IMG/VR virus record: IMGVR_UViG_3300021185_001090 | Span: 1-44,418 of that record | Reading direction: 5' to 3' (one strand) | From: a virus | DNA: 44,418 nucleotides | In this document: positions 1 through 44,418 of the stretch, one piece after another | Numbering within the stretch: position 1 is the stretch's first letter | Layout of the letters: every line of letters begins with the position of its first letter | Translations under genes and position numbers: made by a program | The notes under the pieces: model-generated | What the model saw: only the letters and a program-made list of their open reading frames with translations | What the model was told of the DNA's origin: nothing | The model's database searches: none

Positions 1-705
1 GGTCCTATGGTTGAGGTAAATACAGACTTGCTTGCAGCAGGAGAAGACCCGACAGACATCCACCCTTGGCGAGTATTCTTGCGTGAGGGTGGAGACGGTT
101 CTATGCCTGCTGTTAGATGGTATCAGCCAGTAGCGAACGCTAATGGACTTAACCAGATTGTAGAGATATTCCGACGATTCGCTGATGAGACTACGTCGCT
201 CCCAAGCTATACACACGGCGAGCAGACCCAAGGTCTTAACAAGACGGCAACTGGCATGTCCATGCTCATGGGCGCAGCCAACATTGCCCTTAAGAGCACA
301 ATCAAAAATATAGATGACTTCTTGATCGAGCCCATGATTGAGAGCCTGTTCCACTTCAATATGGAGTTTGGAACCAACGAGAAGTCAAAGGGTGATCTGA
401 AAATACAAGCTCGCGGAAGCACCGCATTGGTACAGAAGGAAGTGCAGAGCCAGAGGCTGCTTCAGTTCTTGTCCATTGTGGGTGATAACGCCAACGGAGT
501 CGTTAAGCAGACTGAGCTGTTGCGAGAAATCGCCTCTAGCATGGACATTGACCCCGACCAAATTATGAAGACTGAGGAGCAGATTGCTCTTGAACAGCAA
601 CAACAACAACAGTTACTCCAAGCTCAAATGCAACAGGCAGCAGTCGCAGGCGGTCCTCCGTCTCAGGGCGACGCCGGAATGGGAAGTCCTCTCGGAATTA
701 ATTAA
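1..705 (+). CDS. Portal protein, C-terminal part (5' end outside window)
   Basis: The open frame runs in from the window edge without a start, so the gene is truncated on the left. The visible 230-odd residues match the C-terminal half of podovirus portals: the segment around residues 75-120 (TATGMSMLMGAANIALKST, then a conserved Ile-Asp-Asp, then Pro-Met-Ile-Glu) is the usual crown/stem part of this family. A Gln-rich run (about residues 198-210) precedes a Gly/Pro-rich tail, a common disordered portal C-terminus. The portal forms the dodecameric DNA channel at the capsid vertex and docks terminase and head-tail adaptors. The scaffold and capsid genes follow at once, as expected. Terminase should lie just upstream, outside the window. 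Confidence 0.85.
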   Translation, partial: GPMVEVNTDLLAAGEDPTDIHPWRVFLREGGDGSMPAVRWYQPVANANGLNQIVEIFRRFADETTSLPSYTHGEQTQGLNKTATGMSMLMGAANIALKSTIKNIDDFLIEPMIESLFHFNMEFGTNEKSKGDLKIQARGSTALVQKEVQSQRLLQFLSIVGDNANGVVKQTELLREIASSMDIDPDQIMKTEEQIALEQQQQQQLLQAQMQQAAVAGGPPSQGDAGMGSPLGIN

Positions 706-874
706 CAGCCGATTTGAGGACGCCCAGTCAGCATTAGAGCGGGCAGATGAAAAGAATTTTAGGTTTGAGCAAGGCAGGCTCCTAGAGCTTCGTTTCTTTC
801 TCGAACTTGAAGATGCGGCAAAAGCCGTTCTAGACAAAGCGCGGTCCCCTAAACGGATAACCGCAATAGACTAA
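584..874 (+). CDS. Small hypothetical protein overlapping the portal gene; start uncertain
   Basis: An open frame in +1 relative to the portal continues 169 nt past the portal stop. The part beyond residue 31 (from TPEWEVLSELI on) is charged, helical and protein-like. Small ORFs of this kind often follow portal genes in marine podoviruses, and the function is unknown. The frame has no ATG or GTG in a sensible place: the only normal-type starts are TTG codons at 584 and 590, deep inside the portal Gln-rich region and without a clear ribosome site. A rare start (ATT at 701) or a +1 ribosomal frameshift out of the portal would also give this product. The coding nature of the second half is fairly secure; the start is not. 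Confidence 0.5.
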   Translation: MLLNSNNNNSYSKLKCNRQQSQAVLRLRATPEWEVLSELINSRFEDAQSALERADEKNFRFEQGRLLELRFFLELEDAAKAVLDKARSPKRITAID

Positions 875-911
875 CGAATATCCCATGATGTGGGACTCGA
901 AGGAAATAACG

Positions 912-1832
912 ATGTCAAAGAGAAATGACCCAGCGCGACTGGAAGCTGAAGCGAAAGAATTGTACGAACAGATGACTAAAGGTAAGACTGAGACCCCAGA
1001 GGTAGATCAACCTCCAGCGGATACCCCAGAAGAGCCCGAAGCCCTGCAAGTAGAAGCCCCCGATCCTACGGATACGGCTGAAGTTCAAGCGGATGAGGAC
1101 ACAGTAGAAGAGTCAGAACGCAGCGAGGACTCGGAACTGAAGTTGGCTTTAGAAAAAGCCGAGAAAGCTATGAAGGGCGCACAGGCGAGAATGACCAAAG
1201 CGACTCAAGAAGCGGCTGACTTGAAGCGGCAAAATGCCGACCTGATCAGAAGCGTCACCGAGTTAAAAGGTCAACTTGTGGAGTCTTCAAAAGACGAGAG
1301 CAAGCTGGCACAGATAAGGGAAGATTACCCCGATCTGGCTGGACCACTGCTTGACGAGTTGAAGAGAACGCAAGATGAAGTTGGTAAAGCCAAAGAGGCT
1401 TTAGCCGAGCAAGAACAGAGTAAGTATCAGGAGTTGCAAGATCAGGCGCAAGCCGAGCACTTCGAGCGAATCCGAGCAGTACACCCTGATGTCGATCAGC
1501 TTATCGATACGGCAGACTGGTTGAACTGGTTGGAGGAAGCAGACTCCCAGACGAAGACTTGGATACAAGAGGGTTCGTCTAATGATGTGAACATGGTTCT
1601 TAGTAGGTTTAAGGCTGACATGGGACAACCAGCTCCCACGCTGCAAGAGCAGACTCTCGAGCGGGCTAAGACGGTTGCAGAACCGAAGATGCCAAAAGCT
1701 CGGAAGTCACAAGTTAAAGGCGAAAAGAAATACTGGACCGTCGATGAGATTATGAGGATGCCAAACGAAATGTTTGAGAAGCATCAATCGGAAATACTCA
1801 AAGCGATGGAAAGTGGATCGATACGCCGCTAA
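912..1832 (+). CDS. Capsid scaffolding protein
   Basis: About 306 residues, very acidic and charged, with long predicted coiled coil (about residues 70-180) and no hydrophobic core. This is typical of internal scaffolds of HK97-fold phages, and the place between portal and major capsid fits. Such proteins guide coat assembly and leave or are degraded before DNA packaging. The basic C-terminal segment (roughly the last 50 residues, KMPKARKSQVKGEKK followed by a short helix) matches the coat-binding tail of P22-type scaffolds in character. An upstream ATG at 885 is open in frame, but ATG 912 is preceded by AAGGAA at a good distance and is preferred. Confidence 0.8.
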   Translation: MSKRNDPARLEAEAKELYEQMTKGKTETPEVDQPPADTPEEPEALQVEAPDPTDTAEVQADEDTVEESERSEDSELKLALEKAEKAMKGAQARMTKATQEAADLKRQNADLIRSVTELKGQLVESSKDESKLAQIREDYPDLAGPLLDELKRTQDEVGKAKEALAEQEQSKYQELQDQAQAEHFERIRAVHPDVDQLIDTADWLNWLEEADSQTKTWIQEGSSNDVNMVLSRFKADMGQPAPTLQEQTLERAKTVAEPKMPKARKSQVKGEKKYWTVDEIMRMPNEMFEKHQSEILKAMESGSIRR

Positions 1833-1855
1833 TCAATCTCTTGTGAGGTAATAAA

Positions 1856-2713
1856 ATGTCTTTTTCACAATTTTCAACGGGTACTACATCTGAAGTAAAC
1901 TTTATCCCAGAGGTGTTTTCCAAACTCCTTCAGGCTAAGTTCTACAGCAAATCAATTCTGCCCGAAATCAGCAACACCGACTATGAAGGTGAAATCTCTG
2001 GTCAAGGCGACAAGATCGTTGTACGTACAGTTCCTGCTGTAACTATCAACGACTACAGTGGTTCTATCACTACTCAAGAGCTGACTACTGCCAAGGTAGA
2101 AATGCTCATTGATAAGGCTAAGTACTACAGCTTTAAGGTAGACGACGTACTGGCTGCTCAGGCGGACATCAACATGCTGGAAGCTGCATCTACTGATGCT
2201 TCTGAAGGTATGCGTATCGCTGTTGAGACCGACGTACTGTCTAGCGCTGTAACTGGTGCTACCACTATCGGTGCTCAGACCACTATCACTTCATCTAACA
2301 TCTTGGAAGAAATTCTGACTCTGTCTAAGACTCTTGATGAGCTGAACATTCCAGAAGAAGGTCGATTCATCGTTCTTTCTCCTGAGTTCATCTCTATGCT
2401 CAAGCAGTCTGAGCTGCGTCAGGCTTACCTGACTGGCGATGCTACTTCACCTCTCCGTAACGGTTTGGTTGGAATGGTTGACCGCTTCAAGGTTTTCCAA
2501 AGCAACATGGTTTACACCCCCGGCTCCGGCGCAGACGCAGGCTATACGCACGTTCTGGCTGGTCACCCCAAAGCGCTGTCTTTCGCGTCTCAGTTCACTA
2601 ACACTGAAACTGTTCGCATGGAAAGCACTTTCGGCGATCAGGTTCGTGGTCTGAAGGTGTACGGCTCTAAGGTAATCACTCCTGACGCACTGTGCGTTGG
2701 TAAGTGGACCTAA
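1856..2713 (+). CDS. Major capsid protein (HK97 fold)
   Basis: 285 residues following the scaffold, with the ribosome site GAGGT before ATG. The sequence has HK97-type coat features: an N-terminal arm (FIPEVFSKLLQAKFY), an alternating Val/Thr beta segment with conserved GDKIVVR, an alpha-rich middle (DVLAAQADINMLEAA), and the late motif FIVLSPEFISML followed by a DRFKVFQSN segment. Codon use is strongly biased compared with neighbours (many CTG, GGT, ACT, GTA), as expected for the most abundant virion protein. A strong terminator directly follows, which would set its dosage apart from downstream genes. Family assignment is by recognition; fold-level identity is very likely. Confidence 0.88.
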   Translation: MSFSQFSTGTTSEVNFIPEVFSKLLQAKFYSKSILPEISNTDYEGEISGQGDKIVVRTVPAVTINDYSGSITTQELTTAKVEMLIDKAKYYSFKVDDVLAAQADINMLEAASTDASEGMRIAVETDVLSSAVTGATTIGAQTTITSSNILEEILTLSKTLDELNIPEEGRFIVLSPEFISMLKQSELRQAYLTGDATSPLRNGLVGMVDRFKVFQSNMVYTPGSGADAGYTHVLAGHPKALSFASQFTNTETVRMESTFGDQVRGLKVYGSKVITPDALCVGKWT

Positions 2714-2730
2714 GATACCGACTAATGATC

Positions 2731-2755
2731 GGGGGAGGGAAACCTCCCCCTTTTT
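2731..2755 (+). terminator. Rho-independent terminator after the capsid gene
   Basis: A perfect 8-bp G/C stem (GGGGGAGG, loop GAAA, CCTCCCCC) is followed at once by five T residues. It lies 18 nt past the capsid stop and is the clearest intrinsic terminator in the late block. It probably gives partial termination, so that scaffold and capsid mRNA exceeds that of the tail genes. Confidence 0.9.
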
Positions 2756-2767
2756 AGCGAGTTATTC

Positions 2768-3040
2768 ATGACTAAGAAATCGAACACAAAGAAAGACGAA
2801 ATTTTTCTGCAAGCCAAGGAAGACTATAACGTCAAGTTAGATCGACGACTGACCCTTGCCCAACTAGAAGAGCAGGTACAGCGATTGGCAGAAGACAAAG
2901 CCAACCCCAAGCCTGTTGAGAAAGAGCTGGTTCCAAAGCGGGTTAGAAATGTCATTACAGGGAATGAGTTCGACTACAACCCGATTTTTAAAAACAACCC
3001 CGATTTAATGGTAATCGAATGGGAGACCGATAATGGCTGA
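2768..3040 (+). CDS. Hypothetical protein downstream of capsid
   Basis: 90 residues, mostly charged, with a Lys-rich N-terminus, a central helix (LTLAQLEEQVQRLAEDKA) and a C-terminal segment rich in Asn/Asp/Trp. I do not recognise the family. The position between capsid and the first adaptor suggests a minor head protein or a small decoration/completion factor. Its 3' end overlaps the next gene by 8 nt, so the two are probably translationally coupled. The ribosome site before ATG 2768 is weak. Confidence 0.7.
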   Translation: MTKKSNTKKDEIFLQAKEDYNVKLDRRLTLAQLEEQVQRLAEDKANPKPVEKELVPKRVRNVITGNEFDYNPIFKNNPDLMVIEWETDNG

Positions 3041-3698
3041 CACGAAGGTAGTAGACATTTTAGATCGGGCTGGGATTATCTTGCAGGATAATACGAATGT
3101 CCGGTTTCCAAACTCAGAGCTTTTAAAGTTCTTTAACGACGCGCAAAAAGAAGTTGTTCTGCACCGTCCAGACGCAAAGATGGTGAACACCACCTATAGC
3201 TGTGTTGATGGCAGTAAGCAGACTCTTCCAAGCGCTGCATTGAGGTTGATTGAGATTGTACGCAACGTGGGCGGTAGAGCCGTTACACAGGTACAGCGTC
3301 GCATCCTTGATGAGACCCTGCCTAACTGGCATGAAACAACAGCAGGAACAAACAAGATTGAGCATTTTGTTTATGACCCAGCTGACCCCAAGAATTTTTA
3401 TGTTTATCCCAAAGGAGCAGCGGGCACTCACAGTCTTGAGATTGTCTACTCCTCTGCGCCTACCGAGATATCCATATCGGACTTCGATACAGATACAACT
3501 ACAATTAGCCTAGACGATGTTTATGCTAACTGCATATTGGACTACGTCCTGTATCGCTCGTATCAGAAAGACTCAGAGTTCGCCGGTAACGCCCAGCGAG
3601 CCATGATGCACTATCAGTCGTTCGCCAATGCGCTTGGAGTTAAGACTCAGGCGGATGGTGCAACCACTCCAATGCCAGCGATGGTAGGTAGCGCCTAA
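3033..3698 (+). CDS. Head-tail adaptor-like virion protein (DUF6682-like)
   Basis: 221 residues. The N-terminal part (VVDILDRAGIILQD, then FPNSELLKFFNDAQKEVVLHRPDA) is the helical start common to podovirus adaptor/gatekeeper proteins annotated as DUF6682. The C-terminal half has an alternating beta core, then helices around LDDVYANCILDYVLYRSYQKD. Such proteins ring the portal and receive the tail. GGGAG lies upstream of the ATG inside the previous gene. The 3' end overlaps the next start by one base (TAATG). The DUF name is from memory of family patterns; the adaptor role rests mainly on gene order. Confidence 0.65.
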   Translation: MADTKVVDILDRAGIILQDNTNVRFPNSELLKFFNDAQKEVVLHRPDAKMVNTTYSCVDGSKQTLPSAALRLIEIVRNVGGRAVTQVQRRILDETLPNWHETTAGTNKIEHFVYDPADPKNFYVYPKGAAGTHSLEIVYSSAPTEISISDFDTDTTTISLDDVYANCILDYVLYRSYQKDSEFAGNAQRAMMHYQSFANALGVKTQADGATTPMPAMVGSA

Positions 3699-4321
3699 TG
3701 AAGTATTCTGATTTTTCTCTGTATGTCCGCCCCGAAGTTCAGGGTGCTCCCGATTTTGTTATAGAGAGAGCAGTCAGAGATTCGGCTATAGACTTTTGTG
3801 CAAGAACTGATATCTACATCCCAGAGCCGGAGTTTATCACTACGATAGCTGGCTTGAACGAGTACGCCGTTTCTTTGCCTACGGGCACAGAGTTAAATCA
3901 CATACTTGATATCTTTAACGACAAGTCGGCTCTAAAGCCGATTAGTTATAGTCAGCTACTACTTAGGCTGGGAGATGAGACCACAACAGGAACGCCTGCC
4001 TATTACGCGCAGCGTGACAACCTTGACTTCTACCTAGCCCCCATACCAGCTGAGGCTGACTCCTTTAGGGTTCTGTATTCCGTCAAACCCACATCAACCA
4101 GCACAAGCATCCCTGACAGCGTGGGCAAAGAGCATCGAGAAGCAATTACTCATGGTGCGTTGTATCGGCTCCAAATGATGTCAGGTCAACCTTGGTCGAA
4201 CCCAAACGCGGCAGGAATGAACAAGCAGCTATTTGAGCGCAGCGTTGGCAGGGTAATCCGCCAAGTTAAGTATGGCTTTAGTGGTGGCTCACTCACCTGC
4301 AAATCGAGGGAATTCATCTAA
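3698..4321 (+). CDS. Second head-tail adaptor / tail completion protein
   Basis: 207 residues: a short helical N-terminus (YVRPEVQGAPDFVIERAVRDS with conserved aromatic and Arg positions), an all-beta middle, and a C-terminal helix pair (EHREAITHGALYRLQMM, then KQLFERSVGRVIRQVKYG). The pattern is like T7 gp11-type tail tube/adaptor proteins, which sit between portal ring and nozzle. I recognise it as a frequent partner of the DUF6682-like gene before it, not by a specific family name. Start and stop overlap both neighbours by one base, a compact late operon. Confidence 0.55.
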   Translation: MKYSDFSLYVRPEVQGAPDFVIERAVRDSAIDFCARTDIYIPEPEFITTIAGLNEYAVSLPTGTELNHILDIFNDKSALKPISYSQLLLRLGDETTTGTPAYYAQRDNLDFYLAPIPAEADSFRVLYSVKPTSTSTSIPDSVGKEHREAITHGALYRLQMMSGQPWSNPNAAGMNKQLFERSVGRVIRQVKYGFSGGSLTCKSREFI

Positions 4322-4695
4322 TGGCATATTTGACCACCATTGATCTGGTTCAGGGAGACCAACTACCAGAGATCGAAATGACGCTTAAGGACAGCAATAC
4401 AGCTGCTGCTGGCGCAATTCTCGATACTGACGACGCAACCACATTTGCAGCCTTGGACCTGTCTGGCGGCTCAGTACGCATGCGTGTCAGAAAGGTAGGG
4501 CAAACAGGCTTGATCGACACTTTAGTAGGTACGGTCACAGCCCCTACAGACGGCAAGGTTACATTTTTATTTGCGGCGGATACCCTATCCTCTACAGGCG
4601 TTCTTGAGGGAGAGGTTGAGTTCACCGACTCTTCAGGCAGAACCCAGACAGTCGTTGATCTAATTAAGTTTAAAGTACGATCACAGTTCGGTTAG
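4321..4695 (+). CDS. BppU N-domain-like tail/baseplate accessory protein
   Basis: 124 residues, entirely beta-rich. The layout (ligand-facing QGDQLPEIEMTLKDS, then LSGGSVRMRVRK, then a strand pair ending in FKVRSQFG) follows the immunoglobulin-like N-terminal domain seen in phage upper-baseplate proteins of the BppU type. In other phages this small domain connects fibres to the tail. It stands directly before three repeat-rich fibre-type genes, which fits. A GAGGGAA ribosome site precedes the ATG. Confidence 0.5.
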   Translation: MAYLTTIDLVQGDQLPEIEMTLKDSNTAAAGAILDTDDATTFAALDLSGGSVRMRVRKVGQTGLIDTLVGTVTAPTDGKVTFLFAADTLSSTGVLEGEVEFTDSSGRTQTVVDLIKFKVRSQFG

Positions 4696-4701
4696 TAGCC
4701 G

Positions 4702-5928
4702 ATGGCTATCCATGCTTCTGTAAAGTATCGATCTCTTAAGGCTGGCGTTACACACAGAAGTCTTCAGCTCAGCGCGTCTATACAAAAGACGGCAGCTGTT
4801 GTTCTGCAACAAAACGTCGTTGCTTCGCTATCAAGCCGCAGGCTAGATGCATCTTTTAATATAGCCAAACTTACAGCTGTCTCTAACTGGCAAAAGCTGT
4901 TTCTTCACAACATCCATGTCAACGCCGAGAGAACGCTCTACGTATTCAACGATGAGTTCCTATTCTCAGATGAGGCTATCTTTGCGGTAGACAAGGGTCT
5001 TAGCGATGCGATTGGCTTCCTGTCTGCTGACCCGGTGTTTACTGTAGGGAAGCAGCTAGAAGACTCTGCGGTCTTAGTGGATGCTGCAAGGCTGAACGTA
5101 GGTAAGGGTTCTCAAGATTCTCTAGCGTTCGCAGAGAGTCAGGCGTTTGTGATTGATGCACTGCGTTCGGACCAGTTCAGCTTTGCAGAAGATGTACACA
5201 CTCTCCTGACGTTCCTACGAGACTTCGATTCTTCGACCAGCATCATAGATGGTACAGCCGCTTCAGTCTCTAAGCCTCAAAGCGACTCATACGGTTTCTC
5301 CGATGCAGTGACTACAGGCGCTGGCAAGGGTGTCTCTGATGCACTGTCGTTCGCAGAGAATCAAACCTTTGATATTAATGTTTTGCAGCAAGACTCAATA
5401 TTTCACTTTGATAGTTTAGTGGTTACTCGGCAGCCATTTAACTTCGTGTTTACTGAGGTGTCGGGAGTATCCACCGTAACTGGCGAGCCTGACGATTCGT
5501 TTGGACTTTCAGACGGTGTCAGCTTTAGCGGCAGCATTGGGTTTCAGGATTACTTTGCTCTGGACGATTTCTCGCAGGTCGATAAAGATGTGCTTGGCGT
5601 CAAGAGCAATGTCATTGGCTTTGCTGACGATCTGGCATCAGTTGTCGATAAAAATATTCCAAATCAATCGTTTAGCTTGACCGAACAGCATTTATTTGCT
5701 TTGTCAAAACCTGCCGCAGACTCTATAATAACCACAGATATATTGACTTCTCATGCGTCGAAGTCAGTTACAGATACAACCACGCTAAATGACGCAGCGA
5801 CACTGTCCCCACGGATCGGAAAATCTGACAGTACACCTATTGTCGATTCTCTTGATGTTGAGCATGTAATAACTGGTGCCCTCCTTAATCAAGCGCTTAT
5901 TGGCAATTTGATATTGAATGCTGATTAA
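4702..5928 (+). CDS. Repetitive tail/fibre protein
   Basis: 408 residues built largely from degenerate units of about 30-40 residues containing Asp-Ser, a Phe/Leu pair, Asp or Glu, and then Lys-x-Leu/Val-Ser-Asp (for example KGLSDAIGFLSAD, KGVSDALSFAENQ, KSVTDTTTLNDAA). The first about 70 residues are not repetitive. Such repeats are common in marine phage structural proteins and probably form a beta-solenoid or stalk. No enzymatic motif is seen. The gene starts 7 nt after the previous stop with a poor ribosome site, so it probably depends on coupling. A tail role is inferred from place and repeats. Confidence 0.65.
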   Translation: MAIHASVKYRSLKAGVTHRSLQLSASIQKTAAVVLQQNVVASLSSRRLDASFNIAKLTAVSNWQKLFLHNIHVNAERTLYVFNDEFLFSDEAIFAVDKGLSDAIGFLSADPVFTVGKQLEDSAVLVDAARLNVGKGSQDSLAFAESQAFVIDALRSDQFSFAEDVHTLLTFLRDFDSSTSIIDGTAASVSKPQSDSYGFSDAVTTGAGKGVSDALSFAENQTFDINVLQQDSIFHFDSLVVTRQPFNFVFTEVSGVSTVTGEPDDSFGLSDGVSFSGSIGFQDYFALDDFSQVDKDVLGVKSNVIGFADDLASVVDKNIPNQSFSLTEQHLFALSKPAADSIITTDILTSHASKSVTDTTTLNDAATLSPRIGKSDSTPIVDSLDVEHVITGALLNQALIGNLILNAD

Positions 5929-5942
5929 TCTGGAGACATACC

Positions 5943-6389
5943 ATGATCGTTGATGATCTAAAACTTAAAGGGCGCTTGACTGTTGATTTAGTAGCAGCAG
6001 ACGGCACCATCAAAGAAACTCAAGAAATCCCAAACCTTGTGGTAACCACGGGCAAAGTGTTTGTTGCCTCTCGCATGGCTGGAACCTCAGCCTCGGTTAT
6101 GAGTCACATGGCTATCGGTACTGCAAATGCCACCCCAGCTGCTGGAGACACCTCTCTTGGTGCCGAAGTTGCTCGAGTAGCGCTAACCAGTACTACTGCC
6201 AACAACAATGACGTTACCTATGTCGCAACATTCCCCGCTCAGACTCCTTCGTCTGCTGCTGGAGTGGTTGAGGCTGCCATCTTAAACGCTAGCTCTTCTG
6301 GCACCATGCTTTGCAGGACGGTATTCAGCGTTATCAACAAGCAGCCAACAGATAGTCTTTCTATCACTTGGGTAGTCTCAGCTAGCTAG
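5943..6389 (+). CDS. Tail-associated beta protein
   Basis: 148 residues. The start LKLKGRLTVDLVAADGTIKETQEIPNL is split by a conserved VVTTGKVFVASRM, then MAIGTANATPAAGDTSLGAE and a C-terminal beta segment (FSVINKQPTDSLSITWVV). This arrangement occurs widely in phages beside fibre genes and is of unknown exact role, probably a small tail or fibre-attachment protein. A very good ribosome site (GGAG, 8 nt before ATG) sets the start. It sits directly before the large fibre gene. Confidence 0.6.
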   Translation: MIVDDLKLKGRLTVDLVAADGTIKETQEIPNLVVTTGKVFVASRMAGTSASVMSHMAIGTANATPAAGDTSLGAEVARVALTSTTANNNDVTYVATFPAQTPSSAAGVVEAAILNASSSGTMLCRTVFSVINKQPTDSLSITWVVSAS

Positions 6390-6398
6390 GAGCCATAA

Positions 6399-9300
6399 AT
6401 GGCGATTCAGTTCTCGAACCTAGCTAGCACTTCGCTGGCTAGTGGCGTTTCCTCTACGGCAACGTCTATTAGTGTTACCAGCGCAGCTTCATTCCCTTCA
6501 TTGGGCAGTGGGGATTATTTCTATGCGACGTTGGGAGCGGGAACTGGTTCAGAAATCGTCAAGGTTACAGCCATATCTGGCACGACCTTTACTGTGTCTC
6601 GTGGGCAGGACGGCACTACAGCTGTCAGCCATTCGGCTGGAGGGGATGTAGCACTTAGGGTTACAGCTGGCGCTTTGGAAGACTTGCGTGACGGCGGTCA
6701 GGTCTATACTGCGGGCAGCGGTCTCGGTCTTTCAGGCAACGAGTTTACAAATACTGCGCCAGACCAAACAGTCTCTATCTCAGGATCGGGTTCAACCACT
6801 GTTACGGGAACGTACCCCAGCTTTACTGTCTCCAGCACCTCTTACAGTCACCCATCAGCCCACCCGATTAGTTTTATCACTGGGTTGCAGACTGCATTGG
6901 ACGGAAAGGTAGATGACTCTCAGGTGCTTACGGATGTTCCTGCGAACGCCCTTTTTACTGATACCGTATACACGCTTCCGTTTACTGATAACTCGTCTAA
7001 CTGGAACACAGCTTATGGATGGGGCGATCACTCCACTGCTGGCTACTTAACCAGTCACCAGTCTTTGTCTGGCTATGCTACTGAGACGTATGTTGGCACG
7101 CAGATAACAAACCTTGTTGATTCTGCTCCAGCGACAATGGATACGCTTAACGAGCTAGCCGCTGCGCTGGGTGATGATCCTAACTTCGCTACTACTGTAA
7201 GCACCAGCATCGGTACAAAGCTACCCTTGTCTGGCGGCACACTCACAGGCGCTCTGTCAGGGACTACAGCCACTTTTTCAGGCAACATAAATGCTGAATC
7301 AGATATTAGAGTAGGCACAGCCGCTGGCGCAATTAACCAGACAGGTATTATTAAAGAAAATGGCAGTGCTTATGGATTAGGGTTTTTTACATGGGGCGAT
7401 ACTGCTCCAGTGCAGATTGGTGGCGGCTCCGTAAACCTCCAAAAAGAAGCAGGCGGCGGTGTAGACCTCAAGATTAGCGGCACTACAGTAATAGACTCTA
7501 GTCGCAACCTGACCAACATAGGGACATATACTGGTCAAGGGTTAGCTACAATTACTAACTCCAGCAATCAGCATTTACGACTGGCTTACTCCAGTGGCTT
7601 TTACTGGAATATTTACAGGGAATCAACAACGGGCGACCTTGTTTTTGATAGCTCAAACACAGCAGGCGAGTTTGTTCGGTTTGATGCAGTAGATAAAACC
7701 ATATCGACAATAGCTGGATACAAAGTAAACGGCACTACAGTAATAGACTCTAGTCGCAACCTGACCAACATTGGCACGATTGGCTCTGGAGCAATAACCT
7801 CAACAAGTTCAATGAATGCCGCAGGGGGCTATTACGTTTCTGGAACTGAGGTAGTGACCGCTAGCCGCAACCTGACCAACATTGGCACAATCTCATCGGG
7901 CGCGATTAGCATCAACGGCATAGACCAATCTATAGTCGCCCAGCGCGACCTGTCTTCATCTAGCAGCGGTTGGAGTGGGCGGATCATCAGCAAAAACGCC
8001 ACCACCAACGTCGCCTCTTTCCTGGGCAACTACAAGGGATATGCGGGGCTTTTTGCGCATAACGCCGCGCTCAATGGTTGGGCACCGATCTATATCAACG
8101 CTCATTCCGGTTCGGGACAAGCAAACGTATATACCGGCTCTCTTTACGTTAATGGGAACAACTTAGCATGGCATGCAGGTAACGACGGCTCAGGCTCTGG
8201 TTTAGATGCTGATCTGCTTGATGGTACACATAAAAGTGGGTTCTTTGTTCAAAGTGGTTCGTGGTTAGGTGATTTAGGAAGTAATGGATATACCCGTGAA
8301 AACGGATTAAGTATGACCGGTGGTTCCGAATTTGTAGTTCTATCAAAAGGTGGTCAAGGTACCGTTTTAGTTGACGGACAATATATATCCTACGAAGGTA
8401 GTAATGGATTTTTTGGTTCATATAATTCAAGTTATGCTAATGCTGCAGGTATTAGAGCAACAGCCGCAAGTACAGTAACTGTTCAAAAATTAAATGGAAA
8501 TAATGCTAATTTAGCAGTTACAGGAAACATAACTAGGTCTGGTAATACAGTTTGGGATGCAGGCAACGATGGCTCAGGCTCTGGTTTAGATGCTGACACC
8601 GTTGATGGTCTTCAAGGTTCACATCTAGATCAAAGAACATATAACAGTGCCAACGCTTATCTAGGGTCACACTACATTAACGGCGGTACGGGTCAAAAGC
8701 CAAACAATTCTTTACTGGGTGCCGGTAAATTAAAGCTGTCTATGCAAGGCAGCGGTAACTTAGGTTTTGGTGGCTCATGGAATGATGTGTTGTGGATGTC
8801 TAGCTACACTGGAACTGATGTTAAGAAAAGCACTGCTATAGTTTCTAGTAAATATGACTCAACTAGTCTATTCGTGGCAAAACAAAACTATGACTCTGCA
8901 ACTTGGGGAACAGGGTATCTGCTTTGGAACACTGGCAACGATGGCTCAGGCTCCGGTTTAGATGCAGATACCGTAGACGGCATCCAAGCAAGTAGTTTCT
9001 TGAGAAGCGATGCGCTTACATACAGTAACAACAATATTGGCAGAGCAAATCATCATCTAGGTCATCTTGTTGGCGCGTATAACAATGTCGGGGGAAATAG
9101 TGCTAGACCTAATCCTATTTACAGTATCGGAACTTCCTACCTCCCGACTCAATCCGGCTTATCAAATTTTTATGGAGTAGGCTTTGCCCACGCAAACCTA
9201 TGGGGTTCGGGTAAAACAGCAGGATGGGGTCTGTATACCACCGATGCAGGAAACGTAACATTCACAGCGGGATACTCTGGCGGAACAAGCGGAATTGGCG

Positions 9301-10961
9301 TTTGGTCGCAAGGCAAGTTTGTCTCAACCCCGCAAGGCACTTTGTGGGGGTCGTCAAACGACGGTTCTGGCTCAGGGCTTGATGCTGATCTGCTGGATGG
9401 TCAGCACGAAACAGCATTTGTAAGAGTTAGTACTGGTATTTCTAGTGACCTCAATAGTTCAGCACTCTATAGAGCAGGGATGTTTGGTTGGAGTGGTGGA
9501 ACATCAAACAGACCTTCAGATAGCTACGGTCAAGCTATAAGCATTGTAAGTGAAGGTAGTTCGCACAACAATTTAAACAACTGGATAACGCAACTTGGAT
9601 TCGGCACTGGTCAAAACAGTGCGTATTTTAGAAGCAAAACCAACGCTGGAGGTTGGGGTGACTGGCGAACATTTTGGCACACAGGCAACGACGGCTCAGG
9701 CTCAGGCTTAGACGCTGATACTGTTGATGGCGTTCATGCCTCTCAAATTGTACAAAAAACTGGTGTTCAGGCTATAGCTGGCGATCTTATCTTGGGTGGA
9801 AACGGACAAACTCCAAAGCTACGTCTGGAGTATAACGATCACGGCAGCGGGGCTGTTTGGGACACTACCATACACATGGGGCGTACTGCTGATTTGCCAA
9901 GTGGTAGTAGCGCTCCGACATATACTGCTTCTGGTGGGTATGGGGTGCAGTTTCAGGCTAACTCTGATGGTTGTTTTTACGGTATTGAGGAGTATTCATC
10001 GGGGAACTACAGACCTTTAATTAATTGGGGCGATGATACAGGCGATACGCCGTTTAGGATTGCGTTTAACAATGCGACTAAATTTTCACTTTATGGTAAC
10101 GGTGATTTCACTGCCAATACCTCGCTGCGCGCCCCCATCTTCTACGACAGCAACAACACTGGCTACTATGTAGATCCAGCATCTACCAGCAAGATGTGGT
10201 ACTTAGAAATGCCTCACAGGGCTAATGGCACCGAAAATATAAAAGTTAATAATGGGCAGGGGGAAAACTGGAGGGCTATTAATATATCGATGGGCGGAAG
10301 CGACAACGCTGGCATTGGTTATGGTAACAATACTCGGTCTGTGTTTAATCGCCACAATCTTGCAATTCATTGCTCTCAGTATGACTCAATAAGATTGCAC
10401 AGCGATGGATGGACTACCCTGTTTGAGGTTGCTGGAGGCAGTGGAGATGCTTGGTTGAAAGGGCAGCTTCAGGCGCAGACGTTGAGCTTAGCAGGTCCAT
10501 CAAACACAAACTATGCTTCCCCTAATGTTAAATCATACGGGTCTTCAAACTCTGGTGGCGTAGCTAACTACCACATGAAATTCATGGCGCTGAATGGCAA
10601 TGCAAACGGCAGCATTAGCACCAACTACTATCAAACCACTTACGCCACGACTTCCGACTACAGGGCGAAGGAAGACTTTCAGCCGATAATTAACGCTACC
10701 AGCAGGTTGATGTCATTAAACCCTGTCAACTTCCAGTGGAAAGACAGCGATATGCGTACTGACGGCTTCCTTGCACATGAAGTTGCAGAGGTCGTATCTG
10801 ATGCTGTGGTTGGCGAGAAGGACGCTGTTGATGAGCAAGGCAATGATGAGCTTCAGGCTTTAGACCAAAGCAAACTTGTACCACTACTTGTAAAAACTAT
10901 TCAGGAGCAGCAGGGCGTTATTGAGGCGCTTGAAGCTCGTATATCAGCCCTTGAGGCATAA
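6399..10961 (+). CDS. Large tail fibre with C-terminal S74 self-cleaving chaperone domain
   Basis: 1520 residues, the main receptor-binding candidate. The N-terminus (about 1-80) is a small domain for tail attachment. The middle holds three units around SRNLTNIGT (about residues 370-510) and five copies of the linker NDGSGSGLDAD followed by an Asp-Gly (DNA near 8178, 8562, 8934, 9354, 9682). The linkers are separated by unlike 110-140-residue cassettes that probably bind different glycans. A conserved FYDSNNTGYYVDPASTS segment lies near residue 1243. The last about 100 residues are an intramolecular chaperone of the S74 peptidase type: TTSDYRAKEDF has the Ser1419/Lys1424 dyad, followed by DGFLAHEV and SKLVPLL, and a trimeric coiled coil at the end. 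S74 domains cut themselves off after fibre trimerisation. Confidence 0.9.
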   Translation: MAIQFSNLASTSLASGVSSTATSISVTSAASFPSLGSGDYFYATLGAGTGSEIVKVTAISGTTFTVSRGQDGTTAVSHSAGGDVALRVTAGALEDLRDGGQVYTAGSGLGLSGNEFTNTAPDQTVSISGSGSTTVTGTYPSFTVSSTSYSHPSAHPISFITGLQTALDGKVDDSQVLTDVPANALFTDTVYTLPFTDNSSNWNTAYGWGDHSTAGYLTSHQSLSGYATETYVGTQITNLVDSAPATMDTLNELAAALGDDPNFATTVSTSIGTKLPLSGGTLTGALSGTTATFSGNINAESDIRVGTAAGAINQTGIIKENGSAYGLGFFTWGDTAPVQIGGGSVNLQKEAGGGVDLKISGTTVIDSSRNLTNIGTYTGQGLATITNSSNQHLRLAYSSGFYWNIYRESTTGDLVFDSSNTAGEFVRFDAVDKTISTIAGYKVNGTTVIDSSRNLTNIGTIGSGAITSTSSMNAAGGYYVSGTEVVTASRNLTNIGTISSGAISINGIDQSIVAQRDLSSSSSGWSGRIISKNATTNVASFLGNYKGYAGLFAHNAALNGWAPIYINAHSGSGQANVYTGSLYVNGNNLAWHAGNDGSGSGLDADLLDGTHKSGFFVQSGSWLGDLGSNGYTRENGLSMTGGSEFVVLSKGGQGTVLVDGQYISYEGSNGFFGSYNSSYANAAGIRATAASTVTVQKLNGNNANLAVTGNITRSGNTVWDAGNDGSGSGLDADTVDGLQGSHLDQRTYNSANAYLGSHYINGGTGQKPNNSLLGAGKLKLSMQGSGNLGFGGSWNDVLWMSSYTGTDVKKSTAIVSSKYDSTSLFVAKQNYDSATWGTGYLLWNTGNDGSGSGLDADTVDGIQASSFLRSDALTYSNNNIGRANHHLGHLVGAYNNVGGNSARPNPIYSIGTSYLPTQSGLSNFYGVGFAHANLWGSGKTAGWGLYTTDAGNVTFTAGYSGGTSGIGVWSQGKFVSTPQGTLWGSSNDGSGSGLDADLLDGQHETAFVRVSTGISSDLNSSALYRAGMFGWSGGTSNRPSDSYGQAISIVSEGSSHNNLNNWITQLGFGTGQNSAYFRSKTNAGGWGDWRTFWHTGNDGSGSGLDADTVDGVHASQIVQKTGVQAIAGDLILGGNGQTPKLRLEYNDHGSGAVWDTTIHMGRTADLPSGSSAPTYTASGGYGVQFQANSDGCFYGIEEYSSGNYRPLINWGDDTGDTPFRIAFNNATKFSLYGNGDFTANTSLRAPIFYDSNNTGYYVDPASTSKMWYLEMPHRANGTENIKVNNGQGENWRAINISMGGSDNAGIGYGNNTRSVFNRHNLAIHCSQYDSIRLHSDGWTTLFEVAGGSGDAWLKGQLQAQTLSLAGPSNTNYASPNVKSYGSSNSGGVANYHMKFMALNGNANGSISTNYYQTTYATTSDYRAKEDFQPIINATSRLMSLNPVNFQWKDSDMRTDGFLAHEVAEVVSDAVVGEKDAVDEQGNDELQALDQSKLVPLLVKTIQEQQGVIEALEARISALEA
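8178..9720 (+). repeat. Five near-identical fibre linker repeats of about 36 bp
   Basis: The DNA coding for GNDGSGSGLDAD recurs at about 8178, 8562, 8934, 9354 and 9682, spaced 384, 372, 420 and 328 bp. Copies are close to identical at DNA level (for example the shared core AACGACGGCTCAGGCTC with one or two changes) while the cassettes between them are unrelated. Such repeats could let fibre cassettes be exchanged by homologous recombination. Confidence 0.85.
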
Positions 10962-10983
10962 CTATCTCAGAAGGAGATAAACA

Positions 10984-11364
10984 ATGGCAGTAACTTATAC
11001 ATGGGAAGTGCTTTCCCTAAAGACTAAAAACGAGACACTTGGCGATGGCGTTGTATTACCCAATGCAATTTGCCAAACGTATTGGAAAAAGATAGGCACT
11101 GATGAAGACGGCAACGAAGGCACTTTTTCTGGAGCCACTCCTTTTTCAGCAGAAAACCTGACTGAAGAGAACTTTCAGCAGTTTGATGTGCTTACTGAAG
11201 AGATTGTGCTTGGTTGGATTCAGGCAGTTGTAGTTGACGGATATGAAGAACACGTCAACAGGCAGATTCAAAAGCAGATAGACGAGAAAGTTACGCCTAT
11301 TACAGACACCGCTATGCCTTGGGCTCCCGAAGAGACCCAAGACACTCCACCCGTACCCGCATAA
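10984..11364 (+). CDS. Fibre-associated small protein (DUF7936-like)
   Basis: 126 residues starting MAVTYTWEVLSLKTKN, with QTYWKKIGTDEDGNEGTFSG and a C-terminal Pro/Thr-rich tail. Small proteins of this type follow fibre genes in many marine phages, where they are of unknown role and may be fibre tips or assembly factors. The ribosome site AAGGAGATAAACA before ATG is among the strongest in the window, pointing to high expression. The DUF label is a recollection of the family pattern and should be checked. Confidence 0.6.
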   Translation: MAVTYTWEVLSLKTKNETLGDGVVLPNAICQTYWKKIGTDEDGNEGTFSGATPFSAENLTEENFQQFDVLTEEIVLGWIQAVVVDGYEEHVNRQIQKQIDEKVTPITDTAMPWAPEETQDTPPVPA

Positions 11365-11375
11365 AGGAAATTGAA

Positions 11376-11651
11376 ATGAGCATTACATACGAATTACTTG
11401 AAGAATTTACCGGCACTCGCACCAACGAAATGCCTGACCCAGACAACGAGGGCGAGACCATTACCGAAGAGTCTGCCTGCACTGACATACAGGTTCGCTT
11501 TACCTGTGATGAAACAGACAAGACGCACGAGCGATCTGTGAACGTATGCTTTGACGCTGACGGAAACTACGACGCAGATGCTACTGCTGTCCGTATCGGT
11601 GAAGTTGCGAATGGCGTGGCTCACAAGATGGATTGCGGCGTTATTAGCTAA
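11376..11651 (+). CDS. Small acidic hypothetical protein
   Basis: 91 residues, strongly acidic, with four Cys residues (around CTDIQ, FTCDE, VCFD and the late MDCG) that could form disulphides or bind a metal. An upstream start at 11319 is open but would overlap the previous gene by 46 nt; ATG 11376 has AAAGGAAA at the right distance and is preferred. It is probably co-translated with the previous gene as a tail accessory. I do not recognise the family. Confidence 0.6.
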   Translation: MSITYELLEEFTGTRTNEMPDPDNEGETITEESACTDIQVRFTCDETDKTHERSVNVCFDADGNYDADATAVRIGEVANGVAHKMDCGVIS

Positions 11652-11664
11652 ATAGCTGGAGACC

Positions 11665-12030
11665 ATGATGGGGATTTTATCTACGATATTAGGCAGCGGC
11701 GACGTACTCAGTAAGGGGCTTGACCTTATTGACGGTATGCACACGTCTGAGACCGAGGCAATCGAAGCCAAGACCAAAGCCAAGACTGATCTTCTAAGCT
11801 CTTATGCTCCATTCAAAGTTGCTCAGAGATACTTGGCTCTTATTTTCGGCTTCACCTTTGTGTCTTCCTACCTAATGGTTCTGGTTTTGTTCTTCATGGA
11901 AAAAGATATCGCTCCAGTTCAGGAGCTTATAGCCGCATTTAAGATCGACTGGATAATGCTAACTATAGTTGGCTTTTACTTTGGCGGCGGTGCCTTTGAA
12001 GGCGTCATGAATAAGAGGGGCAAGAAGTAA
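11665..12030 (+). CDS. Putative holin (three-transmembrane GTA-holin-like)
   Basis: 121 residues. An amphipathic N-terminus (GILSTILGSGDVLSKGLDLIDGM) is followed by a charged linker, then two clear membrane segments (about residues 55-80 and 93-113) and a basic tail NKRGKK. This arrangement resembles the family called holin of 3TMs for gene-transfer release, which has a similar amphipathic start and a late membrane pair. A holin would set lysis timing by making holes in the inner membrane. ATG 11665 and ATG 11668 are adjacent; the second has the better spacing to GGAG. No endolysin lies next to it, so an unrelated small membrane virion protein is the main alternative. Confidence 0.5.
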   Translation: MMGILSTILGSGDVLSKGLDLIDGMHTSETEAIEAKTKAKTDLLSSYAPFKVAQRYLALIFGFTFVSSYLMVLVLFFMEKDIAPVQELIAAFKIDWIMLTIVGFYFGGGAFEGVMNKRGKK

Positions 12031-13679
12031 TGGCTGGTTTTAAATTACAAACCTTTGGCGGTAAAGCCCCCAAGGTATTCGCCCGTCTGCTGCCAGAGGA
12101 TATGGCGCAGACTGCTACTAACTGTCGCCTAGATTCTGGTCGCCTTGAGCCTTGGAAGGCTAACGAATCTTCGACTCAGTCCTTTGTTGCGAGCTACTCA
12201 ATATCCGGCGCGACAAAAACTATATTCAAGTACAACGATTCCGTCTGGATGGGCAGCGATGAAGAGATTGACATTGTCCGGTCTCCGATTGCTGAAGACC
12301 CGCACGAGAGAATTTATGTTACCGGGATAGGAGGCAGCGGCGGTTACCCTAGAATGACAACGGGGACCATAGTTGGAAATGGCACTTACTATCGTTTAGG
12401 GATGCCTAAGCCAGCAGACTTAACGTCTGTAACTCTTAGCCCTGTTAACTCTGCAAACGCAGACGAGGTTCCTCAGTCAGTATCGTACGTTTTTACGTAC
12501 GTTTCTTATTACGGCGAAGAGGGGGTCAACTGTGATGCGGAAGGTGCTCAGATTGTTGATAAGCACACAGACCAGACTGTAACTTTAGACTTTCCGCCCA
12601 ACCCGTCAGGAAACTATAACTTTGCCTATAAGCGAGTCTATAGAACTGATTCAGGCGGCAGCTACAGATTAGTAAAGAACGTACTGATAGATCAAGACAC
12701 TTTTACAGACGATGTCTCTGACCTAAATTTAGGAGAAGAGATTCCAACAGCCATAAACGATGCGCCTGCTGATGATGTAATCGGAGACCACAAAGACGGT
12801 CCGCTGCTGGGCTTGGTAGCAATGCCTAACGGAATACTTGCGGGGTTCTCAGGTCAGACCGTTTCATTCTCTGAAGCGTTTCAGCCTCATGCATTTCCTG
12901 ACGAGTATAAGCTGACGGTTAAGTCTGACATTGTCGCCCTGTCTCCACTAAACACAGGGCTTCTAGTTCTTACCAAGGGTAAGCCTGCCATTGTTCAGGG
13001 TCTTGATCCTTCAAGCATGAGCATGATGGAGATTGATAGCAGTCTTAGCTGCATGTCAAAAGGGTCTGTCGTGGACATGGGTGAGTTTACTATCTACTCA
13101 TCTCCAGACGGATTGGTTATGGCGACCGATTCAGGTCTCAAGTTAATCACCGAGCAAACATTTACGCGAGATCAGTGGCAGGCATTTGGTCCCTCATCTA
13201 TTAAAGGCTATTTGTGGGAGGGTCAGTACATTGGCTTCTACTCGCACGGTGGAGTTAGCCAAGGGTTTATCTTCGATCCAAGAGGCGGAAAGAATAGCTA
13301 CACCGACTTAGACTTTTATGCCACCGCAGGATACAACGACTTAGAAGATGACAGTCTTTACCTAGTGGTCGGCGGTGCATTGGTGAAGTTTGCGGAAGGC
13401 AGCACGCCCCAGAATTTTGTTTGGCGGGGAAAGAAGTTCTACACCCCCAGACCAATCAACCCCGCAGTGGCTAAGGTCAACTGTGATGGATACAGCCCAA
13501 ACCCCACATTTAAGCTGTATGCAGATGGTGAGTTAAAGCATACACAAACCGTTACCAACAGTAACACTTTCCGCCTTCCCTCTGGATACAAGGCTCACGA
13601 GTTTGAGATAGAGCTTGCTGGCTCAGTGTCTATTAATGAGGTGTGCGTCTACGAGAGTGCGGAGGAGCTGGGTGCCTAA
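12030..13679 (+). CDS. Tail nozzle / tail tubular protein B-like
   Basis: 549 residues, beta-rich with many Gly and Asp turns, like the beta-propeller nozzle proteins of T7-type tails (gp12) and their marine counterparts. The N-terminal motif FGGKAPKVFARLLPEDMAQ, with NCRLDSGRLEPW soon after, is characteristic: these families begin with a segment stating matched 'offset' residues before the propeller. The middle has a fibronectin-like part (SYVFTYVSYYGEEGVNC) and repeated FSEAFQPHAFPDEY-type turns. It would form the distal tube through which DNA leaves. It overlaps the stop of the holin candidate by one base (TAATGG). Confidence 0.65.
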   Translation: MAGFKLQTFGGKAPKVFARLLPEDMAQTATNCRLDSGRLEPWKANESSTQSFVASYSISGATKTIFKYNDSVWMGSDEEIDIVRSPIAEDPHERIYVTGIGGSGGYPRMTTGTIVGNGTYYRLGMPKPADLTSVTLSPVNSANADEVPQSVSYVFTYVSYYGEEGVNCDAEGAQIVDKHTDQTVTLDFPPNPSGNYNFAYKRVYRTDSGGSYRLVKNVLIDQDTFTDDVSDLNLGEEIPTAINDAPADDVIGDHKDGPLLGLVAMPNGILAGFSGQTVSFSEAFQPHAFPDEYKLTVKSDIVALSPLNTGLLVLTKGKPAIVQGLDPSSMSMMEIDSSLSCMSKGSVVDMGEFTIYSSPDGLVMATDSGLKLITEQTFTRDQWQAFGPSSIKGYLWEGQYIGFYSHGGVSQGFIFDPRGGKNSYTDLDFYATAGYNDLEDDSLYLVVGGALVKFAEGSTPQNFVWRGKKFYTPRPINPAVAKVNCDGYSPNPTFKLYADGELKHTQTVTNSNTFRLPSGYKAHEFEIELAGSVSINEVCVYESAEELGA

Positions 13680-16600
13680 ACCAAACAACAAAGGGAACAT
13701 GCCTGTCCCTCAAGGCTGGGCAGGGCAGGACCGTAGATTTGGCGAGACCATCAAGAACAATCTTGATGTGCTGTCTGGCTTCAGCGGAAACCCCTTAGAC
13801 AAAGCGGTTACCATAAGAGACCTGCTGGATAGCGGTATAGCTAGACTAGCATCCGGTTACACCATTTTCTCTGGGGACAGTGACTCCATAGCGCCATCGA
13901 CGTTCTATCCGAATCTAGACACACCTCCAGCCCCAACCAACCTTGCAGCCAACGGTGCGTTTCAGAACATCCTGCTGACATGGAACTTACAGCTATTTTC
14001 CGGACTGGCTTATCAGGAAGTGTTTAGGCACACATCCGACAGCGTGTCTGATGCGACGTTGATAGGCGTGGTGTCAGGGTTTAATGGAATCTACTCCGAT
14101 AATGTCGGAGGATCGGCAAGCTATTACTACTGGGTAAGGGCAGTAAACCAGAACGGTGTTGCTGGACCATTCAATTCTAGCCAAGGGACGCTCGGTACTA
14201 CTCAGCCTGATATTGGCTATATACTTCAGCTGCTAACTGATCAAATAACAAGCTCTCAACTGGCTCAATCGTTAGCCACACCTATAGCTCTGATAACTCC
14301 TTTAGACGGCAAGGTATCAGGTATAGAGACGTTCTTGGGCTACACCAGCACGTACTCTGGAGACAACATACTGACCCGTCTAGGCGGCACTGAGGGGGTG
14401 GCTAATGCAGCCTCCTCTGGTGTTACATCGCTTAACAGTTCTGTGTCAAATTTAAGCACGTCAGTCGGCAACCTAGCCGGAACGGTACAAGACCTGACAG
14501 CCAACACGGGCACCGTTTACTTCCAAGCCAATGCTCCGACAGGGACCATAGCAACCAACTCTCGATGGTATGACAGCGACGATAATAACAAGCCGTATTA
14601 TTATAATGGGACTTCTTGGGTTTCGATTGCTGACCCTACTATCGCGGCTAACGAAGCGGCTATATCTGCACTCAACGCTGAAGTTTTTGTGGCTGGCTCC
14701 ACGACTCTTAAGTTGGCTACCTCAAACGCTCTTGGTGTTCTTGATGCAACCGTTGTAAATCTTAACGGGACGGTAACCTCTATAGCCTCTGACGTTACAA
14801 GTCTAGAGGGGGAGGTCTTTAACTCTGATGGTTCTGCGAGACTGGCTACAGGAGCATCCCTAACAAGCCTGACAAATACGGTAACCACCCAAGGCAATAA
14901 TATATCTAGCGCTCAGTCAGACATTACTGACCTCGAGGGTGAGGTTTTCAATTCTGACGGCTCTGCACGCTTGGCGACTGGAACTGCTTTAACAGGTCTG
15001 ACCAACACTGTCAGCACTCAAGCCGGAACAATTACTTCTATCCAGACAGACGTTACAGCGCTGGAGGGGGAAGTATTTAATTCAGACGGGTCTGCAAGAT
15101 TGGCTACAGGGTCTGCACTTACCGGCGTAACCAATTCCGTAACGGCAATCTATGACGGTACAAACGCCAGTGTTGTTAAAAGCGTGCAGGATGACGTCAC
15201 CTCTTTAGAGGGTGAAGTCTTTAATTCGGATGGCTCTGCTCGACTGGCTACTGGGTCTGCTCTGACAGGATTGACGAACAGCGTCACAGCCATATATGAC
15301 GGCACAAACGCCAGTGTTGTTAAGAGCGTACAGACTGATGTGACAGCTCTCGAGGGCGAGGTGTTTAACTCTGACGGCTCTGCAAGGCTTGCCACCGGAG
15401 TCGCCTTGAACGGAGTAAGCAACTCGGTAAGCGCAATTTACGACGGCACCAATCCCAGTGTGGTTAAGACTGTTCAGGACGACGTGACTACACTGAATGG
15501 CGCTGTTTTTGATTCCAACGGCGACGTTATTCTAGCAACCTCGGCAGCAGTTTCTACGCTTACCAGTGATGTTGAGGCGATCTATGACGGCGGTAACCCC
15601 AGTATTCTAAAGACGGTACAGAATGACGTTACCGACCTTGACGGTGAAGTGTTTAAAGCAGACGGATCAGCTCGACTCGCAACAGGTTCTGCGCTAACGC
15701 TTCTTACCAACGAAGTGAGAGTTATCTATGACAACACGACCAATCCCCCAACGGGTCTTGTTAAGTCACTTCAGGCGGATGTAACTACCCTCGATAGCGC
15801 TATGTTTAACGAGAACGGCACGTCAAAGCTAGCATCTGCTGGGGCAGTGTCTCTGCTCGAGACAAATGTCTGGGGTGCAGGTGTAACACCCAGCGGGTCA
15901 ACCTCGTCACGAATTGATACTCTCAACAATGCTCTTACTCATCCTACCTCAGGTCTTTCAGCCACCAGTGATGCAGTGTCCGTCCTAAACTCCAGCGTGT
16001 ACGGCGACGGGGTGACTCCCGCAGCAGGCGCCAGCAAGATTGACGCTCTAACTACGGCTGTGTTTGATTCTCAGAATAATGTAAAGCTCGCGGATGCAAA
16101 CGCTTTTAGCGAGCTTCAGACGGAAGTTTTAGGTAACAGTAATGCTTCAGCCTCTCGTATTGACGGTCTATATACAGCGCTTTATGACGACGACGGAGCC
16201 CTGTTTGCCTCAGCTGCCGGTCTAGAGACTCTCGAGACTACAGTGTCTGGCTCAGGCGGACTGGTGGATAAAACCACAAATCTAGCAGCCAGCATGTTCA
16301 CTAACGGGGTAGATGGCGCGTTAAATCTAGCTACAGCTGAGGCATTTAATAATTTAAGGGCTGAAGTTTTTCCTAACGGAGGAAGTACGTCTCGAATAGA
16401 CCAGCTATCAACAGCTGTCTGGGACGGAGGCGATCCGACCAATGGAGTTGCTCTAGCCTCGGCTGACTTTGCAAGCAATATAAACTTGGCAGTCTTTGGT
16501 GACGCGACGGATCAGTCTGCATCAGCAAACAAGATCGATACCCTTCAGGTGGTCGTGCAGGGGGCTGACGGCAATGGCGGAATCAAGAGCGCGATAGAGA

Positions 16601-17865
16601 CTACTCAGGATATTGTTTCTGGTCCAAACGGTCTCACAAGCCAGTATTCGGTAAAGGTTGATAATGAAGGGCACGTATCTGGATTCGGTCTTTCTAGTAC
16701 CAATATAAATGGAACGCCAACCTCTGCATTTATTGTGCGAGCGGATAAGTTTGCGATTGTTAATCCATATGTCTCATCGCCACAAATTTCTAATGAACCG
16801 ATAAACTCTAGCAATGTAACTGTACCCTTTGTCTTCACTGGCTATCAGGCACCATCGGCAGAAAATGCGTTCACCGAGGTTCAAGCCGGTGTGTACATGG
16901 ACACTGCGTTCATTAAGAACGGGTCTATCACCACGGCGATGATCGGCAACGCTACGATGGATACGGCGAACATTACGGGGCAGCTGAGCGCAAATAGAAT
17001 TTCTGGCGGAAAAATAGATACCTCCCTCCTGAATATAGATGGTTCGTCGTTAACCTCACAGGTTGTTGATGGTGTTCCGACCTTGATTCTGGGGGATGTG
17101 GCAGCAAACAAAATCACCACGGGGATTCTCAACTGCGACAACTTTACCGTAGAGAACCTAAGAGCGAACAATATTACCGGCGACATCAGTGATCTACAGC
17201 CGTTTGAGATGGCTAATTACATCAACATTGATGCCCCCAGCGGAGCTGAGCAAACCCTATACACCGGACTGATACCGGCTCAGGCTGAAGGCGTTATGAA
17301 GAGACCCTACATATCGGCGGAAGGCTGGGGTGTTTTTGAGAATGACGATGTGTATCGGATTGAACTATGGATGGAAGTGGTTAGCGCAAGCTCGACGCAG
17401 CCCCAGCTCGGAACTACTGTAAACAGTGGACAGTATTACACAGTCTTCTTTGTTGATTTCTCTGGTGACATTACCAACCTTGTTTCGGCGGGCGATTCCT
17501 TATTCGTCGGCAATACCAATAAAGGCACAGTAAGCTCAGCTGGATATACCACCTCAACCAACCTCACAAGGGTGTACTACTACGGGTCATCCATAGGTAC
17601 TGGTGTTGCAGTACAGGGTGAGGCTGGCACAAGCGGTTATCAGATGGTCAATTCATTCTTCTTCCGGTCGCCTCAGGATTATCACCCTTATCAGTTCTCA
17701 ATTAGTGGTGGTCTAGGAACCAAGACCAGCTCAGCCGTTAACTTCCAGCTTCGTATCGGGGTTTACAACGCATACAAGTATTACATCCCGTACTCTCAGC
17801 CTGCAAAAAACTGGACCCACGACAGAATTTACGCCCTAAAGGGCATAGCGATGAGCCTTAGATAA
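13672..17865 (+). CDS. Giant J-like tail fibre / host-specificity protein
   Basis: 1397 residues from the GTG at 13672, chosen because GGAGGAG lies just upstream; the gene then overlaps the nozzle stop by 8 nt. An FN3-like domain (about 80-190, PPAPTNLAANGAFQNILLTW) is followed by a long coiled-coil stalk with at least five copies of EGEVFNSDGSARLATG and weaker copies further on. A YYNGTSWV motif occurs near residue 305. From about residue 1000 on, VSGFGLSSTNINGTPTSAF and ADKFAIVNP match the C-terminal part of lambda J-type tail tip proteins (DUF1983-like). A beta-rich tip of about 250 residues closes the protein. It probably carries receptor contact or fibre attachment. Confidence 0.75.
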   Translation: MPKPNNKGNMPVPQGWAGQDRRFGETIKNNLDVLSGFSGNPLDKAVTIRDLLDSGIARLASGYTIFSGDSDSIAPSTFYPNLDTPPAPTNLAANGAFQNILLTWNLQLFSGLAYQEVFRHTSDSVSDATLIGVVSGFNGIYSDNVGGSASYYYWVRAVNQNGVAGPFNSSQGTLGTTQPDIGYILQLLTDQITSSQLAQSLATPIALITPLDGKVSGIETFLGYTSTYSGDNILTRLGGTEGVANAASSGVTSLNSSVSNLSTSVGNLAGTVQDLTANTGTVYFQANAPTGTIATNSRWYDSDDNNKPYYYNGTSWVSIADPTIAANEAAISALNAEVFVAGSTTLKLATSNALGVLDATVVNLNGTVTSIASDVTSLEGEVFNSDGSARLATGASLTSLTNTVTTQGNNISSAQSDITDLEGEVFNSDGSARLATGTALTGLTNTVSTQAGTITSIQTDVTALEGEVFNSDGSARLATGSALTGVTNSVTAIYDGTNASVVKSVQDDVTSLEGEVFNSDGSARLATGSALTGLTNSVTAIYDGTNASVVKSVQTDVTALEGEVFNSDGSARLATGVALNGVSNSVSAIYDGTNPSVVKTVQDDVTTLNGAVFDSNGDVILATSAAVSTLTSDVEAIYDGGNPSILKTVQNDVTDLDGEVFKADGSARLATGSALTLLTNEVRVIYDNTTNPPTGLVKSLQADVTTLDSAMFNENGTSKLASAGAVSLLETNVWGAGVTPSGSTSSRIDTLNNALTHPTSGLSATSDAVSVLNSSVYGDGVTPAAGASKIDALTTAVFDSQNNVKLADANAFSELQTEVLGNSNASASRIDGLYTALYDDDGALFASAAGLETLETTVSGSGGLVDKTTNLAASMFTNGVDGALNLATAEAFNNLRAEVFPNGGSTSRIDQLSTAVWDGGDPTNGVALASADFASNINLAVFGDATDQSASANKIDTLQVVVQGADGNGGIKSAIETTQDIVSGPNGLTSQYSVKVDNEGHVSGFGLSSTNINGTPTSAFIVRADKFAIVNPYVSSPQISNEPINSSNVTVPFVFTGYQAPSAENAFTEVQAGVYMDTAFIKNGSITTAMIGNATMDTANITGQLSANRISGGKIDTSLLNIDGSSLTSQVVDGVPTLILGDVAANKITTGILNCDNFTVENLRANNITGDISDLQPFEMANYINIDAPSGAEQTLYTGLIPAQAEGVMKRPYISAEGWGVFENDDVYRIELWMEVVSASSTQPQLGTTVNSGQYYTVFFVDFSGDITNLVSAGDSLFVGNTNKGTVSSAGYTTSTNLTRVYYYGSSIGTGVAVQGEAGTSGYQMVNSFFFRSPQDYHPYQFSISGGLGTKTSSAVNFQLRIGVYNAYKYYIPYSQPAKNWTHDRIYALKGIAMSLR
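14796..15690 (+). repeat. In-frame coiled-coil repeats in the J-like fibre
   Basis: GEVFNSDGSARLATG is encoded near 14810, 14938, 15067, 15211 and 15355, with a degenerate copy near 15643. Spacing is 128, 129, 144 and 144 bp. The protein is almost invariant across copies, whereas third codon positions differ freely. Confidence 0.85.
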
Positions 17866-18209
17866 TGACACAATTATATGTTCAATTTGATACTTCTGAA
17901 GGTGCCATAACAGCCGGACCTCAGGCAGGCATGCAGGATCAGTCGGGGTGGTACAAGTATGTTCCAGCTCCTGACAGACTGCCCAGAGACGAGGTGGATT
18001 ACTTAGTCGATGAGGGAACTGTTGTTCAGTATGTAACTGGTAGCGCACCTGAGCCTGACTATACAGAATCCAGAGCGCTTCAGTACCCCAAGGTGGTCGA
18101 GCAGCTGGACAAGCTGTTCCATGATATAGACAACGGCACCCTTGACGATACAGGGGAGTTCTATACCGCAATTAAAGCGGTGAAGGATGAATACCCTAAG
18201 TCAGAATAA
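17865..18209 (+). CDS. Small tail-associated protein with YP-EQLD motif
   Basis: 114 residues. The C-terminal part (YPKVVEQLDKLFHDIDNG, then GEFYTAIKAVKDEYP) is a widespread phage motif, seen in XkdW-type and fibre-accessory proteins. The N-terminal part is beta-rich and Gly/Asp-turned (QYVTGSAPEPDYTES). It overlaps the stop of the giant fibre by one base and is likely co-translated, perhaps a fibre chaperone or a tip part. The motif recognition is good, the role is inferred. Confidence 0.55.
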   Translation: MTQLYVQFDTSEGAITAGPQAGMQDQSGWYKYVPAPDRLPRDEVDYLVDEGTVVQYVTGSAPEPDYTESRALQYPKVVEQLDKLFHDIDNGTLDDTGEFYTAIKAVKDEYPKSE

Positions 18210-18227
18210 TTATCTTTTTTAGTATTT

Positions 18228-18244
18228 TACTTGATTTTCAAGTA
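18228..18244 (+). promoter_or_regulatory. Perfect 7-bp dyad and -10-like element before the internal-protein block
   Basis: TACTTGA, three bases, TCAAGTA forms a perfect inverted repeat in an AT-rich 50-bp gap, followed directly by TATGAT (18243-18248), a good -10-like hexamer. No convincing -35 is seen. It may be an operator or promoter for the genes from 18260 on. Confidence 0.4.
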
Positions 18245-18259
18245 TGATAGGAGTAGCGA

Positions 18260-18664
18260 ATGTCGTTAGATTTTGTCGATATAAGAGAAGTCTGGGACAC
18301 CGTCAAGGTCGGACTAGAACACGTATCTAAGGATACCTCTCCCGACTGGAGGCTTGAAGATGTGTACGCCGAGTGTGTACGCGGAGAGGCTCACATACTT
18401 ATGGACCCTTCACGGACGACTACGGGTTTTGTGATTCTTCAGTCGGTTAGGATTCCATTCCAATCAGCCGCAAAACTACTCATCTGGATCGCGTATGACC
18501 CAGTTGAACATAGTCTGGCTACCTACTGTGATGATCTAGAAACCCTTGCCAGAAACACGGGGCATAAACAAATAGAATTTTTGTCCCCTCACAAGGGGCT
18601 ATGGTCATTGGCTCAAGCCAGTGGCTATCAACTTCAATGGGCAGTCTTAAACAAAGAACTATAG
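18260..18664 (+). CDS. Acetyltransferase-like small protein (gp13-like)
   Basis: 134 residues with the layout of a degenerate GNAT fold: an N-terminal helix, a VYAECVRGEAHILM strand-turn, the central strands FVILQSVRI and KLLIWIAYDP, then a helix (LETLARNTGHKQIEFL) and a final strand ending near YQLQWAVLNKEL. T7-like phages carry a similar protein (gp13) before the internal virion proteins; it is needed to assemble them. The acetyl-CoA binding Q/RxxGxG/A motif is not seen, so enzymatic activity is unlikely. ATG 18260 has TAGGAG with good spacing. Confidence 0.5.
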   Translation: MSLDFVDIREVWDTVKVGLEHVSKDTSPDWRLEDVYAECVRGEAHILMDPSRTTTGFVILQSVRIPFQSAAKLLIWIAYDPVEHSLATYCDDLETLARNTGHKQIEFLSPHKGLWSLAQASGYQLQWAVLNKEL

Positions 18665-18671
18665 GTGATTT

Positions 18672-19238
18672 ATGGGTGGTGGTGGCGGAAGCGATCCAAA
18701 AGAATTAGAGAGCAAGCAGGCTTTAGCGGAACAAGCAGCCAATGCTTTGCAGCGCTATGGGGAAGTGTTTGTCCCGCTTGAAAATATGTACATCAATGAC
18801 ACTAAGTCGATGTTCGATAAGGGCGCAGCTGATGACGCTATGGCTTCTGCACAGAACCAGACATCTGCGATCTATGAGCAGGGCTTTAACGATATGCGCG
18901 GGGCTCAGTTTGCACAGGGCTTAGACCCTAACTCAGGCAGAGCTATAGGTGAATCCAATGCGCTAAGAGCCGCACAGGCGAGAGGCATGGGATTGGCAGG
19001 TTCAGACGCAGGTCTTGGCTATACCGATGCAGCCTATCAAAACTTAGGCAACGTCATAGCTATGGGTCAGGGCTTACAGACTCAGGCTGTCTCAGGAAAC
19101 ATTGACCGCATGCAGAACAGCTTGGATAGAGCTGGAGCAGCGGCGAAAAGAGATTTCGCCAATTCACAAAGTATCGCTTCTATTGCAGGCACAGGTGCTG
19201 GCATGGCAGCGGGTTACGGATTAGGAGGTCAAGGCTAA
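18672..19238 (+). CDS. Internal virion protein (gp14-like)
   Basis: 188 residues, starting with MGGGGGSDP and continuing as Ala/Gln/Gly-rich helices (KQALAEQAANALQRYGEVF, DAGLGYTDAAYQNLGNV) with a Gly-rich tail that has membrane-like character (IASIAGTGAGMAAGYGLG). This profile is typical of gp14-class ejection proteins of podoviruses, which leave the head and enter the outer membrane. Gene order (gp13-like, gp14-like, then larger internal proteins) supports this. Assignment is by composition and order, not by direct similarity. Confidence 0.6.
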   Translation: MGGGGGSDPKELESKQALAEQAANALQRYGEVFVPLENMYINDTKSMFDKGAADDAMASAQNQTSAIYEQGFNDMRGAQFAQGLDPNSGRAIGESNALRAAQARGMGLAGSDAGLGYTDAAYQNLGNVIAMGQGLQTQAVSGNIDRMQNSLDRAGAAAKRDFANSQSIASIAGTGAGMAAGYGLGGQG

Positions 19239-19759
19239 TGGGTCGAAGCAACGTATATTATGAAAATTATCTTGCCCAGTTGAGCCCAGAGGTTTCCAGC
19301 ATTGTGGGTAGCTTTTACGGCTACAGCCCAGAAAACCCTTACGCTCAGATCAATCCATACAAGTACACAAACATGGATCCGGAAGATCAGCCCGGCGATC
19401 AGCTATATGCAGACCTAATCAGGGCGCAGACCCAAGACTACAACCAGCGCTTTGCCCCTATAGAAAACTTTATGGCGGGACAAATCACCGCTACGGGGAC
19501 GAAGTCATTAGAGGGCGATCTTGCTAACACTAGAGCAAACATGAATGCGGCGGCAGCAAATGCTCAATCTCAGCAGAATCGCAATATGGGGCGTATGGGG
19601 CTGCAAAACACCGGCAACGTATCCAACTCTTTGACTGCTGTGGGTGGATTGGTAGGTGGTCTTAACGATACTAGATTGCGTGACGCAGATCGTCGCCAGT
19701 CAATCCTTTCAGGTTCTCTGTCAGGCATCTCGCAGAAGGCAAGGAGTACAGGTCAATGA
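19238..19759 (+). CDS. Internal virion protein, gp14/gp15-like, small
   Basis: 173 residues with a Tyr/Asn/Pro-rich N-terminus (YYENYLAQLSPEVSSIVGSFY) and helices rich in Asn, Ala and Gln (ANTRANMNAAAANAQSQQ). The composition matches the neighbouring ejection-protein candidates. It overlaps the previous stop by one base (TAATGG) and ends with an ATGA overlap to the next gene, so the three are coupled. No enzymatic motif is seen. A role in DNA ejection is inferred. Confidence 0.55.
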   Translation: MGRSNVYYENYLAQLSPEVSSIVGSFYGYSPENPYAQINPYKYTNMDPEDQPGDQLYADLIRAQTQDYNQRFAPIENFMAGQITATGTKSLEGDLANTRANMNAAAANAQSQQNRNMGRMGLQNTGNVSNSLTAVGGLVGGLNDTRLRDADRRQSILSGSLSGISQKARSTGQ

Positions 19760-20352
19760 CAATGATTGCGGTAGGGCAAGGCTTACGAGGCATTGCCAAT
19801 AGAGGTATGGCGGCAGTAGCCAAGGCAGAGTCTGTTGAAGAACAGCAACGCATGGCTATTGAAGCCCAGAAGGCTGCGGCAGAGGCTCAGACTATGGGCA
19901 CTGGTGCAGGCATTGGCGGAATGGTTGGCGCGACCAAAATGGCAGAAGCTGGAAGCACCGCGACTAAAGCTGTAGGCGCTTTGAATAATTCTATACAAGG
20001 CTTGGGAACGGCTGGAACTTCGGGTGGAGGTTTAACCTTCACGCCTGCCGTTGCTGGGGCAGAGACTCTTACTGGGGAAGCGGCAAGTATGGCTATCGAG
20101 AGCGCAGCTGGCATAGCTGACGCTGGAGCCGCGCTAAGCGCCACCGGCACAGGTGCGGCTACTGGAGCCACAGGTGCAGCAGCCGGAGCTACAGGCGCAG
20201 CAGCCGGAGCTACAGGTACAGCAACTGGAGCCGCCAGTACAGCAACTGCGGCGGCAGCATCCACTGGACCTATGGCAGCCCTATCTACGCTAGCAGCTCC
20301 AGTAGCCATAGGCTTAGGCGTCGCCTATCTCATTAACAAATTATTCGACTAG
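19756..20352 (+). CDS. Ala/Gly-rich internal virion protein with GATGAAA repeats
   Basis: 198 residues. The first about 50 residues are a charged helix. The rest is Ala/Gly/Thr-rich with the heptapeptide GATGAAA repeated in tandem (DNA period 21 bp, two exact 20-bp copies at 20176-20195 and 20197-20216), then a C-terminal hydrophobic segment (STLAAPVAIGLGVAYLI, about residues 177-193) that could cross a membrane. Low complexity and the C-terminal membrane-like segment fit an ejected virion protein. AAGGAG precedes the start by 9 nt, and the start overlaps the previous stop as ATGA. Confidence 0.55.
   Translation: MTMIAVGQGLRGIANRGMAAVAKAESVEEQQRMAIEAQKAAAEAQTMGTGAGIGGMVGATKMAEAGSTATKAVGALNNSIQGLGTAGTSGGGLTFTPAVAGAETLTGEAASMAIESAAGIADAGAALSATGTGAATGATGAAAGATGAAAGATGTATGAASTATAAAASTGPMAALSTLAAPVAIGLGVAYLINKLFD
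20176..20216 (+). repeat. Tandem 21-bp repeat coding for GATGAAA
   Basis: Two exact 20-bp units (GCAGCAGCCGGAGCTACAGG) one base apart give a 21-bp period, with a further diverged unit on either side. The repeat stays in frame, so length change here would alter the protein by seven residues. Confidence 0.8.
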
Positions 20353-20361
20353 GTATTCATC

Positions 20362-21834
20362 ATGGCAGGTTTTGCAGACGGTTTTAGAAGCGGCTTCGGG
20401 CTGATTAGTGATGTTCAGGATCGGGAGCTTAAGCGCGATCAAGTAGAGGCTGATGCAGCTTACAAGAAGCGACAGGCAGACGATCTTGCTGCGTATCGGG
20501 AAGAAGACCTTTCTATAAAAAGGGCTGCTCAAAAAAGCGATGCCGGTCTTGCGGCGCTTCGCGCTTCGACAGCCCAGCAGCAAGCTATTAACGCAGGAGT
20601 AAGCGGTGAGGCTGCATTGTTAAATGCAAAGGCAGCATCTACTAAAGCCGATAATGCAACCAACCCTGAATCTATCGATTACATGATAGGTCAGTCACAG
20701 ATAGCCGAGAACGAGGCGCAGCAAAACAACGCGCAATCTCAGGCTGACGAGAGAAATCAGAAGCTAAGCATGGATCGAGGCGCTCTTAACGTGCAGCAGA
20801 TTGCGAACTACGCCAAAAAATCTGTGCAGAATGGTCTTGGACCTGAAGAGCTTCAGCATATATCTACACTTATAGACGCCAATAGTAGTCAGTCTTCTTT
20901 TAACCTTGGCTACATAACCTCTCCGCAGACAGCCCGAAGCATGGCTGCGATACAGACCTATATGGGTGACATAGCTAGCGGTTCAAACGCTGAAATGACT
21001 CCTGAATTAAGGGCAGCTTTCGGCGGAGCTTTAGGTCTAAACAAATCAGCAGCTATTGGTCGAGAGATAGACGAGTCATTTGTAAATGCCCCAGATTGGA
21101 TGAAAGGCAGAGGGCTAAGGATCAAAGGTCAAGGTCTGCACGAGGTGGGAACTAGCGACGGGACTAATCTAAGCGGAACCTTGTACGTTCTGGCTGAGGA
21201 TAGTGAAGGCAATGCGTTCCCTTATTTTCCGCCATTAACGGCACAAAGAAATTTTGCTAACAATCAACCTCTTGACCTTGAGATGGGGGAAGCGGTCCAA
21301 GCTCTGGCTGGCACGGCGCATATGATCAATCAGATCGCTCCTGAGATCAGTCGGGATGTAAGAGCCGCAAAGATTCAAACTATGTACGGTGGGAACAAAG
21401 ACTTCGACTCGGCAGTTAATGCAAAACTGGAGACGATTCGCAAAGGTATTCAGAGCGGCGCATCTCCGACCGAAACCACTATCGCCGGGTTGGGTGGGAT
21501 GGCAAATGCGACCGTTTCTGAGAAGTTAAGTATGACGAAGACAGAGGAATATCGCCGAGCGTTAGAGCACGACATGCTTTTTGGACCGACAGACGATACG
21601 TCAGAGCAGTTCAAGATTCAGGAATGGTTTGAGTCAACCAGCTCCGCTCTGGCAGGTGCTCCAGTTCCCAAGGGAGTTAATGCGGCAAATCTCGGAGAGC
21701 TTATGAATAGAAGCAATGCTTCGTTCAATTATCAGAACGCATCAATCCTCCAAGGATATTACAACGAAGACGGTGAGATCGAAGATTCAGCTGGACTGAT
21801 AGAGCAGCTAAACCTTTTAAATTTACTGAAATAA
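20362..21834 (+). CDS. Internal virion protein, coiled-coil (gp15-like)
   Basis: 490 residues. The N-terminal 130 residues are a long coiled coil (KRDQVEADAAYKKRQADDL, then many Ala/Gln/Asn helices). The C-terminal two thirds are globular with repeated helical turns (ELQHISTLIDANSS, MIGQSQIAENEAQQNN). No catalytic motif is recognised. Position between the small ejection-type proteins and the giant polyvalent protein parallels gp15 of T7-like phages. The ribosome site is weak, but the gene starts 9 nt after the previous stop. Confidence 0.6.
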   Translation: MAGFADGFRSGFGLISDVQDRELKRDQVEADAAYKKRQADDLAAYREEDLSIKRAAQKSDAGLAALRASTAQQQAINAGVSGEAALLNAKAASTKADNATNPESIDYMIGQSQIAENEAQQNNAQSQADERNQKLSMDRGALNVQQIANYAKKSVQNGLGPEELQHISTLIDANSSQSSFNLGYITSPQTARSMAAIQTYMGDIASGSNAEMTPELRAAFGGALGLNKSAAIGREIDESFVNAPDWMKGRGLRIKGQGLHEVGTSDGTNLSGTLYVLAEDSEGNAFPYFPPLTAQRNFANNQPLDLEMGEAVQALAGTAHMINQIAPEISRDVRAAKIQTMYGGNKDFDSAVNAKLETIRKGIQSGASPTETTIAGLGGMANATVSEKLSMTKTEEYRRALEHDMLFGPTDDTSEQFKIQEWFESTSSALAGAPVPKGVNAANLGELMNRSNASFNYQNASILQGYYNEDGEIEDSAGLIEQLNLLNLLK

Positions 21835-21848
21835 TTTGGTGAGAATTT

Positions 21849-24800
21849 ATGCCGTTAAAGTCTGTAACTCAGTTTTCTGAAAGCGAGTACTACGCAGCCC
21901 GAGATGCCCTATTAGAAGACGAAAGCAACAGCCTTCAGCCTACTGAAGGTCAGCCTGATCCCGCTCCAGAACTCGATCCAACTCTAGACGCAGCACCAGA
22001 CACCGCAGGCAATTTTAGCCGTGGGTTTAGTAGCGGCGTTGACAACATGCAGGCTTTGTATGGCGGCGGTAAAGCCCTGCTTGGCTCGGCATTTAACAAT
22101 GAAGAGATGGTTGCTGAGGGCATGGCTTACTATCAAGAGAAGCAGGCTGAGGCACAACAAAACCTTCCAGACTCTACCTTTGGCGACATAGACAGTGCGT
22201 CAGATTTTGGTGCGTGGGCAGCATACACTTTAGGTTCGGCTGTGCCAGACCTAGCAGGCATGGTAGTTGGTGGCGGACTAGCAACCTTGGCTACTAAGGC
22301 GGTTGTAAAGAAGGGCGCAACAGAGTTTGCTGAGAAGTACGCAAAAGACAAAGCGGAGGCGCTGGTCGAGCGTGGAATTTCGGAAGAGGTGGCGCAGTCT
22401 GCATCTAAAGAAATTGCGGACAAAATAGTTGCAGACCAACTTGCAGGGATTACCGCCAAAGCAGGCACTGTGGGTGCCGGTCTCTATGCCGGTCAGCAGG
22501 GTGCGTCAAGCACGTTTGCAAGAACTCTCGAAGAGACTGGAGAAGAGGCGCCAGTTGCTGCGCTAGCTTCAGGAACTCTTCAAGCCGCAATAAATGCTAT
22601 ACCAGTAGGCGTAGCTTTAACCAAGTTCCTGCCTAAGGGCAAGTCTGATGATGCGGTTGAGTTTATATCTGGCTCTATCAGCGATAAGGGCGCGTGGTTT
22701 GGCAGCTTCCTAAAAGATGTAACGGCTCAGTCAGGAATGGAAGGAGCCACCGAAGCATTGCAGTATGTTGTTGAGGAAGAGGTAATCTCTTACGTAAACA
22801 ATAACTTTACAGAGAATGAAAAGCGGGAATACTTTGACTATATAAGTAACGAAAGGAAGCGTGCAGGCATAATAGAGCAAGCTGCTGGCGGAACTCTGTT
22901 TGGTTTTGCTACAGGCAGCGCAGGCGCTGGCGTTAAGGCTGCAACTGGAGGTTACGACAGTGATGTAAATATGGGCGATGGTGCAAAGATAATTCGCACC
23001 CAGTCTGTCAATGATCCCGAGTTTGGCGCCCGCATTAGGGAAATGTATGACCGAGCTAAAGATGACGCAGCCAACGGTCGCACAAGCCTTGGCGAGATGG
23101 TCCCAAGTGAGCGCCCTATTGATCCAATCACTGGCGAGTTAGCCACAACATGGAACGCTGAAGGCGCACTAGACCCTGAGACCAATCGCCCTTACACAGA
23201 AGAGCAGCTAAACCAAGCCATACTGTTAGACTTCAATGCCGCCGAAGAGCCTATCGATCTTCCCGAAGGCGATCTTCCAGAGCCTGCCGTGTCTGCGGAT
23301 ACGCAAAATACCGGATTCGGGGAAAATACATTACCCCCTTCACCCCAGCCCCCGCAGGCAGACATAGTAGATGACTTCAAGCCAGCCCCAGCATTTGGGG
23401 GTGTAGCTGTATCCGAGGGTACACGAGACGCAGGTCCAGCACATCGATGGGATGGCGAGCTATCTCCAGTCGATCAGCCAGTTCAAGAGCAGCTTATGCA
23501 GCTGTCTATGAAGGCTGCGACTCCAGAAGCAATGGACCCAAACAACACCGATGTGATTGTAGAGGCTATAGATCAAGACGACGTGGACAGAATCTTTGAT
23601 CGAAATGAATCGTTAAAGATTGCCACCACCGATAAGCCTAAGGGCAAGAGCCTGCCTACGATAGATGAGGTTTATGGTAATGACGCTGCTCAAGTAACAA
23701 ATAGCGTAGCGGGCGTTATGGCTGATCTGTCGGCTAATGGTGTGCCAACGTCATTTATGGATTCAGTCACTGGGGTGTATGTACACAAAGAGTCTGAGGT
23801 TGATGCTCCGGCTCTGACGGGTCGTAGCGCTAGGGGTATATCTGTCAATCAAGACTTACTTAGCGGCTCACTCACTGATTCCGAGCAGTTAAGCGAACTG
23901 GCATGGACCATGACGCACGAGGTCTATCACGCCGCAGACTTTGCAATGGGTTTAAGTGATAAGGATAGTCGATTCGGTATTGAGATTGATGAGGCTGCTG
24001 ATGCACCTACGGTTGTTATGGGTGACATCATGCAGGAAATCTACGACAACTGGGTGGACGGCACAGCTGTTGGTGAGAGGTTTGACTACCCATTTAACAA
24101 CCTTGTCGATGATATAGAGAACCTCGAGAAAGATAACGCAGGCTTGAACGTAAACTACAGGGAAGAAGTGTTCGCGCAGCTTGGCGCACTATTCCACTCA
24201 AACCCTAAACAACTACAAGAGCTGGCTCCGCAAGCGTATAATTACATTAAGGATATTAGAGACAGCAACCTACAAACTGCCGTAGTGCAGGAGACCGCAA
24301 ATGAACCGAGTCCAAGTCAAGAGAATCCCGACACCACCCAACCTGAAGGCATATCAGGAGAAGTTCGGGCACCGCCAGAGTCCGGAAGCATCGAGGTCGT
24401 ACAGCCTGAATCAACTGGATCAGATGGCGAAGCAAGCCTTGGAGATGGGAGAGCCGATACCTCAGTGGAGGGACAGGTCCAAGAAGAAGCTGGACAACGT
24501 GAACGACCAGCAGTACAAGAACCTAAAGTAAAAAAGAAGAGCATAACCGAACAGAACGTAGAGGCGTCTCGGCAGTATGCAATAGCTCAGGGCGAGCAAG
24601 GTTCTGATAACAAGTTCTACACCCCCGCACTTAAGAAAGATTTTCTCGAGGGATTCCGTCAGGGATACGCCAATACTTTGGGCATGGTCTATCAGCCTGA
24701 CGAAGCCGGAAGCATTGGGGCAGACAAAAGCATTCAGTTCAGTGAGGGATATTACGCAGGCAATACCACCCTACGCGATGAAACATCTGCCAGAGATCAG

Positions 24801-27800
24801 GAAGAATCAGGCGGATCTATTGAAGGAATGCGGTTTTCTGAAACCGAAATCAACAACCCTGCCAATGCGGTTGATGACATTCCCATAGAGATTACTAAGC
24901 CTGCTGCTAAAGGTAAGTTCACCAAGTCACCAAACTGGCAAGATACTGGGAATCTTGTTGCCACTTTTGCAGACGGCGACCGATACACTGTCTACTTTGA
25001 CGATCAAGCTAAAGATGCTGGAGACGAGGTTTATTACACCTCTGTAGACGGCAAGATTCCGGAAGATCAGGCTTCGCTTGGGCAAACTCAGGCGGAGGCT
25101 CTACGCGGACTGCAAGAGCACCGGCAAAAATTATTTGATGCGGGGGAGAAAACCTTTAACACCCCGCTAGATCCTGACGTAGGGAACGAAGTAGAGTTTA
25201 AGGCATGGAGCTTTATCGATGAAAAAGGTTCCGTGACTGAGAAGCAGCTGCGTGCGAAGTTTAAATCTCTCGAAGACAATCAGTTTGAAAACTTGAAAGA
25301 TCGCCTCACATCTATGGACAATCCAGATGAGGCAGTCGTATTCGAGGATGGGAGATACTATGCGCCAGACACCTATCAAGAAAAGATCTTCGGCGAGTTG
25401 GATGACCCTAGCTTTGTCCTCGCTTACAAGCCCCCAAGACGCACAAAGAACGGCAAGTACGTAGGCTCTCCCGCAGGGATAGATACGCCTGCCAAGTTAG
25501 CTCGCATCCGTAGATTTGTTAAGGAGCTTGCCAAGCAGGGAGAGTACGGTAGGTTCTGGTATGAGCGTTCAGGAAGAACAGTGCTAGAGATTACTGGTGG
25601 TGATGTAGAAGAAGCTAAGAAGATTGTTCAAGCAATTGCTATTACTTCTCCCAGCACGCCTGTGGACACAAACTACGAGTATGCCATTCAGGCTTACTAC
25701 CAGTGGAAGAACGGTCAACCCATAGAGACAGGAAGATTTCCTAAATCCATGGGTGAGAAGATCACCAAGGTATTTAATGGTGAATCTTGGTCAGGTAGAA
25801 AGACTAACAACTTTGAGCAAAACCTTCTTAGATCAATTGATGATTCTCTAGATCAGGGTGTAACTACAGACCTGTGGATGATGCGTGCCTTTGGGTACAC
25901 GTCGGATGCTGCTACCGATCTCAACTATGACTTCGTAGAAAACGAAACAATCCGCATCGCGGAAGATTTAGGCTGGGAGCCGCAACAAGTCCAAGCTGCT
26001 ATCTGGGTAGAGATCAAGTCTAGAATGGAGTCAAAGCAGGTTAAGGCTGAAGTAGATAAAAAGTCTGAGCTGAAGGGTAACTATAAGTGGGTTACAGAGA
26101 AGGGCAAAAAGATACGTAACTTTAAAGACCTTGACTCTGAGAAGGCGCACAGCACGTTGTGGGTTAACACGGCGTTAAACTACAAACCGACAGAAGCCGA
26201 GCGTAACACTGCGAAGTTTGACTACAGGGATGCCACATTAAACAAGATGGCTCAGGTATCTGTAGAGTCGATCCCGTCAACAAAGTCTGGTCACTTTCCT
26301 GAAATCTTTAGTGCGTCTCAAGGCGAGATACTGGAGTATCACCACGCCATTGAGCAGGCGTTTTTAGATGACAATGGGGTGGACATTGTAGCCAAGGAGC
26401 TTGGCTTGCTTCAGATGGGCAAGTCTCAGGGTATTGGCGCTTGGGAAGGACGTAACGATCCAGTAACGCAGAACGAGATTGTTCTACCGCGACAGTACAG
26501 AGAAAAAAACGACGGCGTTGTGTCTGACGATGCTAACGATTTGGTCGCAGCATACGCAGCAGTCAAGGGTACGCTGTTAAAACAAGACGGTGTTGGTTGG
26601 CACAGACCTTTCTTTAAGAAGTCTAATACCAAAGCCTCACAAAATGGCATGCACGTTTCCATTGGCAGACCGCTAAACATGCGAGAAACAAGAGAGTTGT
26701 CAGCAGCTCTAGATTCTTACGGTCTTGGCGGCAACATAGTCTCTACTCAGGATGGCGTGCGGGTTATAAACTACAGTGACGAGAGCGGAAACCCGTACAG
26801 CGGTCTACCTAACTTCAAAACTGGTAAAAATAATCTTGACTTTAAATATGCTATAATTAACAGTGTCGAGGCAATGAGCTTTGACGGTGACCTTGACGCA
26901 GAGGTTGTCGGCTTTGTTTCTGCAAACGACTTACTAGAAAATGACTGGACGGAGAATAAGAATGGCGAAGGTTACCTACAGGGACGCCTTAGAGAACGAC
27001 CCGATCTACAAGGAAGGGTTTCAAGTCTCATCACACAGCTACAGCCGAGAGTACGTGAAGTCGAAGCCGAGTTCGCAGGAACCTACGGATGGACAAGAAA
27101 CAATGACCTCAACAGAGACTTCGGCGGAGCAGTAGACGAACCCTCTTTCATAAAGAGAAAGATCAATAACGCCAAGAATAAAACTCTAGACGATGGATCT
27201 CCATCCACCAATGCCTTTAGTCACAACGACGAGGCAGATGGTCAGTCGGACATGTACAAAAGGCTCAAGAAGAAGCCTGCATTTAAGTCCTTAGTTGACA
27301 GATACGCCCCCTTAGAAGAATTTGAGAATCAAGCCGCAGACTATCTTGAGTATGGTCGCCTGCCTGCTGAGCTATCACCGCGAGATCAAGAGAATCTAGC
27401 GCACGGCAAGGTCCAGAATGATCTGAATGCATTATACGAGAATTACGTTGACCCGATTGGCGACTTAATTGCTGAGCTTAAGCTGGACCCAGAGGCAATC
27501 GGAACTTACTTGATAGCTAAACATGCAGCAGAACGGAATGACGTTATTGCTGCCAAAGTGAAAGCCCAGCGAGATAAAAACATTGCCAGAGTTGAGAAGG
27601 AGATAGATCGACTCTTGTCAGATACTGGCGTGGATCACACCGTCGCGCTAGAGACGCAGCGTTTCAAACTTGATAAATATAAAACCATGCCACTAGCATT
27701 CCAAAACAATGGCTCAGGCATGACCTATGCACAAGCTGAATCAGTCCTGCGTTTGGCTGAGAAGGAGGGCACTAAAGCCGACGTAGAAAAAGTAGCAGCC

Positions 27801-30071
27801 AAGGTCTACGACATGCTTCAGTATCAGCGGGATCGTATGGTAGAGGCAGGTTTGCTTGACGAAGACTCCCGTGCAGACTGGGAAGATACTTACGAGTTCT
27901 ATGTGCCCCTTAAGGGTTTTGCGGCAGAAGAGAAGGGCGATCAATATACACGAACCGCCAAGGCTAGAGGATTTTCCATAGTTGGCAGTGAAAGTATGAA
28001 GGCTAGAGGTCGAAAGACTCTTCCGGTCAACCCGCTGTTTAGTGCGATTGAAGATGTCCAGATGAAAATAATTCGGGCGAGAAAAAATGAAACCGCCCAA
28101 ACCTTTTTGGACCTACTTAGCAAGCTGGGTAACAGTGACAGCTACACTATATATAACAATAAGTTCAGACCACCCAAGCGTAGTGACGAGCTGACCATGC
28201 AAGACATGGATGAGATGAAGAATGCGAGAAGGGTTAATGGCGACCCTGAGTATGTTCAGGTAAAGAAAGGTGGGCAGACGTTCTTTATACACTTCAAGAG
28301 CGACGAGCTTAACCATGCGCTACAGGACATGAGCGTAGCGATGCTTGACCGTAACAACACAATCATGGACGGCGCTTTAACCTTCGCAACTAAGTTCCAG
28401 ACGTTTAGGCGAAACATGCTAATCAACTACAACCCGTCGTGGGGTCTGGTGAACCCAATGCGTGATGTTGCTACGGGTCTTATCTATGCGCTAGCAGAGT
28501 CCGATAAAAAGGGCAGCAGAACGCAGGGCAAGAACCTTGTAGGTGCTATGGCAAAAAGCTACGTTCCAGCTCTGCGGTCAATGTATAGAGTGTTACGAGG
28601 AAAGCCTATTCGTAAGAACACACTCGACCAGTACGCCGCTGACTTCATGGCAGACGGTGCATCCACAGGCATGATGCTAGTAAAGGATCAGGCTGAGCAG
28701 CTGAGAATCCTAAAAAACAAACTTAAGAAAAGTAACACTAGAGACTCTCTTAGGTACATAGCTAAATGGGTTGAAGACTTTAACACTCAGATGGAGAACG
28801 GTGTTCGCCTCGCGGCTTACGTTGAAGCGAGAAAGGTAGGCACAGACAAGCAGACAGCTGCTACCTTAGCGAAAGACCTGACAGTAAACTTTAACCGTAA
28901 GGGTGAGCACACTGCTCAAGTAAACGCTGCATTCCTGTTCTTCAACGCATCTATTCAGGGCACTGTCAACATAGCTCAGGCTCTGGGTAGTAATGACGGC
29001 AAGAAGGTTACCAAAGCTAGAATAGCAGCTGCAAGCATGGTTGCCATTGGTGCAGCGGTTGCATACGCCAACATCATAACTTCTGATGAAGACGACGATG
29101 GCGAAGCTGATTACGCGGACCTCCCTGAGCACGCAAAGAATCGTGCCCTATTGATGATGTACGGCAATGAGGAGGGCTTTGCGTTGCAGCTTCCTTATGG
29201 CTACAACTTCTTTACCAACATCGGTCGGCTTTCTGCTGAGATGGCTATGGGAATAAACACTCCAGAAGAAACAGCGTTTCATTTGGCTAACAACGCGATG
29301 CTTAACTTTATGCCAATCGCGCCTGCGTCAGGAGACTCGTGGGAAGAGAAGATGAGAGGTTTCTATCCTGACATGCTGGAGGTCCACCAAGACCTTATGG
29401 CGAACAAGAACTTCTTTGGGAGCGAAGTCTATATCGAGCAGAATCCGTTTTTGGTTGAGCGCTCAGCGGCGTATAACTCAAGACGATCTACACCAAAGGC
29501 GTTTACAGCGACTACCGAGTTCCTCAACGACGCCACAGGGGGTGATAAGTACGAGGACGGGTTTGTATCTATCAACCCAGACAAGATGAAGTATGTGTAT
29601 GAATACTTCCTTGGGGGTGTAGGTCGATTCGTAAGCCAGTCATCAGACGTTGCGTCACGAATGCTTATGGATGAAGACTTCAGAAAGCAAGACCTTCCAG
29701 TTGTTGGAACCTTCTTTGAGAGTCCTTCCGAATATGAGGACAGATTTGAGTTCTACGATAACGCGGATGAGACAGAAAAGGTCATAAAACGATTTTCAGA
29801 AGCCAATGAAGATGGAGACTTAGCTGCTCTGCAAGAGCTTAACCAAAAATATCAATCTTTCGCGCCTTTGATTAATGGTGGAAAGCGTAGCCTTTACAGG
29901 AGAGCAACTAGAGACTTACGAAAATACGCAGCGAATCGCAAGTTGGTAATGAGACAAGATATTACTATCGAACGGCGTAACGAAATACTCAAGGCTATAG
30001 ATGAGCGAGAGAATCTGACATTCGACATATTCAACAAGGCTTACAGGAAAGCCGAGAGAGAGATGAAATGA
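21849..30071 (+). CDS. 2740-residue polyvalent internal virion protein with HExxH motif
   Basis: The largest gene, about 305 kDa. A hydrophobic stretch (about residues 122-151, DLAGMVVGGGLATLATKAV) could enter a membrane. At H690-E691-V-Y-H694 stands a zinc metallopeptidase motif (TMTHEVYHAAD), with an EE pair at 772-773 before FAQLGALF as a possible third ligand. A disordered linker rich in Pro, Glu, Gly and Ser follows (about 812-897). Residues about 1200-1400 (YGRFWYERSGR, then ITSPSTPVDTN) resemble DUF7178 of phage polyvalent proteins, and about 2190-2420 (NYNPSWGLVNPMRDVATG, FNRKGEHTAQVNAAF, FFNASIQG) resembles LPD38. Such proteins are packaged and injected with the DNA; gp16 of T7 is the positional counterpart, but no lytic transglycosylase motif is seen. 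A GGTGAG ribosome site precedes ATG. Confidence 0.75.
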   Translation: MPLKSVTQFSESEYYAARDALLEDESNSLQPTEGQPDPAPELDPTLDAAPDTAGNFSRGFSSGVDNMQALYGGGKALLGSAFNNEEMVAEGMAYYQEKQAEAQQNLPDSTFGDIDSASDFGAWAAYTLGSAVPDLAGMVVGGGLATLATKAVVKKGATEFAEKYAKDKAEALVERGISEEVAQSASKEIADKIVADQLAGITAKAGTVGAGLYAGQQGASSTFARTLEETGEEAPVAALASGTLQAAINAIPVGVALTKFLPKGKSDDAVEFISGSISDKGAWFGSFLKDVTAQSGMEGATEALQYVVEEEVISYVNNNFTENEKREYFDYISNERKRAGIIEQAAGGTLFGFATGSAGAGVKAATGGYDSDVNMGDGAKIIRTQSVNDPEFGARIREMYDRAKDDAANGRTSLGEMVPSERPIDPITGELATTWNAEGALDPETNRPYTEEQLNQAILLDFNAAEEPIDLPEGDLPEPAVSADTQNTGFGENTLPPSPQPPQADIVDDFKPAPAFGGVAVSEGTRDAGPAHRWDGELSPVDQPVQEQLMQLSMKAATPEAMDPNNTDVIVEAIDQDDVDRIFDRNESLKIATTDKPKGKSLPTIDEVYGNDAAQVTNSVAGVMADLSANGVPTSFMDSVTGVYVHKESEVDAPALTGRSARGISVNQDLLSGSLTDSEQLSELAWTMTHEVYHAADFAMGLSDKDSRFGIEIDEAADAPTVVMGDIMQEIYDNWVDGTAVGERFDYPFNNLVDDIENLEKDNAGLNVNYREEVFAQLGALFHSNPKQLQELAPQAYNYIKDIRDSNLQTAVVQETANEPSPSQENPDTTQPEGISGEVRAPPESGSIEVVQPESTGSDGEASLGDGRADTSVEGQVQEEAGQRERPAVQEPKVKKKSITEQNVEASRQYAIAQGEQGSDNKFYTPALKKDFLEGFRQGYANTLGMVYQPDEAGSIGADKSIQFSEGYYAGNTTLRDETSARDQEESGGSIEGMRFSETEINNPANAVDDIPIEITKPAAKGKFTKSPNWQDTGNLVATFADGDRYTVYFDDQAKDAGDEVYYTSVDGKIPEDQASLGQTQAEALRGLQEHRQKLFDAGEKTFNTPLDPDVGNEVEFKAWSFIDEKGSVTEKQLRAKFKSLEDNQFENLKDRLTSMDNPDEAVVFEDGRYYAPDTYQEKIFGELDDPSFVLAYKPPRRTKNGKYVGSPAGIDTPAKLARIRRFVKELAKQGEYGRFWYERSGRTVLEITGGDVEEAKKIVQAIAITSPSTPVDTNYEYAIQAYYQWKNGQPIETGRFPKSMGEKITKVFNGESWSGRKTNNFEQNLLRSIDDSLDQGVTTDLWMMRAFGYTSDAATDLNYDFVENETIRIAEDLGWEPQQVQAAIWVEIKSRMESKQVKAEVDKKSELKGNYKWVTEKGKKIRNFKDLDSEKAHSTLWVNTALNYKPTEAERNTAKFDYRDATLNKMAQVSVESIPSTKSGHFPEIFSASQGEILEYHHAIEQAFLDDNGVDIVAKELGLLQMGKSQGIGAWEGRNDPVTQNEIVLPRQYREKNDGVVSDDANDLVAAYAAVKGTLLKQDGVGWHRPFFKKSNTKASQNGMHVSIGRPLNMRETRELSAALDSYGLGGNIVSTQDGVRVINYSDESGNPYSGLPNFKTGKNNLDFKYAIINSVEAMSFDGDLDAEVVGFVSANDLLENDWTENKNGEGYLQGRLRERPDLQGRVSSLITQLQPRVREVEAEFAGTYGWTRNNDLNRDFGGAVDEPSFIKRKINNAKNKTLDDGSPSTNAFSHNDEADGQSDMYKRLKKKPAFKSLVDRYAPLEEFENQAADYLEYGRLPAELSPRDQENLAHGKVQNDLNALYENYVDPIGDLIAELKLDPEAIGTYLIAKHAAERNDVIAAKVKAQRDKNIARVEKEIDRLLSDTGVDHTVALETQRFKLDKYKTMPLAFQNNGSGMTYAQAESVLRLAEKEGTKADVEKVAAKVYDMLQYQRDRMVEAGLLDEDSRADWEDTYEFYVPLKGFAAEEKGDQYTRTAKARGFSIVGSESMKARGRKTLPVNPLFSAIEDVQMKIIRARKNETAQTFLDLLSKLGNSDSYTIYNNKFRPPKRSDELTMQDMDEMKNARRVNGDPEYVQVKKGGQTFFIHFKSDELNHALQDMSVAMLDRNNTIMDGALTFATKFQTFRRNMLINYNPSWGLVNPMRDVATGLIYALAESDKKGSRTQGKNLVGAMAKSYVPALRSMYRVLRGKPIRKNTLDQYAADFMADGASTGMMLVKDQAEQLRILKNKLKKSNTRDSLRYIAKWVEDFNTQMENGVRLAAYVEARKVGTDKQTAATLAKDLTVNFNRKGEHTAQVNAAFLFFNASIQGTVNIAQALGSNDGKKVTKARIAAASMVAIGAAVAYANIITSDEDDDGEADYADLPEHAKNRALLMMYGNEEGFALQLPYGYNFFTNIGRLSAEMAMGINTPEETAFHLANNAMLNFMPIAPASGDSWEEKMRGFYPDMLEVHQDLMANKNFFGSEVYIEQNPFLVERSAAYNSRRSTPKAFTATTEFLNDATGGDKYEDGFVSINPDKMKYVYEYFLGGVGRFVSQSSDVASRMLMDEDFRKQDLPVVGTFFESPSEYEDRFEFYDNADETEKVIKRFSEANEDGDLAALQELNQKYQSFAPLINGGKRSLYRRATRDLRKYAANRKLVMRQDITIERRNEILKAIDERENLTFDIFNKAYRKAEREMK
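24301..24531 (+). CDS. Candidate embedded gene, out of frame inside the polyvalent gene
   Basis: A 76-residue frame, +1 to the host gene. It starts with ATG preceded by AGGAG at an ideal 7 nt. Its product is rich in Gln, Lys, Asn, Leu and Tyr, with a plausible helix (SLNQLDQMAKQALEMGEP) and a Trp, and ends in a Lys-rich tail. The host frame over exactly this stretch is low-complexity linker rich in Pro, Glu, Gly and Ser. This is what overprinting looks like, but chance cannot be excluded without a comparison across related phages. Confidence 0.4.
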   Translation: MNRVQVKRIPTPPNLKAYQEKFGHRQSPEASRSYSLNQLDQMAKQALEMGEPIPQWRDRSKKKLDNVNDQQYKNLK

Positions 30072-30083
30072 TAGCTGAGATCA

Positions 30084-30806
30084 GTGAAGAGAACTAACGT
30101 GAGAGCTTTAGGTGCAGCAGCGCTATTACTCACATCAATTGCTGTTGGCGAAGAGTCAACTAATAGTGAGAACAATCAGGATGGTTCGTTAAATACGAAT
30201 ACCGTCGATTCTACGGTAAGCAGCAATAACAACAGCACGGATCACAGTACCAGCAACACTTACAACGGCGCAGGAAGCTCATCTGACATGCCAGTCGGCA
30301 GCGCTATAGCACCTAGCTACATGTCTAATGGGATTGAGACGTGCTTGCAGGGTACTGGCAGCAGTATTCAGACAGGCATAGTCGGATACACGTCGGGCAA
30401 CTATAAGGTAGATGAGTACTGTAATAGGCGCAGGAATGCCAAGGTTCTTAGTGATCTAGGCATGAAGGTCGCAGCCATTGCTGTTATGTGTGCAGACGAA
30501 GCGGTGTTTAGAGCCATGTTTGTTTCTGGAACACCTTGCCCTGTAATCAAGGGTGGAAGGTTGGTTGTTGGTCGCCGCGCATTTTTGTTAATGAAGATGC
30601 AGCCGTCTCTTTATATCCCAGACTACGGAGAAGTCAGGTTTCGTAAGTCCGCTACCTTTAGCAAAAAGCCCCCAGTGAAAAAATATAGCGATACTCAGAA
30701 GTGGTACAACTCAATACTTGGAATAGGAGCAGAACATGAGACAGAAGAGGTGGCAGATAGCGACTCTAGCCAGTCTGTTAGCGATAAGTTCCGCTACAAA
30801 AAGTAG
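30084..30806 (+). CDS. Exported Cys-containing hypothetical protein
   Basis: 240 residues with an N-terminal signal peptide: basic start (KRTNVR), hydrophobic core GAAALLLTSIAVG and likely cleavage near residue 22. A Ser/Asn/Thr-rich linker follows (about 25-75), then a globular part with five Cys (ETCLQG, DEYCNRRR, MCADE, TPCPV) and a basic C-terminal segment. Start is GTG 30084 or GTG 30099; both keep the signal core. It lies just after the giant internal protein and overlaps the next exported protein by 71 nt. It may act at the envelope during lysis or superinfection exclusion, or be a virion part. Family unknown. Confidence 0.6.
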   Translation: MKRTNVRALGAAALLLTSIAVGEESTNSENNQDGSLNTNTVDSTVSSNNNSTDHSTSNTYNGAGSSSDMPVGSAIAPSYMSNGIETCLQGTGSSIQTGIVGYTSGNYKVDEYCNRRRNAKVLSDLGMKVAAIAVMCADEAVFRAMFVSGTPCPVIKGGRLVVGRRAFLLMKMQPSLYIPDYGEVRFRKSATFSKKPPVKKYSDTQKWYNSILGIGAEHETEEVADSDSSQSVSDKFRYKK

Positions 30807-31620
30807 CGAGCTAGACAATTTGATAGCGGCATCATCTGCCATTGTTGATCAGATGGACAAAGGAATTATGCTTGCTGGTGCAGCACAAGGCTATGCTTAC
30901 ACTGGGGCAGGAATTTCTGACGGCTCTTTAGCGGGAACAGCTTATATCAGCTCGGAGCAAGTACAGGCGTACAACGCAGCACTGTCTGGCATGCAAGCCT
31001 ATAATCCCTATGGTAGCGCCGTAGACTATCTGCAAGAAGAGGCAGCGGCACAGCTTGAGCTTATGGATGCAGCTTTGGATGTATTTACCGATGTTGTTGT
31101 GGATATGATTGCCGTTCAGAATGTCGCGGAAATAGCAGAGACAGCAGCAACCCCTGACGATGAGGCTGAAGTTCAGCAGTTTGTTGCAGACAACATTGAG
31201 ACTTTGACCATTGATCAGGATGATGCGGACACCTACAACCAAAGTCTGGATGATATAGAAACCCATGCCAACAATGCTGGTGCATTCTTAGGCGTTGCGG
31301 CAAACCCAGAGGCGGTTGCATTCCTAGAAAGTCAGGCTGCCGACCGAAACCTAACAGTCGAAGATAGCTCCATAGCTTATAGCTCTGGCAGTCAAGCGGT
31401 GACACTGACATGGCAGACCAATACAAGAATGCTAGAGCAGACAAGCGTTTTCTTAAATGGCACAGATCAGTTTGGAATAGATATGTACTTCTCTGGTTCC
31501 GATGTTCTTTTGGCAGGTAAAGAGTCTGAGCTTTATATAACTGGTCCGACACATTTGGGTTACCAATGTTTTGTGTACGGTATTGAATGCGATGAATCTA
31601 CGGAGTCTGATGGCACATGA
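30736..31620 (+). CDS. Exported Ala/Asp-rich hypothetical protein
   Basis: 294 residues with a signal peptide (MRQKRWQIATLASLLAISSA). The mature part is acidic and Ala-rich with helices (NLIAASSAIVDQMDKG, AAAQLELMDAALDVFTDVV) and a C-terminal beta region (AVTLTWQTNTRM, DMYFSGSDVLLAGKE) with two Cys near the end. ATG 30736 is secure: AGGAGCAGAAC precedes it, so the gene starts inside the previous one in another frame, overlapping it by 71 nt. The pair may act together in the periplasm or outer membrane. It ends in an ATGA overlap with the next gene. Function unknown. Confidence 0.65.
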   Translation: MRQKRWQIATLASLLAISSATKSSELDNLIAASSAIVDQMDKGIMLAGAAQGYAYTGAGISDGSLAGTAYISSEQVQAYNAALSGMQAYNPYGSAVDYLQEEAAAQLELMDAALDVFTDVVVDMIAVQNVAEIAETAATPDDEAEVQQFVADNIETLTIDQDDADTYNQSLDDIETHANNAGAFLGVAANPEAVAFLESQAADRNLTVEDSSIAYSSGSQAVTLTWQTNTRMLEQTSVFLNGTDQFGIDMYFSGSDVLLAGKESELYITGPTHLGYQCFVYGIECDESTESDGT

Positions 31621-32093
31621 GTTTAGCTGAAACTGAATTAACGATAGGCGGTACATCTTTTAAGGGCGTTTACATTGCTATACTTTTAAGCCTAGCGACT
31701 ACCCTTGGCGGTGGCGTATGGACAGCAAGCTCACTGTATTCAAGGCTAGAGGCAGTCGAGTCACAACAGATTCCAGACATAGTGCCTCTGGAGGAAAAGA
31801 TTCTACTGGTAGAGCAAGAGCTTGAAGCAAATGATGTAGGTCAGCTGCAAGGCAAACTGGCAGAGTTGGGCGTAAACCTCTTAACGATCAAGGATCAGCA
31901 AGCCGCTCTACTGGACATCAATACAAAGGTCACTGATCTTGAGAAAGACATTGAGACCATGAAGTCCACGGTAAAGCAGGCTGAACTAATTACAGCTAAA
32001 AGCGAAGACATTGATAAGAGGATTCAGGCAATCGGACGGGATTTAGATTCTGTTTGGGAGGCGCTTGACTACGTCTCTAATCCATTAAAGTGA
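31617..32093 (+). CDS. Membrane-anchored coiled-coil protein
   Basis: 158 residues: a short N-terminal segment, one membrane segment (about residues 17-40, GVYIAILLSLATTLGGGVW), then a long coiled coil to the end (EAVESQQIPDIVPLEEKI onwards). The shape resembles i-spanins or small virion anchor proteins, but no partner o-spanin gene is seen inside it or beside it. It is the last gene of the late block. An ATGA overlap couples it to the exported gene before it. A role in lysis or in envelope anchoring is an inference. Confidence 0.6.
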   Translation: MSLAETELTIGGTSFKGVYIAILLSLATTLGGGVWTASSLYSRLEAVESQQIPDIVPLEEKILLVEQELEANDVGQLQGKLAELGVNLLTIKDQQAALLDINTKVTDLEKDIETMKSTVKQAELITAKSEDIDKRIQAIGRDLDSVWEALDYVSNPLK

Positions 32094-32265
32094 ATTGGTT
32101 AGATCGTTATAAGCGATAAGACAAAGACCAGCTAGAACACAAGTACATATAACAACCATTACAAATAACCCTTACTCTCAATTAAAGTGAGGGCGCATTG
32201 TAGTGGCAGTTATGCGTTATGTGAAATGCAACTTTAGAATCACATAGATACCATAATTGGTATGT
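32094..32265. other. Gene-free stretch between late block and integration module, with dyads
   Basis: No coding frame is seen. There is a weak hairpin at 32169-32193 (CCCTTAC / GTGAGGG, one G-T pair, 11-nt loop), a near-palindrome ATCGTTATAAGCGAT at 32103-32117, and a perfect ATACCA-TAAT-TGGTAT dyad at 32248-32263. The hairpin may end late transcription, but no T run follows. The dyads may be integrase or accessory protein sites of attP. Confidence 0.4.
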
Positions 32266-32457
32266 CTAAAAGATAATACATAGAATCACGGTGATCCCAA
32301 GCCAAGTGACAACATGCACATTGGTCAGGTGATAGTTGCCTGCGTTGAGCCAAGTGCTCATGGTCCCGCCAATCTCTTTCAGATCTCGCTCAGCTTCCTT
32401 GATTGCTTCATCGGCAAAATGGTTAGCTTGTTTAATTTTATCCTTAATGCTGTGCAT
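32266..32457 (-). CDS. 63-residue membrane protein beside attP
   Basis: The frame is open from 32484, but ATG 32457 has GAGGAG 7 nt upstream and is preferred. The product has an amphipathic charged N-terminal half (IKDKIKQANHFADEAIKEAE) and a C-terminal membrane segment (HVVTWLGITVILCIIF). It stands alone, against the late block, and next to the attachment core, the usual place for lysogenic conversion genes. A prophage-expressed envelope or exclusion factor, or a small toxin-like peptide, is possible. No family recognised. Confidence 0.6.
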   Translation of the reverse strand: MHSIKDKIKQANHFADEAIKEAERDLKEIGGTMSTWLNAGNYHLTNVHVVTWLGITVILCIIF

Positions 32458-32540
32458 TGTTTTCTCCTCAATATAACCAGCCATAACCTTGCGGCATGAA
32501 TCTGTAAGTTATTGATTTAATTGAATAAAAAAATATATTA

Positions 32541-32595
32541 GAGCAGTTGCTTCGTAAGCAATTGGTCGGAGGTTCAAGTCCTCTTTCCGGCACCA
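32541..32595 (+). other. attP core: 3' part of tRNA-Thr(CGT)
   Basis: 55 nt that fold as the 3' 72% of a tRNA, from the 3' side of the D stem (GAGC) to CCA. The anticodon stem GTTGC/GCAAT encloses the loop TTCGTAA with anticodon CGT. The T arm GGAGG-TTCAAGT-CCTCT follows, then the acceptor strand TTCCGGC, discriminator A and CCA. The 5' part (acceptor 5' strand and 5' D arm) is absent: AT-rich phage DNA stands in its place. This is the standard phage copy of a tRNA gene end that restores the host tRNA on integration. The integrase gene lies 69 bp away. Confidence 0.9.
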
Positions 32596-32625
32596 TTTCT
32601 TTACTTATCAATAGGTTACAGCTGT

Positions 32626-32662
32626 TTAATTATCGTTTTGATTGTGATTAATTATCGTTTTG
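32626..32662 (+). repeat. Two 15-bp direct repeats, candidate integrase arm sites
   Basis: TTAATTATCGTTTTG occurs exactly at 32626-32640 and 32648-32662, a 22-bp period (close to two helical turns), between the att core and the integrase stop. Lambda-type integrases bind such repeated arm sites with their N-terminal domain. Confidence 0.7.
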
Positions 32663-32663
32663 G

Positions 32664-33581
32664 TTAAATTATTCCTTCAATATTTGACGATGCGATCTGT
32701 CTTTGGGCTTGGTTAAGATGGGCGTATCTTTGCAGTGATTTGCGATCCTTCCATCCTCCCAGTTCCATGAGAACCATTTCGCTCGTCCCCCTCTGGATGT
32801 GCCAACTAGCAAATGTATGACGCATTGTGTGGAAGGTTACCCCTGCTGGTAATCCAGCTTCACGGCAAGCCTTCTTGTAGGTTTTGTTATTGATCTCACT
32901 CAACACCTTGCCTACCTTGCTGCCACCACCTACCTGCTGAACAAACACATGATCTATTCCGTTACGGAGATACATATGCTTTTCAACGAGGGCGTCATTC
33001 AGAGCTTTGCGACGTTCTAGTACTTTCTGAGCATCTCTGTTCAGAGGTATCAGAATGTCTTCGCCCATCTTGGCATCCTCACCGGAAACATTTAGAGCAG
33101 AAAAGTCTGGCTCTACTTGATCCCACTTCAGAAGCCTCACGTTAGATGCTCGCAGTCCTGTTGAGACTGCAAACCTAACCATGTCGGCTCTCAAATCATC
33201 CAAGATACAAATCAGTCTCTGAATCTGCTCAGGCTTCAAGAAGAGTTTACTCTTCGTCTCAGGGTACACAGACAACTTAGGGACTCGATCAACATGCTCT
33301 TTTGAGAGGGCGTAGTTGAGGATAGACCGGAAAGTTATGATGTGCTTATTGACCCAGCTGTTGCTGACTTTTTGACCAATTCTCCTTTTGGATGGTTGCT
33401 TCCGCAGGTTCTCTATAAAGTTATCGATAAGAGCGATCTTCTCGAATTCCTTTACCGGCGTAGAGCCAAACACCTTAACAAGGTTGTTAGCTGCTATGAC
33501 CGTGGTCCTCTGCTTCTCTTCATTGTGTGCGCTTGGCTGTGCCAAATAACGCTCAGTTACTTCTTTAAATGTTAAGTTCAT
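32664..33581 (-). CDS. int: Tyrosine integrase
   Basis: 305 residues, average for a phage tyrosine recombinase. An N-terminal SAM-like core-binding domain (about 5-105) precedes the catalytic domain. All catalytic residues are in place: Arg144 (TGLRASNVRLLKW), Lys171 (DAKMGED), His251 and Arg254 (HTMRHTFAS), Trp277 at the His/Trp site (GGWKD) and the nucleophile Tyr286 (LQRYAHL). It inserts the phage into, and with helper proteins removes it from, the host tRNA-Thr. ATG 33605 is open in frame but has no ribosome site; ATG 33581 has GGAGA 7 nt upstream. The gene stands last in the leftward operon direction and has its own leader. Confidence 0.95.
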   Translation of the reverse strand: MNLTFKEVTERYLAQPSAHNEEKQRTTVIAANNLVKVFGSTPVKEFEKIALIDNFIENLRKQPSKRRIGQKVSNSWVNKHIITFRSILNYALSKEHVDRVPKLSVYPETKSKLFLKPEQIQRLICILDDLRADMVRFAVSTGLRASNVRLLKWDQVEPDFSALNVSGEDAKMGEDILIPLNRDAQKVLERRKALNDALVEKHMYLRNGIDHVFVQQVGGGSKVGKVLSEINNKTYKKACREAGLPAGVTFHTMRHTFASWHIQRGTSEMVLMELGGWKDRKSLQRYAHLNQAQRQIASSNIEGII

Positions 33582-33622
33582 ATTCGTCTCCGTGAACAGA
33601 GACATGCCGCGATGTCAGATTA
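33582..33622 (-). promoter_or_regulatory. Integrase leader with -10-like TAATCT and GTCTC/GAGAC dyad
   Basis: Read on the minus strand, TAATCT (33622-33617) is preceded by GGTGT, and lies upstream of an inverted pair GTCTC / GAGAC (about 33587-33606) that overlaps the ribosome site. The 9-mer ATTAACACC (plus strand) and the GTCTCCGT and GAGACAT half-sites also occur in the promoter of the annealing gene. The -35 is poor, so activation may be required. Confidence 0.45.
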
Positions 33623-33660
33623 ACACCAGCATGTCCTGAGAAAAAGGTCTGTTTCGAGGG

Positions 33661-33718
33661 GACAGGTAGACCAAGCCTGTCAGTAGGTGTGAGGAGGGAA
33701 CACCTACCCCTCTAGGGG
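33661..33718 (-). other. Three stacked hairpins downstream of the recombination operon
   Basis: On the minus strand: CCCC/GGGG (33707-33718), a perfect 8-bp stem GTAGGTGT/ACACCTAC with loop TCCCTCCTC (33683-33707), and a perfect 6-bp stem GACAGG/CCTGTC (33661-33681). No T run follows any of them. This may be a structured 3' end, an RNase barrier, or a regulatory RNA between operon and integrase. Confidence 0.5.
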
Positions 33719-33725
33719 GGAAATC

Positions 33726-33971
33726 CTAGTGAGCTTTGGAAGCAAGCTCGCCTTCAAGTTCCTCTGCCTCATACGGCTCAGGCAGTAGCTTCATCGCTTC
33801 TTTCATATTCAGATCAGCGCCTTTCTGCGCTGCTGATATCAGGGCTCCGATCAAACCAATGGCTTGGCTAGATTGCTGGGCTGCACCGAGCAGCTCTTTG
33901 CAGTTGTCACTCAGATCGTCTAACAGGTAATTCTTGTTATCGATGCTAATCAGTTGAGGTTGCTCGCTCAT
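33726..33971 (-). CDS. Small hypothetical protein (DUF6447-like)
   Basis: 81 residues starting MSEQPQLISIDNKNYLLDDLSDNCKEL; the start ISIDNKNYLLDDLSD resembles small phage/bacterial proteins of DUF6447, which have a strand-turn then helical bundle. The remainder is helical (QAIGLIGALISAAQKG). A longer frame to 34085 exists but covers the upstream gene; ATG 33971 has AGGAA at the right distance and forms an ATGA overlap with the previous gene's stop. It is the last gene of the recombination operon. Role unknown. Confidence 0.6.
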   Translation of the reverse strand: MSEQPQLISIDNKNYLLDDLSDNCKELLGAAQQSSQAIGLIGALISAAQKGADLNMKEAMKLLPEPYEAEELEGELASKAH

Positions 33972-34369
33972 TTCTTTTTCCTCGCGTCGTCGCGCACTAT
34001 TTGATAATGACGTGGAGCACCAACAGCCAGTCTCGCTTGAGGGAACATGACAGTCTTCCTGCCATCCTCGGCAACGTGACCGCACTCAGGGCACTTCACA
34101 TGGGGTTTAGTAAAGTACTGCTGCACCCCCGTCATTTCGACGAGGACAGAGTCAGAAAGCTGGAGACCTGAATCCCCAGCGGTTAGTACATATTCCTGAT
34201 GACCTTGACGCCTTGTATGGACATTCAGAGTTGCCTCGTGTCTGCCATTCAAGTCAACGACCCCTCGTACATATACTCGATGGTCAAAAGTGCCTTCGAG
34301 ATCGTTTGGATCAAGGTTCTCGCCACCATAAAAGATGGAGCCAGCTGACCTTGTGATTCGTAGGGGCAT
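33968..34369 (-). CDS. Hypothetical protein with a CPECGH knuckle
   Basis: 133 residues. The N-terminal 80 residues are beta-rich (MPLRITRSAGSIFYGG, VYVRGVVDLNGRHEATLNV). A single CPECGH zinc knuckle stands at about 93-98, and the C-terminus is very basic (ending RDDARKKK). One CxxC pair could bind zinc with His residues nearby or act in a dimer. AAGGA stands 7 nt before ATG 34369. Its place after the SSB-like gene suggests a DNA- or RNA-linked role. No family recognised. Confidence 0.6.
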   Translation of the reverse strand: MPLRITRSAGSIFYGGENLDPNDLEGTFDHRVYVRGVVDLNGRHEATLNVHTRRQGHQEYVLTAGDSGLQLSDSVLVEMTGVQQYFTKPHVKCPECGHVAEDGRKTVMFPQARLAVGAPRHYQIVRDDARKKK

Positions 34370-34379
34370 AAACTAATCC

Positions 34380-34763
34380 TTAAAAAGGTAGGTCGTCGTC
34401 TAGGAAATCGTCAGCCGGTGGCTTGGCACCTTGTGACGGGCTGTTGCTGGCATTTGGGTTTGGCTTAGGAATCCAGTAATCAACATTCAGTTGCTGAATA
34501 TTTCCGTCATCACCCATCTGCTCGCAGACTTTGATGTTGTATCGGAAGTCGTTGCCGTTGTTTATATCCAGAGCTGCCTGCAAATCGGCTACTAACTCTC
34601 GGCTGATCTTGATAAAGCCATCAAATTTAGGCACATGTTCTTTGGTCGCCCAGTCGTACTGCTTAAGGCGGTTCCACTCTTCGATGCGCTTGTCTTTAGG
34701 CATTGGATACAGACGACCCTTACCTGCTTTCAATGATTCAAATGCTGTTGGTTTGTTTTGCAT
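34380..34763 (-). CDS. SSB-like single-stranded DNA-binding protein
   Basis: 127 residues. The last residues DDFLDDDLPF are an excellent copy of the acidic tip by which bacterial SSB and T7 gp2.5 proteins recruit partners, preceded by a Pro/Asn/Ser-rich flexible linker. The front 100 residues have the mixed beta pattern of an OB fold (FDGFIKISRELVADL, then FRYNIKVCEQMGDDG), although it is not a close relative of the usual SSB. It lies directly after the exonuclease, with a TGATG overlap and GGAGA before ATG 34763. It would cover ssDNA made by the exonuclease and hand it to the annealing protein. The tip motif is seen; the OB fold is inferred. Confidence 0.65.
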   Translation of the reverse strand: MQNKPTAFESLKAGKGRLYPMPKDKRIEEWNRLKQYDWATKEHVPKFDGFIKISRELVADLQAALDINNGNDFRYNIKVCEQMGDDGNIQQLNVDYWIPKPNPNASNSPSQGAKPPADDFLDDDLPF

Positions 34764-35791
34764 CACACTTCTCCGTGTTGGATTTGGACTTGCATTGCGC
34801 CGCTTTCTCTTCTGAAAGAATCAAGCGACTCGTCTTTGTTAAGCACCGCGTCTTCACCACCCAAGAACTCAAACGCTTTGCGGTAATCAATGGGTGGGTT
34901 CTTCATAATCACCTTCACTGTGGTCTTGCCATTACTGACAGAGCCTTTGTAGCGTTCGGCGATATCTTTTTTCAGGGATTCACTGGTCTTGCCCAGCACA
35001 TCCAAGGTTTGTAGGTCGTCACTGATGCGTGACTTGATGTCTGCAATCCGGTTCTGCATTGCAGTCAGCCGGTTCAGTTCCTCATCGGTCTTGATGACCT
35101 CTGGCGCATCAACCTCAATGCTTTTAACGTGGTCAGCTCGGGTGACCTCATCTCGGTACTGCTCTTGAATCCAGTTGTACCAAACTTGGTACAGATCAAG
35201 GCGAGAGATGGTGCCCTTGCTGGGTTGCGGCAGATACTTGCGGCTCAGAAGTTCAGTTAGGAAGTCCTCCTTGCGTGGGACTCGCTCTAGCGTGTACTGA
35301 GGCTCGGCTGTTTCGTTCTTAGCCAAGTAACAAATAAAGTCACACCACTCTGCATCCAGTACTTCCATCTGCATGTAGACCTGCATGAGGTACATGCTGC
35401 GCTTCGGTGAGAAGATAGAGTAAGGTGACTTGGTGTACTGGGGAAACGGACACTTGATTTCCACACAACCCTCCAAGCCCACGAGCCCGTCGGGAGATGC
35501 TGCGATAAAGTCATGCTTTGGGTGGACTACCAGTCCTGTCTCTTCGACGGTGTAACCCTGTAGACCCTCTAGAAAGATGCGAGCATGGTCCTCCATCATC
35601 TGTCCATGGGCAACAGCCGGAACCATCTTGAACTCAGACTCAGCACCAGCCAATGCTCTAACCTCTTGGCGAACCAAGTCGGCTGGCTTCATGTAGGGGT
35701 GCTTGCCTTCTAGTGCAGCGCAGACAGATGCCTTGATCTTACCGGCTCGTGCTGCGTGCCATTCGGGTGATCCTTGAACAGCTAAACTCAT
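34763..35791 (-). CDS. YqaJ-type viral exonuclease (Red alpha family)
   Basis: 342 residues. The N-terminal 180 residues carry the family motifs: GSPEWHAARAGKIKAS, HGQMMEDHA (Glu67), the catalytic Asp101 in ASPDGL, and Glu111-x-Lys113 in EIKCP. The C-terminal half is helical (residues about 190-340) and may bind the partner annealing protein. The enzyme would chew one strand from dsDNA ends, giving 3' overhangs for annealing. The start overlaps the previous stop by 4 nt as ATGA. Confidence 0.9.
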   Translation of the reverse strand: MSLAVQGSPEWHAARAGKIKASVCAALEGKHPYMKPADLVRQEVRALAGAESEFKMVPAVAHGQMMEDHARIFLEGLQGYTVEETGLVVHPKHDFIAASPDGLVGLEGCVEIKCPFPQYTKSPYSIFSPKRSMYLMQVYMQMEVLDAEWCDFICYLAKNETAEPQYTLERVPRKEDFLTELLSRKYLPQPSKGTISRLDLYQVWYNWIQEQYRDEVTRADHVKSIEVDAPEVIKTDEELNRLTAMQNRIADIKSRISDDLQTLDVLGKTSESLKKDIAERYKGSVSNGKTTVKVIMKNPPIDYRKAFEFLGGEDAVLNKDESLDSFRRESGAMQVQIQHGEV

Positions 35792-36438
35792 TTGCTAGCC
35801 CTCCATCCTTTATCCTGACAAAGCGCTTCCCAGTTACCTGTCGTGTCGGTCAACCCTCGATTGGTTAGACCACGTTTAAACTTGTCGTACAGCTTTGTGG
35901 CTTCACTCAGGGTCTTAGCTTCACCAAACTTAAGGTGTTCCCAGATGGCTATTACTTTTTCAAGTTCTGCATCGGCATCATTTGTTTCTGAAGGTGTACT
36001 TTCTTCAGCATTAGAAACACTTTCTTCAATATCTCTTACCTGAGAGCTAAGCCACATGGTGTAGCCCAGCCCAAACTCACCCATCGCTTTGACGCGACAG
36101 CGCTGCTTGGCTGTATTGATGTCAGTTGATGAAGGAGAGTCAACCGCCTTGCCTGACCGATGAACGGGAAGGTAGGTAATGTTGGTCTGACCGCCAATTG
36201 TCATGCGACAACGGACTTCGGCAGAGCCGTCATTGAAGTAATGACATTCTCTGCCTTCTGGGTCTTCGGTGAATTCCCAGTGGTACTCAGGGAAGGTGCC
36301 CATCATTATTTCATGGGCTTTCATCCAAGGCAGATAGGTAAGGACTTGATCGCCCAGTACCTCTGTCTCGGTGCAGAATGGTGCTACATCTATATCAGAT
36401 AAGGTCGCCCAGATGTGGGCGCGTGTAAGCATATCCAT
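35788..36438 (-). CDS. Single-strand annealing protein, DUF1071/Sak type
   Basis: 216 residues. Features of the DUF1071 group of phage annealing proteins are clear: TYLPWMKAHEIMMGTFPEYHW, ITYLPVHRSGKAVDSPSS, and the near-invariant DINTAKQRCRVKAMGEFGLGY. Such proteins form rings on ssDNA and anneal complementary strands. The C-terminal about 90 residues are helical and less conserved, perhaps binding the partner exonuclease or SSB. It is the first gene of a transcript with its own promoter (36465-36492), and GGAG lies at the right distance before ATG 36438. Together with the exonuclease and the SSB-like protein it makes a complete lambda-Red-like cassette. Confidence 0.85.
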   Translation of the reverse strand: MDMLTRAHIWATLSDIDVAPFCTETEVLGDQVLTYLPWMKAHEIMMGTFPEYHWEFTEDPEGRECHYFNDGSAEVRCRMTIGGQTNITYLPVHRSGKAVDSPSSTDINTAKQRCRVKAMGEFGLGYTMWLSSQVRDIEESVSNAEESTPSETNDADAELEKVIAIWEHLKFGEAKTLSEATKLYDKFKRGLTNRGLTDTTGNWEALCQDKGWRASK

Positions 36439-36441
36439 GTA

Positions 36442-36466
36442 ATGTCTCCGTTAGTTCAGGAGACAT
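36442..36466 (-). promoter_or_regulatory. Perfect 8-bp dyad, candidate operator of the annealing gene
   Basis: ATGTCTCC, nine bases, GGAGACAT: two perfect 8-bp arms. One arm overlaps the -10 hexamer and the other covers the ribosome site. A protein bound here would block the promoter. The upstream arm lies before the expected transcript start, so this works as DNA rather than RNA. Confidence 0.65.
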
Positions 36467-36492
36467 ATTAACACCGCTCAGATTTATTTCAA
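36465..36492 (-). promoter_or_regulatory. Sigma-70 promoter of the recombination operon
   Basis: Minus strand TTGAAA (36492-36487), 16-bp spacer, TAATAT (36470-36465). The expected transcript start is about 20 nt before the annealing gene ATG. Confidence 0.75.
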
Positions 36493-36502
36493 CACTTCTA
36501 GA

Positions 36503-36664
36503 TTATTTTGTTTCTTCGTCCATATTTTTTTTGGACCGCAGCTTTAGAAATTCCGCGTAAGTTGGGCTTAATTTTTTCCCAAAGACAACTTTGAGCTTGG
36601 GGGTGCCCTGAATTTTTCTTATTAAAGTTTTGCAGCTGACTCGCTGCGACGGGTCGGGGGGCAT
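36503..36664 (-). CDS. 53-residue basic hypothetical protein
   Basis: Open frame of 54 codons starting ATG 7 bp past the repressor stop, with AAAGGA about 11 nt upstream. The product is basic with a helix-turn-like middle (CKTLIRKIQGTPKLKVVFGK) and a Lys-rich end. It may be a small DNA-binding partner of the repressor, or an anti-repressor. Its 3' end runs up to the annealing promoter. I do not recognise it; it could still be chance. Confidence 0.45.
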   Translation of the reverse strand: MPPDPSQRVSCKTLIRKIQGTPKLKVVFGKKLSPTYAEFLKLRSKKNMDEETK

Positions 36665-36670
36665 AGATAG

Positions 36671-37075
36671 TCAATCCTTTGCTAATATTTTTACGATATC
36701 GTTGAAAGATGCACGTTTACTTTCATCGAGATACGCCGCGCACATGTGTGCAAACTGTGCGGGAGTGAGTACAAAGTTTGATTTCTCCTCAAAATCTTTC
36801 ACGTAAACAATGGCTTCAAGCATTGTATCTATAGGCTGCGCTTTGTCTCGAGTCTCAAGCGTCACCCACAAGTAGAGGTCTATATGGTAAAGGTCACACA
36901 ATTCAACAATACGCTCTCCGTCGCTAGGTAGACTTCCCCGAATCCACGCTTGCGCTGAGGCGGCACTGCATCCTGTTGCCTTGACGATACTGGCACCGCG
37001 TCCCCATTCAGGAACACCACATCGGTCAAGACCATCGTTGAATATTTTTTTCCTCTGTTCTTTTTTTTCGTCCAT
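36671..37075 (-). CDS. CI-like HTH repressor lacking a peptidase domain
   Basis: 134 residues. The N-terminal 75 residues have an XRE/lambda-repressor type HTH (IVKATGCSAASAQAWIRG as helices 2-3, then LPSDGERIVELCDLYHID). The C-terminal half is a short helical part, too short for the S24 self-cleavage domain of CI or LexA, and the Ser/Lys dyad context is absent. It is probably a dimeric lysogeny repressor that uses another way of induction. It is transcribed divergently from the initiator gene, with an operator-like dyad in the promoter between them. GCGGAGGAAAC before ATG is a strong ribosome site. Confidence 0.8.
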   Translation of the reverse strand: MDEKKEQRKKIFNDGLDRCGVPEWGRGASIVKATGCSAASAQAWIRGSLPSDGERIVELCDLYHIDLYLWVTLETRDKAQPIDTMLEAIVYVKDFEEKSNFVLTPAQFAHMCAAYLDESKRASFNDIVKILAKD

Positions 37076-37089
37076 GTTTCCTCCGCCGA

Positions 37090-37120
37090 ATTATTTTCCT
37101 GATAAAACGCTTACTTTCAA
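37090..37120 (-). promoter_or_regulatory. Weak candidate promoter of the repressor gene
   Basis: Minus strand TTGAAA (37120-37115), 19-bp spacer, AATAAT (37095-37090). The spacing is long, so this would be a weak or activator-dependent promoter, as is usual for a lysogeny repressor. Confidence 0.35.
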
Positions 37121-37138
37121 CCCCTTTCATAAATTTAT

Positions 37139-37167
37139 TTGATATCTGTTAACCACCAGATTAATAT
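37139..37167 (+). promoter_or_regulatory. Early promoter with operator dyad in the spacer
   Basis: TTGATA (37139-37144), 17-bp spacer, TAATAT (37162-37167): close to the sigma-70 consensus. The spacer holds ATCTG, eight bases, CAGAT (37144-37161), a dyad with 5-bp arms that a repressor dimer could bind, blocking polymerase directly. Confidence 0.75.
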
Positions 37168-37205
37168 GGCTGCTCAAACGAATATTACATGGAGCCGTCT
37201 CATTA

Positions 37206-37943
37206 ATGATTTTCCGTCCTGCAAACCTCAAGCAAGACCATTACACCCGAATCCCCAACTTACTTCTCAGAGGCGGCGTTAGTGCCAGCCAGTTTAGAGA
37301 TGACGGTTTATCGCCAGAGTCTTTAGGGGTTCTTGTCTATCTTCTTAGCCATGTCGATGACTGGCAAATCACCAACAACCAACTCTGCACTGTCTTCGGT
37401 GTCGGCAACGTGAAGATGACTCGCATCACAGCTGAGCTGGAAGAGGCTGAATACATACGCAGAGAAATTGTCCGAAACGAAAGTGGTCACGTCGTCCGCT
37501 GGGATTGGCTGGTGACTGATGTTAGAGGGGCTTTTCCACTAGATCATCGAAACCCAGATCAAGCTAACCCAGATCAAGTAAACCCAGATCAAGGTAATCA
37601 GACCCAAAGAACAAATATTATTACTAACGAACATCAGAAAGAACAAACATGCTGGCGGTCTGATCTCCTAAACGGTAATCCAGAGGGTATTGCTGATAAG
37701 CCATGGGCTAAGTGGTGGGAGTACAAGCTGGAGAAACGTAAAGGCAGAAAGCCTGCGGCAAAGATGCTCAGCGCTCAGGCTGAGGACTTCAAGGTTATGA
37801 AGCGCCAAGGTTTTGATATCGCGGGTGTTGTGGATTTTGCGATCAGCCGAGGCTGGGAAAGAATCGGTAGCCCTGATTGGGCAGCGCTCAAGTGCTTTAA
37901 AGGGCACGACAGAAAGAATGATCTGTTGGGAGCTGTCAAATGA
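37206..37943 (+). CDS. Replication initiator (lambda O-like)
   Basis: 245 residues. The N-terminal 110 residues hold a winged-helix domain (ESLGVLVYLLSHVDDW, ITNNQLCTVFGVGNVKMTR, ELEEAEYIRREIV), as in phage initiators that bind iterons. A short linker contains NPDQ three times. The C-terminal part (WAKWWEYKLEKRKGRKP, EDFKVMKRQGFDIAGVVDF) resembles the helicase-recruiting part of O/DnaT-like proteins. The gene stands first after the early promoter, and the next gene encodes a helicase. Its own sequence holds the likely origin. The stop overlaps the helicase start (ATGA). Confidence 0.7.
   Translation: MIFRPANLKQDHYTRIPNLLLRGGVSASQFRDDGLSPESLGVLVYLLSHVDDWQITNNQLCTVFGVGNVKMTRITAELEEAEYIRREIVRNESGHVVRWDWLVTDVRGAFPLDHRNPDQANPDQVNPDQGNQTQRTNIITNEHQKEQTCWRSDLLNGNPEGIADKPWAKWWEYKLEKRKGRKPAAKMLSAQAEDFKVMKRQGFDIAGVVDFAISRGWERIGSPDWAALKCFKGHDRKNDLLGAVK
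37551..37595 (+). repeat. Three 15-bp iterons inside the initiator gene
   Basis: AACCCAGATCAAG occurs three times, exactly, at 37551, 37566 and 37581, with a 15-bp period, and a degenerate fourth unit follows at 37596. All codon third positions are identical between the units. Confidence 0.85.
37551..37655 (+). other. Probable replication origin (iterons plus AT-rich stretch)
   Basis: The iterons are followed by an AT-rich, mostly purine-rich stretch (about 37605-37655, including AAATATTATTACTAAC) before sequence composition returns to normal. Lambda places its origin in the same way: iterons and an unwinding region in the middle of the O gene. Confidence 0.6.
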
Positions 37944-39775
37944 TGGACGTTAAAACGCTAGCCCAGCACCTAGCCCCGCATGCTGCTGGTATCTGTCACG
38001 AACTATACCCCGACGGTAGAGTGGAATCCGGCTGCTACAAGATCGGATCGATACAAGGCGAGAAAGGCAGGAGCATGTCTGTCTATCTCAACGGCGATCA
38101 GTGCGGTAAGTGGATGGACTTTAGTACGGGTGAGGGCGGAGACCTGCTGGACCTCATCATGTACAGCCAAGGTCTTACCTTAGTCAACGCAATGGATTGG
38201 GCAAAGAAGCGCTACGGTATCCGCGACAACACCCCCGCCAAAAAAGTTGCTCCGGCGGAAAAAAAGAACTACACCAAACCTCAGCCCCCGGCTCGCAATG
38301 AGAGCGCCCACCTGCATGGGTATATGGAGAAGAGAGGGTTCAAAGATGTAGGGGAGGTATGCTTCCGCTGGAAGATATATGAGACCGACGCAAGGGGTGG
38401 TCAAGATGTTGTGTTCCCCTTCTTCGACACTCAGGGCAATGAGACATTCCTAAAGACCAAGCCGATCAATCATGACGGCAACCCGTCCACTCAGAAAGAC
38501 CTCAAGCCTATCTTGTTTGGATGGCAAGCCATGCCTGACGATGCGCGAAAGGTGTGGATCACTGAGGGTGAGTGGGATGCCATCGCCTGTGGTGAGTTAG
38601 GGTTCCCAGCTCTATCGGTGCCAATGGGTGGAGGTAAAGGCGCGAAGCAGACCAAGTGGATCGCCCATGAATACGAGAACCTCGCCCGCTTTGAAGAGAT
38701 ATTAATCGCTACTGACATGGATGAGCAGGGGGAGCTTGCCGCCGCAGAAATTATGTCTAGGCTGGGTGACCGATGCTACAGGGTTAACCTGCCAACCAAA
38801 GACATCAATGAGCTGCTGCAAAAGGAAGGCTACGAGCAGGCACGCTGGATGCTGGAGTGCGCCTATCAAGAGGCACGCTGGAAAGACCCTGAGACTTTGC
38901 GCTCTGTACTGGACTTTGAAGCGGACATCGATGACTTCTTTGAAAACAAGATGGACGACACGCAGGGCTTCGGCTCTGGATGGGCGAAGCTGGACGAAGA
39001 GGACATCAAGTTCAGACCCAACGAGCTGTGGGGTGTTTGCGGGATCAACGGTCACGGCAAAAGCATGTGGCTTAACCAGCTGTCACTCAATGCTGTAGAG
39101 CAGGATCAAAAGGTTCTGATTGCATCGATGGAGATGACGCCCAAGGCAACCATGGGGCGAATGGTTAGGCAGGCTGCTGGATCAGAGCAGCCACCCCAGC
39201 CATACAGAAAGAAACTGCTTGAGTGGATGTGCCCTAACCTGTGGCTGTTCGTTGACAAGCTGACCCCCAAGCCTGAAGACCTTATGTCGTGCTTTGAATA
39301 TGCATATCGACGTTACGGCATCAATGTCTTTGTGGTCGATAGCTTGACCAATATGGTCAGGCAGGATGATTACGAAGGGCAGCAGCGCTTCATCGAGAAG
39401 CTGGTCAACTTCAAGCTGTCATTCCCCGTCACTATCTTCATCGTGACCCACGTCCGAAAGGGCGAGTCAGAGTACGCAGCACCCAACAAGTACGACGTTA
39501 AGGGCTCGGGCTCTATCACTGACTTGGCAGATGGCTTTATCAGTGTATGGAAGAACAAGAAGAAAGCCGAGCAGATAGAGCAGGCAGAGATGCTGGGTGA
39601 AGAGCCGGACGAGATGTACACCAAGCAGTGGGATACGTATCTCGAGGTCTTAAAGAATCGCAACGGTATGTATGAAGGAAAGGTTGGCTTTGAGTTCGAT
39701 AGCAGGTGCTGTCAGTACCGCGACAGAAAGAATGGCAAGCCAAGGTTTTATATCAATTATTCAAAGGATGCATAG
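37940..39775 (+). CDS. Replicative helicase with TOPRIM domain (Twinkle/gp4-like)
   Basis: 611 residues. The N-terminal 95 residues include a truncated primase-type zinc region (GGDLLDLIMYSQGLTLVNAM) without a recognisable set of four Cys. The TOPRIM domain has Glu209 (ITEGEWDAIA) and Asp259/Asp261 (IATDMDEQG). The RecA/DnaB-type helicase domain has Walker A G368-INGHGKS-375, the acidic Walker B VFVVDSLTNM, and a DVKGSGSITDLADGF motif near residue 505. It would unwind the origin and perhaps prime. Two ATG codons (37940, 37943) are adjacent, and the first overlaps the initiator stop. DNA polymerase is not encoded in the window. Confidence 0.85.
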   Translation: MMDVKTLAQHLAPHAAGICHELYPDGRVESGCYKIGSIQGEKGRSMSVYLNGDQCGKWMDFSTGEGGDLLDLIMYSQGLTLVNAMDWAKKRYGIRDNTPAKKVAPAEKKNYTKPQPPARNESAHLHGYMEKRGFKDVGEVCFRWKIYETDARGGQDVVFPFFDTQGNETFLKTKPINHDGNPSTQKDLKPILFGWQAMPDDARKVWITEGEWDAIACGELGFPALSVPMGGGKGAKQTKWIAHEYENLARFEEILIATDMDEQGELAAAEIMSRLGDRCYRVNLPTKDINELLQKEGYEQARWMLECAYQEARWKDPETLRSVLDFEADIDDFFENKMDDTQGFGSGWAKLDEEDIKFRPNELWGVCGINGHGKSMWLNQLSLNAVEQDQKVLIASMEMTPKATMGRMVRQAAGSEQPPQPYRKKLLEWMCPNLWLFVDKLTPKPEDLMSCFEYAYRRYGINVFVVDSLTNMVRQDDYEGQQRFIEKLVNFKLSFPVTIFIVTHVRKGESEYAAPNKYDVKGSGSITDLADGFISVWKNKKKAEQIEQAEMLGEEPDEMYTKQWDTYLEVLKNRNGMYEGKVGFEFDSRCCQYRDRKNGKPRFYINYSKDA

Positions 39776-40108
39776 ATGGATCAGGAAAAGTTTGCACAAA
39801 AAATACGAGAGGCTGGCATTGCAGTGGGCAAGGCAGAGTACGAGCTGTCCAAGGCTGATGCAGATGAAAAGAGAATCGTGGCGCAGTCCATGGTGGTGGC
39901 TGAGGCGCAGGGCGCCAAGACCAATGCGGCTCAACTCAGAGCTTCTGATGAAGACGTTAACGTATACGAGGCGCGGCTATCTCGGGGCAGGGCTAAAGGC
40001 ATGCTGGCAGCGGCTAAGTCAGAGATGCTTGCTGCCGAGGTCGAGTTCAAGGTCTGGCAATCCATGCTCGCCAGTGAGCGTGCAGAGCGGAGAGTTTACG
40101 GAACATGA
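39776..40108 (+). CDS. Small coiled-coil hypothetical protein
   Basis: 110 residues, mostly long helices with heptad-like Ala/Glu/Lys spacing (IREAGIAVGKAEYELSKADADE, AAAKSEMLAAEVEFKVWQSM). It starts directly after the helicase stop and ends in an ATGA overlap with the Ref-like gene. Possibly a helicase loader or regulator, from its place only. No family recognised. Confidence 0.65.
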   Translation: MDQEKFAQKIREAGIAVGKAEYELSKADADEKRIVAQSMVVAEAQGAKTNAAQLRASDEDVNVYEARLSRGRAKGMLAAAKSEMLAAEVEFKVWQSMLASERAERRVYGT

Positions 40109-40416
40109 AGGGGCGCGGCGCGAATGCGGTTGATAAGAAGTGGATGGATGACATTACCCAGCTCGGCTGCTGTGTCTGCCATCGTCAGTTCAACGTGTTC
40201 ACGCCAGCTGAGGTGCATCACATCGACGGTAAGACCAAAGAGGGGGCGCACCTTAAGTCCATTCCGCTCTGTTACAAGCATCATCGCGGGGGTGAGGACA
40301 ACGCCAGCTACACCAGCCGTCACCCCTTTAAGAGAAAGTTTGAGAGCAGATACGGCACCCAGCTAGAGCTGCTGGAGTGGACGCAAGGGAGGATTAATGA
40401 AATTAACGGAGTTTGA
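40105..40416 (+). CDS. Ref-like HNH nuclease
   Basis: 103 residues. The sequence KKWMDDITQLGCCVCHRQ, then VHHIDGK, then PLCYKHHRGG, matches the phage P1 Ref family, a RecA-dependent endonuclease with a zinc-bound HNH fold: Cys pair (CCVC), catalytic HH, and CxxHH. Ref cuts displaced strands in D-loops and helps recombination. In this phage it lies in the replication operon, apart from the exonuclease/annealing cassette, and would act with host RecA. Confidence 0.8.
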   Translation: MKGRGANAVDKKWMDDITQLGCCVCHRQFNVFTPAEVHHIDGKTKEGAHLKSIPLCYKHHRGGEDNASYTSRHPFKRKFESRYGTQLELLEWTQGRINEINGV

Positions 40417-40576
40417 CAAGCTACAGCTGACTCCCAAGAGGCAGCGACAACCCAAGGGGCACTACCATTTTGACCCTGAGCCACCCAGACAAACGCCGAT
40501 GCGGCTGTGTGACTGTTTGGCAACGACAGATTGGACCAAGCCCTGCAAATATTGTGGAAGGAGTAAGAAGAAATGA
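40397..40576 (+). CDS. 59-residue zinc-binding hypothetical protein
   Basis: Open frame starting ATG inside the end of the Ref-like gene, with GGGAGG 6 nt upstream. It has CDC and CKYCG, four Cys positions (38, 40, 50, 53) spaced as a small zinc ribbon, and a strongly basic end (GRSKKK). It ends in an ATGA overlap with the next gene. Coupling on both sides and zinc-type spacing make it a real small gene. Confidence 0.6.
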   Translation: MKLTEFDKLQLTPKRQRQPKGHYHFDPEPPRQTPMRLCDCLATTDWTKPCKYCGRSKKK

Positions 40577-40824
40577 GCATCAATATGACAACCCCCGCGC
40601 AGTGGGACGCGGTTAAACAGCCCAAGCATTACAAGAAAACCGAAGACGCTATTGAGTGTATCGACGCGATCAAAAGCTCGATGGACATTGACCAATGGAG
40701 AGGCTATCTCAAAGGCAACGTACAGAAGTATGTCTGGCGCTATGAGAACCACCCCAACGGAAAGGTTCAGAGTCTTGAGAAAGCCAAGGTCTACCTGCAA
40801 TGGTTGATTGAGGCAGAGAGTTGA
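40573..40824 (+). CDS. DUF3310 protein (nucleotide kinase related)
   Basis: 83 residues. The pattern PKHYKKTEDAIECIDAI, then YLKGNVQKYVWRYENHPNG, then LEKAKVYLQWLI, is typical of DUF3310. In T7 the related gp1.7 has a nucleotide kinase role, and shorter DUF3310 proteins are found across phages. It may act in nucleotide supply during replication. The start overlaps the previous gene and the 3' end overlaps the nuclease start. Confidence 0.85.
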   Translation: MSINMTTPAQWDAVKQPKHYKKTEDAIECIDAIKSSMDIDQWRGYLKGNVQKYVWRYENHPNGKVQSLEKAKVYLQWLIEAES

Positions 40825-41237
40825 TCAACGGTCGAGCTAAGGGTCACGCGTTTGAGCGGGAGCTTATCAAGATGTTTCATGATGAGTTCGGTGATTGCGC
40901 GTCTCACCTAAAGCGTAACCTCGACCAGTACCAGACCTGCGGCAAGGCTGACATTGAGTTCCATAACCTCATGATTGAAGCCAAGCGATACGCCAGCGGG
41001 CATTGGCACAAGCCTGAGTGGTGGGAGCAGGCTAAGACATCGGCGGGAGATGATTACATACCAGTGCTTATCTATAAGTACGACCGCCAGCCCATACGCA
41101 TGGTATTTCCGTTACGGACATTCAAGGAATACTCGTTCAAAACTGTTGAGACAATCACGGTGGATTGGGAGACAGGCATCTTGCTGATGCGAGAGCTGTT
41201 GGAGGTTCCTGAAAATGAAAACGCGAATACACGTTAA
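40821..41237 (+). CDS. PD-(D/E)xK endonuclease, Holliday junction resolvase-like
   Basis: 138 residues. The core is E12 (HAFERELIK), D44 (CGKADIEF) and E53-A-K55 (MIEAKRY), the catalytic set of the PD-(D/E)xK fold. The overall form is like archaeal Hjc or phage resolvases, with a basic patch (LKRNLDQ) that could bind DNA. It would resolve junctions before packaging. The start is TTG 40821, overlapping the previous stop, since no ATG stands before the core. Confidence 0.75.
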   Translation: MINGRAKGHAFERELIKMFHDEFGDCASHLKRNLDQYQTCGKADIEFHNLMIEAKRYASGHWHKPEWWEQAKTSAGDDYIPVLIYKYDRQPIRMVFPLRTFKEYSFKTVETITVDWETGILLMRELLEVPENENANTR

Positions 41238-41442
41238 TCAGCACAACATAAGAGCTAACGCAAAAGGAGCTGACTCTCCTGTCCTCACGGTCAAAGATTA
41301 TAAGGAAAATCGCAAAGTAAATATGGCTGAATTATTGGGTGATGACGGTGAGGTCGTTGCCTCGGTCATATACAGTCCCGATAAGCCCCTTTCGTGCGGT
41401 GCCAAGGTTTGGATCGAGACGGAGCTGGAGGTCAGAACATGA
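41215..41442 (+). CDS. Conserved phage hypothetical protein (KTRIHVNQH family)
   Basis: 75 residues, starting KTRIHVNQHNIRANAKGAD and ending YSPDKPLSCGAKVWIETEL. This pattern is found in many unrelated phages, often near replication or nuclease genes, and is of unknown role; it is beta-rich. GGAGG precedes the ATG at a good distance inside the nuclease gene. Confidence 0.75.
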   Translation: MKTRIHVNQHNIRANAKGADSPVLTVKDYKENRKVNMAELLGDDGEVVASVIYSPDKPLSCGAKVWIETELEVRT

Positions 41443-41723
41443 AGCCAGCAGCGTTCAACGCAGAAATTAAATTAGCGGCGAAAAAAACTTACTACCCCCA
41501 GTGCCTTAAATACATAGAGGACAACCTAGCACCAGAGTTTCATGATCTGGCAAGGGCAACGCTGGTCTACTACCTGCCAAGCAATATTCTCGACCTACCA
41601 AGTAAGGACGAGAGAAGGGCAGCGATAGAAAGCATTCCGCATGACGCAACACCCAGCCACACTAGGCAGCTGGTAGAGCATGGCGTTAAGACGTTGTGGC
41701 AGAAAGAGCGCAATGGGATTTAA
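41439..41723 (+). CDS. Small hypothetical protein in the replication operon
   Basis: 94 residues with helical N- and C-terminal parts and a Tyr/Leu-rich middle (ATLVYYLPSNILDLPSK). It starts at ATG 41439 in an ATGA overlap with the previous stop, with GGAG before it. Basic overall. I do not recognise the family. Confidence 0.6.
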   Translation: MKPAAFNAEIKLAAKKTYYPQCLKYIEDNLAPEFHDLARATLVYYLPSNILDLPSKDERRAAIESIPHDATPSHTRQLVEHGVKTLWQKERNGI

Positions 41724-42147
41724 GGATGATCTAAAGAGGGGCGTTGCTGTTGAGGATGATCTGCTTCGACGGCTGCGTGCCATCTTCCCAAACGCTAAGC
41801 GAGCAGAGGGGCTGCACCCTCAGTGGGACATAGAGATTCCTGAGCTGGGTAAAACTGTTGAGGTTAAATACGATCCGATGAGCCAGAAGACCGGCAACAT
41901 TGTGATTGAGTACTACCACAACAAGCCATCGGCATTTAGTGTTTCTATTGCAGACTACTGGTTGATTGATACAGGCAATGGGGAGTATTGGTTTAGCAGG
42001 GAGGGGATACTGGAGTGTATCTTGCTGGAGGGAATGGAGCCGGTCTGCTTTACTGGTACTACAGACCGGCATCCAAAGTGGGTCTTTCTTATTCCTAAAT
42101 GCGTTTTAATTCGATACTCAAACGCAGTGCTAGCAGGGCAACCTTAG
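41713..42147 (+). CDS. Second PD-(D/E)xK-type nuclease-like protein
   Basis: 144 residues. The segment WDIEIPELGKTVEVKYD gives D39 and E50-V-K52, with E14 in the first helix, the PD-(D/E)xK core in standard order. A basic helix (DLLRRLRAIFPNAKRAEG) precedes it. The remainder is beta-rich with several Tyr and Trp. The frame is open from 41680, but ATG 41713 has AAAGAG upstream and is preferred. It is the last gene of the rightward operon and runs 53 bp into the convergent gene on the other strand. Confidence 0.65.
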   Translation: MGFKDDLKRGVAVEDDLLRRLRAIFPNAKRAEGLHPQWDIEIPELGKTVEVKYDPMSQKTGNIVIEYYHNKPSAFSVSIADYWLIDTGNGEYWFSREGILECILLEGMEPVCFTGTTDRHPKWVFLIPKCVLIRYSNAVLAGQP

Positions 42148-42280
42148 GCATAGGTGACGACCGATGCTGCCTTAGCCAGTTCTTCACTGACTCGGGGCTA
42201 ACCTCAATCAAGTCAGCGACCTGCCTTATAGTCAGGTTATGCTTTTTTATTATCTCAATCAGCTCGTCGTTTGTTGACAT
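42095..42280 (-). CDS. Small HTH protein (Cro-like)
   Basis: 61 residues with a standard helix-turn-helix (LTIRQVADLIEVSPESVKNW). Near-complete for a Cro-sized protein. A longer frame to 42382 is open but ATG 42280 has GAGAGAGG at good spacing and avoids overlap with the membrane peptide. It lies at the 3' end of the leftward small-gene operon. It probably acts as a transcription regulator of phage or host genes. Confidence 0.75.
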   Translation of the reverse strand: MSTNDELIEIIKKHNLTIRQVADLIEVSPESVKNWLRQHRSSPMPKVALLALRLSIELKRI

Positions 42281-42410
42281 CGCTGACCTCTCTCTTTCGT
42301 CGTTCGTCATAGAATCTCTGCCTATCGTTGGCGTGTAGTATGGCGCCCGCAAAGGCAAAAGCAAAGATCGTCGCAGCGACAATAGCGATAAACCACTCTA
42401 AATAAATCAT
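42255..42410 (-). CDS. 51-residue membrane protein
   Basis: The product has one strong membrane segment (WFIAIVAATIFAFAFAGAI, residues 6-24) followed by a charged, mostly basic tail. GGGAGA precedes ATG 42410 at about 7 nt. The start overlaps the previous stop as ATGA, and the end overlaps the HTH gene. Coupling and spacing support a real gene. It could be an exclusion, inhibition or lysis-control peptide. Confidence 0.55.
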   Translation of the reverse strand: MIYLEWFIAIVAATIFAFAFAGAILHANDRQRFYDERRKREVSDVNKRRAD

Positions 42411-42718
42411 CGGTATTCTCCCATATCAACGACGTTGTCGGTCAGGGGTCTGATCCGGCACTCGGTCTCGTATTCCATGTAATCGCCTAGCCACTCGTGG
42501 TTGTGGGTGACGCCCCAGAGATCGGTGTTCAGGTCTTCTACCTTGGCGTACTCGACTGCTGCGCGAACAGCGTAAGGGTGCATCTCGGCAAACACTCTGC
42601 GCGTGGGTATATCGCAGGATGATATGGCTGAGTGCAGATCGCTTAGGGCTTTGGCTATATGCTCGGTTCGGGTGTCAGCAATGCCAGCTTCTTTCAGTTT
42701 TTGCTCAAATAAGAACAT
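42407..42718 (-). CDS. Hypothetical early protein
   Basis: 103 residues. Predicted helical front half (FLFEQKLKEAGIADTRTEHIA) with a conserved-looking HPYAVRAAVEYAK and a WLGDYMEYETECR segment. A GTG at 42754 is open in frame, but ATG 42718 has GAGGA at 7 nt and is preferred. It is the first gene after the internal terminator of this operon. Not recognised. Confidence 0.6.
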   Translation of the reverse strand: MFLFEQKLKEAGIADTRTEHIAKALSDLHSAISSCDIPTRRVFAEMHPYAVRAAVEYAKVEDLNTDLWGVTHNHEWLGDYMEYETECRIRPLTDNVVDMGEYR

Positions 42719-42780
42719 AGGGTCTTCCTCTTTGGTTAGTTCATCCCAGATCACCCGCAGGTTGCCTCGGAGAAACTTAC

Positions 42781-42805
42781 AAAAAAGGACGCCATCCGTA
42801 GCGTC
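42781..42805 (-). terminator. Rho-independent terminator inside the leftward operon
   Basis: On the minus strand, GACGCTA, loop CGGA, TGGCGTC (one G-T pair), then C and six T residues. A second perfect hairpin GTGCTGA/TCAGCAC (42812-42828) precedes it. It would stop most transcripts coming from the right. Confidence 0.8.
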
Positions 42806-42869
42806 TGATAGGTGCTGACTCTCAGCACAGGGAGGAGAAAATTGCTATGTACACAAATGGGTTTAAAAG

Positions 42870-42965
42870 TTACCCAATATGTGCAGCGTAGATGTGCAGA
42901 TAGGATACGATTGCTATAAAGCTAAAAAGCAGGGTGATTTGAGCCGCCATTAAATAATTTCTCAC
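42870..42965 (-). CDS. 31-residue membrane peptide
   Basis: GTG start at 42965 overlaps the previous stop as GTGA, with a perfect ribosome site (GGAGGTGA) 5-8 nt upstream. The product is a single hydrophobic segment (TLLFSFIAIVSYLHIYAAH) with a short basic start. It is too short for routine gene calling. Its overlap and signal strength argue for expression. The terminator hairpins follow 42 bp later. Confidence 0.6.
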   Translation of the reverse strand: MRNYLMAAQITLLFSFIAIVSYLHIYAAHIG

Positions 42966-43141
42966 CAGCTCACCTCCGCGTATTCTGTGACATCGTTGCT
43001 GTCGCAATCTGGGCAGTGGAAGTAGTAGGTCACCCGCTCAACAGATTGGTCACCATATGGCTCGTGATCTATCTCCTGCGACACGCGCAGCTCTGAGTAG
43101 TCGCCAAAGAACGTGCAGTCTTCGCATTTCCATTTATTCAT
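42962..43141 (-). CDS. 59-residue zinc-ribbon protein
   Basis: The product has CEDC (residues 6-9) and CPDC (about 43-46), a classical two-knuckle zinc ribbon, joined by a strand-rich segment (VERVTYYFHC). Frame is open from 43189, but ATG 43141 has GGAGGTGG at good spacing and overlaps the previous stop. It may bind nucleic acid or RNA polymerase as a small early regulator. Confidence 0.7.
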   Translation of the reverse strand: MNKWKCEDCTFFGDYSELRVSQEIDHEPYGDQSVERVTYYFHCPDCDSNDVTEYAEVSW

Positions 43142-43491
43142 TACGCCACCTCCAGTCTGCGCTCGACAGCCTGATAAACGCTGCCGCAAAACTTGGTGTC
43201 CAGATGGTCGCTGATCACCACCATAGGGCTACCCTCGCTGCCGTTGTCATAGATCAGGTAGAACCACCCAAGGGGCAGACCGTCAGGCGCTGATGCCTCG
43301 ACAAAGTCCTCACCGGTGCTGGTTAGGTGCTCTAGTATTTCCATGTAATCGTTTGAAAGGTACAGGCAAGTCTCTTCGCCATCGTTGACGCTGACGCTAC
43401 AGTTTCTCGACAGCAGCTCATCAATCAGGATTTGAACCGCAACCCGATCAGCCATATTGCAGTACTCAGGGAGTTTTGGATTAAATTCCAT
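43141..43491 (-). CDS. Hypothetical early protein
   Basis: 116 residues: N-terminal NPKLPEYCNMADRVAVQILIDELL, a beta middle and SDHLDTKFCGSVYQAVERRLEVA at the end. Mixed alpha/beta and acidic. A GTG one codon earlier is possible, but ATG 43491 has GGAGGTGG and a one-base overlap with the previous stop. Not recognised. Confidence 0.65.
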   Translation of the reverse strand: MEFNPKLPEYCNMADRVAVQILIDELLSRNCSVSVNDGEETCLYLSNDYMEILEHLTSTGEDFVEASAPDGLPLGWFYLIYDNGSEGSPMVVISDHLDTKFCGSVYQAVERRLEVA

Positions 43492-43754
43492 CACGCCACC
43501 TCCTTAAACATCTCACGGATCAGGGTAATAGAGGTGCGGTACTTGTCGCGCTTTAGCTTGCCGCCCTTGGACCTGTAAAATGCGTAAGGCTTCTCGAGTT
43601 GCAGGTTCTTTAAGCCTCGATAGACTACAAACTCGCAACCATCAAGTAGCGGCGCCTTGTAGTCACCCAGACGGTTTTTTCTGTGGTAGCGCCGAAGTCC
43701 CATGCTGTCGGCAGGGATCACGCCGTTTCGGATTGTGGCAATGTAGTACTTCAC
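43491..43754 (-). CDS. Basic hypothetical early protein
   Basis: 87 residues from GTG 43754, which has AGGAGGT 5 nt upstream, a perfect ribosome site; an in-frame ATG at 43826 has none. The product is basic (RRYHRKNRLGDYK, SKGGKLKRDKYRTS) with a short beta core (CEFVVYRGLKNLQ) and could bind nucleic acid. Its final residues (KEVA) are coded by the ribosome site of the next gene. Not recognised. Confidence 0.6.
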   Translation of the reverse strand: MKYYIATIRNGVIPADSMGLRRYHRKNRLGDYKAPLLDGCEFVVYRGLKNLQLEKPYAFYRSKGGKLKRDKYRTSITLIREMFKEVA

Positions 43755-43888
43755 AGTGACCTCCTCGGTCGTTAGTTTTCCAAGACCCAGTAGCTGGCTG
43801 GCACCCGTGTAGATTCTAGGTGTCATTCCCGCACAGCTGTTTATCGTCAGGTGGACGCTGGGTTTCGACCGGTAACTAGCCGGTCTCG

Positions 43889-44098
43889 TCAGTTGGATAG
43901 AGTAAGGTTGGATTTGATCTGGTTGCAGGCACGCTCTAGAGCGATCAGGGTCTGGAGGTTGGGGTTGCGCTTACCGTTGATGATTTCTGAGACGGTGTTG
44001 AGGTGAAGACCTGCGAGGTCAGCCACCCGCTGCCTGTTGCGCTGTTTAAGCACAAATAGGGACAGCTCGCCGTAGAGTCGCTCAAAGTCACTAGACAC
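43889..44098 (-). CDS. Small HTH regulator (XRE type)
   Basis: 69 residues. The HTH is standard: RQRVADLAGLHLNTVSEI with helix 4-5 NGKRNPNLQTLIALERAC. GTG 44098 has GGGAGG 6 nt upstream and overlaps the previous gene by 8 nt. Whole length is one DNA-binding domain, like Cro or an early control protein. Confidence 0.8.
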   Translation of the reverse strand: MSSDFERLYGELSLFVLKQRNRQRVADLAGLHLNTVSEIINGKRNPNLQTLIALERACNQIKSNLTLSN

Positions 44099-44270
44099 TA
44101 CGCGCCTCCCTTAGCTCCGAGATTCTGACCATCTGCTGGTCAATGATCTTGCCCATGCGTAACAGCTCTGCCCGTGCACTTTCGTTGTCGGGGTTGCATT
44201 GCAGTGTGTGAACCAGCAGGTGAGCGGTTTCTTCCCAAGTGGGGGTGCAGTCGATTAATTTAGTTGTCAT
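44091..44270 (-). CDS. Small conserved phage hypothetical protein
   Basis: 59 residues, PTWEETAHLLVHTLQCNPDNES followed by ARAELLRMGKIIDQQM. This pattern (PTW, then a helix pair with AR-EL-RM) is widespread in phages of proteobacteria and of unknown function. Frame is open from 44288, but ATG 44270 has GAGGAGG at good distance. Confidence 0.65.
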   Translation of the reverse strand: MTTKLIDCTPTWEETAHLLVHTLQCNPDNESARAELLRMGKIIDQQMVRISELREARSV

Positions 44271-44293
44271 GATTTGCCTCCTCGGCATTGATT

Positions 44294-44418
44294 TTAGTGG
44301 TAGCGCTCGTCGCCTAATTCTTGCAGCACCGAGTAGGTGTCTCCGATTTCATCTATGAGGTCTTCTCGCTCCTGATTTAGGAGCTTGATGCTAGCCTCTA
44401 CTTCGGTCAGCTTGGCTT
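44294..44418 (-). CDS. Coiled-coil hypothetical protein, 3' part only
   Basis: The frame is open to the right edge of the window, so the 5' part is missing. The visible 40 residues (KLTEVEASIKLLNQEREDLI, then DTYSVLQELGDERYH) form one heptad-rich helix. Too little for a family call. Confidence 0.5.
   Translation of the reverse strand, partial: AKLTEVEASIKLLNQEREDLIDEIGDTYSVLQELGDERYH

Follow-up and report, generated by a model that had tools for sequence, protein, structure and literature searches.

The 57 nucleotides at positions 32539-32595 of the window (the whole stretch of 44,418 nucleotides analysed here) are almost certainly the attP core of a temperate tailed phage, whose attB would be the 3' part of a host tRNA-Thr(CGT) gene, the exchange taking place in the anticodon loop. 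The fragment itself amounts to the 3'-terminal three quarters of a threonine tRNA gene from bacteria, and it stands beside the integrase of a marine temperate phage.

A tRNA-Thr(CGT) fragment between phage arms

The initial annotation had read 55 nt, at 32541-32595, as positions 22-76 of a tRNA with anticodon CGT deprived of its 5' part, and had proposed this fragment as the core of a phage attachment site adjoining an integrase gene. The 55 nt are present as described, and the reading is borne out by the complete tRNA-Thr(CGT) carried by each of the 15 bacterial contigs that match them. The identity starts two bases earlier—host genes have GGTAGAGCAG at the left edge where the window has ATTAGAGCAG—so that TA at 32539-32540 also belongs to the shared block, which thus covers 57 nt, i.e. 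tRNA positions 20-76. The 5' half is indeed absent from the window: ARAGORN found there no complete tRNA or tmRNA, and Rfam gave no match at the gathering score, a relaxed search yielding a sub-threshold tRNA match over the fragment (23.3 bits for a cut-off of 29). As a single strand the fragment folds better than shuffled sequences (z -2.8), and the core occurs once in the window. The integrase gene is intact and faces the core by its 3' end; the distance between them, annotated as 69 bp, is 68 nt. The features of this region are the following:

32480..32538, + strand: P arm, conserved in the alignment of relatives; contains GTAAGTTATTGATTTAATTG at 32504-32523
32539..32595, + strand: attP core, 57 nt, identical to positions 20-76 of the host tRNA-Thr(CGT)
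32546..32562, + strand: anticodon arm, read from the sequence; presumed role
32546-32550 and 32558-32562, + strand: stems of the anticodon arm, likely core-type sites of the integrase
32551-32557, + strand: anticodon loop TTCGTAA, likely 7-bp crossover region
32553-32555, + strand: anticodon CGT, as read
32568..32595, + strand: T arm, 3' acceptor strand, discriminator A and CCA; invariant to tRNA position 75 in 11 distinct relatives; presumably rebuilds the tRNA on insertion
32593-32595, + strand: CCA, as read
32596..32663, + strand: P' arm, from core to integrase, conserved in the alignment of relatives
32623-32643 and 32645-32665, + strand: direct repeat in the P' arm, possible arm-type sites
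32664..33605, - strand: tyrosine integrase, 313 aa, intact (PF00589, E 8e-25; phrog_1 integrase)

Related integrases are encoded at 27 loci, and six other viral contigs carry the exact 55 nt, flanked by these same two arms. In the 11 distinct related phage sequences whose core has the same direction, no variation occurs in any of the 46 columns that correspond to tRNA positions 30 to 75, whereas the invariant columns number 8 of 20 in the left flank of the core and 2 of 20 in the right one. This constancy of the core between varying flanks, added to the 55 nt exactly shared with complete tRNA genes, excludes a chance resemblance. The proposal of an attachment core is likewise upheld, by the position of the fragment between conserved phage arms and by the host gene that is occupied by the module of a relative (see below).

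The two limits of the tRNA identity behave differently. On the left, it begins in the relatives at position 20, 23, 27 or 30, never later, which places the exchange at or to the right of position 30; on the right, the CCA end is included in every relative with the core in this direction. A crossover within the anticodon loop predicts precisely a variable left limit and a CCA that is always kept: the sequence to the right of the crossover has to rebuild the tRNA, whereas the sequence to its left is free of this requirement, hence a variable left edge and a fixed right one. From these limits, the crossover would thus be situated in the loop. We found no phage relative with a complete tRNA at the attachment spot, and a search for host-flanked proviruses, among viral contigs carrying the tRNA 5' half and the anticodon arm, gave none.

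The integration might then proceed as follows. The tyrosine integrase, presumed to be active, would recombine attP with attB, which corresponds to the 3' portion of the only tRNA-Thr(CGT) gene of the host, the strand exchange occurring within the loop TTCGTAA, between the two 5-bp halves of the stem. The 5' half of the host gene would join the 3' half borne by the phage; as the phage carries the last three quarters of the gene, the tRNA gene would be left whole by the insertion. The P' arm and the integrase would end up directly downstream of the rebuilt tRNA, and the original 3' half would be displaced to the opposite extremity of the prophage, as attR.

The arms themselves show some repeats. 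Two tandem 21-nt copies (TGTTTAATTATCGTTTTGATT), at 32623-32665 in the P' arm, could be arm sites of the integrase; the second runs into the stop codon of its gene. Inverted repeats of arm type between the P and P' arms are seen by eye, and are not significant against shuffles in most phages.

The candidate host gene, occupied and empty

About 85,000 species genomes were scanned for the exact 55 nt, which turned up on 15 contigs, one in each of 15 species genomes; on every one of the 15, ARAGORN calls a complete tRNA-Thr, anticodon CGT, and the 55 nt form its 3' end. All these genomes are MAGs, titled Gammaproteobacteria, Pseudomonadales or Proteobacteria. The 15-mer of the anticodon arm occurs once in each of them, at the coordinates of tRNA-Thr(CGT) where these were compared. 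The annotation had predicted that a tRNA-Thr(CGT) gene would end in such a match, with a prophage inserted in some strains. The match was found as expected and was confined to plausible hosts; as for the insertion, the site is occupied in one MAG, G001, by a relative of the integration module, and empty in a sister MAG, G008.

In G001 (cluster3_bin.144), the contig L002 displays a clear attL: a complete tRNA-Thr(CGT), then the P' arm—90% identical to that of phage L027—then the 3' end of an integrase, and stops 131 nt past the tRNA. Another contig of the same MAG (L057, contig C109) carries, in this order, an integrase remnant, an aldehyde dehydrogenase gene, the final 17 nt of the tRNA, and the downstream flank of the host gene. 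The remnant lacks about residues 87-237 and is about 91% identical in nucleotides to positions 32697-32895 and 33346-33600 of the window; the attachment copy next to the downstream flank (attR) has decayed to these 17 nt. G008 (SI034_bin123) has an empty site: its tRNA-Thr(CGT) is uninterrupted and stands between both flanks, which share 94% identity with those of G001 along 5.4 kb on the upstream side and 1.4 kb on the downstream side. The sites of G002, G010 and G014 are empty too, with flanks about 79-87% identical over long stretches.

The occupied site of G001 is an old insertion, by a relative of the window phage and not by the window phage itself. L002 and L057 are unjoined in the assembly; their synteny with G008 suggests that both belong to one insertion, and since the integrase 3' ends in G001 have different neighbours, tandem elements or a mixture of strains might also be involved. 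Within L057 (183-2600), the internal deletion of the integrase remnant leaves an open frame of 168 aa, the aldehyde dehydrogenase gene lying before the decayed attR.

The tRNA had been expected to name the host directly. On its own it does not, since the 55 nt are present in more than one lineage; combined with the remnant and with the distribution of the matches, 9 of 15 falling in the 15-genome Pseudomonadales genus of G001, it narrows the host to this one genus. A close integrase was found in G001 alone, in a search covering its genus, 201 genomes of the family and 392 drawn from the order; the other integrase relatives in family and order are just 33-37% identical, and the tRNAs called near the more distant integrases of the family are Gly, Ser or Glu and Gly, not Thr. 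These comparisons point to the genus of G001, presumably marine as we read its isolate names (codes of the Saanich Inlet, Fram Strait or Delaware Bay type), and the window phage itself probably uses it, the other lineages with the 55 nt being possible hosts as well. For an uncultured group of phages devoid of a close isolate, such a genus, in which one genome has the site occupied and its sister has it empty, constitutes a host lead.

That the core is rightly identified and the window phage nevertheless lives outside this genus, for example in one of the six other exact-match lineages, seems to us rather unlikely, with arguments on both sides: six of the 15 matches lie outside the genus, the P' arm of the remnant is nearer to that of L027 than to that of the window, and no intact prophage of the window phage was seen in the genus; against this, the genus holds the majority of the matches and the only close integrase. 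The sets of the family and order likewise gave no intact prophage, the window itself carries no host flank, and capsid relatives present as prophages amount to one weak match in the 201 genomes of the candidate family. The tRNA-Thr(CGT) was unmatched in six other genomes of the genus, which has little weight as these drafts are possibly incomplete. Isolate phages provide no host name, their matches being absent or distant: none by megablast to positions 20001-44418 of the window, integrases all under 60% identity (27-36% among the matches listed), and capsids at 43% or less among the matches listed.

Two further readings deny that the fragment is an attP core. A lone 3' tRNA fragment is what the attR end of an integrated prophage carries, and the contig of the window is without end repeats, so the fragment could have been captured together with some host DNA. 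We hold this to be very improbable: phage sequence lies on both sides of the fragment, with arms conserved in six other viral contigs, the integrase adjoins it, its single copy has no 5' half in the window, and its left side is unmatched by the host flanks of the 15 genomes. As for a decayed cargo tRNA gene unrelated to attachment, many phages do encode tRNA-Thr genes, but its chances are practically nil given a surviving part that is perfectly conserved and abuts the integrase, a sequence entirely unrelated 5' of position 20-30, and a relative's module in exactly this host gene.

Kinship with P22 and other tRNA-integrating elements

The window phage belongs in all likelihood to the temperate phages integrating in tRNA genes, and among them to the anticodon-loop class, of P22 type: its 3' tRNA part is that of a complete host gene, an intact integrase is adjacent, and the identity starts within or ahead of the anticodon stem. 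Salmonella phage P22 uses thrW, a tRNA-Thr(CGU), the same isoacceptor as that of the window, and is joined in the thrW-type group by SfV, HK446, HK542, ES18 and the CP4-6 prophage. The 3' portion retained is the same, the core of P22 corresponding to positions 31-76 of thrW and that of the window to 20-76; thrW 31-76 is exact in P22 and in the majority of the 107 phage records that gave a match. In E. coli, thrW is annotated as tRNA-Thr(CGU) and houses the prophage CP4-6, annotated from tRNA position 28.

The layout is also shared, core then an oppositely oriented int with its 3' end facing the core, and the catalytic domains are homologous: the R, H-x-x-R, W and Y motifs align. On the other hand, the integrases are only 32% identical over 200 aa, 68 nt separate core and int in the window against 14 nt in P22, and the two phages differ by host group and virion genes. 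The target that P22 has in thrW also serves an unrelated phage, whose integrase is distant.

Beyond phages of this type, the Islander database counts 3760 islands that bear a 3' fragment and 2083 whose site is centred on the anticodon (PMC4383910). These tDNA islands, with their restored gene and displaced 3' fragment, resemble the window phage, nothing essential differing. In the tRNA-dependent lysogeny of actinobacteriophages the tRNA is not rebuilt and a whole tRNA is brought by the phage (PMC10865867). The window phage has in common with them a tyrosine integrase and an attB overlapping a host tRNA gene, whereas it carries the full 3' part that would rebuild the tRNA, and encodes no tRNA.

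Relatives with an inverted core

One strongly supported clade of integrases, 77-80% identical (L033-L035, L043, L040, L041 and L046), has P and P' arms that are still alike, while the anticodon arm between them is reversed relative to int and to these arms. The tRNA match is there reduced to 18-26 nt (positions 19-44, 26-45 or 28-45), the 3' half being lost. The inversion is not one assembly error, as several metagenomes contain it, in at least four different sequences. Next to the inverted core, L040, L041 and L046 also bear the arm a second time, in degenerate form.

The arm TTGCTTCGTAAGCAA and its complement TTGCTTACGAAGCAA differ solely in the middle three bases, those of the anticodon; with a palindrome making up the remainder of the 15 bp, these three alone would decide which way the phage inserts. 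In the 15 candidate genomes, tRNA-Thr(CGT) is the only exact 15-bp target (coordinates where compared). Since the 3' half is missing, an insertion at this gene would break it. A tRNA-Thr(TGT), which could read the codon of tRNA-Thr(CGT), is present in G002, G010 and G014, and we propose that the broken gene might be tolerated for this reason. No lysogen of the clade was found, so that this whole scheme—reverse insertion into tRNA-Thr(CGT), directed by the anticodon bases, with a broken gene compensated by tRNA-Thr(TGT)—is advanced as a tentative hypothesis, the odds being in our opinion somewhat against it. These relatives are similar to tRNA-dependent lysogeny in not rebuilding the tRNA (PMC10865867); they depart from it in that no phage-borne tRNA was seen in their records, which are incomplete. 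The clade with the reversed core offers a natural test to separate the anticodon arm, for recombination, from the rest of the fragment, for keeping the tRNA working.

Elsewhere in the window, a protein of 2740 aa (21849-30071) with LPD38 and DUF7178 domains is a large polyvalent phage protein, probably ejected. A tandem 144-nt repeat in three copies (15049-15480) lies in a tail fibre-like gene of 1416 aa, and five spaced 66-nt repeats (8167-9738) in a gene of 1520 aa.

Follow-up and report, generated by a model that had tools for sequence, protein, structure and literature searches.

In phage lambda and in some plasmids, the replication origin is known to lie inside the gene of its own initiator; the locus described here belongs to another, widespread initiator family. 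In lambda and the Stx phages, an array of iterons and an AT-rich stretch are found in the middle of the O gene. There are 4 or 6 iterons and the length of the protein changes to match (accessible part of PMC7466680). The same arrangement within O is described in the accessible part of PMC5043065, where the lambda-type units are given as about 19 bp. The Rep protein of plasmid pSK41 has its binding sites, and the origin, central in its own gene; the N-domain, which has a DnaD-like fold, binds the sites and the centre of the protein is a linker. Plasmid pPR9 is a natural chimera in which the N-domain, a pfam13730 (HTH_36) domain, and the origin were swapped as a block (both in the accessible part of PMC5703833). 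In phage SPP1, oriL sits in gene 38 (accessible part of PMC6316719). For mycobacteriophage RepA, the accessible part of PMC7157519 suggests an origin in or beside repA, with no repeats found in the regions named.

The window analyzed here is the whole of a 44,418-base virus record, record and stretch coinciding. Its segment 37536-37652, within the coding sequence of the initiator, is in all likelihood the replication origin of a temperate phage (Table 1). The phage is marine, and its copying very probably starts at repeats and easily melted DNA within the initiator gene. As the initial annotation had reported, three 15-bp units with identical 13-bp cores code for NPDQ repeats. AACCCAGATCAAG occurs in three exact copies at 15-bp spacing in the initiator ORF (TRF period 15), translated in frame as NPDQA NPDQV NPDQG, and has no match with fewer than two mismatches elsewhere in the 44,418-base record, the next best sites having 2 or 3. 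AGATCA recurs at 37541, 37556, 37571 and 37586 in exact 15-bp steps, the most upstream copy marking a degenerate fourth unit. The 10-bp cores of the units are quasi-palindromic in most lineages (here CCAGATCAAG), with 4 to 10 of 10 positions equal to the reverse complement among 14 listed units; no probability is attached to this symmetry because register and units were picked after it had been noticed.

The AT-rich stretch reported to follow the units is also present and has low duplex stability. The 50-bp window starting at 37594 is the least stable in the initiator and primase genes, and record-wide only 350 of 44,368 such windows are less stable. In a row of three 16-bp slots, the first and last hold A-rich repeats, and the one between them (37622) is degenerate in this record. 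A slot-by-slot test of the A-rich period in the record (about 0.01) was set aside, the slots having been chosen post hoc. With all lags from 8 to 22 considered, the 16-bp periodicity is not significant here (0.20 under genome codon usage, 0.31 under AT-biased usage). Among the 8 of 29 genes tested, it is significant in relatives L032 (0/2000), L038 (0.0015-0.002) and L024 (0.005-0.013) and not in L010, L026, L030 and L051.

Table 1. Features of the initiator locus (positions in the 44,418-base record)
Feature	Position	Strand	Basis or remark
Initiator gene, 245 aa	37206..37943	+	winged-helix N-domain (HTH_36), disordered linker, helical C-domain
HTH_36 DNA-binding domain, residues 34-84, proposed iteron binder	37305..37457	+	E 7.7e-5, 22.9 bits
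Degenerate iteron unit 0, CCACTAGATCATCGA	37536..37550	+	AGATCA in register; codons without synonymous change in 29 distinct relatives
Iteron 1, AACCCAGATCAAG	37551..37563	+	exact match
Iteron 2, AACCCAGATCAAG	37566..37578	+	exact match
Iteron 3, AACCCAGATCAAG	37581..37593	+	exact match
A-rich, easily melted stretch, proposed unwinding element	37594..37652	+	A30 C12 G7 T10 (59 bases); low synonymous change
A-rich repeat AAAGAACAAATAT, first of three 16-bp slots	37606..37618	+	repeat search
A-rich repeat AAAGAACAAACAT, third 16-bp slot	37638..37650	+	repeat search
Helical C-domain of initiator, residues 150-244, proposed primase-helicase contact	37653..37937	+	model; partial correlation with primase identity
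TOPRIM + DnaB_C primase-helicase, 611 aa	37940..39775	+	phrog_239, E 2.4e-98

The locus resembles lambda O in having an array of initiator units and then an AT-rich stretch mid-gene, with a unit number that varies among relatives. It differs in its units, which are 15 bp with a 10-bp core against about 19 bp, and in its neighbor: the P loader adjoins O in lambda, whereas here a TOPRIM + DnaB_C primase-helicase follows, its ORF start overlapping the initiator stop by 4 bases. In addition, Pfam Phage_rep_O (PF04492) has no match to the 245-aa initiator at E <= 0.1, and matches one of 28 family members at E 0.066. The lambda O layout proposed in the initial annotation therefore holds as an analogy, iterons and an A-rich stretch within an initiator gene, but not as kinship.

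The likeness to pSK41 and pPR9 lies in an origin central in rep and an N-domain that binds the sites (both proposed here), in a linker, and possibly in a DnaD-like fold, MarR-type domains matching equally well here. The pPR9 N-terminal domain is HTH_36, as in the 245-aa initiator, where it scores 22.9 bits, slightly under the gathering score of 25. The Pfam matches of the 245-aa initiator at E <= 0.1 are three, HTH_36, MarR_2 and MarR; unlike in pSK41, RepA_N (pfam06970) is not among them, and the partner is an adjacent phage primase-helicase. SPP1 gp38/oriL, compared by arrangement, likewise has an intragenic origin in an initiator gene, but in SPP1 gp39 serves as a separate loader and gp40 as the helicase, and there is a second origin, oriR. 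By analogy we infer that the present origin works like lambda O, SPP1 oriL and pSK41/pPR9 Rep.

Constraint on the DNA was measured among close relatives. A total of 88 loci with matching frame were found in viral contigs; after removal of 13 partial genes and 2 containing N, and merging of identical copies, 29 distinct full-length genes remained, 19 of them less than 97% identical in DNA. Three core units are present in 16 of the 29 and two in the other 13, the length difference here being a five-codon, whole-unit gap. The CCA and GAT codons are unchanged in every unit of all 29 genes. CAA varies in the last unit only (24 CAA, 5 CAG), where AAC is also replaced by AAT in two genes. The initial annotation had named free variation in copy number or wobble bases as counter-evidence; the number does vary (two or three), and the core wobble bases hardly do. 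Over the 39 origin codons (37536-37652), 433 synonymous differences were observed among the 19 relatives, whereas the rest of the gene predicts 1887.5 for these amino acids, a ratio of 0.23. The ratios of 170 same-length windows clear of this segment range from 0.83 to 1.18, and none of 20,000 column shuffles gave a value as low. The dip runs from unit 0 to about the end of the A-rich stretch, and the left edge of the constrained region, 37536-37652, lies slightly beyond that of the 37551-37655 first annotated. Silent-site constraint of this kind shows selection at the level of DNA or RNA, without by itself establishing an origin.

An RNA element in the initiator mRNA would leave the same mark, DNA and RNA being indistinguishable from silent-site constraint alone. 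The copy of the element in this record, however, folds no better than its shuffles (z +0.90, with 165 of 200 equally or more stable) and an Rfam search gave no match. An RNA element thus runs against the data and is extremely unlikely. The repeats could instead have been selected as protein, the NPDQ units making a useful linker and their DNA identity reflecting recent duplication. Five-residue repeats do recur across most sister lineages and the unit number shifts by whole units. Identical copies within one genome are easily explained by tandem duplication; the agreement of four codons across the three units, which has a chance of 0.0016 given the amino acids and the codon usage of the record, would not by itself exclude it. 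But the wobble bases are kept between relatives and not between units alone, and their conservation extends to unit 0 and the A-rich stretch, neither of which is NPDQ. The linker is predicted to be disordered, and the A-rich repeats of L032, L038 and L024 have a 16-bp period, so that successive copies are read in different frames. Selection for a protein linker is accordingly disfavored and very improbable, and an origin at the DNA level is the preferred reading.

Sister loci were gathered by a scan with the primase-helicase alignment. The gene upstream of the primase-helicase is an initiator relative in all 29 loci read, with 35-78% identity. The 26 linkers compared, including that of the record, are mostly 15-bp-period arrays of differing sequence; examples of the unit are CCAGATGTGG in L094, CCGTCTACGG in L135 and L154, CAAGATCTTC in L163 and CCAGATCCCG in L158. 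L179 and L180 have a single evident unit each, and the L179 group still has the synonymous dip. In seven sister groups with other repeats, synonymous differences number 40 of 732 in the origin codons against 1309 of 3793 over the rest of the gene, a comparison in which the Fisher test takes pairs as independent and so overstates significance. The origin codons are individually lower in six of the seven groups, the L094 group (2/40 vs 9/187) being uninformative. The stretch 3' of the last unit is A-rich in 12 of the 12 sister lineages whose composition was determined, with an AT content of 0.65-0.75 and A making up 0.65-0.82 of A+T.

Cultured-phage initiators were collected by protein similarity to the 245-aa initiator. 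Mid-gene 15-bp arrays of related sequence also occur in homologous initiators from phages of Gordonia and Burkholderia. In Gordonia phages Aleemily and Morgana the units are of the CCCGGATCAGG and CCAGATCCGG kind and A-rich DNA comes after them, and the Burkholderia phage CSP3 initiator has a 15-bp array mid-gene. The Gordonia phage loci L181:1740-1865 and L186:1740-1866 represent RepA-like initiators of actinobacterial phages; their mid-gene 15-bp units have CCCGGAT or CCAGATC as the core, with A-rich DNA after them. Lactobacillus phage Lv-1 also has 15-bp repeats and A-rich DNA, the repeats being within codon-choice expectation (151/500). Vibrio phages 1.135 and 1.133, whose initiators are not among the relatives from the protein similarity search with the 245-aa initiator, have out-of-frame 11-bp arrays mid-gene (L101:2080-2197 and L102:2068-2167, 5.6-5.8 copies), followed by AT-rich 9-bp repeats, and a similar primase-helicase alongside. 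These are likely to be further intragenic origins. For 11 other phage initiators, synonymous codons were resampled over the whole gene 500 times and the best 36-bp autocorrelation was scored. The observed value was reached by none of the 500 resamples in L181, L184, L102 and L100, by 5 in L103, 6 in L186, 26 in L185 and 27 in L099, and by 54 in L182, 95 in L101 and 151 in L183. Given this spread, the protein sequence is enough to account for the repeats in some of these genes. The only relative in bacterial genome contigs (L098, DNBN01000292.1) is on a 6.7-kb contig of a Porticoccaceae metagenome-assembled genome, which hints at a host or at a phage contig binned with the Porticoccaceae genome.

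The 245-aa initiator matches phrog_270 (replication initiation protein, E 4.5e-9) and, weakly, phrog_678 (E 1.1e-6) and phrog_345 (E 8.3e-4), both named O-like. The HTH_36 N-domain is found in 28 of 28 family members (Pfam, E <= 0.1). A structure model built from 28 sequences is of low confidence (mean pLDDT 67.1, pTM 0.40). In it, a winged-helix domain reaches to about residue 103, residues 113-148 form a low-confidence linker, and a helical C-domain begins at residue 150. The candidate origin would thus encode a predicted disordered linker between the winged-helix domain and the C-domain. The N-domain superimposes on the DnaD N-domain 2v79 (Z 8.7, 96 aligned) and on the Rep initiator entries 4pql (Z 8.5), 4pt7 and 5kbj (range Z 7.8-8.5), which we take to be those of pSK41. 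MarR-type domains score equally (Z about 8), so the fold match does not choose between them, and Foldseek gave no match at E <= 0.001. Since the amino acids encoded by the origin would form a flexible linker with little demand at the protein level, the DNA would be free to carry a signal.

The sequence of the repeats follows the DNA-reading helix and not the C-domain. The units were read by hand in 21 representatives, a weak point of this comparison. Similarity between iterons correlates with HTH identity (r 0.47; partial r 0.58 with the C-domain held constant; 0/5000 permutations) and is uncorrelated with that of the C-domain (r -0.002). From these sequence comparisons, helix and repeats appear to change together; the N-domain and the iterons are neighbors, and would be transferred together even if no binding took place. 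The N-domain of L154 is 0.73-0.74 identical to those of L135, L136, L138 and L142, with nearly equal iterons. Its C-domain is 0.87-0.91 identical to those of L157, L160 and L163, and its primase 0.93-0.94 identical to those of L157 and L163. The switch point in DNA identity lies between the iterons and the A-rich stretch. L165 is similar, with N-domain and iterons of L135 type and a C-domain of L157 type. Both look like natural hybrids, in which an N-domain and its repeats are joined to the A-rich stretch, C-domain and primase-helicase of another lineage. Primase identity has a partial r of 0.58 with the C-domain, versus 0.32 with the N-domain given the C-domain. There are exceptions to this link: this phage and L030 have primases 0.93 identical but C-domains only 0.64, and L169 and L163 have 0.75 and 0.30, respectively.

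Binding is all that the silent-site constraint and the co-variation with the DNA-binding domain indicate, and in plasmids the sites of an initiator can serve control too. The array might then be a binding site of the initiator or another regulator, acting in expression, copy number or incompatibility, with replication starting elsewhere. This is improbable, for the conserved segment takes in an adjacent A-rich stretch in all 12 sister lineages whose composition was determined, and the unit does not recur at any other place in the record, either exactly or with one mismatch. Moreover, the arrangement is like that of lambda, SPP1 oriL and pSK41, in which the intragenic array is the origin (accessible parts of PMC7466680, PMC6316719 and PMC5703833). 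The preferred reading thus remains an origin of replication.

Several other leads were set aside. Cumulative GC skew, a check suggested by the initial annotation, has a local minimum near 36-38 kb. It gives no independent support for an origin and was left out of the evidence because the skew follows gene direction (the named genes at 32664-37075 are on the minus strand). GATC is present inside each unit of this record, but a general Dam methylation mechanism was rejected, with a record total of 174 against 173.5 expected and with units in several sister lineages lacking GATC. Matches with up to one mismatch to TTATCCACA, which we take to be the DnaA-box consensus, number 10 in the record against 8.2 expected, with none in the initiator gene; such origins may need no DnaA box.

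Upstream of the initiator, a divergent 134-aa ORF on the minus strand (36671-37075) is repressor-like to the eye only and is without a Pfam or PHROG match. Promoter-like sites are found between the two genes in both directions (37139-37167 plus, 37120-37093 minus). Genes for a Sak-like annealing protein and a YqaJ-type exonuclease, a recombination pair, adjoin on the minus strand (34763-36438). Elsewhere in the record are a period-144 tandem repeat of 2.9 copies (15049-15467) in a 1416-aa ORF with a tail tip fiber match, 4.7 copies of a 21-bp tandem repeat (20148-20246) close to the end of ORF 19756-20352, and a single ORF of 2740 codons (21849-30071). The podovirus virion module named in the initial annotation has the support of family matches only, to an SU10 adaptor, a head-tail adaptor and an internal virion protein.

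A mechanism can be proposed from these features. The HTH_36 domain would bind the 15-bp units, as the co-variation suggests. Binding of the array would then open the adjacent A-rich stretch, a step suggested by its composition and by analogy. Finally, the C-domain may recruit the primase-helicase encoded by the next gene, to which gene order and an imperfect correlation point; with such recruitment a separate loader would not be needed.

More tentatively, and with slightly less than even confidence, HTH_36 phage initiators would form a widespread class with one origin grammar, 15-bp units and then a stretch A-rich on the coding strand, placed in the linker. In this grammar a unit would span exactly five codons, made up of a quasi-palindromic core of 10 bp (type CCNGATNNGG) and 5 bp of spacer. 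Two cassettes would be exchanged, one consisting of the N-domain and units and the other of the A-rich stretch, C-domain and primase-helicase. If this is true, the sequence of the helix would tell the specificity of the origin and perhaps predict it.

In the literature searched, from which subscription journals were mostly absent, no description of the origin of this HTH_36 initiator family was found. This analysis contributes silent-site evidence from a large uncultured family, a series of helices matched with their repeats, natural hybrids and a 15-bp unit that recurs. For uncultured phages an origin is seldom located, and here a probable one is readable from silent-site conservation alone. 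The case also suggests that a lambda-like initiator can itself recruit a phage primase-helicase, and the loader step would then be bypassed. About 10 matched helix-repeat pairs, together with the natural hybrids, could provide material for working out and testing a recognition code.
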